DNA of 41,727 nt from Lachnospiraceae bacterium (GTDB lineage Bacteria; Bacillota; Clostridia; Lachnospirales; Lachnospiraceae). Both the position numbers and the translations under genes were made by a program. The notes under the pieces were generated by a model. The model saw only the letters and a list, made by a program, of their open reading frames with translations, was not told the origin of the DNA and ran no database searches. Shown here in pieces: positions 1 to 41,727 of the stretch. The stretch covers positions 1-41,727 of the forward strand of contig JAFTVH010000008.1 in NCBI GenBank assembly GCA_017465845.1. Direction: 5' to 3'. How positions within the stretch are numbered: position 1 is the stretch's first letter; every line of letters starts with the position of its first letter.

Positions 1-2
1 AA

Positions 3-647
3 GCTTTGCCGGATTATACTATGTTTAGTGTGGATGGTGGTGCTAATTATTATATGGTATACGGTGATTTCGTACCTGAGTTTGTTCTGCATGAGGTCAC
101 ATCAGTACCACTGTTGTTGGACTTTCGTTATACGGAGCTTAAACAGGACGAGGAGCTGACCATTGCCATGGAAACATACATGGGCGATCAGTTGCAGAAA
201 GCTTGTACAGTGAATACTGTGGCTAATGTTGACTGCAAGAGCGTTCTTTTAGGGGAAAATGCAGATGCACTAAAAATGCAGAATATGTTGGGACATGTTC
301 TCAACTTTGAAAATATATTAGAGTTTACGTTACCAATGGAATGGAAGGGGGCAGAACTGGGATATTCGGTGGAATTTTTGACTATGACGGATAACCAGAT
401 GCTGCAATATGTTCCTGTGGAGCTTTTAGATGATGGACTGCAGGCGACATATCGTAATGAAGAAGAAATTCACAGGCTGGAGCTTAGGCTGGGGAAGAAA
501 TTTGCACAGCCGGGAACCTATCGTATCAACATCTTTTGGAGTTACGAAGGCCTGTGTTACAATACTATACAAAAAACCTTTTTCGTAAACTGCTCGGGAC
601 GGGAAGATACCGGTACAAGCGGAGTGGAGGTATCCAATGACGAATGA
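3..647 (+). CDS. Uncharacterised protein, 5' end cut by the window edge
   Basis: The reading frame is open to the left edge, so the N-terminus is missing; the first in-window candidate start (TTG at 6) has no ribosome binding site and is probably internal. The visible 214 residues are acidic, with alternating polar and hydrophobic stretches typical of beta-sandwich extracellular domains, and no membrane segment near the C-terminus. I do not recognise a family. The gene overlaps the start of the next large surface protein by 11 bases, which implies one transcript and translational coupling. By context it is probably another component of the surface-protein locus, but that is inference from position only. 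Confidence 0.7.
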   Translation, partial: ALPDYTMFSVDGGANYYMVYGDFVPEFVLHEVTSVPLLLDFRYTELKQDEELTIAMETYMGDQLQKACTVNTVANVDCKSVLLGENADALKMQNMLGHVLNFENILEFTLPMEWKGAELGYSVEFLTMTDNQMLQYVPVELLDDGLQATYRNEEEIHRLELRLGKKFAQPGTYRINIFWSYEGLCYNTIQKTFFVNCSGREDTGTSGVEVSNDE

Positions 648-3600
648 AACAAGAAAAAGAATAGAAGCGTATAAAAAGGCGCTGCCGGAGATGCGAGAGC
701 GAGTGATGGCCGTTGCCATATTGCTTGTAATGTCAATCTCTATGATGATCTCAGCATCTTTTGCGTGGTTGACGATTTCTCGACACCCTGAGGTGGCTGG
801 AGTGAATACTTCTGTTGCGGCTAACGGTAACTTGGAAATTGCACTTGCTACCGGCAGTGTAAATACAGCCACAGCACCGGAAGAGTCAAAGGTGGGCGAT
901 TCCAGTGCCACAAAGGGACAGAGTGTTGTGGGTGCCAATATTACATGGGGTAACTTGGTCAATTTGTCTGATCCAAGCTATGGTTTGGACAATCTGACCC
1001 TGCGACCGGCACAGTTGAATCAGTCTGCTTTGTTGAGCAGTCCTTTGTATGGAGCGGTATACCAAGGAGACGGACGAGTAGAGAAGTTGAACAGTAGCTT
1101 TGCATATTCTATATGGAATACCGATACGCAGGTATTTGAAGTGTCAAATAATGTTGGTGTGCGCGCTATTTCCTCCACTACATTGGGAGAGGTGGAATCC
1201 GGTAGTACTGCGTTACTGGTATATGAGAAGCGTGGAGAGACCGAAACTGCCAATTTGTTTGCAGGCAGTGCTTATACAACTATTACCAATAATGATGCAT
1301 GGATGGATTCTCTGGCAGTAGTAATGGGAACCTATATGACAGCCAAGATGAATGTCGGCCAAGGGGATGAGAGTTTGACCAATCCTACCATTGAGAAGGA
1401 GGATGTTAAGAATCTGACTGCTTTGTTTGGAGCCTTTGTGGATGTATATGACCTTCAGTTTGAAGCAATGACTAAGCTGGCTAACTATCAGTTATTTCTA
1501 AAGTATGATGCGGGAGCTACGCCTTATACGGAAAAGACTGTTGCAGATATCAAGGCATCCACAGAAGCTTCACTGAAAAGTGAAGGCTTACAGGTGTCCG
1601 GGTTGGATCAGGCTAAAATTGACTATCCTAAGTTGGTGGATGGATATACGAAACTGCAAGCACTTAGTGCACAAGGTGAGGTGAAATGGGCTGACAGTGG
1701 GTTGAATACAATCGTTAACAGTTTGATGGACGTAGGTAAATGTACCTTAGATGGAACGCCTATTAATAATATCGGTGTCAGCAACGCTACCGGTTATCTG
1801 GATGGCAATACTCATAATGCGGTAATTACCAATGGTGTTTTATATAATTTAGAGAAAATGAACGGAACTCGTTGCGATGTACGAGGATTGACTGTCAGCG
1901 CAAAGGTTAAGAGAATGGGTATGACTATTCCTGCAACCATCAGCGCAAATATTGCTACTAATGCGCCTGTTCCTGCTCAATTTACTACAGATTTGGAATA
2001 TGCCGACAATAAGTATCCGACAACTAAAATTACGGAAGTTGCACAGGACACATACGGTCTGGCAGTGGATCTTTGGGTTCGTACCAATGCTCCCGGCAGT
2101 TACCTGACACTGGAAGGTAATGTACTGACGAAGTCTGAAATGGTTCGTGCCACTGGTAAAGATTCCAGCGGTAATGAGGTAGAGCTTTATACACTTACCC
2201 GTACCAGTGAAGAAACAGCAGACGATGGTACAACCGAAACCGTAAAATACACACTGGATCTTTATCAGGTTGTTACTAAAGATGAAGATGGCAATGATGT
2301 TATCACCTGGTACAATGCTACGTCTCATGCTACGGTGTCCTTGAATGATGGGGAAACACCTACGGCAAAGATGGAAGAATTAATCACAGTCATTGGCTTT
2401 GAAGGTGAAAACCGTGTGTGGGAGGATGCTAATGCTTGGGAGAATAACTCTCAGCTTTCCTTGGACGCTACAACTCAGGGTAGTGGTAGTTGTTATGTTT
2501 ACTATGCGGACTCTCCGGAAGATCAGGCCAGATCTTTGAAATTGTTGGAGGCTATGAATGTGGCATTTGTAGATGATGCAGGTAAGCTTCTGGCTACTGC
2601 AATCATGGATACGGAGCGATTCTACGCGGAAAATGGTAGAGTTACAGTTCCTTTGATGCTAAAAAGTGACAGCTTGAATATAGGTACCGATAGCGAAGGG
2701 GAAAATATTTACGCAATTACTCCATTGGTGCAAAATGAACCGAAGCGGATTACTGCAATCTTATACCTGGATGGTACGAAGCTGACCAATCAAGATGTAT
2801 TGGCAGCGTCTGATATTCAAGGTAAATTGAATATTCAGTTTGGATCCAGTGTGACTCTTAGTCATGCAGAGGACGAGACTTTGCTTACTGCGACTCGCTC
2901 TGTTAGTGCATCTGTTAATAATAGTAATTTTAAATATGATGAATCTATTGAATCAGGTAAGCCTATGACTGCTACTGTTACGTTGAATGTTGATGGCGAT
3001 GAACCTACTGAAGTGAAGGCTTTCTTCATTCGAGCAATCAGTTCTACCCAGGGTTCCAGAGAAAAAGTAATGACATTTGATCCCCAGGCTGATGGAAGCT
3101 GGAAGGCAGACTATACTTTCACCTCGCCGGGTAATTATGTATTGCGCAGTGTGGAGTTGGATGGTCAAACCTATGATTTGGAAACTTGTCCTACGGTTAC
3201 GGTAGAAGGCTTTACCATTAAAACGCTGGATTGTTCTCAGGCTGTAAACCGACATGTCAGCATTATGACAGCAGCAGGCACAAGCACAGTGGATTTGAAG
3301 CTGCAGTTTGCAGCCGATAAGGTGGAGGCAATGCCTTCCACAGTTCAGGGCCGATTCCTTCGTGATGGCGACGGCACAGCAGTTAATATTAACTTTACTT
3401 ATAACTCAGGTGGTTCCAATAAAGGCTATTGGACCGGTCAGGCTACGTTTATTTCATCAGGTGAATATACCTTGGAATATCTGGTTTTGGATGGTGAGTA
3501 TGCTAAGTTAGATGATGGATTGATTCAGACAGCTACAGTTTATCTGGGCATGAAGACGGCGGTTTATACCGATAGTCCGGTAGAATTTAAGTTTGTTCCG

Positions 3601-5310
3601 AGTGAACTGGCTGACAATCAGAAGAACCTGTACATGAAAGTTAAGATCATGGATAATACAGGTGAGGTAATGGAAGGTTTGCAGGATGCTCGTTTGTACT
3701 ATCTGCTGGAAGGTTCTTCACTGTTAGAAAACGGATTTAGTACACCATTGACTTGGGATGCAGGAACTGGTTACTACACCGGTACTTTTTATGACTCTAA
3801 GGTGGGTGTGTTTAAATTCAGCCATGTAACGGTTGGCAGCAACACCATTACCTATGCAGAGGATTCACCGGTGTTCCGTGTGATTTCGCCTGAGCCGCCG
3901 AGCTATGTGGGATTCACTAACAATCCATATGTGTATAGTGAAACTAACAATATTACCATGAATGCCAGCCTGAAATATTCCTCTACAGCTACGGTTGCGG
4001 CAATGATCCGAGATTTGGATAATCCTTCTAAGGTCTATGAGGTTCAGGGCACAAAAGTTAGTGATAAGGATAATGAACAGGAATGGAGATTCCTGATTCC
4101 TGCTACAGCAGATGGTAAACAGGATGGTAATTGGCAGTTAGAGACCATTAAGGTATGGAACTACTATGATGCGAATGGTAATTACATTAAAGCAGCAATC
4201 GATAAGGACGGCTTACTTGTTGCAGATGGTGAACGGGATGAACCATTGGTATTTGATCGGTCAAACGCAGACAATTTTGAAGGCAATATTACTAAGGCGG
4301 TTAATACGCTTACAGTAACGGTTAATCTGCCGGAAAATTATGATGCGCATTTGGGTAATAGCGCAACCATCGGAACTACCGGAAGTGAGGTTACAATTGC
4401 AACTGCGACAGCATCCTTCCTGACTACTCACACAGTTACTGTTCCTACGGTAACTATCGTAGACTTTGAGGGTGAACCGATTGGTACCACAGATGCAGAG
4501 GGTAACTTTAATTCTCTGGTTTCAGGAGTTAAGTTTACTTACGATTATGGCGGACAGTCCCAAGCTTGTGGTGGATATACTAGCACGGCAATAGTAGCAA
4601 CGGACGATGTGTTGACGATCAATATGACCAGTACTGATGGTGAGACATTTAGCCAGTCTGGCACGGCATCTGTTCAGTATGCCGGTGTTTATACACCAAA
4701 GTTGTCATATACTGTTAACGATAAGACATATACAAAGAAAGTAGCAGATATGGGAGCTACTTCGCCTACGTTTACGGTGTGGTCGAAGAAACCATATGCC
4801 AAAATTACCGGTGTGAGTCCGACGGCCTCAATTAATACAAAATTGACATGGACTACTAATCTGGTAGGAACACCAACGTTTACTGCGAGTGAGTCAAGGA
4901 CAAATAGTCGGACAGACTATGCTGCTACACTATACGCGAGTGCTACTGTAGATAACGGCGGTAGCTATGGTGTAGGTAATCGTCATGGTTTCCTTGCTGA
5001 ACCTAAGCTAAAGATTACTGTGTATGATGTAGGAAATGGATTTACTACAACACTAAGATTGCCTGCAGGTTCCGCTTCTGAAATTACGTTTAGTCGTACG
5101 GGTAATGGTGACATTGAAAAAGAGATTGGTACAGTAACTACTATTAAATATTTTGGTGCTGGTGATCGTCATTATCTGGAGGGCTATGCAGGGCATGGTG
5201 ATGTAAGTATTAGCGAAATGACATTATCCAAGGATGGTGTGACTTATACCGTATCTTTAGATAATCCGTTGGTAATTACGAATCCTAGTTCAGTTAATAA
5301 ACTTAACTAA
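637..5310 (+). CDS. Large surface protein with SipW-like N-terminal signal and Ig-like modules
   Basis: A 1557-residue protein. A basic N-terminus is followed by a hydrophobic segment (about residues 23-44) ending in SFAWL, then PEV and ANGNLEIAL. Two other proteins in this window share this pattern, which resembles the signal peptides processed by SipW-type signal peptidases (TasA/camelysin-like). The shared core runs to about residue 740 and includes a WGNL...YGL block near residues 102-120 and an LDG...LNIQF block near 710-740. The C-terminal half holds Ig-like modules of the pattern W-x-x-x-F-x-S-x-G-x-Y followed by LDG, seen near bases 3070-3183, 3400-3516, 3742-3861 and more weakly 4074-4193. 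There is no C-terminal membrane helix and no LPXTG. The start at 637 has a GGAGG site just upstream. It may form or decorate a surface fibre; the function is not established. Confidence 0.9.
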   Translation: MTNETRKRIEAYKKALPEMRERVMAVAILLVMSISMMISASFAWLTISRHPEVAGVNTSVAANGNLEIALATGSVNTATAPEESKVGDSSATKGQSVVGANITWGNLVNLSDPSYGLDNLTLRPAQLNQSALLSSPLYGAVYQGDGRVEKLNSSFAYSIWNTDTQVFEVSNNVGVRAISSTTLGEVESGSTALLVYEKRGETETANLFAGSAYTTITNNDAWMDSLAVVMGTYMTAKMNVGQGDESLTNPTIEKEDVKNLTALFGAFVDVYDLQFEAMTKLANYQLFLKYDAGATPYTEKTVADIKASTEASLKSEGLQVSGLDQAKIDYPKLVDGYTKLQALSAQGEVKWADSGLNTIVNSLMDVGKCTLDGTPINNIGVSNATGYLDGNTHNAVITNGVLYNLEKMNGTRCDVRGLTVSAKVKRMGMTIPATISANIATNAPVPAQFTTDLEYADNKYPTTKITEVAQDTYGLAVDLWVRTNAPGSYLTLEGNVLTKSEMVRATGKDSSGNEVELYTLTRTSEETADDGTTETVKYTLDLYQVVTKDEDGNDVITWYNATSHATVSLNDGETPTAKMEELITVIGFEGENRVWEDANAWENNSQLSLDATTQGSGSCYVYYADSPEDQARSLKLLEAMNVAFVDDAGKLLATAIMDTERFYAENGRVTVPLMLKSDSLNIGTDSEGENIYAITPLVQNEPKRITAILYLDGTKLTNQDVLAASDIQGKLNIQFGSSVTLSHAEDETLLTATRSVSASVNNSNFKYDESIESGKPMTATVTLNVDGDEPTEVKAFFIRAISSTQGSREKVMTFDPQADGSWKADYTFTSPGNYVLRSVELDGQTYDLETCPTVTVEGFTIKTLDCSQAVNRHVSIMTAAGTSTVDLKLQFAADKVEAMPSTVQGRFLRDGDGTAVNINFTYNSGGSNKGYWTGQATFISSGEYTLEYLVLDGEYAKLDDGLIQTATVYLGMKTAVYTDSPVEFKFVPSELADNQKNLYMKVKIMDNTGEVMEGLQDARLYYLLEGSSLLENGFSTPLTWDAGTGYYTGTFYDSKVGVFKFSHVTVGSNTITYAEDSPVFRVISPEPPSYVGFTNNPYVYSETNNITMNASLKYSSTATVAAMIRDLDNPSKVYEVQGTKVSDKDNEQEWRFLIPATADGKQDGNWQLETIKVWNYYDANGNYIKAAIDKDGLLVADGERDEPLVFDRSNADNFEGNITKAVNTLTVTVNLPENYDAHLGNSATIGTTGSEVTIATATASFLTTHTVTVPTVTIVDFEGEPIGTTDAEGNFNSLVSGVKFTYDYGGQSQACGGYTSTAIVATDDVLTINMTSTDGETFSQSGTASVQYAGVYTPKLSYTVNDKTYTKKVADMGATSPTFTVWSKKPYAKITGVSPTASINTKLTWTTNLVGTPTFTASESRTNSRTDYAATLYASATVDNGGSYGVGNRHGFLAEPKLKITVYDVGNGFTTTLRLPAGSASEITFSRTGNGDIEKEIGTVTTIKYFGAGDRHYLEGYAGHGDVSISEMTLSKDGVTYTVSLDNPLVITNPSSVNKLN

Positions 5311-5456
5311 TCACTTTGTTTGTTATGTGTTTAAAATAAGACTATTCCCTAAATGACCTGCAAATTTGATATTCTCGATAGGATATCAGAAGCTTTCATA
5401 GGAAGGAATGATTGCACTGTTATTGTCAGTGGTAAAACTACAAAGGAGGGCACAAA

Positions 5457-7289
5457 ATGAGCCAAAACAAAATAAAACTTCATATACCACGGCTGATGGC
5501 GGCACTCCTTTGTGCAATACTTGTCTATGCCTGTGCCCTCACCGTCCATGCGGACGGTGAAAACGGCAGCTGTGGTGATAATTTAACATGGACATTAACA
5601 GAAGGAACTCTGAAAATCAAAGGTTCCGGTGCTATGTGGGATTTTCTGGAAAGCACTATGGCTCCGTGGTATGAGCAGCGTGCCGAAATCCGCAATTTAA
5701 TTCTGCCGGATGGACTTACTCATGTGGGCGAACTGGCTTTTTACGATTGTTCAAGGTTGACCATTGTAAATCTGCCGGATAATGTGGAATCTATTGGTGA
5801 CTTTGCATTTGCAAGCTGTGAAAAGCTGAAATTATTGGATCTGGGAGATGGTCTTAGAACCATTGGTAAAAGTGCATTCCATGGTTGTTGGGAGTTGACG
5901 GATGTTCGCTTGTCTCAATCTTTGCAATCCATTGGAGAGCAGGCATTTTATGACTGTGCATCTATTACTAACATTGTGATTCCTGCAGGAGTGGAAAAAT
6001 TAGGGACTGCTGCTTTTGCATATTGTACCTCACTGGTACGAGCAGAAATTCAAACAAGCCTGAAAATTCTTCCTGAATGGACCTTTTTCGGATGTACACA
6101 GCTTAATACATTGATTCTTCCGGCGACGATTGAGGAGATGGAGAATGCTGCACTGAGAGATTGTGATAATTTGAGTACTGTTAGCTACGGCGGCGACAGC
6201 TTGACCATGGAGCAGTTGAAAGATGTTATTACTGAAGACGTTCCGGGGTTTGGTTCTACCGGTTTTGTAACCAATGAAAATCCGGGATCTTCTGCAAGTG
6301 CGGGTTCCGCAGTTGAAAACAGTGATGGTTCGATTAGCGAACAGATCACAACAGTTACCAGTGGAAATAATTCTTCTGTCATTTCTACGGTAGACCGTAC
6401 ATTTGGCAATCAAAACGGAGATACCATATCTTCTGACATTACGGTAAGTATTGAAAATGACGATGGTTGGGAAGAAGCCATTCAAAATGTTCAAAATGCT
6501 ATAGAGGAGCTGAATGGTCGTGTTCAGCCGGGTGTTACACTGGGTACGACCAATGTGACGGTATATATCAAAGACAGTGAAAAGATAAGCGATCAATTTG
6601 TAGAATCCTTTGCAGGCAGTAATGTGAAGCTGACTGTGGTTTCTAAGGATGGCTCCAGTTGGAAGATTGATTGCAGCACGATGAAAAAGAAAGAATTTTC
6701 CGGAGCTTACAATCTTCGTTATACAGTGGAACCTGCTGATGCAGATGCGCTGGAGCTGATGGGGGTAACCCAAGGCTATCGTATTCATTTTGTAGAGAGT
6801 GCAGTAGTGGAAACGGAAGTGCTGATTGCACTGCCTGACAGTGCAATGCTGCAGACAGCTACGTTTTTCCGCAGAGATGATAAGAAAAATCTTACTCGAT
6901 TCCAGTCCGTACAGGTGGATAACGACGGCTATGCCCACTTATATCTGGGCTCCGTGGACGGAGATACCGATTATTATCTGGGTATCAATGTGCCGGAGGC
7001 TGAAGCAGTTGATGCAGCGGATACGAGTGTTTCAGATACTATTATCCCGGACACCATGCAGCATGCATATCCGAAAATGGATTATGTAGAACCAATTCGT
7101 TACGAAATCACCGGTCGATCATCCTCCTGGGGTATGAACCTGGGTCAGGTTATGGGCATTATGGCGGCTGTGATGGTTGGCGTGATTGTAATTGTGGGTA
7201 TGGTTGTCTATATGTGGAACAAGAGACGTGTAAGAAGCGGCTATGTTCCCGGTTGGGATGATATAGACGACGAAGAAGATGATGATTAG
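5457..7289 (+). CDS. BspA-type leucine-rich repeat surface protein, membrane anchored
   Basis: A 610-residue protein with an N-terminal signal peptide (hydrophobic segment about residues 14-30, cleavage near HADG). Seven LRR_5 (BspA-like) repeats of about 23 residues span residues 83-244, each with an IG.xAF.xC-type core. A Ser/Asn-rich linker follows, then a domain of about 200 residues that I do not recognise. One membrane helix lies near residues 560-582, followed by a basic stop-transfer stretch and a cytoplasmic tail ending in consecutive Asp/Glu residues. There is no LPXTG. The start is supported by AAAGGAGG at 5441-5448. LRR_5 repeats typically mediate adhesion or protein binding. The gene sits between two SipW-signal paralogues, 24 bases before the next start. 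Confidence 0.9.
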   Translation: MSQNKIKLHIPRLMAALLCAILVYACALTVHADGENGSCGDNLTWTLTEGTLKIKGSGAMWDFLESTMAPWYEQRAEIRNLILPDGLTHVGELAFYDCSRLTIVNLPDNVESIGDFAFASCEKLKLLDLGDGLRTIGKSAFHGCWELTDVRLSQSLQSIGEQAFYDCASITNIVIPAGVEKLGTAAFAYCTSLVRAEIQTSLKILPEWTFFGCTQLNTLILPATIEEMENAALRDCDNLSTVSYGGDSLTMEQLKDVITEDVPGFGSTGFVTNENPGSSASAGSAVENSDGSISEQITTVTSGNNSSVISTVDRTFGNQNGDTISSDITVSIENDDGWEEAIQNVQNAIEELNGRVQPGVTLGTTNVTVYIKDSEKISDQFVESFAGSNVKLTVVSKDGSSWKIDCSTMKKKEFSGAYNLRYTVEPADADALELMGVTQGYRIHFVESAVVETEVLIALPDSAMLQTATFFRRDDKKNLTRFQSVQVDNDGYAHLYLGSVDGDTDYYLGINVPEAEAVDAADTSVSDTIIPDTMQHAYPKMDYVEPIRYEITGRSSSWGMNLGQVMGIMAAVMVGVIVIVGMVVYMWNKRRVRSGYVPGWDDIDDEEDDD

Positions 7290-7313
7290 AACTACACCTT
7301 GAGGTTTTGACTT

Positions 7314-9185
7314 ATGAAATTAACTAAAAAATTGAATGTAGCCCTGGTACTGGTGGTGGTGTGTCTGGTGTTAGTGATCGGAGCTACCTATGCATGGTTT
7401 GCAATAGCACTGAATCCGGAGGTTCAGAGGATTGAAACCAATGTTGGTGCCAACGGCAGCTTGGAGATAGCCTTGCTGACTGAGGAGACTTTTCAGGATC
7501 CGGGGCAGATTAAGACGATTGTTGGTGATTCTGCGGTGAAGCAGGATGTAACAGAATCCAACAAGAGTTGGGGCAATGTGATCCAGCTGAGTGGCGGATA
7601 CGGTTTGGAAGAGATCATTCTTTTGCCTGCCCGGTTGAATGTGGTGAAGAGTGCAGATGGTGTGCATTATGTTGAAAATGGTAATGGCATATTGAAGACT
7701 GCGGAATTCGGTCTGGATGGAAGGATTAGAATTCTCAGTGATGATACGGTTTCAGCTACTTGGGAGAGTAGCTTTGATAAGGGTGCCTTTACTTATTATG
7801 TGGCCGGTCAGCGTTATGGTGTCCGGGCAATTGGTACTCTGTCCAATCTGAGTGCACAGCAGATTGGGTTATCGGAAGCACGCAGTCTGGTGCCTACTTA
7901 TACTACTGCGGCAGCCAGAACAGTGCAGAATACCTGGCGGGAATACGGCGCAGGTATGATGGATATTTTATATAGACATTATGCTTTGAATAACGGCAGC
8001 TTTACTCAGGAGGATGGGGTGGTTGTTCAGAACTTTGCAATGGGAATACAGGAGTCAATGGAGTATGTGGTTGATGCAATGCATCAGGCTGTTATTGGTG
8101 TGGCGGCAGCTTATATTGCGGATGAACCGACATTTGAAGCTTTTCGTGATCAGGTGAATGATCCGGCTAATTTCGGCAATATTTCCGGACTGCCCATGGT
8201 TACCCAGATGATGAACGGAGGAAATGATCAGGCTTTGTTGTCTGCGTTGGAGACTGCAGAGCAGATGTGGCAATATACTCAGGAGGCTGTTAGTTACAGT
8301 TATTACCTGGCACGTGAGTGTAACTGGGAGACCATTGAGGATGTGCTTGTCCTTTTGATGGCACCTACAGAAACGTATTTGGGAAGCAAGCCCCTGTCCG
8401 ATTCCGGTGCTTTCGAATCCCTTACTCGTGACAATACGGTCCTGCTTTCGGATAAATCCGGTGTGATGGGGCAGATTGCAGACTTTACCGGCAATTTCAA
8501 TGCCTTTACCGTATGGAAGGATAATATCAGTGTGGAGGCGGTGACTGCTTCTAAAGTGGAGAAGGGGCGTCTGATCCAGATGCAGGCAGTGCTGCAATCA
8601 GTCAATGCAGCAGTCGGTGGCTGGACCAGAACCAATATGGATGATATTTATGGTTTTGCGGTTGATTTGGCATTTCGTTGTAATGAACCCTCCCAGCTTC
8701 AGCTTCAGTCTTGGGCGCAGATGCGTGTGGAGGATGATTCGGAATTCCCGGTGACGCAGGGAAGCGGTAGTTATATGCAGTTTCAGTCCGATAATATGGA
8801 TACAGAGCAGCTGATCACTTTGATGAATACCATTCGTGTGGGATTTGTAAGTGACAGAGGAGAGTTATTAGCTGTTGCGAAGATGGATCTGAGCAAGAGT
8901 AGGGAAGAAGAGGGTGTGATTGATGCACCGTTGTATTTATATGAGTATATATTGGAGGAAGGCGGACAGCTTACTGTGGAGCGTCGAAGAGATGATACTG
9001 TGATTACAGATCTGCCTCAGAATGCTCCGGTGATCGTCACAGTAGTGGTGTGGCTGGACGGCGACTCTGTGGACAACAGCATGGTAAGTGAGCTGGCCAA
9101 TCAGAGTATGGACGGTATTATGAACCTGCAGTTTTCCAGCAGTGCTGATTTGATTCCTTCTCAGCAGTTGATTGATAGGGATTAA
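7314..9185 (+). CDS. Minimal member of the SipW-signal surface paralogue family
   Basis: A 623-residue protein. The N-terminal hydrophobic segment (about residues 9-27) ends in ATYAWF and is followed by NPEV and GANGSLEIALL, as in the proteins at 637 and 9300. It shares with the 9300 protein a WGNV...YGLEE block, YGVRAIG, YGFAVDLAFRCN, QGSGSYMQF, IRVGFV, APLYLY, and a VVWLDGD...MNLQFSSSADLIP block. It stops soon after that last block, so it consists of little more than the family core and defines its C-terminal boundary. It has no second membrane helix and no wall-sorting signal. The start at 7314 has a short GAGG site 10 bases upstream. It is probably exported and may be assembled with its paralogues; no enzymatic motif is visible. 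Confidence 0.9.
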   Translation: MKLTKKLNVALVLVVVCLVLVIGATYAWFAIALNPEVQRIETNVGANGSLEIALLTEETFQDPGQIKTIVGDSAVKQDVTESNKSWGNVIQLSGGYGLEEIILLPARLNVVKSADGVHYVENGNGILKTAEFGLDGRIRILSDDTVSATWESSFDKGAFTYYVAGQRYGVRAIGTLSNLSAQQIGLSEARSLVPTYTTAAARTVQNTWREYGAGMMDILYRHYALNNGSFTQEDGVVVQNFAMGIQESMEYVVDAMHQAVIGVAAAYIADEPTFEAFRDQVNDPANFGNISGLPMVTQMMNGGNDQALLSALETAEQMWQYTQEAVSYSYYLARECNWETIEDVLVLLMAPTETYLGSKPLSDSGAFESLTRDNTVLLSDKSGVMGQIADFTGNFNAFTVWKDNISVEAVTASKVEKGRLIQMQAVLQSVNAAVGGWTRTNMDDIYGFAVDLAFRCNEPSQLQLQSWAQMRVEDDSEFPVTQGSGSYMQFQSDNMDTEQLITLMNTIRVGFVSDRGELLAVAKMDLSKSREEEGVIDAPLYLYEYILEEGGQLTVERRRDDTVITDLPQNAPVIVTVVVWLDGDSVDNSMVSELANQSMDGIMNLQFSSSADLIPSQQLIDRD

Positions 9186-9250
9186 CTGACAAAAAAGAAA
9201 AAGAAATAATTGAATGTAGCCATTGCTTTATTTGAAAGAATGGTTTATGA

Positions 9251-9256
9251 TATAAT
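9251..9256 (+). promoter_or_regulatory. Possible -10 box before the 9300 gene
   Basis: TATAAT lies 44 bases upstream of the start codon at 9300, in the 114-base gap after the preceding gene. No good -35 hexamer sits at 16-18 bases, so the assignment rests on the -10 match alone. If real, it would let the third paralogue be expressed separately from the upstream genes. Confidence 0.35.
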
Positions 9257-9299
9257 CAATATGCTTAAATGGTGATAGTTTTATGGAGGATGAATTATC

Positions 9300-12200
9300 A
9301 TGAACAGAAAAAAATTGAGACAGGAGAAACCGCAGACTTTGAAAAAGAAATTGATGGCTTCTCTTGCAATGCTTTTGATCTCCACCATCATGATGTCTAC
9401 GACCACCTTCGCCTGGTTCGTTCTGTCTACGGCACCGGAAGTAACCGGTATCGAGACTCAGGTGGGTGCTAACGGAAGTTTGGAGATCGCACTGTTAAAT
9501 ACAGAGACTCATGCGAATATGTCTACGATTCGTGCAGGTCTGGGCGGAGGTTCTCTGCAGGAGAATCGTATTACCGCCAATAATGTTTGGGGTAACTTAA
9601 TCGATTTGGGTTATACCGAATATGGTTTGGGAGAGCTGACTTTGCTTCCGGCACGTCTGTATGCTACTGATAATGGTGGTAGCTACAGTGTTGACTTGAA
9701 TAAGATGTTGGCAGTTCCTACATATGGTTATGACGGACGTATTATTGAATTGAATGCCGACACAGCATCAGCTGTTTATCAGGAGACAGGTTTCTTGTAC
9801 TCCGGTGCACAGGATTACGGTGTACGTGCTATCGGTATTAACGATGCATTGAGCCCACAGGGTAGTGCACTGAGCTCAGCGAAAACTAATATCACTACAT
9901 GGACTAAGAGTGCTAAGTCCGGTGCTCAGGCAGCGCTGAATAAGAATATGGATGGTTTGTTTGAGATCATTATTGTGCATGGTACAGCAGGTAATTCAGA
10001 AGCTTACAATGACACGCATAAGGCAACCGTAGAAGCTTTTCTGACAGACTTGGATACTGTTTTGGGTTATATAGATGGATCTCTTCGTCAGGGGCTTGTA
10101 GCTTATGCAGCTTCTACCATTGGCGAGGAAGATCTCTTTGTGGTTGCACGTGACAAGATATTGGATACAACAAAACCTTTATCCGGTTTGTTAAGCGAAG
10201 TGGACAATGTGCCTGTAGAGTTTGCTGAGTGGGTTGATAAGCTGGAAACCATGCAGAACAAGCATGGTCTGGCAATAGCCGATTGTGCGGAAATGAATGA
10301 CAATGATTATACATGGGATGAAATCAAAGGTGTATTGGCTAATATTTTGAACATGGATAAGCTTTTAATCAACGGAAAAACTCTTAGTCAGATAACAGAT
10401 CCAATGGAATTGTTAGGTGGTGTGATTGAAATGACTTTGGCACCTGGTTCTGGTTTGTTTTCAGATATAGCGGATTTTACTGATAATTATACTGCTTCGG
10501 CTCAGGCGATGAGTCAGGACGTAGAAATGTCCACCGCAAGTACAGTAAAACCTGCTCACTTGGTGGCTTTGACCGCAGCAGTAAGTACCCTTTCTCCTGC
10601 TGACGGCGGAGAGAATGCTACAGCGCTTCCTTTGACTGCTACATATGGTTATGCCATCGACCTGGCATTCCGTTGTAATGCAGCTATGCCTGATCTGGTT
10701 CTGCAGACCAAGGGTGTACAGCGTGTCTACAGTGGCAGTGAAGACGGAGAGGGAACTGTTTCTGAATCCGGAAGTACACAGGGCGGCGGAAGCTACATGG
10801 AATTCACCTCCAAAGATGATAACTTTACGCTGGAACAGCGTCTGGCTCTGATGGATGCCATTCGCGTTGGCTTTGTGGATGATCAGGGTATCATCCTTGG
10901 TATTGCTAAGCTGAACGTTACCAGTCGTGAAGTGGTGGATGAGGGTGTTGTAAAGGCTCCTCTGTACTTATATGATTATACTTTTGAACCTGACGAATTG
11001 ACCGGTGGTCTGATTCTGACCATGGGTGAACGTAAGTTAACTGACAACCAGATCACTGAACTGGAACAGAACGTGGCTAAGGCTGTGACTGCTGTGGTAT
11101 GGTTGGATGGTGATATTGTAGATAATACTATGGTTTCTGCTACAGAAGCTACCTCTTTAGACGGTGTTCTGAATCTGCAGTTTGCTACCAGTGCTGAGCT
11201 GATCCCTGCGTTGGATAAAACAGCGCGTGAATACACTGCTGATAAGAGTGGTCTGGAAGAAGCCTTGTTAGCTGCAGGTGAACTTGTAGATCTTGGACAG
11301 GGCAACTACACCAATGTAAGCTGGGATGCATTTATGGCGGCATATCGTCGTGCAGAAAGTGTAAGCAACAACCCCAGCGCAAGCCACATTGAGATCCGCA
11401 ATGCGGTGGATGCTCTGAGTGAAGCAATCTATCTGGTTCCTGTTTCTACCGATGCACTGACTGAGAAGACAGCACAAATTCGTCAGATCATGGGAGAAGT
11501 AGAAGGCGTGATCGGTGCTTATGTATACGATTATGATTATGAGAATAGGGGTTACGTTGCTGAATATGAAGAGCAAACCGGTACAGTACCTAATCAGGTT
11601 GGAACTCTCAACAGTGTAAACAATGAGCTGAACAAGAAGGATGAAGGCAATAATATCTTTACTGCTGTTTACACCGATGAAAGCTGGAACGCTCTGGCAG
11701 ATGCATTATATCAGGCTGAAGCAGTTGCTATGAATAGCAATGCTACGGATGATCAGATTAACTCTGCATTAACTGTACTGACAGAAGCTGAAAATGCTCT
11801 GGAATTTGCAATTTACTATATTCCTTACGAATACAATGGTTCACTCTTCTACATGGCTAAGAGTGAAACGGAAGCAGAAGATACCTACGGCAGATGGTAT
11901 GATGCCAACTTTAAACGTATTTTTGCAGACGTTACCATCCTGAAGCTGGATGCATATGCAGCGCCTGCTACTATCGCTCAGATCAGTCAGGATACATATG
12001 TTTCCAATGATCCTGACGGTGTATATGAATGGGAATATATCACTCCGGATATTACTTTCTTAAGCGAAGTATTCCCTGAACTGCGTGATGTGGAAGTAAA
12101 GGGTGTACATTGGAATGCCATTGATACAGAGCTCTTCTCAGAGATGATGAGCAGCAGCCAATACAGTAGACTTAATGCCCTGCTGGACAGACTGGCTTCT

Positions 12201-12872
12201 GATGAATTCAAGGATGTGGATACCAGTTCTGCAAATGCAGCCAAGACTGCAGCAGAAGCAGCAAAAGCTCAATATGATGCATATTATGATTCGGATCCGG
12301 AGACTAATCCGGCTGAGCCTACCGCTGCAATGGCAAGATCTGCAATCAATGATCTGGATAATGCGATCAAGGCACTTGGTGCAAAGGGTGATTCTACCGT
12401 ACAGAAGATTCCGGGATTCTTCGATTCCAGCGAATTTGTATATACAGTAGAATATCCGGGAATTAAGTTAAGACTTACCGATAAGAGTGGTACAACCACT
12501 TTAGGTGCAACTATTTTGACCAAGGACGGCGTTGTGCTTAGCGTTTCTAAGACAATCGGTATCTGCGATGAGGCTGATGGTGTAGAGATTTTAGATGAAT
12601 CTTCACAGGCTATAAATTCTCTTGCTCTCAAGGTTGGAGAAACAGAAAATGTTTCGGCAGCACTTCGCTATAGTCTTGGTTCATATACCAGTGAACCTAT
12701 TGAAAAGTACACATGGGCTTCTGAGGACACGACATGTGCTACTGTATCCGGTGGCGAGAATGCTACTGTTGAGGCTGTAGCTGCAGGAGATACAGTGATC
12801 AAACTGGCGGTGACCACTGTTTGCGGAAACTCATACACCGTAGATTTACCGGTAACTGTTACTGTTGAATAA
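9300..12872 (+). CDS. SipW-signal surface protein with FIVAR-like and Big_2-like C-terminal extension
   Basis: A 1190-residue protein. The N-terminal segment (about residues 19-38) ends in TTFAWF, followed by APEV and GANGSLEIALL. The core up to about residue 640 parallels the 623-residue paralogue, including YGVRAIG, YGYAIDLAFRCN, GGSYMEF, IRVGFV, VVWLDGD and LNLQFATSAELIP. After the core come helical FIVAR-like segments (around residues 645-715 and 770-840, with a further Ala-rich helical stretch near 965-1025). The final 85 residues or so look like a Big_2 bacterial Ig-like domain, with KVGETENVSAAL, WASEDTTCATVSG and AGDTVIKL. No LPXTG or C-terminal membrane helix is present. The start is supported by GGAGGA at 9285-9290. 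FIVAR domains occur in cell-wall and matrix-binding proteins; the role here is inferred as surface display. Confidence 0.92.
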   Translation: MNRKKLRQEKPQTLKKKLMASLAMLLISTIMMSTTTFAWFVLSTAPEVTGIETQVGANGSLEIALLNTETHANMSTIRAGLGGGSLQENRITANNVWGNLIDLGYTEYGLGELTLLPARLYATDNGGSYSVDLNKMLAVPTYGYDGRIIELNADTASAVYQETGFLYSGAQDYGVRAIGINDALSPQGSALSSAKTNITTWTKSAKSGAQAALNKNMDGLFEIIIVHGTAGNSEAYNDTHKATVEAFLTDLDTVLGYIDGSLRQGLVAYAASTIGEEDLFVVARDKILDTTKPLSGLLSEVDNVPVEFAEWVDKLETMQNKHGLAIADCAEMNDNDYTWDEIKGVLANILNMDKLLINGKTLSQITDPMELLGGVIEMTLAPGSGLFSDIADFTDNYTASAQAMSQDVEMSTASTVKPAHLVALTAAVSTLSPADGGENATALPLTATYGYAIDLAFRCNAAMPDLVLQTKGVQRVYSGSEDGEGTVSESGSTQGGGSYMEFTSKDDNFTLEQRLALMDAIRVGFVDDQGIILGIAKLNVTSREVVDEGVVKAPLYLYDYTFEPDELTGGLILTMGERKLTDNQITELEQNVAKAVTAVVWLDGDIVDNTMVSATEATSLDGVLNLQFATSAELIPALDKTAREYTADKSGLEEALLAAGELVDLGQGNYTNVSWDAFMAAYRRAESVSNNPSASHIEIRNAVDALSEAIYLVPVSTDALTEKTAQIRQIMGEVEGVIGAYVYDYDYENRGYVAEYEEQTGTVPNQVGTLNSVNNELNKKDEGNNIFTAVYTDESWNALADALYQAEAVAMNSNATDDQINSALTVLTEAENALEFAIYYIPYEYNGSLFYMAKSETEAEDTYGRWYDANFKRIFADVTILKLDAYAAPATIAQISQDTYVSNDPDGVYEWEYITPDITFLSEVFPELRDVEVKGVHWNAIDTELFSEMMSSSQYSRLNALLDRLASDEFKDVDTSSANAAKTAAEAAKAQYDAYYDSDPETNPAEPTAAMARSAINDLDNAIKALGAKGDSTVQKIPGFFDSSEFVYTVEYPGIKLRLTDKSGTTTLGATILTKDGVVLSVSKTIGICDEADGVEILDESSQAINSLALKVGETENVSAALRYSLGSYTSEPIEKYTWASEDTTCATVSGGENATVEAVAAGDTVIKLAVTTVCGNSYTVDLPVTVTVE

Positions 12873-12887
12873 ATTTTAATTAATAAA

Positions 12888-12913
12888 CGCCGCAGCTGTT
12901 TACAGCTGTGGCG
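12888..12913 (+). terminator. Hairpin after the 9300 gene, possible partial terminator
   Basis: CGCCGCAGCTG, loop TTTA, CAGCTGTGGCG: an 11-bp stem with one G-U pair, 15 bases after the stop codon. The following bases (TAAAATAATA) are AT-rich but not a clean T run, so it may attenuate transcription or protect the mRNA 3' end rather than fully terminate. Confidence 0.5.
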
Positions 12914-12946
12914 TAAAATAATACAAAAATATAAGGAACTATGAAT

Positions 12947-13426
12947 ATGAAATTTTCTCGTATATGGATATCACGAATATGGAGTGCATTTTCTTTGATG
13001 TTTGTCTGTATAATGCTGTTTTCGTCGAACGCTGCTGCGTCTTCCTATGCGGAGCATGAGGGGCTGCAGGTGATGGTGAAGATGGATCAGGAAACATACG
13101 AAGAGGGAGAAGAAATCACAGCTACCATTACCGTAGTCAATACCAATAGCCAGCCGGTTACCATCATCAATCTGGAGCAGCTGATCCCCGAAGGATATAT
13201 TCTGGCAGAGAATTCCCAGGTGGCAACGAAAAATGTGGAGATCAAACCTGGGCAGGAGATTAGTCTGCAGGTTACATTTGTAGGTGAGCCATCTCAGCCC
13301 ACAGAGAAAGGCGAAGGCGGCACTTTTTGGGATAAGCTTTTCTATGGAGAGACTTTGGGAATCCCCAATATTATTTTGGCTGTGATCGTTGTGATCTTTT
13401 TGATTGTATTTATGCTTTTAACTTAA
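12947..13426 (+). CDS. Small secreted Ig-like protein with C-terminal membrane helix
   Basis: About 159 residues. An N-terminal signal sequence (hydrophobic stretch ending near SSNAAAS) leads into one beta-sandwich domain with YEEGEEITATITVVNTNSQP, typical of CARDB/DUF11-like domains. A short linker follows, then a C-terminal membrane helix of about 20 residues ending in MLLT with almost no cytoplasmic tail. I prefer the second of two in-frame ATGs (12947) because AGGA at 12934-12937 is nine bases from it but only three from 12941. The size and topology suggest an anchor or accessory protein for the larger surface proteins; no specific family was recognised. Confidence 0.85.
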   Translation: MKFSRIWISRIWSAFSLMFVCIMLFSSNAAASSYAEHEGLQVMVKMDQETYEEGEEITATITVVNTNSQPVTIINLEQLIPEGYILAENSQVATKNVEIKPGQEISLQVTFVGEPSQPTEKGEGGTFWDKLFYGETLGIPNIILAVIVVIFLIVFMLLT

Positions 13427-13431
13427 AGTGA

Positions 13432-13460
13432 TTGCATTTCCTCATTTTATGGTCTATAAT
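13432..13460 (+). promoter_or_regulatory. Promoter of the Cys-repeat protein gene
   Basis: TTGCAT (13432-13437), a 17-base spacer, and a perfect TATAAT (13455-13460), just after the preceding stop codon. The predicted start of transcription is near 13467, giving a leader of about 80 bases before the ATG at 13548. It shows that the following gene can be transcribed independently. Confidence 0.7.
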
Positions 13461-13477
13461 AAAAATGGTATATTAGG

Positions 13478-13493
13478 CGTAGCATATGCTGCG
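13478..13493. promoter_or_regulatory. Palindrome at the transcription start, possible operator
   Basis: CGTAGCATATGCTGCG is a 16-bp palindrome with one non-matching pair and a perfect AGCATATGCT core, about ten bases after the predicted transcription start. Its place suits a repressor site or a short leader hairpin; no known operator consensus was recognised. Confidence 0.3.
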
Positions 13494-13547
13494 TTATATA
13501 TGAGTGTATTGCATATATTGTGCTTTCTATATAAGGAGGAACAAGTC

Positions 13548-16500
13548 ATGAAAAGGAGTCTGAAAACGTTATTGCTGATGCTGGCGATGCTGTTGAGTAT
13601 CAGTCTTAGCGTCAGTGCGAAGAGTAAAGAAACATATTTTGAAGAGGATGGAGTGCAGTATTGTTGGTTGAGAGGCAACAGTACAGAAGAACCCGATCCC
13701 ATACCGGGTTATAGATGGATTAAGGTATATAAAGCAGATGGCAAGCCTGTTACACAATTAGGAGATTGTGATGAACATCCGAACAATGAAGGCTGTGACT
13801 TATTCTGTGCACAGCTTAGGCTGGAATATAAATATCAGCTGGTGACAAAAGAGGTTATGCTGATAGAAGCTACAAATGAAGAAGGCTATGCTATGATCGG
13901 TACAGAGTTCGTCTTATTGAAGCATCAGATAAAAACAAATGAGGATGGAAGCTATGATCTGGATGAGAATGGACAACTGCAGTACAATAATTCTGTGGTG
14001 ATTGGCAAGGGTACTGTTGAAAAAGATGGCTACGCAAGAATGCGTCTGAATGAGGACAGACTGGATCTGACAGAAGAACACATCCAGCTGGTGTTAGCAC
14101 AGGTTCTGCCGGATGAACAGCTTGATACCTATGTGGCGGTGCAGAAAAAGTGGTTTGTCAATCTTGTTTTACAAGAGGGCATATATGAGGTATACAGTGT
14201 AAAGGATGCCCCTTATGATGACAAGATTAAGGATCCGGCTGAGTTGAAGGATCATGGTTTCGGCGAATTGGAGCCAGCGGATACGGATGAATTCAATTAC
14301 ACCAATCAGGTCTTGAAAACCCGAAATTACTATAGGGTAGGAGATATTATTGTGAATATCTCCGTGGAAGGTTTTGAGGGAGAGATTCCTTCCCGTGTGA
14401 GAACCAATATCACCATAACCGGTCCGGAGGATTACAGTAAGAGACTTAGAGGCAGTGAAACATTGAAAGATATGCGTATGGGTGAATATACCATATCATG
14501 TTCTAATCCGGTAACTGTAGAGAATTATATTGCGGAGAAGCCTGTGGTCACTGTGCAGAGTCCGATGAATGCAGATCCGGTTGAATTGACAGAAGATGTA
14601 AAATCAGTGTTGCTTAATAGGGATCATGTCAATGCTAAGATTAACATAACCTATACATACATAGCGCAGCACGTTCATAAGTATGATGAAGGCGTGGAGA
14701 CAGAACCTACCTGTACAGAGGAAGGATATACCACTTACAAATGTATGGATCCGGAGTGCGGTCATACATACAGGGATAATTATGTAGAGCCCTATGGTCA
14801 TTTTTATAAAGAAGAGTACCATGAGAGATCTTGTATTGTGGATGGTGGTATGGTGTACACATGTCTCTACTGTGGCTATTCGTACAGCGAGGTTGAAGAA
14901 CCGGCTACCGGTCATAAGTATGATGACGATGATAAAAAGGTAACGAAACCTACATGTACAGAGCAGGGCTATACCACATACACTTGTGAGGTTTGTGGAT
15001 TTAGCTATAGAGATGATTATGTAGAAGCTCTTGAACATAGATTTGTGGATATCGAACCTTTGGAGCCTACATGTACAGAACCCGGCTATAATGTTCAGAA
15101 ATGTCTCAAGTGTGACGAGGAATTGAAGGAACCAACAGAACCGGCTTATGGTCACAACTATGACAACGATGATAAAATGGTGACAGCACCTACCTGTACG
15201 GAGAAGGGATATACCACTTTCATTTGTTCGAATGAAGGATGTGGTTATTCCTACAAAGGAGAGGAAGTGGAGGCAACCGGACATAGTTACACCAGCAAGG
15301 TTATTGAACCTACGACAGAGAGAGAAGGCTATACACTTCATACCTGTTCTGTATGTAATGATACCTATACAGACAACCATAAGGACAAACTCACAAACAA
15401 TTCTAACGATGTTGGTAATTCGGATAGTGACGATTCGTCAGCAGAGCAGGCTCCGACAGCAACGCCGGCTCCGGCAGTTACATCGGCACCAAGTGTAAGT
15501 ACCAGTGAGCCTGTCACCTTGATTGTGAAATCGGTTGATGATATGGGGAATCCATTAAATGGTACAACGGTTGCCCTTTACAATGGTCGCAGTCAGTTAC
15601 ATTCATGGTCTTGCACCTATGATAATGTAGCTGTGTTAGATAATCTGGGAGATTATGTCAAAGAGGGTGAGACCGTTTCCTTGACATTGGTTCAGACAAA
15701 AACTCCCAATGGTTATGATGTTTCTGAGGATAGCTTTACTGTAAAACTGAATAAACGAAACGGGAAAGTAGCCATTGATGTAAAAAAAGATACCGGATTA
15801 TTTGGTGGCAGTGTTTCAAAGAGTAATGATGGCAAGTCCATTGTTACCTTTAGTAGCAACAGACAGGTGGCTCATGTAGGCGTTTGCTGTAATGTAGCAG
15901 TGGAATTTAATCAAAATTGTCAGGTAGATGAAACTCTTATAGAGGAATATCAGAATCAGACTTATGAATTTGTTTTAAAATGGATGGATTCACAGGGCAA
16001 AGAGCAAAATGAAAAGGTACGGTTGTCTCATGGAGAAGTAGCTCTGATGGAAGCTCAGCTTCCTTTGGGGGCAGAGTATGAGATTACATGCGTGGATGCA
16101 GAAGGCAATCCGATTGCAGGGTTTTCTGAAAATTCATCCGGCACCATTTCATCCATACAAGTAGAAGAGAATCTGGTAGTAGAGGCCAATCTGAAATATA
16201 CCGTTAAAATGGGGGATGATCTGAGGCTGAAGATGATTGTTTTGGATGAATCCGGAAAACCTCTGGAAGGAGCAAGCTTTGAACTGAAGGATCCGGAAGG
16301 AAAGAAGATTGGCAACTATTTCAGCCATAAGAACGGTGAATTCTATATTGAGGATACATTTAATGTGACAGGTGATTATCTCTTGACACAGATTGCAGCA
16401 CCTGAAGGCTATGAACCTATAAAAGGCGGAGCTCCTGTGATCGTGTCAAAGGTCTGTGTACCGGAGGCAGAGGCAGGAAATCAGGTTCTTGTACAGTCCA

Positions 16501-16799
16501 TGGCAGCCAAGATTGCACATCAGGCTGTGTCACAGGAAGAGGACGGTACCTTCCGAATTAAAAATGCAACTGTAGATGCTGTAGAAGCCGGATCTTCAAA
16601 TGGAAAAGGATTGGGTCTGAAAGGAATCCTGGGTATCGTTGCGGCAGTTGTTGTGCTTATCGGCGGCAGTGTAACAGCCTTTATTGTGGATAGAAAAATA
16701 AAAAATAAATTCGCCGGAGAAGACGATGAGTTTGAAGATGCTGCAGACAGTGAAGATGCTTCAGGCTCGGAGGAAGCTTTGGAAGGTAAGGAAGAATAG
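13548..16799 (+). CDS. Surface protein with Cys-rich tandem repeats, Cna-B/SpaA-like domains and membrane anchor
   Basis: A 1083-residue protein when started at 13548, which has AAGGAGGA at 13533-13540; the frame is open further upstream but without a site. A signal peptide (about residues 1-24, ending VSA) is followed by a folded N-terminal region with a Cna-B-like look. Then come six repeats of roughly 40 residues (about 375-615) of the pattern PTCTExGYTTYxC..CGxSY...GH, a Pro/Thr/Ala linker, a Cna-B-like domain (about 656-730) and a SpaA-like domain (about 890-965, with PLEGASFELKD and APEGYEP). A membrane helix lies near residues 1020-1045, followed by a tail of about 35 mostly acidic residues. 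No LPXTG is present. SpaA/Cna-B domains usually act as rigid stalks in adhesins. The C..C pairs could bind metal or form disulphides. Confidence 0.9.
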   Translation: MKRSLKTLLLMLAMLLSISLSVSAKSKETYFEEDGVQYCWLRGNSTEEPDPIPGYRWIKVYKADGKPVTQLGDCDEHPNNEGCDLFCAQLRLEYKYQLVTKEVMLIEATNEEGYAMIGTEFVLLKHQIKTNEDGSYDLDENGQLQYNNSVVIGKGTVEKDGYARMRLNEDRLDLTEEHIQLVLAQVLPDEQLDTYVAVQKKWFVNLVLQEGIYEVYSVKDAPYDDKIKDPAELKDHGFGELEPADTDEFNYTNQVLKTRNYYRVGDIIVNISVEGFEGEIPSRVRTNITITGPEDYSKRLRGSETLKDMRMGEYTISCSNPVTVENYIAEKPVVTVQSPMNADPVELTEDVKSVLLNRDHVNAKINITYTYIAQHVHKYDEGVETEPTCTEEGYTTYKCMDPECGHTYRDNYVEPYGHFYKEEYHERSCIVDGGMVYTCLYCGYSYSEVEEPATGHKYDDDDKKVTKPTCTEQGYTTYTCEVCGFSYRDDYVEALEHRFVDIEPLEPTCTEPGYNVQKCLKCDEELKEPTEPAYGHNYDNDDKMVTAPTCTEKGYTTFICSNEGCGYSYKGEEVEATGHSYTSKVIEPTTEREGYTLHTCSVCNDTYTDNHKDKLTNNSNDVGNSDSDDSSAEQAPTATPAPAVTSAPSVSTSEPVTLIVKSVDDMGNPLNGTTVALYNGRSQLHSWSCTYDNVAVLDNLGDYVKEGETVSLTLVQTKTPNGYDVSEDSFTVKLNKRNGKVAIDVKKDTGLFGGSVSKSNDGKSIVTFSSNRQVAHVGVCCNVAVEFNQNCQVDETLIEEYQNQTYEFVLKWMDSQGKEQNEKVRLSHGEVALMEAQLPLGAEYEITCVDAEGNPIAGFSENSSGTISSIQVEENLVVEANLKYTVKMGDDLRLKMIVLDESGKPLEGASFELKDPEGKKIGNYFSHKNGEFYIEDTFNVTGDYLLTQIAAPEGYEPIKGGAPVIVSKVCVPEAEAGNQVLVQSMAAKIAHQAVSQEEDGTFRIKNATVDAVEAGSSNGKGLGLKGILGIVAAVVVLIGGSVTAFIVDRKIKNKFAGEDDEFEDAADSEDASGSEEALEGKEE
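14670..15392 (+). repeat. Six Cys-rich tandem repeats inside the 13548 gene
   Basis: Period of about 120 bases. Each unit carries PTC (or a variant), GYTTY or a variant, a C..C or C....C pair, and a closing GH. The second unit replaces PTC with RSC and the sixth replaces it with PTT, so the edges are degenerate. The repeats encode an extended or metal-binding module of the surface protein. Confidence 0.85.
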
Positions 16800-16811
16800 G
16801 GAGAAGAAGAT

Positions 16812-17447
16812 ATGCAGAAAAAAAACATTCTATGGATTGTTGTGTTGGTTGTAGCCATTGTGATGTTTTGTATTATCCTCTTTGTTATACCCGATGGGCA
16901 GAGCAATGGGATAGAAATGGCTCTGCAATCTTCAGCAGTTTCAGTAGAGTCTGTGGAAAATTCCACAGACTCTGCTGACTTGGAGGGCATTTACAAAGAA
17001 GGAGAATTTATATTTACCGCAGTGCAGGTCAGAGAACGTTTTGGATCCACTTTGCCGGAGGGATATCTTTTTGCTGATACGCCGGTTGCCAATCCTGCGC
17101 AGAATGATAAATTGCAGTTGGATATACTGGATACAACCGGAATGTCTACGGATATAGCGTTATTATTTAATGTGAAGGAAGCGGATCTGGTGTTCAATCA
17201 AATCGCTCTCGTAATAAAGGAAGGCGGATATAAAGAGGATGTCACGGCCATACTGGAATGGTATCTGGAAACGTTTGCTGACAGTTTTGAAGATAAGGAG
17301 AGGGCTTCTATCAACAAAGAGTATCTGGATATGTTTGAAAACAGGAAAGAAGAGTACAGTGTGTATTCAACAGATGCCCAGTCGGTAATGATGAATTTCA
17401 TGGCGGAGGAGTCCGGCAAGTATTATTATGTGATCATTTCGATTTAG
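16812..17447 (+). CDS. Small membrane-anchored protein of unknown function
   Basis: A 211-residue protein, 12 bases after the preceding stop, with a GGGAGAAGAAG purine-rich site. Residues about 6-26 form one hydrophobic signal-anchor. A short Ser/Glu-rich linker follows, then an extracellular domain of about 155 residues mixing strands and an amphipathic helical region (around residues 140-180). No catalytic motif or family was recognised. The tight spacing indicates co-transcription with the Cys-repeat protein, so it is probably an accessory to that surface protein. Confidence 0.85.
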   Translation: MQKKNILWIVVLVVAIVMFCIILFVIPDGQSNGIEMALQSSAVSVESVENSTDSADLEGIYKEGEFIFTAVQVRERFGSTLPEGYLFADTPVANPAQNDKLQLDILDTTGMSTDIALLFNVKEADLVFNQIALVIKEGGYKEDVTAILEWYLETFADSFEDKERASINKEYLDMFENRKEEYSVYSTDAQSVMMNFMAEESGKYYYVIISI

Positions 17448-17513
17448 TAAATTTATGGGCATTAATATACAAAAACGTAGATGAAAGTACAAATTATTTC
17501 GTGATAGAAATGC

Positions 17514-17542
17514 TTGCAAACCTTGCCAAAAGGTGGTAAACT
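17514..17542 (+). promoter_or_regulatory. Possible promoter of the giant secreted protein gene
   Basis: TTGCAA (17514-17519), a 17-base spacer, and TAAACT (17537-17542), about 80 bases before the ATG at 17623. The match is moderate. The 175-base gap between genes makes a promoter here likely, though the exact boxes are uncertain. Confidence 0.4.
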
Positions 17543-17622
17543 TTATATTGAAGAATTATGGTGTTATATTATGCCAAATTATAGTTTTCATTGGACAAAA
17601 AAAGAAAGGGAGAGTTAGTACA

Positions 17623-20600
17623 ATGAGGAACTGGTGGAAGAGAAGTCTTTCGCTGTTTTTGTCGTTGGTTCTGGTTCTGGGGCTTATGCCTACAGGACTG
17701 AAAGCAAAAGCAGCAGAAGGAGTGGATCCTAGTCAGGATCTGAACAATGCGAACGGTATTATCTGGCTGACCAAGAATGAGGCCGGTGACAGTGTTTCTG
17801 ACGAGTTCAGCAGCATGGTTCAGACTAAATTTTTGCTGGATGATATGGTTCGAGAAGCCTTGGGTATTACAGATGCGAAGACCAAGGTTTACTTTAAGGG
17901 GGTTGACGTAGGTAACGTCATGGACCTTATGAGAAATCAGGAAGTTGTTGAGTCATTGTTGGATGAGATGAAAGAATCCATTTCTAACCAATATTTGGTT
18001 GACTTTACGATCAACAACACAGTGCAGAAGATCGCTTTCAGAAATCTGAAAGCTGCAGAGATCGTAGTTGGAGAAGACAACAAGATCTATATCGATCACA
18101 AGGGAACACCTGCAAGTGCAGATGTGTTGGAGCAGTTGATCTCTGACGCGCTGAATAGTGCGAATGTAAGTGTTACCCATACCGGTACTGTCAGTGCAAC
18201 CGGTATTAAGACAACAGGTACCAAAGCTCGTTATGAGGGTAGTGACCTGGCAATCAGCAACAAGCAGACATATGCAGATCTTGTTGCAAAATGGCCTACT
18301 ATTTCTTCCGGTTTAGCTGAGAGAAAAGCAGGTACTGTAACTGTTACAATTTATGCTGCAGAATATGATGCAAAGGATCCGGATGACAAATTCAAGCAGA
18401 CGGTTACTGCAGATGTTATCTTACGTGACAGCGACAGAGCGACTGTTACGGTGAAGGCTGTGGCAATGGGTCCTGACGGAGAGGTTCAGGATGCGGAACT
18501 TGCAGGATATGAATATAGCTATCAGGCATATATAGGCGATACTATGAAAGCAGACTTAAAGCCTGTTCTGGATAACTATAGATGGAATAGTTGGAAGACT
18601 GAATTGCCTGCAACAGTAACCGGAGATGCCACTTATTTTGCAGTTATGGAAGCAAAGACAGACAGCAATGGAAACGGTCTTGCAGATCAGAACGAAGTGT
18701 TCACTGTTACATATTTAGATGCTGATGGTGTTCAGATTGGTGAACCTATCACCGAAAAGTTTGGTGCAGCTACTCCTGAAGTTGCTAAGCCTGTTGCTCC
18801 GGAAGGAAAGAAGTATATCTGGAAGCTTTATAATGAAAGCACAGGAGAAGTTTACGGTGCATGGCAGCCTAAGGTTAACGGCAATGTGATTTATAAAGCT
18901 GTATTGCTGGAAGGTCCAAGCGTTACCGGTACACTTATGTTCCGTGGAAAATCTTCAACTCCTGTTGAATTATTCACATACTTGGCTAATCTCGAGACAA
19001 ATGATGGATACAAGGTAGAAGATCCAAGCTGGGAAACACTTGCACAGGAAGGATATATTTCGACCGGTTGGTATACTCTGGTTCCGGAAGGTAGCGAAGG
19101 TGCTGAAGACTTAAACCGTGACGGAAAGGCAGAAGAATTACCATTCGTCATGGATTCAGATATTGTATATACTGAAAACGGAAGCGTAGAATTATACTTC
19201 GAATTCTTCACAACCAGATTTGATGAATATTGGGCAGATGGTACCGAACTGAGTCCAATGTATATTTACAAAATCGATGTAAATGGTGTATCTAAAGAGG
19301 TTGAGCTTGGAGAGGATAAAGGCGAAGTTGATGAAAACCTGTTCCCTGAATGCAAGCTTGGCAAGTATCAGCTGTTCGGTGGTTGGGAATATACTTTGGC
19401 CGAAACAGAAGGTGCTATTTACACCTATAGTGTAGAACCTGTTATCATTGATATTGAAAGTACCGTTAGCATGGACAGTACAGTCGATACCATGGTTGGT
19501 CAGGAGTACACAAGTACTTATGAAATCGTAGAAGATGGTTTGCTTCGTTATATCTGGACAAAGGCTGCGGATGACTACTATGAGGCATTCGTTGAAATCT
19601 CAGGTATGACCAAGGTAGAGTCAATGCTTAGAGCAATAGGCACCGAAGAAAAGTACAACTTCCTTTACGATGCAAATACTGAGATTACAGTATCTCCAAT
19701 CTGGAAGGTTGAAGGTAATAGTAAGAAGATTGCTTTCTATGTTGATGATATAAGAGTAGACCAAGGAAGTATTCTTGGTGGTTATACTCCGGATTTTGAA
19801 GCATTCAGTGAAACTGGTAAGTATGCAGATCCTGCAAATCCTGAAGTTACACTGTACATTGGCTATAAACCAGCTAATTTCAAATTAAAAGATACTCCTG
19901 ATAGTGTACAAGCAGGTCTGAGCAACTACTCAGAAAAAGATGTTTATGAAGCTATCATGGATACTACTGAGAAGAATGGTATTAAATTCGCACCGGACTA
20001 TAATGCGGACGAAATGACTGTTCTGTATCTTGCTCGTGAAAAAGAAGATATAGAGATTGATCTTTACATGCTTTACGAACTTTTCGATGTAGAAGGTCTT
20101 GGCGTTCTGTTGGACGGCGTTGGAAGTCTTCCTAAGACTTACACAGTACCTGTAACCGAAAAATGGTTGAATGTTTCTGCAGAAGTTTCTGCTGAAAAGA
20201 CAGCTCAGGAAGTGACAGATGCTTTCATTAAGAAAGCTTATGAACAACAGAAGGCAGAGAAATTTGCTAACATCGAAGACTTCATTAATAACTTCCTCCC
20301 TGATTTAGTGGAAGAAATCGATACACAGGCCATTCATAAATTTGGTAACAATGTAAATGGCAACAGTGAAGAAGTAAAGATTGCTTACAAGGGTGAAAAG
20401 TATTCAGCAGAAGCTAAAGTTGATGCACTTCCGCTTGTAGATGATCGTACCCCTACTTACTTTGTAGTGGATGGTAATGTTACCACTCCTTATGGTGAGT
20501 CTACCGGCAGCAAGGTATTAAACAACGTAACTCTGTATGCAAATGGCGTAGCTATCACAGGTGTAGAATTTGTTACCTTGGACGGTGCAGATGCACGTGA

Positions 20601-23600
20601 TTATACCAATGCAGGAACCGGAGAGTACAACAATGTAGTTGTTGCTTTCAAGGGTAACGACACATATCAGCCTGCTACCAGTGATGCATTCAAGCTTACT
20701 GTAACAAAGGTTGAACCTACTGTTGAAGTAGAGGAACTGATCGCTGTTCTGAAGGGCACTGACTATTACGATAAGGCTGTAGCAAAGGTTGCTCCTAATG
20801 CCCCTATCGTACAGATCGTTGCAGGTATTTCTGCAGATGAGTTCAAGCTGGACAGCAACCTTGCACTTGCTGATAATAAGATTGTCATTGATGCATGGGT
20901 AAAATTACCTAAAACTTATACAGAATTATTAGATGGCTTGAATTTAGGCGAACTGAATGGTATGGTGGATGGTGTTAACCTTCCAAGTACAACTATTGAA
21001 GTAGGCGCTTACTACGAGAAAGAACATCTTGAAGAAGTATTAGAAGAGTATATTGCGGATGCTGACGTAGCCGGAGCTGATCAGATTCAACAGATTCTGG
21101 ATATCATGGATAGGATTCCTGAAAAGCTTCTGAACAGACTCGGCGTAAACGATATGAATTATACTCTGAGAATCCGTTTAGATGCACTTGAAGATCAGGT
21201 ATATCCTACTGATTCCGGATTCTATGTAAACTATGCAGCTACACTCTCTACTTTTACAAATAAAATGGGTGGTGTTGATAAGAACTATGGTACTTCTGAC
21301 GATTACGGATTTATCGTGATCTCTCCTATGGTTCCTGTTCCTAACCGAGGCGGCGTTCAGCTTTACGACGGTGAGATCAGTAATGCACAGAACGTATTCG
21401 TATATGAATACAATGGAGAAAAGATCGAACGCGACCTTGAAGTTGCAATCAATGGCGAGAAGAAGGATGATAAGCCATTCTACTATGGTTTAACTACAAG
21501 ATTTGATGCTACACAGCAGGTTCCTTCCACTCCCGGTGTATACTTCGCAGGTTACAATTACACCACAGAAGTATATAACGAAGATTCAAAAGAAAATGAA
21601 GTTCGTCGTCTGGGAAGTGACTCCGCTATTATTATCATCAAGCAGCGTGAAGTAGACCTGAATATCGTGGGTGGTACTTACGAATTTGACGGTGATAATC
21701 ACTTTGCAGAGATTATCGTTACAGATAAGAACGGTACAGAAGTAAATGATGCGGGAGCAACTATTATCTCCGGTACCGCTAATGTTAACACAGGAAGCAC
21801 AAACGTTTCGATCGATGACCTTTATGGTACTGTAAACATTGACTTCCCGGATGCACTTCAGAATAAGTGGGATGAGTATTGTAACAGAATCTGGGGCCAG
21901 AATGCACAGGATAAATTTGCTCCCAGTGATGTGATCTCCTTCTTAGAAGAGTGTGGAGATGCAGCTGAAAGTGCTGCAAACAAAGCTGTTGAAGAATTTA
22001 AGGATTTGGCAATCAATGAAACTGTAAGTGCAGCGTTGGATAAGATCAACGGAAAGTTGGATAAGGTTGATGTAAGCTCAGACAATCTGATCGATAAGGC
22101 TGAAAGAATTCAGCACTTAATGCAGGGCGGTAAAGCTTACTATGATGCACTCATCAAACAGCTTGAGCCTCTGAAGGCTTATGACAACAATGTATGGATT
22201 ACCTTCTATGATCTGGAAGATGAAGCTGATAAGCTGGATTATTCCAAGACCGGATATTATCTGTATCTGGGCTTAACTACCGATCCTGACGTAACTGTTA
22301 GTGGCGGTAAAGCACTGGTAATCATTCACTCTGCTGATGATTACATTATGCGTGATACTCACGTTCCTTATGACGGACAGCCACATAATATCTTCATCGA
22401 TGATACTACTACTCGCGGTGATGTAACAGTGATGGTTGACCGTGAAGAGAATGAGATTAAGTTCTTCCTGGATGGCGATGTATTTAAGGCTGTTAACGAG
22501 GCTTTAACAACTGTTCTGGGAGCAGGAACAAAGATCAGTGATGGCGGGGACGGATATGTAGCCACTGCATATACCAAGGCTGAAAAGGTTGCAGATGCTG
22601 TAACAGCTAAACTTGTTGATGCAATTAAAAAGAAAGCAATTGACAAGATCAAAGCGAAATATCCTAATGGTGGTGAAGCTTTAGAAGAAGCTCTTGGCAC
22701 TTTAGAAACTAAGGTTAATAATCTGACTGATAAAGTTTCTGCAAAACTTCAAGAATTAGATAAGATGCCTGCTGACACTCGTATCGTTGTTTACGAAAAG
22801 AGCAGTGCAACTGATCTTAACGGAATGCCTGTAGATGCCGGTACTTATGAATTCTACGGATATGACTATGATGTATCTGCAACGCGCGGAACTCTCGTTA
22901 TCGAACCTATCTACGTTGTTGTAGATGATAATGATGCTTGGAAGTATGTAAACGAACAGGATCCTGCATTGACTGCAGAAGTTACTTACTACAGCTACGA
23001 AGGTTATGCTCCTGATGCAGTAGCAGAAGTAGCAATTACACAGCTTCCTGCAGGCGTAACAGAAGCTGAATTAGTAAGCTATACTGTTGACCGTGAAGAT
23101 GGTGAAGCGATTGGCTTCTACGATATTACTGTAGATGCATCTCTTCTTGATGCATCAGGCAACTATGTTCTGGTTAATGTAGAAGATGGCGATGACTTTG
23201 AAATCCGTGTATATGGTACAATTTTGAAGGGTAAAGGAACCCTGAGCTTGAAAGGTGAAGTATATATCGAGTATATGCCTGTCTTAGAAGGTTTTGAAGG
23301 TATAGACTTAACCGATAAGGGTGGTCTTGTTATTTGGAACAAACCAGGCAAACCAACTAGTTCGAACTTGATTTATCCTGAAAATACGGATGATTGTATC
23401 GTCTTACAGAATATGTACTGGTCAGATAAGTTAGATGCATGGACTGTTACTACGAATGGTATTAATGCTAAAAATTATGGCGATCTTATATATATGCGTC
23501 CATTCATAGAGATAAACGGAAACTATATTTATGGTGAGGCTATATGGTATAGTCCTGAGCTGTACTGTGAGGAAATGTTGAATGCTTCCTTAGAAGAAGC

Positions 23601-24288
23601 TCCTTATGATCTGAAAGAAGTATGTGCGGCATTGCTTGAGTATGGTGCAGCTGCACAGACATACTTTGGATATAAGACAGATGAACTTGTTAATGACGGA
23701 TGGGATTTCTCTGCATATGATTTAGCTTACGCTGACAATATGCTTGATGATTTGGTACCACCTGTGAAGGAAACAACACCAAGTGTAAATGGTACATTGA
23801 TGAGAGCATGGGATGCTAAGGCAACATTATCACTGAAATCTGCGGTAGTTCTTGAAGTTGTATTACCTAATGTAACTGCTGAGAATATTGTATCTTCTGA
23901 ATTGTTAGTATGGACAAAAGATGATTTTGCTGCAACTGATAATTTCAGAAATGACGCAGATACTTGTACATTTAGAGTTCCGCTTGAACTTGGTACATTG
24001 ATGGGTGATGATGGATATGTAGCAACCTTAAGAGTTGATGACCCTAATGCAAGATACGCAGGTATTTCAGCGAAGGAATGTGGCGATACTATTTACTTCA
24101 TGGCATATTTTGAGACAGAAGAAAACGGAGAAATCAAGACCTATCGTACAAACATGAAGTATTACAGCCCGGATGAATATGTTAGAAAGCAAGTTGCAGA
24201 AGGTACTAAGGAAGCTGAAGTATCTATGAGATTAGCAGTTTATAGTGAAAAAGCCAAAGCATACTTTGCGAATCCGGCTAATAAGTAA
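17623..24288 (+). CDS. Giant secreted multidomain surface protein
   Basis: A 2221-residue protein when started at 17623, where the sequence begins MRNWWKRSLSLFLSL, a typical signal peptide with cleavage after KAKAAE. An upstream in-frame start at 17533 would bury the signal and lacks a good site. The body is a chain of acidic, Thr/Val/Asp-rich beta domains. Segments near bases 20460-20720 and 22900-23210 resemble MBG/YDG-type Ig-like modules (PTYFVVDG, PALTAEVTYYSYEG). The C-terminus has two related domains, described separately. There is no LPXTG and no C-terminal membrane helix, so it is secreted or held non-covalently. It ends only 22 bases before the 35-residue VPGGEW peptide gene, which suggests one transcript. 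Confidence 0.9.
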   Translation: MRNWWKRSLSLFLSLVLVLGLMPTGLKAKAAEGVDPSQDLNNANGIIWLTKNEAGDSVSDEFSSMVQTKFLLDDMVREALGITDAKTKVYFKGVDVGNVMDLMRNQEVVESLLDEMKESISNQYLVDFTINNTVQKIAFRNLKAAEIVVGEDNKIYIDHKGTPASADVLEQLISDALNSANVSVTHTGTVSATGIKTTGTKARYEGSDLAISNKQTYADLVAKWPTISSGLAERKAGTVTVTIYAAEYDAKDPDDKFKQTVTADVILRDSDRATVTVKAVAMGPDGEVQDAELAGYEYSYQAYIGDTMKADLKPVLDNYRWNSWKTELPATVTGDATYFAVMEAKTDSNGNGLADQNEVFTVTYLDADGVQIGEPITEKFGAATPEVAKPVAPEGKKYIWKLYNESTGEVYGAWQPKVNGNVIYKAVLLEGPSVTGTLMFRGKSSTPVELFTYLANLETNDGYKVEDPSWETLAQEGYISTGWYTLVPEGSEGAEDLNRDGKAEELPFVMDSDIVYTENGSVELYFEFFTTRFDEYWADGTELSPMYIYKIDVNGVSKEVELGEDKGEVDENLFPECKLGKYQLFGGWEYTLAETEGAIYTYSVEPVIIDIESTVSMDSTVDTMVGQEYTSTYEIVEDGLLRYIWTKAADDYYEAFVEISGMTKVESMLRAIGTEEKYNFLYDANTEITVSPIWKVEGNSKKIAFYVDDIRVDQGSILGGYTPDFEAFSETGKYADPANPEVTLYIGYKPANFKLKDTPDSVQAGLSNYSEKDVYEAIMDTTEKNGIKFAPDYNADEMTVLYLAREKEDIEIDLYMLYELFDVEGLGVLLDGVGSLPKTYTVPVTEKWLNVSAEVSAEKTAQEVTDAFIKKAYEQQKAEKFANIEDFINNFLPDLVEEIDTQAIHKFGNNVNGNSEEVKIAYKGEKYSAEAKVDALPLVDDRTPTYFVVDGNVTTPYGESTGSKVLNNVTLYANGVAITGVEFVTLDGADARDYTNAGTGEYNNVVVAFKGNDTYQPATSDAFKLTVTKVEPTVEVEELIAVLKGTDYYDKAVAKVAPNAPIVQIVAGISADEFKLDSNLALADNKIVIDAWVKLPKTYTELLDGLNLGELNGMVDGVNLPSTTIEVGAYYEKEHLEEVLEEYIADADVAGADQIQQILDIMDRIPEKLLNRLGVNDMNYTLRIRLDALEDQVYPTDSGFYVNYAATLSTFTNKMGGVDKNYGTSDDYGFIVISPMVPVPNRGGVQLYDGEISNAQNVFVYEYNGEKIERDLEVAINGEKKDDKPFYYGLTTRFDATQQVPSTPGVYFAGYNYTTEVYNEDSKENEVRRLGSDSAIIIIKQREVDLNIVGGTYEFDGDNHFAEIIVTDKNGTEVNDAGATIISGTANVNTGSTNVSIDDLYGTVNIDFPDALQNKWDEYCNRIWGQNAQDKFAPSDVISFLEECGDAAESAANKAVEEFKDLAINETVSAALDKINGKLDKVDVSSDNLIDKAERIQHLMQGGKAYYDALIKQLEPLKAYDNNVWITFYDLEDEADKLDYSKTGYYLYLGLTTDPDVTVSGGKALVIIHSADDYIMRDTHVPYDGQPHNIFIDDTTTRGDVTVMVDREENEIKFFLDGDVFKAVNEALTTVLGAGTKISDGGDGYVATAYTKAEKVADAVTAKLVDAIKKKAIDKIKAKYPNGGEALEEALGTLETKVNNLTDKVSAKLQELDKMPADTRIVVYEKSSATDLNGMPVDAGTYEFYGYDYDVSATRGTLVIEPIYVVVDDNDAWKYVNEQDPALTAEVTYYSYEGYAPDAVAEVAITQLPAGVTEAELVSYTVDREDGEAIGFYDITVDASLLDASGNYVLVNVEDGDDFEIRVYGTILKGKGTLSLKGEVYIEYMPVLEGFEGIDLTDKGGLVIWNKPGKPTSSNLIYPENTDDCIVLQNMYWSDKLDAWTVTTNGINAKNYGDLIYMRPFIEINGNYIYGEAIWYSPELYCEEMLNASLEEAPYDLKEVCAALLEYGAAAQTYFGYKTDELVNDGWDFSAYDLAYADNMLDDLVPPVKETTPSVNGTLMRAWDAKATLSLKSAVVLEVVLPNVTAENIVSSELLVWTKDDFAATDNFRNDADTCTFRVPLELGTLMGDDGYVATLRVDDPNARYAGISAKECGDTIYFMAYFETEENGEIKTYRTNMKYYSPDEYVRKQVAEGTKEAEVSMRLAVYSEKAKAYFANPANK
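23221..24285 (+). repeat. Duplicated C-terminal domain of the giant protein
   Basis: Two copies of a domain (about 23221-23690 and 23785-24285) share TLSLK near the start, then an AKxxGDxIYxxxxxE block, a YSPExY or YSPDEY block, and a helical end with YGAAAQTYFGY (copy 1) or YSEKAKAYF (copy 2). This module is common at the ends of Lachnospiraceae surface proteins. Its function is unknown to me. Confidence 0.65.
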
Positions 24289-24310
24289 TGTGGTAGAAAG
24301 GAGTATAAGT

Positions 24311-24418
24311 ATGAAAAAATACGAAGCACCAACAATGGAAGTTGTTGAAATTGAAGACGTAATTACTGATGATGACACATTAGGAAACAAAGGAAGTGTT
24401 CCAGGTGGCGAATGGTAA
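24311..24418 (+). CDS. 35-residue candidate RiPP-type precursor peptide ending VPGGEW
   Basis: The peptide starts MKKYEAPTMEVVEIEDVIT, continues DDD, and ends TLGNKGSVPGGEW. AAAGGAG lies seven bases before the ATG, an excellent site, and the stop is followed by a strong hairpin. The MKKYxxPxMEVVE start is typical of short peptides encoded beside PqqD-like genes in Clostridia, by my knowledge of such loci. Downstream lie an HPr-kinase-like gene, a lipoprotein gene with the same C-terminal tail, and a PqqD-like gene. Possible phosphoacceptors are Thr8, Thr19, Thr23 and Ser29. The Gly-Gly pair is only two residues from the end, so it is unlikely to be a double-glycine leader cleavage site. The product and its modification are unknown. 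Confidence 0.8.
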   Translation: MKKYEAPTMEVVEIEDVITDDDTLGNKGSVPGGEW

Positions 24419-24441
24419 TTTGAAACCAATTATTTAAGGTG

Positions 24442-24477
24442 ATATTACGCCGGCGGCATTTGCCGCCGGCGTAATAT
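24442..24477 (+). terminator. Strong GC-rich hairpin after the peptide gene, likely attenuator
   Basis: A perfect 16-bp stem (24442-24457 with 24462-24477) with an ATTT loop, starting 23 bases after the peptide stop. The following TCTATTTAACATT is T-rich but not a clean run. In RiPP operons a hairpin here commonly gives more precursor transcript than enzyme transcript. Confidence 0.75.
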
Positions 24478-24485
24478 TCTATTTA

Positions 24486-24537
24486 ACATTAATTTTAGTT
24501 TTATCTCTGAATTTCGGGATATAACTAAAATTAATGT
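24486..24537 (+). promoter_or_regulatory. 15-bp perfect inverted repeat in the leader of the kinase gene
   Basis: ACATTAATTTTAGTT (24486-24500) is exactly complementary to AACTAAAATTAATGT (24523-24537), with 22 bases between. It lies immediately after the GC-rich hairpin and about ten bases before the ribosome binding site of the kinase gene. It could be an operator or an mRNA hairpin affecting readthrough or translation. Confidence 0.6.
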
Positions 24538-24558
24538 AATATGTAAGGAAAGTGGATT

Positions 24559-25275
24559 ATGGCAAATAAATATAGAATAGCCGGTTTGCTTGTGTCAATG
24601 GAGAGTTTTGGAAGAACGGTGGAACAAGCCGTACCGTATTTATGTGACAGTCAAGAAGCTGCAGATTTTATTGTGCAATCAAATATTGAAGCTGTGAGAG
24701 AGACATTTCCCAATATGACGGATGATATGGCGGAATATTTATCAACAGGGTCTAGTTTTTATCGTCAGTTATTAAATTATGATGGGTTTATGCTGCATTC
24801 TTCTGCTGTGGTTGTAGATGGAAGGGCGTATCTTTTTTCCGCTGATTGCGGAACAGGTAAATCCACTCATACTCAGCTGTGGTTACGACATTTTGGTGAG
24901 AGAGCTTATATTCTCAATGATGATAAGCCGGCATTACGCATAGTAGATGGAAAATGGTATGCTTTTGGTACACCTTGGAGTGGGAAATATGACATGAGTG
25001 TAAATGAAGGTGTTGAATTAGCAGGTATTGCTATGTTAGAAAGAGCAGAGAAAAACACAATTGAGCCATATACCGGCAAATCGGCAGTTTTCGATATTTA
25101 TCGACAGGTTAATCGACCAAAATCCTATGAATATCGAGATAAATTACTCATATTGATTGGTAAGTTGATAACGGATGTTCCCATTTGGAAATTGGAATGT
25201 AATATGGAAACAGATGCAGTAGAAGTTGCATATAATGCAATGCATGATTTTGGTAAAATGAATAATAATGAATAG
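24559..25275 (+). CDS. HPr-kinase-like P-loop protein of a RiPP-type cassette
   Basis: A 238-residue protein with a P-loop (ADCGTGKST, residues 95-103) inside SADCGTGKSTHTQLW, then LNDDKPALR (119-127) and GTPWSGK (137-143). This arrangement matches the HprK/PEPCK-like family found beside PqqD-like genes in peptide-modification loci, some members of which phosphorylate the C-terminus of lasso peptides. It is shorter than true HPr kinase and lacks its N-terminal domain, so it is not hprK itself. The start at 24559 has AAGGAAAG upstream. The gene is 13 bases before the lipoprotein gene. Inferred role: ATP-dependent phosphorylation of the VPGGEW-tailed peptide or lipoprotein, or another nucleotide-dependent step. 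Confidence 0.8.
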   Translation: MANKYRIAGLLVSMESFGRTVEQAVPYLCDSQEAADFIVQSNIEAVRETFPNMTDDMAEYLSTGSSFYRQLLNYDGFMLHSSAVVVDGRAYLFSADCGTGKSTHTQLWLRHFGERAYILNDDKPALRIVDGKWYAFGTPWSGKYDMSVNEGVELAGIAMLERAEKNTIEPYTGKSAVFDIYRQVNRPKSYEYRDKLLILIGKLITDVPIWKLECNMETDAVEVAYNAMHDFGKMNNNE

Positions 25276-25287
25276 AGGAAGTAAAGT

Positions 25288-25707
25288 GTGAAAATAAAGA
25301 AGTTTATAAGCATATGTATGATATTGTTTAGTGTAATTTTATTGAATGCTTGTAGAAATTCTGAGGATGGAGCATCGCATATATATACAGATAATTCAAT
25401 TGAGGCTTCTACTGAATCGTTGCCAGAAAGTGACATCGTAGAAAGCGATTCTCAGGAACAGATATCTGTGGACAATGAAAAGGTTGATACAGAGCCAACG
25501 ACATCTTCTGAGTCGAAGAATGAGAGTTCGAATGATAAGGCGTATTTAGGTGAAGTGTTTCTTTTCGAGGAAACGGATACTGAAAATACAAATGATCAGA
25601 ATACGGATAATGGATCAGAGGAAATGCAAGACTCGGATGGGGATTCAGTAGAAGAACATAATGATACTTTAAATAACTTGGCTGAAGTGCCAGGTGGAGA
25701 ATGGTAA
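25288..25707 (+). CDS. Lipoprotein ending in the same VPGGEW tail as the peptide
   Basis: A 139-residue protein with a GTG start at 25288, preceded by GAGGAAG. A lipoprotein signal (KKFISICMILFSVILLNAC) puts the lipidated Cys near residue 22. The rest is a low-complexity, strongly acidic Ser/Asp/Glu/Asn/Thr region with no recognisable fold, apart from a short AYLGEVFLFEE segment. The last 14 residues, DTLNNLAEVPGGEW, match the peptide's last 14 (DTLGNKGSVPGGEW) at 10 positions without gaps. The codons differ at wobble positions, so this is not simply a recent DNA copy. The protein appears to be a lipid-anchored, disordered carrier of the tail. Its stop codon is 17 bases before the PqqD-like start. 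Confidence 0.8.
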   Translation: MKIKKFISICMILFSVILLNACRNSEDGASHIYTDNSIEASTESLPESDIVESDSQEQISVDNEKVDTEPTTSSESKNESSNDKAYLGEVFLFEETDTENTNDQNTDNGSEEMQDSDGDSVEEHNDTLNNLAEVPGGEW

Positions 25708-25724
25708 AGGAGGAGATATATTAT

Positions 25725-26000
25725 ATGAAATTAAAACAAGGATTTATTATGCGTGAAATCGCCGGAGAAACCATCGTTGTGCCTTCCGGGGATGAATTGA
25801 AACTGAACATGATGATTACACTTAATGATACCGGTAAGCTTCTGTGGAAGAAATTGGAAGTCGGTGCGGATATGGATGAGCTGGTGCAGGCAATGCTTGC
25901 TAAGTATGATGTGGAAGAACAGACTGCTCGCTCAGGTGCGGAAGCTTTTGTTGCTAAATTGCAGGAACGTGGTTTTTTGGAGGAAGCGTCCAATGTTTAG
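25725..26000 (+). CDS. PqqD-like RiPP recognition protein
   Basis: A 91-residue protein of the PqqD family size. It begins MKLKQGFIMREIAGETIVVP and contains LNDTGKLLWKKLE, then a helical half (DELVQAMLAKYDVEEQTA...VAKLQERGFLEE), the usual layout of a winged-helix RiPP recognition element. The start at 25725 has AGGAGGAG ten bases upstream; the longer frame from 25701 overlaps the lipoprotein stop and is unlikely. PqqD-like proteins bind precursor leader segments and hand them to modifying enzymes. Here the partners would be the 35-residue peptide and perhaps the HPr-kinase-like protein. No radical SAM enzyme, cyclase or protease is adjacent. Confidence 0.88.
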   Translation: MKLKQGFIMREIAGETIVVPSGDELKLNMMITLNDTGKLLWKKLEVGADMDELVQAMLAKYDVEEQTARSGAEAFVAKLQERGFLEEASNV

Positions 26001-26018
26001 AGTACACCTATAAGATAT

Positions 26019-26191
26019 AGATCCTGTCACGATTGGCGGATCTTCTGGATTTAGAACCAGTGGATAAGTGAAGTGTAGATTGGCAGTCCTATGGGGCCAG
26101 AACTGCGCACCGCCCCATGACGGCTGGATGCCAAAAGGGTAGGGGAGAGGATATACACTCTGGCAAAAAACATATAGATTTTTGCCAGAGT
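26019..26191 (+). ncRNA. Structured gene-free stretch between the PqqD-like gene and asparaginase
   Basis: The 320 bases 26001-26320 hold no convincing ORF but several stems. AGATCC (26019-26024) pairs with GGATCT (26038-26043). TGGCA (26081-26085) with TGCCA (26129-26133) enclose ATGGGGC (26091-26097) with GCCCCAT (26112-26118). A 13-bp stem ACTCTGGCAAAAA (26157-26169) pairs with TTTTTGCCAGAGT (26179-26191). An alternative long-range pairing of GCGGA...CTGG (26036-26048) with CCAG...TCCGC (26185-26197) would compete with the last stem. It may be a terminator region, a small RNA, or a cis-regulatory leader of asparaginase. No known riboswitch consensus was recognised. From 26192 to 26320 I see only an AT-rich leader. 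Confidence 0.4.
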
Positions 26192-26320
26192 CTCCGCAGG
26201 TAAAGAAAAGAACAACAATTAATTCTGTCCGATACATTACGAATTATCTGTTTCTTCCGTTTTTCCCTTTTGCGATTCTTTTCATGGTTGTGTATCAATG
26301 TGCAGTGAAATGAGGACAAT

Positions 26321-27322
26321 ATGAGAAAGATTTTGATTTTATTTACAGGTGGAACAATTGCTTCTGTGAAAACAGAACAGGGACTGGAGCCCATGCTCCA
26401 TGCAGACCAGATATTATCGTATCTGCCCGATTTAGGAGAGACTATCTGCCTTGGCACGGAGCAGGTCTGCAATCTGGACAGCACTAATATGGATTATCGC
26501 TATTGGCTGAAGATCGTGACTGCAATTGAGGATCATTATGATGAGTTTGATGGATTTGTAATCTGCCACGGAACGGATACCATGGCCTATACGGCAGCCG
26601 CACTGTCTTACATGATACAGAACTCTAACAAGCCTATTGTCTTGACCGGCTCTCAGCAGCCCATCCAGATGGAGATTACGGATGCCAGGAAAAATCTGTA
26701 TGATAGTATTGTTTATGCTGCGAATCAAGATTCCCGGGGTGTGTGCCTGATTTTTGACGGAAAAGTCATAGCAGGGACCAGAGCGAAAAAGACAAAGAGC
26801 TTCAGTTATCATGCCTTTTCCAGTATCAATTTTCCGGAAATTGCCTCCATGCAGCATGGGAAAATTGTGAGGTACATTCCTTGTGAGCGGATGGAGCTTC
26901 CCGTCAAATTCTACCATGAGATGAATCCGAAGGTGTATGCCTTGAAACTGACTCCCGGTATCAGTCCGACTATTTTAAGTGCGATTTTTGAGGAATATGA
27001 CTGTATTGTGGTGGAAAGCTTCGGCGTGGGCGGAATTCCGGACAGCATTATCGATGATTTTTGTAGATTGATGAAACAGTATCGTGAGGGCTCTAAGGTA
27101 GTCATCATGACGACACAGGTGACATATGAGGGCAGCAATTTGTCTACTTATGAGGTGGGAAAACGGATTAAGGGAAGATTTCCTTATCTTGAGGCCTATG
27201 ATATGAACTTTGAAGCTGTGTTCACTAAGATTATGTGGATTATGGGGATGGGAGAACTGTCTTTCCCGGAGATTGAAGCATTGTTTTATAGTAAAATCAA
27301 TTATGATGTACTGTTGTTTTAG
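26321..27322 (+). CDS. L-asparaginase (cytoplasmic type I-like)
   Basis: A 333-residue protein that hydrolyses L-asparagine to aspartate and ammonia. The first catalytic motif TGGTIAS is at residues 9-15 and the second, HGTDTMAYTA, at residues 83-92. NLDSTNM near 51-57 is the conserved substrate-binding Asp-Ser region. There is no signal peptide, which fits the cytoplasmic AnsA-like form. The start has GAGG just upstream. The gene is convergent with hflC and separated from it by a hairpin. ansA is the likely name, but type I versus type II was not tested by alignment. Confidence 0.93.
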   Translation: MRKILILFTGGTIASVKTEQGLEPMLHADQILSYLPDLGETICLGTEQVCNLDSTNMDYRYWLKIVTAIEDHYDEFDGFVICHGTDTMAYTAAALSYMIQNSNKPIVLTGSQQPIQMEITDARKNLYDSIVYAANQDSRGVCLIFDGKVIAGTRAKKTKSFSYHAFSSINFPEIASMQHGKIVRYIPCERMELPVKFYHEMNPKVYALKLTPGISPTILSAIFEEYDCIVVESFGVGGIPDSIIDDFCRLMKQYREGSKVVIMTTQVTYEGSNLSTYEVGKRIKGRFPYLEAYDMNFEAVFTKIMWIMGMGELSFPEIEALFYSKINYDVLLF

Positions 27323-27374
27323 GCGTGGACCGGCTGGCAGCTGCGCATAAAACGGGGTATCAACTGCCAAAAAG

Positions 27375-27414
27375 CAGCCCATGGTCGGTCCGGATTACAG
27401 GTGACCATGGGCTG
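27375..27414 (-). terminator. Terminator of the hflK-hflC operon
   Basis: CAGCCCATGGTC (27375-27386) pairs exactly with GACCATGGGCTG (27403-27414). Read on the minus strand, the stem is followed by CTTTTTGG, a short T run, just after the hflC stop. It may also stop plus-strand transcription from asparaginase, but the T run there is poorer. Confidence 0.75.
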
Positions 27415-27419
27415 AAAGT

Positions 27420-28289
27420 TTACTGTCCGTAGAAAATCTGGGCAATAGGTGAATCAGGTGACAGAATTACGGTCTTATTATCTCCTTTCATGGAAGCTTT
27501 TAAAGCATCCAGGCTTCTCACGAAAGAGTAGAACTCCTGTCGGGAATCGTCTGCATAAGCTTCGGACAGGATGCGCATGTATTCTGCTTCGCCTTCTGCT
27601 ACTAAAATAGCAGCCTGCTTTTCAGCGTCGGAGATCAGGATAGATACTTCTTTGTCGGTGGTATTCTTGATCTTCTGAGCCTCGGAGCTGCCTTCTGCGG
27701 TGTAGGTAGCTGCGATGTTGGAACGTTCGGAAATCATTCGCTCGTATACTGCAGCTTTATTTGTACTGGGAAGATCCAGTTGTTTGGTCTCAAAGGACAG
27801 AAGTTCGATACCGTACTGGTCAAGTGAAGTACCGATATTAGCGATAATGGCCTCAGACAGTTCTCCGTCTCTTCCGGAAATCACGTCATCCTGCGTAATA
27901 CTACTGATGACGTTCTTGGTAGAGTTGTACACGATAGTGTCCAGACGGCTTTCTGCATTGGAAATCGAAGAACTTAAGGTCTGGGCGAATTTCAGCGGAT
28001 CCGTGATCTTCCAAAGAACATAGCTGTCGCAGATCATGGTCTTCTTGTCACTGGTTATGACATCGGAAGGATACAGGTCGTAAAGCAATGTCTGCTTAGG
28101 CAGAGTCTCAACGCTCTGGATAAAGGGAAGCTTGAAGCTGACACCGGCTTCCGATACGACATGGTCTACTTTACCGAACTGACGGATCAGGCTGTATTCA
28201 TTTTCATTGGTCACTACGATGCTGGAAGTGCCCAGCACTAACAGTGCGATAACAACAATAACTAATGCTGTTCTGCGTATGATTTTCAT
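27420..28289 (-). CDS. hflC: HflC-like SPFH/prohibitin-family membrane protein
   Basis: A 289-residue protein with an N-terminal membrane anchor (about residues 7-26), then an SPFH (band 7) domain starting near VVTNENEYSLIRQFGKVD, and a helical C-terminal region rich in Ala/Glu (SEAQKIKN...AEKQAAILVAEGEAEYMRILSEAY) typical of the coiled coil. In the known HflKC complex it forms a large membrane cage around the FtsH protease. AAAGGAG precedes the start. It lies 34 bases downstream of hflK on the same strand, as in the usual hflK-hflC pair. ftsH is not in the window. Confidence 0.92.
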   Translation of the reverse strand: MKIIRRTALVIVVIALLVLGTSSIVVTNENEYSLIRQFGKVDHVVSEAGVSFKLPFIQSVETLPKQTLLYDLYPSDVITSDKKTMICDSYVLWKITDPLKFAQTLSSSISNAESRLDTIVYNSTKNVISSITQDDVISGRDGELSEAIIANIGTSLDQYGIELLSFETKQLDLPSTNKAAVYERMISERSNIAATYTAEGSSEAQKIKNTTDKEVSILISDAEKQAAILVAEGEAEYMRILSEAYADDSRQEFYSFVRSLDALKASMKGDNKTVILSPDSPIAQIFYGQ

Positions 28290-28323
28290 ATATTTTCTCC
28301 TTTAGGTTGGTAGTGTAATCATC

Positions 28324-29313
28324 TTAGTTGCCGGAAGTGCTGCCAGCGCCGGAAGCACCGGTCGTATTGGCAGAGCTGTCATCTATGGTCACAAAGGATT
28401 CCACAGGATAAAAAGTCTGCATCTGTCCGCTGGGGCTTTCGATGATTACTTTCAAATCAGGAAGCACCTCTTCCATTGCTTCATAGAACATACGCTGTTT
28501 GGTAACAGTGGGGTTCTTGATGTATTCCTCATACATGGCGTTGAAACGGGCTACCTGTGCAGTTGCTTCGTTGATTCGCTCTGTTTTCTCAGCTTCAGCA
28601 TCTTTGATGATACCATCGGCTTTTGCCTGGGCTTCGGGCAGCTGCTCGTTGCGGTATTTGTTGGCATTGTTCAGTGCAGTTTCTTTTCCCTGCTTGGCAG
28701 TTTCCACTGCCTTGAAAGCTTCCATGACCTCAATGGTAGGCGGCTCAGAGTCCTGGATGGTGATGTTCACCAGCTGGATTCCCAGATCCTGTTCATCCAG
28801 CCGCTCCATGATCATCGTCTTGATGGAGGCCTGAATCTCATTCTTGCCGGTGGTCAGCACCTCGTCGACAGGGTAGCTGCCGATAACGGTACGGATGCAG
28901 CTCTGGCTGATATTTTTGAGAATACCAACCGGGTCCTGGGATGCATAAATTGCTTTTACAGGATCAGAAAAGCGATATTCCACAAAAAAGTCCACATTTA
29001 CAAAATTATAGTCAGATGTGATCATCAGAGATTCATCCATCTCACTCACATTAGTATCTGTATCATAACCGATGCTGAAGCCCTGGATCGTAGTGTTTAC
29101 TTTACGCACCTGCTGGATGACGGGAAGCTTGAAATGAAGTCCGGGTTCTGTTATTGCTTTGGCATTGCCCAAAGTAATCAGAACTGCCTGCTCCTGTTCT
29201 TTTACCTGATAACTGGAATCGAAAAGTACGATGGCTGCTGCGAAAATGATAGCAACAATAACGATCGTCTTTCCAAGCTTTCCTCCAAAAAATTGATTGC
29301 CATTTTTGTTCAT
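28324..29313 (-). CDS. hflK: HflK-like SPFH/prohibitin-family membrane protein
   Basis: A 329-residue protein with one N-terminal membrane segment (about residues 14-30), an SPFH domain beginning around VKEQEQAVLITLGNAK, and a helical region (about 210-270) with KYRNEQLPEAQAKADG and AEKTERINEATAQVARF. The C-terminus is a Ser/Gly/Thr-rich disordered tail. It lacks the long Gly-rich N-terminal tail of proteobacterial HflK, as is usual in Firmicutes. AAGGGAG precedes the start. It is the first gene of the hflK-hflC operon, whose promoter should lie in 29314-29400. Confidence 0.92.
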   Translation of the reverse strand: MNKNGNQFFGGKLGKTIVIVAIIFAAAIVLFDSSYQVKEQEQAVLITLGNAKAITEPGLHFKLPVIQQVRKVNTTIQGFSIGYDTDTNVSEMDESLMITSDYNFVNVDFFVEYRFSDPVKAIYASQDPVGILKNISQSCIRTVIGSYPVDEVLTTGKNEIQASIKTMIMERLDEQDLGIQLVNITIQDSEPPTIEVMEAFKAVETAKQGKETALNNANKYRNEQLPEAQAKADGIIKDAEAEKTERINEATAQVARFNAMYEEYIKNPTVTKQRMFYEAMEEVLPDLKVIIESPSGQMQTFYPVESFVTIDDSSANTTGASGAGSTSGN

Positions 29314-29364
29314 ATGTTAATACTCCCTTCTTATGTATCATTAACTTAAAATTAACTGGCTAAC

Positions 29365-29370
29365 ATTATA
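29365..29370 (-). promoter_or_regulatory. Possible -10 box for hflK-hflC
   Basis: On the minus strand TATAAT lies about 50 bases upstream of the hflK start, in the 254-base divergent gap between hflK and glpK. The -35 region at the expected distance is a poor match, so confidence is limited. The rest of the gap holds the glpK promoter and nothing else I recognise. Confidence 0.4.
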
Positions 29371-29482
29371 ATACTATGTTTGAAACTGACGCGCAATCCT
29401 AAAAAGAGCACGATAGTATTGAAAAAATTCCCGGAGACAGCAAAAAATCGAACGATATCGTAAGCTAACGTTCACGGGAATG

Positions 29483-29511
29483 TTGTACTTTTTCGTCAGT
29501 TATGGTATGAT
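29483..29511 (+). promoter_or_regulatory. Promoter of glpK
   Basis: TTGTAC (29483-29488), a 17-base spacer, and TATGAT (29506-29511), with predicted transcription start near 29518, about 50 bases before the ATG. Confidence 0.6.
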
Positions 29512-29567
29512 AAATACATTCATGGAAACGTGGGTGGGTAATCATCAGACGACAGGAGAAGGTAATT

Positions 29568-31067
29568 ATGCAGAAGTATGTAATGGCGCTGGATCAGGGG
29601 ACTACAAGTTCCCGCTGTATCATTTTTGACAAACAGGGTAATATCTGTGCTAAGGCCCAGAAGGAATTTACCCAGATATACCCGAAGCCGGGCTGGGTAG
29701 AGCATAATCCCAAGGAAATCTGGTCTTCACAGCTGGCAGTGGCTACGGAGAGCATGGCGCTTCTCGGCATTGATGCGGAGGATCTGTGCGGTATCGGCAT
29801 AACTAATCAGAGAGAGACGACAATCTGTTGGGACCGGTATACCGGAGAGCCGATTTATAATGCCATTGTATGGCAGTGCAGGCGTACTTCTGATATGATC
29901 GATGCGCTAAAGGAGGACGATTTCGATAAAGTTATCCGGGAGAAGACGGGTCTGATTCCTGATGCTTATTTCAGCGCTTCCAAGATCGCCTGGATATTGG
30001 AAAATGTACCGGGGGCAAGGCAGAAGGCGGAGGCCGGCGACTTGATCTTTGGTACAGTGGATACCTGGCTGATCTGGAATCTGACCAAGGGGGCGGTGCA
30101 TGTAACGGATTACACCAATGCTTCCAGAACCATGCTTTTTGACATCCATAGCCTGTGTTGGGATGATGAGATATTACACCGATTCAACATACCGGTGTCC
30201 ATGCTTCCGGAGGTAAAGCCTTCCAGCTGCATCTTTGGAGATGCGGATCCCCTGATTTTGGGAAAAGCCGTGCCTATCGCGGGCGTGGCAGGAGACCAGC
30301 AGGCGGCACTGTTCGGTCAGTGCTGTTTTGAAGAGGGCGAGGCCAAGAATACTTATGGTACAGGCTGCTTCCTGTTGATGAACACAGGGCATCACGCTGT
30401 TACTTCCCAGGCGGGGCTTCTTACCACCATAGCAGCCAGCGTTGGTACACAGGTGGATTATGCTCTGGAAGGCAGCGTCTTCGTGGCAGGTGCTTCTATT
30501 CAGTGGCTGAGAGACAGCATGCGCATGATCAAGTCTGCGTCTCAGTCTCAGGAATATGCAGAGGCTGTGGAAGATACGGCAGACATGTACATTGTACCGG
30601 TATTTACGGGAATGGGTGCGCCGTATTGGAATCAGTATGCCAGAGGAACCGTGGTAGGGCTGACAAGAGGAACTACTAAAGAGCATTTTATCCGCGCTAC
30701 GCTGGAGTCCATTGCTTATCAGACGGCTGATGTGCTCAGAGCCATGGAATGGGACTGTGGCACTACTTTAAAGAGCCTGAAAGTGGACGGCGGTGCCAGC
30801 GCCAATGATTTCCTGATGCAGTTCCAGTCGGATATCATCGATGCAAAGGTTTTAAGACCCCATTGTGTGGAGACAACCGCTCTTGGGGCTGCTTATCTGG
30901 CGGGATTGGCTACCGGTTATTGGAAGAACAAGGAAGAAATCAAGGAAAACTGGCAGATCGGGCATACATTTAAGCCGCAGATGCAAGAAGAGAGGCGGGA
31001 GAAACTGCTCAAGGGCTGGAAACGGGCAGTGAGATGCGCTATTGCCTGGGCACGGGATGAAGAATAG
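29568..31067 (+). CDS. glpK: Glycerol kinase
   Basis: A 499-residue protein of the FGGY kinase family at its usual length. It begins with the phosphate-binding DQGTTSSR motif, has [13 protein letters not shown] and the signature [12 protein letters not shown], and carries [15 protein letters not shown] in the C-terminal ATPase half. It phosphorylates glycerol to glycerol 3-phosphate for glycolysis or lipid synthesis. GGAGAAGG lies upstream of the ATG. It is a single-gene unit here; no glycerol facilitator or glpD is next to it. A long inverted repeat begins 45 bases after the stop and may act as its 3' end. Confidence 0.97.
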
Positions 31068-31111
31068 TTCAGGTAGATGTGATGGAGATTGATAGTTAGA
31101 GGCAAAGGGAC

Positions 31112-31337
31112 GCACTTTGGAGGGACACAGACAGGCTTCCGGATGCAGTCACAGCGGTGTAAGACATACTAACAGCCTGTATTTTGACAAAGAGCCGGTA
31201 TCAAAACGTAGAACTCGCGGCCGGAGGCCGCTCAGACATGCTACGTTTTGATACCGAAAGTCAAAATACAGGCTGTAAGTATGTCTAACATCGCTGCGTA
31301 TGTCATTCGGAAGCCTGTCTGTGTCCCTCTAAAGTGC
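31112..31337. repeat. 226-bp near-perfect long inverted repeat
   Basis: The left arm (31112-31211) and right arm (31241-31337) are complementary over almost their whole length. Exact blocks include AGGGACACAGACAGGCTTCC, ACAGCCTGTATTTTGAC and GGTATCAAAACGTAG. Mismatches cluster near 31142-31165 and at a 4-base length difference near 31189. The central loop contains its own hairpin, GCGGCC-GGA-GGCCGC (31217-31231). No ORF is present. It could be a non-autonomous palindromic repeat or a glpK 3'-end structure. Confidence 0.85.
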
Positions 31338-31592
31338 TGGTTTGCTTCAAGCTGTGAATCGCCATCGCATCGGTCTGAGTTAGGGTAAGTGAGTGCGGCA
31401 GGGACAGGTGATGTATCGGTTAATTTGATGTGCGCTTGGTGTCTACTGAAGAAGGACCTGGCGGAGTGGAAATGTAGAATAAGAGAGATAAGTGAAATTG
31501 ACTGAATATTCTTGAAATATAAAAGCGATAATTGACAGAAAGGTGGAATAATAAATAAAAAGAGAAAATATAAAAATAATTTTAAAAATGTA
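31338..31592. other. Gene-free stretch between the inverted repeat and the ncRNA promoter
   Basis: About 255 bases with no ORF, promoter or stem that I can support. The second half becomes very A-rich towards the promoter at 31593. Confidence 0.5.
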
Positions 31593-31620
31593 TTGACAAA
31601 TGAAAAGAACGTGGTATAAT
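31593..31620 (+). promoter_or_regulatory. Consensus promoter of the candidate ncRNA
   Basis: Perfect TTGACA (31593-31598) and perfect TATAAT (31615-31620) with a 16-base spacer, preceded by an A/T-rich UP-element-like run. It is the strongest promoter in the window. No start codon with a ribosome binding site leading to a credible ORF follows it. Confidence 0.85.
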
Positions 31621-31626
31621 AAAGAC

Positions 31627-32213
31627 ATAAACAAGAAAGAAACACGAAAACAAAAAATAAACAAAACCAAATGAACAGAAAGGGTTCAAATCTTAAAGAA
31701 AGGAAGGTACAGACCACCAGAAGCGGATAGGGAGATTCCCCAGTAACGAGAATCGGAAAGACTTCCATTAAAAGAATCCAAGGAACTGGAGCCTGGATAA
31801 GTGATTCATACAAAAGAAGTAGCTAATAGAAAGCTGAAGCCGAATAAAAAAGTGGATTACTTTAAGAAACAGTAGGATACAGATAAAGGTAGAAAGCCGG
31901 AAGATAAGCAAAGCTTATACGTGAGGTTGATATCTATATCAGAAATAAGAACTGAATCGGAAAGTACGAAACTATTATAAAGGAGCAGAAAGCAAACGGA
32001 AAGGAAATAATAAATATAGAAGAAGCTACAGTACAATCAGTACAAGTAAAGTGATGATACACAAGAGAAATTAATGGAAGAGAAAGAACAACTTCATATA
32101 GAGTATCCAATAACAAAGCAAAAAATTTTGGAGGTAATGACCATTGGATAGCATAGTCTAAATGAGCGTATTGATTGAATGATAATCGATACGCTCAAAT
32201 TTTTATTTTTTTG
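31627..32213 (+). ncRNA. Candidate large structured non-coding RNA of about 590 nt (ROOL-like?)
   Basis: The unit lies between a perfect promoter and a strong intrinsic terminator and encodes no plausible protein. It is purine-rich and poor in T: three 60-base lines I counted have 3, 9 and 7 T. Complementary segments include TATCCAAT (32104-32111) with ATTGGATA (32143-32150), the hairpin ATAAGC-AAA-GCTTAT near 31905, GGGA-GAT-TCCC near 31730, and GAATCC/GGAT...GATTC around 31775-31810. The length and the context in a gut-type Firmicute fit the ROOL class (about 580 nt in the literature); OLE and GOLLD are alternatives. The identity is inference; a stand-alone transcript is well supported by the ends. 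Confidence 0.7.
32163..32213 (+). terminator. Intrinsic terminator of the candidate ncRNA
   Basis: TGAGCGTATTGAT (32163-32175) pairs with ATCGATACGCTCA (32185-32197) through 13 bp with one U-G pair, followed by AAATTTTTATTTTTTT. It is a textbook rho-independent terminator. Confidence 0.9.
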
Positions 32214-32241
32214 TTGTAAACCTCTGAAATTGTGTTAAAAT
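32214..32241 (+). promoter_or_regulatory. Promoter of the aminotransferase gene
   Basis: TTGTAA (32214-32219), a 16-base spacer and TAAAAT (32236-32241), directly after the ncRNA terminator. It gives a leader of about 77 bases. Confidence 0.55.
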
Positions 32242-32324
32242 GGGTAATAACTATATCTGTCAACCGTCCGGCTGGCAGAAAACGTGATGAATGTGAAAAC
32301 ACAATCAGGAAAGAGAGGTACACC

Positions 32325-33527
32325 ATGATCGTACAGAAGTATAAAAATATGCTTTCCGGCAAATCGGTAATCCGTCAGCTGTCGGAGTTTGCTACTGCCA
32401 GAGGAGCAGAAATCGGTTACGAGAACGTATTTGACTACAGCCTGGGCAATCCGTCTGTTCCGGTACCCCAGGAATTTACTGACAAAATGATACATATGCT
32501 GGCTACGAGAAATACACAGGAGCTGCACGGCTACAGTCCCAGTCTGGGAATTCCCAGCGTCAAAGAAGCGATTGCGGCATCTTTGGAAAAGAGATTTGGG
32601 ATTCCTTACCGCGCTGAGCATATTTTTATGGCATCCGGAGCTGCAGGAGCGCTGGCTCATGCCTTCCGTCTGGTAACAGAGCCGGGAGATGAGATCCTGA
32701 CCTTTGCACCGTTTTTCCCGGAGTATCATCCTTATGTAGATCTGACGGGTGCTGTACTGAAAGTGGTTCCGCCTGATACAGAGAACTTCCAAATCAATTT
32801 TGAGGCTTTTGAAGCGATGATTACCGAGAAGACTATGGCGATCCTGATCAATACGCCCAACAATCCTTCCGGTGTGGTATATTCTACAGAGACCCTGAAG
32901 AAGCTGGCGCAGGTACTTACCGATAAGTCGGCAGAATACGGCCATGATATTTTCCTGATTTCAGATGAACCGTATCGTGAGATCGTATTTGAGGGAGTGG
33001 ACGCGCCCTGCGTATCTTCTTTCTATAATAATACCATTATGTGCTATTCCTTCTCCAAGTCACTGTCAGTGCCCGGAGAACGTATCGGCTATGTGGCAAT
33101 CAATCCTGCCTGCGAGGAGGCTGCTACCATGGTGAATATGTGTGGGCAGATTTCCAGGGGAATCGGTCACAACTGTCCTCCTTCCATCATTCAGCTGGCA
33201 GTGGCACAGGTGCTGGATAAGACGGCAGATCTGAGTGTTTATGAGACCAATATGAATTTGTTATATAACGAATTGACTGCGCTGGGCTTTACCTGTGTGA
33301 AGCCGGGCGGAACATTCTATATCTTCCCGAAGGCGTTGGAAGAGGATGCAAAGGTGTTCTGTCAGAAGGCGCTGAAATATGATCTTGTTCTGGTGCCGGG
33401 AGATTCTTTCGGTGCGCCCGGTTACTTCCGTATGGCATATTGTATCGATACGGAGAAGGTGGAGCGCTCTCTGGTGGCATTGCGTAAATTCGTGGAGACG
33501 GAATATCCGGACAGAGCCGGAAAATAG
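32325..33527 (+). CDS. PLP-dependent class I/II aminotransferase
   Basis: A 400-residue fold-type I aminotransferase. ASGAAGALAHAFR is the cofactor phosphate region, NTPNNPSG the conserved Asn-Pro motif, SDEPYREIVF the Asp/Tyr cofactor contacts, and SFSKSLSVPGERIG carries the Schiff-base Lys at residue 245. It transfers amino groups between an amino acid and a 2-oxo acid; the substrate (Asp, Ala or aromatic) cannot be assigned by eye. The start at 32325 has AGGAAAGAGAGG upstream; the frame is open further left without a site. The patatin-like gene follows after 22 bases and is probably co-transcribed. Confidence 0.93.
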   Translation: MIVQKYKNMLSGKSVIRQLSEFATARGAEIGYENVFDYSLGNPSVPVPQEFTDKMIHMLATRNTQELHGYSPSLGIPSVKEAIAASLEKRFGIPYRAEHIFMASGAAGALAHAFRLVTEPGDEILTFAPFFPEYHPYVDLTGAVLKVVPPDTENFQINFEAFEAMITEKTMAILINTPNNPSGVVYSTETLKKLAQVLTDKSAEYGHDIFLISDEPYREIVFEGVDAPCVSSFYNNTIMCYSFSKSLSVPGERIGYVAINPACEEAATMVNMCGQISRGIGHNCPPSIIQLAVAQVLDKTADLSVYETNMNLLYNELTALGFTCVKPGGTFYIFPKALEEDAKVFCQKALKYDLVLVPGDSFGAPGYFRMAYCIDTEKVERSLVALRKFVETEYPDRAGK

Positions 33528-33549
33528 CATAAGAAAGAAGGGATGTAAG

Positions 33550-34422
33550 ATGTACCAGGCGGGACTCGTGCTGGAGGGCGGAGGAATGAAAGGCGTCTAT
33601 ACTGCAGGCGTGCTTGATTTTTTCCTGGATAAAGGGATTGAATTTTCCAGTATATATGGAGTGTCTGCGGGCGCATGTCACATGTGCAGTTATATTTCCA
33701 AGCAGAAGAAACGGGCATTCAACGTCAATGTGGACTATTTGGATACCGGTAAATATTGTGGTGTGAAAAGTTTTTTGACAACAGGGGATCTGTTTAATGT
33801 GGAGACTTGTTATCACCTGATTCCGGATTATCTGGATCCGTATGATCATGAAGCCTTTGGGCGATATCAGGGTAAGGCATACAGTGTGGTAACGAACATT
33901 GAGACAGGTAAGCCGGAATATCTTCGTATCAAAGATATGAAAGTTGATATTCAGAAGATCAGGGCATCTGCTTCGCTGCCGCTGGTATCGAGAAAGGTAG
34001 AGATTGACGGCCATTACTATCTGGACGGCGGCATCTCGGATGCGATTCCCCTGAGAAAATCCATAAAGGACGGCAACCAGCGCAATATCGTGGTCATGAC
34101 CAAGGAAGAGGGCTTTATAAGACGGCCGACGGATCAGCTGGCTGTGTTCAGACTGCGTTACCTGGCCTATCCTAAAGTATATGAACTGATGAAAGAGCGC
34201 CATTTAATGTATAATGCAACGCTGAAATACATCGAGGAGCAGCAGGTCAGTGGTGGTGCTTTTGTTATCCGCCCCAAGCAGGCCAGCAAGGTGGGACGTA
34301 TCGAAAAGGATGCGCAGAAGCTGGAAGCACTATATGAAGAGGGATATCGGGATGCAGAAGAGTGCTTTGAAGAGATGATGAATTATCTTGAGAGCGGTGA
34401 AGGACCGGAGCATGAAATGTAA
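33550..34422 (+). CDS. Patatin-like phospholipase/lipid hydrolase
   Basis: A 290-residue protein with the patatin Ser-Asp dyad: oxyanion motif GGGMKG at residues 10-15, nucleophile motif GVSAG with Ser39, and DGG with Asp159. It resembles the bacterial YjjU/RssA-type cytoplasmic patatins, with no signal peptide. It probably hydrolyses acyl esters of phospholipids; the substrate is unknown. The start at 33550 follows AAGAAGGGATG; the longer frame begins inside the aminotransferase gene and is not credible. Co-transcription with the aminotransferase is likely by spacing; no functional link is evident. Confidence 0.92.
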   Translation: MYQAGLVLEGGGMKGVYTAGVLDFFLDKGIEFSSIYGVSAGACHMCSYISKQKKRAFNVNVDYLDTGKYCGVKSFLTTGDLFNVETCYHLIPDYLDPYDHEAFGRYQGKAYSVVTNIETGKPEYLRIKDMKVDIQKIRASASLPLVSRKVEIDGHYYLDGGISDAIPLRKSIKDGNQRNIVVMTKEEGFIRRPTDQLAVFRLRYLAYPKVYELMKERHLMYNATLKYIEEQQVSGGAFVIRPKQASKVGRIEKDAQKLEALYEEGYRDAEECFEEMMNYLESGEGPEHEM

Positions 34423-34514
34423 GTGCGTGAATAGAACAATAAATCGCAACAGTACAGATGCGTCATGATCAAAGATGTGACTGAATTGCTGCAGTAAAAA
34501 TGGAGAGTTTATTT

Positions 34515-35366
34515 ATGTTGGAAATTATCAAAGCGATTATTTACGGTATTGTAGAGGGCATCACTGAATGGCTGCCGATCAGCAGTACCGGCCACCTGAT
34601 ACTGGTGGAGCAGCTGATTCCTTTTACCAATGTATCGGAGGGATTCTTCGATATGTTTGACGTGGTCATACAGCTGGGAGCTATTATGGCAGTGGTACTG
34701 CTGTTCTGGAAGCAGATCTGGCCCTTCAGGATGCCTGAGAAACAGAAAAAAGGAAAAGCAGACCTTATGTCTTATGTCAACATGGATATCATGACCTTGT
34801 GGTTCAAGATTCTGGTGTCCTGTATACCGGCAGCAGTCATCGGTATTTTGTTTGACGATGTATTTGAAGCATTGTTCTATAATCCGGTTTGTATCGCCAT
34901 TGCGTTGATTGTATTTGGTGTTGCTTTCATTATTATTGAGACATGGAACCAGAGACGCAGACCTCAGGTTAATACATTGTCTCAAATTACCTATCAGACA
35001 GCCATTATGATAGGTGTCTTTCAGCTGATTGCAGCGATTTTCCCCGGGACGTCCCGTTCAGGAGCCACCATTGTCGGCGCATTGTTGATCGGCGTATCAA
35101 GAACTGTAGCTGCGGAGTATACATTTTTTCTGGCCATTCCGGTCATGTTCGGAGCCAGTCTGCTGAAAGTGGTAAAGTTCGGTTTCAGCTTTACTGCGCT
35201 GGAGGGAGTGACCCTGGCTGTGGGCACGATTGTGTCCTTTGTAGTATCCCTGTTCGTACTGAAGTTCCTGATGGGATATATTAAAAAACATGATTTCAAA
35301 GTATTCGGATGGTATCGTATCATACTTGGTCTCGTGGTGCTGATTTATTTCTGGGTACTTCGGTAG
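34515..35366 (+). CDS. uppP: Undecaprenyl-diphosphatase (BacA/UppP family)
   Basis: A 283-residue polytopic membrane protein that dephosphorylates undecaprenyl diphosphate, recycling the lipid carrier for peptidoglycan, and can give bacitracin resistance. The two signature motifs are present: EGITEWLPISSTGH (residues 14-27) and PGTSRSGATI (from residue 177). About eight hydrophobic segments are visible. I chose ATG 34515 because GGAGAG sits seven bases before it, while ATG 34500 has no site. The length is normal. The gene stands alone. Confidence 0.96.
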   Translation: MLEIIKAIIYGIVEGITEWLPISSTGHLILVEQLIPFTNVSEGFFDMFDVVIQLGAIMAVVLLFWKQIWPFRMPEKQKKGKADLMSYVNMDIMTLWFKILVSCIPAAVIGILFDDVFEALFYNPVCIAIALIVFGVAFIIIETWNQRRRPQVNTLSQITYQTAIMIGVFQLIAAIFPGTSRSGATIVGALLIGVSRTVAAEYTFFLAIPVMFGASLLKVVKFGFSFTALEGVTLAVGTIVSFVVSLFVLKFLMGYIKKHDFKVFGWYRIILGLVVLIYFWVLR

Positions 35367-35464
35367 ATAAGAAAATAAATCTAAATAGCGATAAAAAATA
35401 TTTTTCCAAAATAAGGAATTTCAATCAGGATGCGCATTTTTGGCCTGGACATTTGAAAAAAACA

Positions 35465-35493
35465 TTGACAATCTCTCATTTTTCGTCTATACT
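35465..35493 (+). promoter_or_regulatory. Promoter of the DUF6465-type gene
   Basis: TTGACA (35465-35470), a 17-base spacer, and TATACT (35488-35493), giving a leader of about 70 bases. The leader holds two small hairpins, CGGAT-AAA-ATCCG (about 35502-35514) and AAAGAC-GAAT-GTCTTT (about 35529-35544). Confidence 0.8.
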
Positions 35494-35568
35494 GCTCATT
35501 GCGGATAAAATCCGTTAGGAGATTATGAAAAAGACGAATGTCTTTCTGTAATGAAGGGAGATGTCATT

Positions 35569-36054
35569 ATGGCAGCAACTAAGAAAGCAGCTGCAAAAGC
35601 AGCTGAAGCCCAGAATGAAGTTCTGGAAACCGTGGTTGATGCGCCCAAGGCAGAAGAAGTAGAGGCAGAGGCAAAGGCACCTGCTAAGAAGGCAGTTAAG
35701 AAGGTCGCAAAAGAAACCGTTAAGAAATCTACAAGAACTACAAAAGCAGCAAAGGCTGAAGAAAGCAAAGAGGAGGCAGCAGCTGAGACTCAGACAGCTG
35801 AGAAGCCTGCAGCTAAGAAGCCCGGCAGAAAGCCCGCTGCAAAGAAGGCAGAACTGACCGCTACTATCAGCGTACAGTTTGCCGGCAAGTCTTACACCAA
35901 CGAAGAACTGGTGAAGATTGCAAAGGATGTTTGGCAGTACGATCTGAAGAAAGAAGAGAAAGACTTACAGAATGTAGAACTGTATGTGAAGCCTGAAGAG
36001 AGCACTGTATATTATGTATTTAATGGAACAGAGGAAGGCTGCTTCGGCATCTAA
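35569..36054 (+). CDS. DUF6465-type protein with Lys/Ala-rich histone H1-like tail
   Basis: A 161-residue protein. Residues 1-95 are low-complexity Ala/Lys/Glu with repeated AAKK, PAKKA and KKPGRKPAAKK segments, like histone H1 tails. The last 65 residues or so form a compact domain (TATISVQFAGKSYTNEELVK...YYVFNGTEEGCFGI) that I associate with DUF6465 proteins of Lachnospiraceae. AAGGGAG is eight bases before ATG 35569, better than the upstream ATG 35551. The gene has its own strong promoter and terminator, suggesting abundant expression. A role in nucleoid binding is plausible from the tail but unproven. Confidence 0.85.
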   Translation: MAATKKAAAKAAEAQNEVLETVVDAPKAEEVEAEAKAPAKKAVKKVAKETVKKSTRTTKAAKAEESKEEAAAETQTAEKPAAKKPGRKPAAKKAELTATISVQFAGKSYTNEELVKIAKDVWQYDLKKEEKDLQNVELYVKPEESTVYYVFNGTEEGCFGI

Positions 36055-36080
36055 GAGTTCTGCTTCCGTACATAAGAGAA

Positions 36081-36127
36081 AAACCCCAATGTGGTTGGAA
36101 TCAACTGCCTTGGGGTTTTTCTTTTTT
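36081..36127 (+). terminator. Intrinsic terminator of the DUF6465-type gene
   Basis: AAACCCCAA (36081-36089) pairs with TTGGGGTTT (36110-36118), followed by TTCTTTTTT, 26 bases after the stop. Confidence 0.9.
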
Positions 36128-36155
36128 AATATTATCATTAGGTAGGGATGCAGAA

Positions 36156-37595
36156 ATGAGCAAAAAAGCAGACAGGTTACTTCTATTTCTTTATTTGACA
36201 GGATTTGTGGTCATAGCGGCCACCATTGCATTGTTTCAGCCTTTGGCAGATACCATGCCCCAGATGGCAAATCCGCCGGACGAGCATGCAAGATTCATGG
36301 TTCCCTGGTATATTTGTCAGCATGGCACAATTCCTACCGGCTTTGAAGAGGAAATCAGGATTCCTTCTTATGGCTTTTCTTACGGGCTTTACAATGTGTT
36401 CCCGTATATTGTCCAGGGCTATCTGATGCGGCTGGCTTCCTTTTTTACGGATTCCAAGCTGATATTGCTTTATGTGGCAAGGTTCGTGAATGTAGCTTCC
36501 GGAACCTGTATGGCATATGTAGTGTACCTGTTGTCATGTAAATTATTTCAGGCAGCGGGATTTGGATGGGCATTTTGCTTTGCGGTAATGTACCTGCCCC
36601 AGAGTCTGTTTCTGCATACGTATGTAAACACAGATTCCATGTGTCTTTTATCAGTAGCCATGATGCTTTACGGATTGGTCAGCGCCTATCGGGAAGGATT
36701 CACGCGCGTGAACTGTCTCTGGGTTTGCTGCGGCATTATCCTCTGCGCACTTTCCTATTATAATGCTTATGGCTACATCTTAAGTTGTAGCCTGCTGTTC
36801 GCGGCATATTTCCTGCAAAGAAAAGAAGGCAGATGGACCTATGACTGGCGCAAAATGTTAAAGAAAGGTATCTTCATCAGCGTTATCGTACTTGCAGGCA
36901 TCAGCTGGTGGTTCATCCGTAGTTACATCTTGTACGATGGAGATTTCCTGGGACTTGCCACCAGAGAGAAAATGGCTATTGAGTACGCAAGTCCTGAAGT
37001 CAATCCTCTCACCATGTCCACCTATGAAAACAGGGGCTATACCATCCTTGAAATGATGCGTGAAAACAATTTCCTGGAAAGCGTATTCTACAGCTTTGTA
37101 GCAGCCTTCGGTTCCATGACCATCACCGCCAACATCTGGATCTACCGCCTGTACAAAGTCTTTTTTGCCGCAGGCCTGTTGAGCTGCGTTTTCCTGTCCT
37201 TCCCCATCCTCTCTGGGAAAACAGAACAGTCCTCAACCCGCACAGACAGCCTGTCTGCGCTCACTGTAAGCAGCCGGACCTTGAGCGGCTGGAAACAGAT
37301 TTTCTTCCACATAAACATGATTTTCTGTATCCTCATGCCCATGTTTCTGCTGCTTCGCTATGCCTACACCATGGACTTCCAGACCCAGGGCCGCTATCTG
37401 ATGCCCGCCCTCATCCCCTTAATGTACTACACCATCCGGGGGTTCGAAAAACTGGCTGCCTTCAAATTATGGCGAACCTGGCCCACGAAGGTATTGGTGC
37501 TATTGCTCGTCCTTCTACCGCTCCTCAGCACCCTCTGGATGACCTACTGCGCCGCCCTCCCCATCTACTTAAAGACCGGCGTAGCACTTGAATAA
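36156..37595 (+). CDS. Polytopic membrane protein, DUF2142/glycosyltransferase-like
   Basis: A 479-residue protein with roughly ten hydrophobic segments. After the first segment an extracytoplasmic loop contains NPPDEHARFMVPWY, resembling the Pro-Asp-Glu-x-x-H/A motif of DUF2142 proteins and the acidic catalytic loop of GT-C lipid-linked sugar transferases. A second large loop (about residues 250-300) and a hydrophilic Ser/Thr stretch near 350-375 are visible. It may transfer a sugar from a polyprenyl carrier to surface molecules. The start is GATGCAGAAATG without a strong site. The gene stands between a terminator and the hrcA promoter. The last 500 bases or so are visibly more C-rich than its neighbours. 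Confidence 0.75.
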   Translation: MSKKADRLLLFLYLTGFVVIAATIALFQPLADTMPQMANPPDEHARFMVPWYICQHGTIPTGFEEEIRIPSYGFSYGLYNVFPYIVQGYLMRLASFFTDSKLILLYVARFVNVASGTCMAYVVYLLSCKLFQAAGFGWAFCFAVMYLPQSLFLHTYVNTDSMCLLSVAMMLYGLVSAYREGFTRVNCLWVCCGIILCALSYYNAYGYILSCSLLFAAYFLQRKEGRWTYDWRKMLKKGIFISVIVLAGISWWFIRSYILYDGDFLGLATREKMAIEYASPEVNPLTMSTYENRGYTILEMMRENNFLESVFYSFVAAFGSMTITANIWIYRLYKVFFAAGLLSCVFLSFPILSGKTEQSSTRTDSLSALTVSSRTLSGWKQIFFHINMIFCILMPMFLLLRYAYTMDFQTQGRYLMPALIPLMYYTIRGFEKLAAFKLWRTWPTKVLVLLLVLLPLLSTLWMTYCAALPIYLKTGVALE

Positions 37596-37708
37596 CCAGC
37601 TTTTATACACCCACCCCTCTCTCCTCCTTGCGTGCCATTGCTTTAAGCCATAATCCCCCTGCAAAATCAAATTTATAATTCTTTAATAATTATTTTTTAG
37701 AAAATGTG

Positions 37709-37737
37709 TTGACAATATATATGGTAAGTGATATTTT
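37709..37737 (+). promoter_or_regulatory. Promoter of the hrcA-grpE-dnaK operon
   Basis: TTGACA (37709-37714), a 17-base spacer and TATTTT (37732-37737). The CIRCE operator begins 14 bases downstream of the -10, so bound HrcA would cover the transcription start region. Confidence 0.75.
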
Positions 37738-37751
37738 AGGTACAGAAGATG

Positions 37752-37778
37752 TTAGCACTCATGCAAGACGAGTGCTAA
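37752..37778. promoter_or_regulatory. CIRCE operator (HrcA binding site)
   Basis: TTAGCACTC (37752-37760), nine bases, GAGTGCTAA (37770-37778): an exact match to the CIRCE consensus. HrcA binds it to repress the chaperone operon, with release on heat stress. Confidence 0.98.
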
Positions 37779-37802
37779 TAACATCAAGAAGGAGTGATGG
37801 GA

Positions 37803-38831
37803 ATGCAGTTGGATGAAAGAAAGACTAAAATATTGCAGGCCATTATCCGGAACTACCTGGAGACGGGAGAACCGGTGGGCAGCAGAACGATATCCAAGTA
37901 TACTGATTTGAACCTGAGCTCCGCCACCATCCGTAATGAGATGGCTGACCTGGAAGAACTGGGTTACATCTTACAGCCACATACTTCCGCCGGTCGTATT
38001 CCTTCCGATAAAGGCTACCGCTTCTATGTAGATACCATGTTGGAAGAGAAAGAACGGGAAGTAGTAGAGATGAAGGAGATGCTGCTGGAGAGGCAGGATA
38101 AGATGGAAGTCCTCTTAAAGCAGGTCGCCAAGGTGCTGGCGCAGAATACCAACTATGCCACCATGATATCCGCACCGCAGACACACCACAACAAGCTGAA
38201 GTTCATACAGCTTTCCAGAGTGGATGCGAATCAGATACTGGCGGTCATTGTAGGGGAAGGAAATGTGATCAAGAACAACATTCTTTCCGTAACTCAGGAA
38301 CTGTCTGATGAGACGCTTTTGAAGCTGAATATCCTGCTGAACACTCACCTCAATGGTCTTTCCATAGAGGAGATCAATCTGGGGATGATAGCAGACATGA
38401 AGAAACAGGCAGGTATCCACAGCGATATCGTCAGCGAGGTCATCGATGCAGTGGCAGAAGCCATCAGGGCAGAGGAAGATTTACGGATCTACACCAGTGG
38501 AGCCAATAATATTTTCCGGTATCCGGAACTGGCAGATCAACAGAAAGCCAGCCAGCTGATCAGTACTTTTGAAGAGAAGCAGCTTTTGAGTGAACTGGTA
38601 CAGGGCACACTTGCGGATGAGAACAGTACAGGAATCCAGGTGTACATCGGCAACGAGACACCGGTCAGCAGTATGAAAGACTGCAGTGTGGTGACAGCCA
38701 CATATGAATTGGAAGAGGGAATGCGAGGTACAATTGGTATCATCGGACCCAAGCGAATGGATTACGATAAGGTAATCGGTACGCTGAAGGCTCTGCAGAG
38801 CCAGTTGGATGAATTATATAAGGGCAGATAG
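37803..38831 (+). CDS. hrcA: Heat-inducible transcription repressor HrcA
   Basis: A 342-residue repressor of class I heat-shock genes. The N-terminal winged helix includes GEPVGSRTIS and LSSATIRNEMADLEELGYI, followed by the conserved PHTSAGRIPSDKGYRFYVD stretch. The C-terminal GAF-like domain ends with GTIGIIGPKRMDYDKVIG. I chose ATG 37803 because AAGAAGGAG ends eight bases before it; GTG 37794 and ATG 37797 overlap or crowd the site. It is the first gene of the operon and is autoregulated through the CIRCE element 25 bases upstream. Confidence 0.97.
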   Translation: MQLDERKTKILQAIIRNYLETGEPVGSRTISKYTDLNLSSATIRNEMADLEELGYILQPHTSAGRIPSDKGYRFYVDTMLEEKEREVVEMKEMLLERQDKMEVLLKQVAKVLAQNTNYATMISAPQTHHNKLKFIQLSRVDANQILAVIVGEGNVIKNNILSVTQELSDETLLKLNILLNTHLNGLSIEEINLGMIADMKKQAGIHSDIVSEVIDAVAEAIRAEEDLRIYTSGANNIFRYPELADQQKASQLISTFEEKQLLSELVQGTLADENSTGIQVYIGNETPVSSMKDCSVVTATYELEEGMRGTIGIIGPKRMDYDKVIGTLKALQSQLDELYKGR

Positions 38832-38894
38832 CTGTCGGGCAAGGTCCGGATCGGACGCAGCCGTATTTACAGATAGGAAAGAAAGGATGATACT

Positions 38895-39599
38895 ATGGCA
38901 GATAATGAGAAGCAGACAATGGAGCAGGAAGCACAGGATACTGTAAAAGAGGATGTGCAGCCTGAAGCAAGAGCAGGAGAGGCAGATGGCTGTGAAGAAG
39001 CAGCTAGCCAGTGCAGCACTGCAGATGCAGAGGGTGCCGGCGAAGAAGCCGGGGAACAGGAGGAAGCTTGCGAGGAAGAGATTCCGGAAGGCGTAGAACC
39101 CAAGACCTGGGCGGAGAAGATGGCTGCCAGAAAGCAGGCAAAGCAGGATAAAAAGTCTGATGAATATAAGCAGAAGATTGCAGAACTGGAAGATAAATCC
39201 AAACGTCAGCTTGCAGAGTTTGAGAATTTCCGCAGAAGAACCGAGAAAGAGAAGCAGGCCATGTTCGAGACCGGCGCCAAGAGTGTCATCGAGAAGATTC
39301 TTCCTGTCATCGACAATTTTGAAAGAGGACTTGCAACGGTACCTGCAGACAAACAGGAAGATCCGTTCGTAGACGGTATGAGCCGTGTCTACAAGCAGAT
39401 GCTTGCAGAGTTGGATAAGATCGGTGTGAAGCCAATTGAAGCAGTAGGTCAGGAATTCGATCCCGCTCTTCACAATGCAGTAATGCAGGTGGAAAGCGAA
39501 GAATACGAAGCCGGCGTAGTTGCACAGGAATTACAAAAGGGTTATACCTATCATGACAGTGTCGTAAGATACAGCATGGTAGCAGTTGTAAGCGAATAA
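38895..39599 (+). CDS. grpE: Nucleotide exchange factor GrpE
   Basis: A 234-residue cochaperone that releases ADP from DnaK. An unusually long acidic, low-complexity N-terminus (about 85 residues) precedes the coiled coil. Then comes the conserved EFENFRRRTEKEKQ region and the C-terminal beta domain with GQEFDPALHNAVMQV and GYTYHDSVVRYSMV. A purine-rich GAAAGAAAGG site lies upstream. It is 63 bases after hrcA and 61 bases before dnaK, in the usual order. Confidence 0.97.
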   Translation: MADNEKQTMEQEAQDTVKEDVQPEARAGEADGCEEAASQCSTADAEGAGEEAGEQEEACEEEIPEGVEPKTWAEKMAARKQAKQDKKSDEYKQKIAELEDKSKRQLAEFENFRRRTEKEKQAMFETGAKSVIEKILPVIDNFERGLATVPADKQEDPFVDGMSRVYKQMLAELDKIGVKPIEAVGQEFDPALHNAVMQVESEEYEAGVVAQELQKGYTYHDSVVRYSMVAVVSE

Positions 39600-39648
39600 G
39601 CTTACCATAGATTTTTTCAATAAGTAAATAATCAACATTTAATATTAG

Positions 39649-41535
<1,887 letters not shown>

Positions 41536-41587
41536 TGTTGAATAGATGCCGATTACGTGATATGATGTAAAGCAGTGTGCATACGGT

Positions 41588-41727
41588 GTAACAGTTCAGA
41601 CAGCCGGCACCGCGCAGTCAAAATCGCACTTCAGTGCGATTTTGCAAGACTTGCGTGCGCCAAAATGCGCTTTTAGCGCATTTTGTGTGCATCTACGTAA
41701 CAGTTCAGACCCCGTCTGAACTGTTAC
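41588..41727. repeat. Hairpin-rich repeat cluster after dnaK, cut by the window edge
   Basis: Three perfect hairpins lie in 110 bases: AAAATCGCAC-TTCA-GTGCGATTTT (41620-41643), CAAAATGCGCT-TTT-AGCGCATTTTG (41661-41685), and GTAACAGTTCAGAC-CCC-GTCTGAACTGTTAC (41697-41727). The 14-mer GTAACAGTTCAGAC also occurs directly at 41588-41601. The first two could terminate transcription in either direction. The arrangement with a repeated flanking 14-mer suggests a palindromic intergenic repeat element. Confidence 0.75.

Follow-up and report, generated by a model that had tools for sequence, protein, structure and literature searches.

A probable precursor, kinase, and RRE half of an LPP-like pathway in a Lachnospiraceae bacterium, accompanied by a lipoprotein whose tail resembles the peptide core

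What can a cassette of four small genes accomplish if its one apparent enzyme resembles an HPr kinase, and why should a lipoprotein gene lie within it? The question is raised by a locus in the window, by which we mean the whole stretch of DNA analyzed here (41,727 nucleotides of contig JAFTVH010000008.1, assembly GCA_017465845.1, from a Lachnospiraceae bacterium). The original prediction had listed a short peptide, an HPr-kinase-like protein, a tailed lipoprotein, and a PqqD-like protein, and had pointed out that their neighbors include neither a radical SAM enzyme, a YcaO protein, or a cyclase nor a protease or a transporter. Using a simple script for open reading frames and ribosome sites, we re-derived all four genes in place (Table 1), and the window ORFs, read by eye, gave the same picture of their surroundings. 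The plus-strand order is surface protein, 22 bases, peptide, hairpin, kinase, lipoprotein, and PqqD. An asparaginase-like gene follows the PqqD gene at 26321; this name, like those of the polysaccharide genes and of a dihydrofolate reductase, was given by eye without a model match. The hairpin, which lies in the gap that separates the peptide gene from the kinase gene, has a folding energy of -33.8 kcal/mol (z -6.4), equaled by 0 of 200 shuffles. We looked for a T-run terminator in this gap and found none, and no Rfam family reached its gathering score there. The hairpin is possibly a stabilizer or attenuator that would favor the peptide transcript.

Table 1. Positions of the cassette features within the window.
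Feature	Position	Strand	Basis or remark
Large secreted surface protein	17623..24288	+	ATG at 17623, ORF opens 17533, about 2221 aa
C-terminal domain of the surface protein	23440-24285		motif YGAAAQ
YxxP-leader precursor peptide	24311..24418	+	ORF, 35 aa, AAGGA ribosome site
YEAP of the peptide	24320-24331		RRE-binding-like motif
Thr19 of the peptide	24365-24367		inferred leader end
Ser29 of the peptide	24395-24397		sole Ser
17-bp hairpin between peptide and kinase genes	24441..24478	+	RNA fold
HprK-like kinase (LppK-like)	24559..25275	+	ORF, 238 aa
P-loop of the kinase	24850-24867		GTGKST
Second kinase motif	24916-24930		NDDKP
Lipoprotein	25288..25707	+	GTG start, LNAC lipobox
Cys22 of the lipoprotein	25351-25353		lipobox Cys
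Lipoprotein tail NDTLNNLAEVPGGEW, copy of peptide core DDTLGNKGSVPGGEW	25660..25704	+	direct sequence reading
PqqD-like discrete RRE (LppB-like)	25725..26000	+	ATG 25725, ORF opens 25701

The kinase carries two motifs, GTGKST and NDDKP, that are invariant across 14 aligned sequences. It has no HPr-kinase match in Pfam, where one RHSP P-loop match (0.045) stays under the cut-off, and its NCBIfam matches to ScmC (3.2e-6) and HprK_rel_A (0.016) are also under theirs. The profile of the kinase gave nothing useful against the sequences of the PDB. Its AlphaFold model (pLDDT 93.5) returned PEP carboxykinases (PEPCK) and HPr kinases (HprK) among the best matches of a fold search, while a second aligner gave PEPCK only among the 50 matches listed. 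By its modeled fold and its P-loop, the protein thus qualifies for the HPr kinase/PEPCK fold superfamily. The PqqD-like protein matches PF05402 at 2.1e-16 and reaches two lasso PqqD models (2.6e-7 and 1e-6) under their cut-offs; its matches to ScmD (1.3e-3) and PqqD_rel_X (7.5e-4) are under cut-off as well. ScmC and ScmD belong to the SynChlorMet cassette, in which they accompany radical SAM enzymes. The likeness to that cassette consists of these two matches, both far under the cut-off, and the window differs from it in having no adjacent radical SAM gene, although a second locus of the same genome, on contig C6, has one. The HPr-rel-A system is likewise a family of kinase plus PqqD, to which the window relates through weak, sub-cut-off matches.

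The precursor peptide, MKKYEAPTMEVVEIEDVITDDDTLGNKGSVPGGEW, ends in VPGGEW. We place the end of its leader after Thr19, which gives the core DDDTLGNKGSVPGGEW with its sole Ser at position 10. The distance from the Tyr of YEAP to this Thr is 15 residues, equal to that from Y-16 to T-1 in LppA. All 43 peptides that we collected (window included) share the leader type, with a strict YxxP in 34 of them, and the window peptide is one of only 3 among the 43 that lack a Ser near the cleavage site.

The original prediction knew of no described system of such composition, a view overtaken by the linear polyphosphorylated peptides (LPPs, lppA/K/B/S/D/N) of Popov et al. 2026 (PMC13381572), which resemble it. 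As set out in the main text of that paper, the LPP set comprises a precursor, an HprK kinase, an RRE, a SipW-like peptidase, an exporter, and an NTP transferase, with no cyclase. The precursor has a YxxP leader that ends in Thr and is presented by a discrete RRE, whose binding needs YxxP; LppK adds between one and four phosphates to Ser3 of the core but none to a Thr there; cleavage by the SipW-like peptidase is RRE assisted; and the authors give the biological role of LPPs as unknown. The window shares with this set the YxxP leader, the Thr 15 residues past the Tyr, the discrete RRE, the HprK-like kinase, and the want of a cyclase, and its relatives carry a SipW-like peptidase, an ABC exporter, and an NTP transferase. 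There are also differences. The clostridial leader runs ...E-D-V-I-T where the published one runs ...FETxxS, so that the consensus YxxPxVLxHQxIxFETxxS is not matched in full; LppS, LppD, and LppN are absent from the cassette and have homologues on another contig, C77; and neither the tailed anchored protein nor the YGAAAQ surface protein appears in the main text of PMC13381572. Because the core lacks an early Ser of the Ser3 type, the phosphosite of the published peptides, we call the window system LPP-like and not a member. Lasso leaders, which carry [Y/W]xxP according to the same paper, are another relative: paeninodin-type clusters, as described there, resemble the window system in leader motif type, RRE, HprK kinase, and NTP transferase, and rumen-bacterial lasso clusters are reported to hold HPr kinase and nucleotidyltransferase genes often (PMC7533575). 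They differ in that no Asn-synthetase-like cyclase was found for the window system, a search of its own genome with PF00733 giving only a marginal match (8e-5).

To see how usual the composition of the window is, we assembled loci around relatives of its kinase. One scan of genome contigs contributed 80 loci. The kinase was matched at 1e-10 in 62 of 138 genomes of the genus (13 stretches taken), at 1e-30 in 25 of 397 of the family (26 stretches), and at 1e-40 in 46 of 392 of the order (38 stretches); matches at 1e-60 in 59 of 391 genomes of the class and at 1e-40 in 3 of 8 genomes of one other genus contributed 40 stretches. The resulting 199 kinase entries, both loci of the window's own genome included, were reduced to 190 at a 97% cut. 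This sample was drawn by similarity to the window kinase and is not a census of all genomes; many of its loci are cut off where a contig stops, the models used to find the partners (PqqD, LppS, LppN, ABC, and surface domain) were seeded from the same loci, and radical SAM and Asn-synthetase genes were screened for by motif.

A PqqD gene lies within 3 kb of the kinase in 124 of the 190 loci, the window among them. LPP-type genes and gene orders are present in these relatives: an LppS-like peptidase is found near 98 of the 124 kinase-plus-PqqD loci, an NTP_transf_5-like (LppN-like) gene near 43, an LppD-like ABC exporter near 37, and at least one of the three near 105. A YxxP peptide was called in 33 of the 124, of which three look spurious, while four or more real ones escaped the filter. 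An S, D, or N partner accompanies 30 of these 33 calls (27 of 30 without the three spurious-looking ones), and the loci without one are the window, L072, which reaches a contig end, and L162. The census counts are given as computed: the false positives of the peptide filter (L078, L079, and L247 with PqqD, L025 and L018 without) stay in them and were dropped before the peptide collection and the reverse search described below. Missed peptides of L119, L068, L023, and L160 (its second peptide) were added by eye to both, and that of L170 to the reverse search only. The census tail filter likewise missed tails that a looser filter caught, e.g., in L006 and L063. Peptide, kinase, and PqqD genes thus do occur together in other loci, as the original prediction had proposed to check. 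A radical SAM or cyclase gene, whose regular presence in such loci would have pointed to a loss in the window, is no regular partner: the motif screens gave a radical-SAM-like gene in 4 of the 124 loci, one of them the C6 locus, and an Asn-synthetase motif in 0.

The genome (4.19 Mb in 201 contigs, 85% complete) has two PqqD matches and two kinase matches, which fall in the window and on C6. On C77, an LppN-like gene on the minus strand (PF14907 at 5.8e-37) stands side by side with an LppS-like gene (profile E value, 4e-42; no Pfam match) and an LppD-like ABC gene, both on the plus strand; neither a kinase nor an RRE gene accompanies this trio. The neighbors of the C77 set, read by eye, resemble polysaccharide genes. 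The C6 locus holds, within about 22 kb, its own peptide, a radical SAM enzyme (PF04055 at 5.6e-25), an exporter, an LppS-like peptidase, and an NTP_transf_5 gene. Since the window supplies precursor, kinase, and RRE and C77 supplies S, D, and N, the two would together make up one cooperating LPP set, and the pathway is apparently split, with C77 acting in trans as judged from gene content. The assumption that the cassette is complete is weakened by the fuller set seen in 105 of 124 loci and by the one S, D, and N gene each on C77. The RiPP-type reading that went with it keeps its core, in that phosphorylation by the HprK-like kinase is likely the main chemistry, and loses ground where it made the kinase the whole pathway.

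The lipoprotein was predicted as a tailed neighbor of these genes. It is a real one, and it is more than a neighbor, in that its tail copies the core of the peptide. After the lipobox Cys22 follow 118 residues of an acidic, Ser/Thr-rich arm plus the tail, with 17 Ser, 10 Thr, and a net charge of -30. The last 15 residues, NDTLNNLAEVPGGEW, agree with DDTLGNKGSVPGGEW of the peptide at 10 of 15 positions, both running to the stop codon, and a Glu of the tail stands opposite Ser29, the only Ser of the peptide. Aligned with the arm, the peptide core scores 59, against a maximum of 40 among 10,000 shuffles. The 4.19-Mb genome has two occurrences of the DNA pattern encoding PGGEW, CCNGGNGGNGARTGGT, and both are in the cassette; a backwards control gave 0 occurrences. 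The shared end of peptide and lipoprotein is far beyond chance. In the scored segment of 14 residues, 10 are identical, and 4 of these 10 are encoded by different synonymous codons; this is therefore no fresh DNA copy.

A number of other loci also encode, close to the kinase, anchored proteins in which a low-complexity arm is followed by a short tail. The tail matches the core of the peptide from its own locus in the window (score 58) and in five further loci, four of them independent, with sequences that differ between loci: L175 (DDGWTGYY/ESGWSGYY, score 40), L006 (FDDSNVGEW/FDSFNLGEW, 39), L307 (PEFEEAEIEF/PDFDEGDVGF, 31), its near relative L308 (31), and L119 (PEIPI/PEVPI, 26). When 23 tails from 22 loci were compared with all ORFs of 22 to 130 aa in their locus, the YxxP peptide was the best non-self match in 6 of the 22; in the remaining 16 it was not, part of them having no known peptide. 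The reverse search compared the peptides of 37 loci with the C termini of ORFs that lie within 5.5 kb on the same strand, have a ribosome site, and are at least 45 aa long. It brought the same six to the top (26 to 58, the rest scoring 25 or less), and all six top partners are anchored proteins according to a hydrophobicity script.

In a permutation test over 14 loci with both parts, 0 of 100,000 rearrangements reached the observed sum of scores. This set left out L308 and L062, near copies of L307 and L063, and included L243, whose peptide was found on rereading small ORFs near known tails and was added by eye for this test only. The count was 0 of 100,000 without L243, 1 without the window, and 145 without the window, L006, and L175. 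Nine of the 14 loci give no clear pair, the own peptide ranking below first in L023, L063, L074, L158, L162, L174, L243, and L305 and being tied in L303, and eight tailed loci (L118, L122, L123, L155, L163, L177, L287, and L293) have no findable peptide. The pairing is therefore a feature of a subset of loci, or else it is hidden elsewhere by faster divergence. A second theme among the tails, [EQ]-[LM]-P-x-[IV]-P, is seen in L063, L074, L118, L119, L122, L123, L174, and L305. Searches of an open-access library gave no published report of tail-core pairing. A kinase-based peptide system of this kind is already described; the new element is the lipoprotein tail.

Inside the scored segments, the tail residue opposite a Ser of the peptide is E in the window, D in L006, D and T in L175, and P in L308; just outside them, it is E in L119 and P in L307. 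An acid replaces Ser at 3 of the 5 sites inside the segments, or at 4 of 7 overall, which can be read as phosphomimicry, on thin evidence.

The surface protein upstream has no Pfam family over the cut-off. Its YGAAAQ domain, whose model (pLDDT 73) matched nothing in the PDB at 0.001 or better, recurs beside other loci with peptide, kinase, and PqqD. Of 34 peptide-plus-PqqD loci (a number that includes L119), 10 have it within 8 kb of the kinase, and in each of the ten it is upstream, on the same strand, and within 0.95 kb. The corresponding counts are 3 of 90 for loci with PqqD but no called peptide and 1 of 66 for loci lacking PqqD (Fisher values, 1.2e-4 and 6.3e-5, with L062 and L063 being near relatives).

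Because of the gene content, the fold and motifs of the kinase, the distribution of the genes over two contigs, and the copying of core by tail here and in five other loci, we consider the window to be probably the precursor, kinase, and RRE half of an LPP-like pathway, together with a membrane-tethered copy of its product. The PqqD protein would bind the YEAP leader and hand the peptide to the kinase, which may phosphorylate Ser29, next to VPGGEW. That Ser29 is the target is a guess, because LppK acts on Ser3, whereas the peptide encoded in the window lacks a Ser close to where it would be cleaved. The LppS-like peptidase of C77 would then cleave past Thr19, and the LppD-like exporter would release DDDTLGNKG-pSer-VPGGEW. 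The lipoprotein would be exported separately by Sec and lipidated, displaying the shared end on the outer face of the membrane, where Glu in place of Ser29 would make the tail a tethered, unphosphorylatable mimic. The secreted peptide and the tethered tail may have a common partner, for which the upstream surface protein is a candidate, and the tail would serve as a self-copy, either an immunity decoy or a co-receptor. More tentatively, and with the odds rather against it, the tails of lipid- or membrane-tethered proteins in clostridial LPP-like loci generally could be phosphomimetic copies of the mature peptides (Ser to Glu/Asp) that coevolve with them and share one extracellular partner, which would be a new kind of self-recognition in RiPP biology.

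The tail could instead be a docking tag, with VPGGEW and its equivalents guiding the kinase to the lipoprotein as a second substrate whose Ser/Thr arm would be phosphorylated in the cytosol before export. The position of the lipoprotein gene between those of kinase and PqqD would fit this, as would the 17 Ser and 10 Thr of the arm and the variation of the tails from locus to locus. We think it unlikely all the same: neither Ser, Thr, nor Tyr occurs among the final ten residues of the tail, the YxxP leader that RRE binding needs in the LPP system (PMC13381572) is missing from the lipoprotein, and it is doubtful that a cytosolic kinase would reach an exported arm.

Somewhat less likely still is a complete RiPP pathway with the kinase alone, the C77 genes serving another purpose. 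L162 offers a parallel, as there, too, a peptide and a tailed protein accompany the kinase and PqqD and no S, D, or N gene was called nearby, and the polysaccharide-like surroundings of the C77 set would suit a different function. Against this, all but three of the 33 peptide-plus-PqqD calls have such a partner, a peptide without an exporter would be stuck inside the cell, and the one further kinase/PqqD locus that the genome yielded, that on C6, has its own set close by.

It is very improbable that the tail is a neutral remnant, without function, left when the 3' end of the peptide gene was copied. The paired DNA is indeed alike (at 27 of 42 nt for the window pair and at 23 of 30 for that of L307), but the differing synonymous codons for conserved residues, seen in five of the six pairs, the repetition of the arrangement with unrelated sequences elsewhere, and the permutation results all count against it. 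A lasso-peptide or radical-SAM cluster minus its cyclase, to which the [Y/W]xxP leader, the gene content of rumen lasso clusters, and the sub-cut-off lasso PqqD matches had pointed, was rejected on the PF00733 search and the motif screens of the 124 loci and is the least credible reading, the core also lacking the ring pattern expected of a lasso peptide.

If the window is indeed half of an LPP-like pathway with a tethered copy of its product, the pairing with a membrane protein suggests where the mature peptide would act, namely outside the cell, at the producer's own surface. Our results also suggest that LPP-like pathways may extend beyond the Bacilli studied in PMC13381572 and may be split over the genome, so that searches requiring all the genes to lie together would overlook such pathways.

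Among the 190 kinases retained after the 97% cut, 66 lack a called PqqD at a distance of up to 3 kb. In L017, L029, L044 and L067 the kinase gene adjoins a PqqD gene, and no peptide gene was found in these loci; in L017 and L029 a dihydrofolate-reductase-like gene (named by eye) lies downstream of the pair. In L010, L021, L027, L030 and L070, where the kinase has no called PqqD nearby, a lipoprotein gene of a different type comes after it. Lipoproteins with the related tails LDWGALTPEE (L155) and LDWGPLIPVD (L023) lie close to kinases for which no PqqD was called. Locus L248 contains three YxxP peptides, two of which have acidic, Trp-rich ends (..DFEWGEWP and ..DFDWDDSWPWN).

The C-terminal surface domain with the motif YGAAAQ is associated with peptide loci, with homologues in L006, L062, L063, L119, L120, L161, L167, L169, L174, L177, L286, L305 and L323. 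It gave no Pfam family over the cut-off and no clear match in a fold search. In the upstream part of the window lies a block of large exported proteins. Among them are a SpaA-domain protein and a BspA-type LRR protein that matches PF13306 at 1.1e-58. Three of the block's proteins share a signal anchor of the kind ..FAWL/YAWF/FAWF.., then PEV...V.ANG.LEIAL, a signal type reminiscent of SipW-dependent proteins.

Coordinates of the features discussed
Feature	Sequence	Positions
Exported-protein block	window	637-17447
Signal-anchor proteins	window	637-5310; 7314-9185; 9300-12872
YGAAAQ domain	window	23440-24285
Second kinase/PqqD locus	L003 (contig C6)	5588-8148
Three YxxP peptides	L248	7113-8746
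Lipoprotein, LDWGALTPEE	L155	5018-5527
Lipoprotein, LDWGPLIPVD	L023	290-964

A second locus pairing kinase and PqqD, L003, occurs on contig C6 of the same genome. It encodes a radical SAM enzyme alongside a Cys-containing peptide of 85 residues (MKKAYVTP...), with genes for an exporter, an LppS-like peptidase and an NTP_transf_5 protein within about 22 kb. L003 is a radical-SAM version of the theme of the window's cassette.
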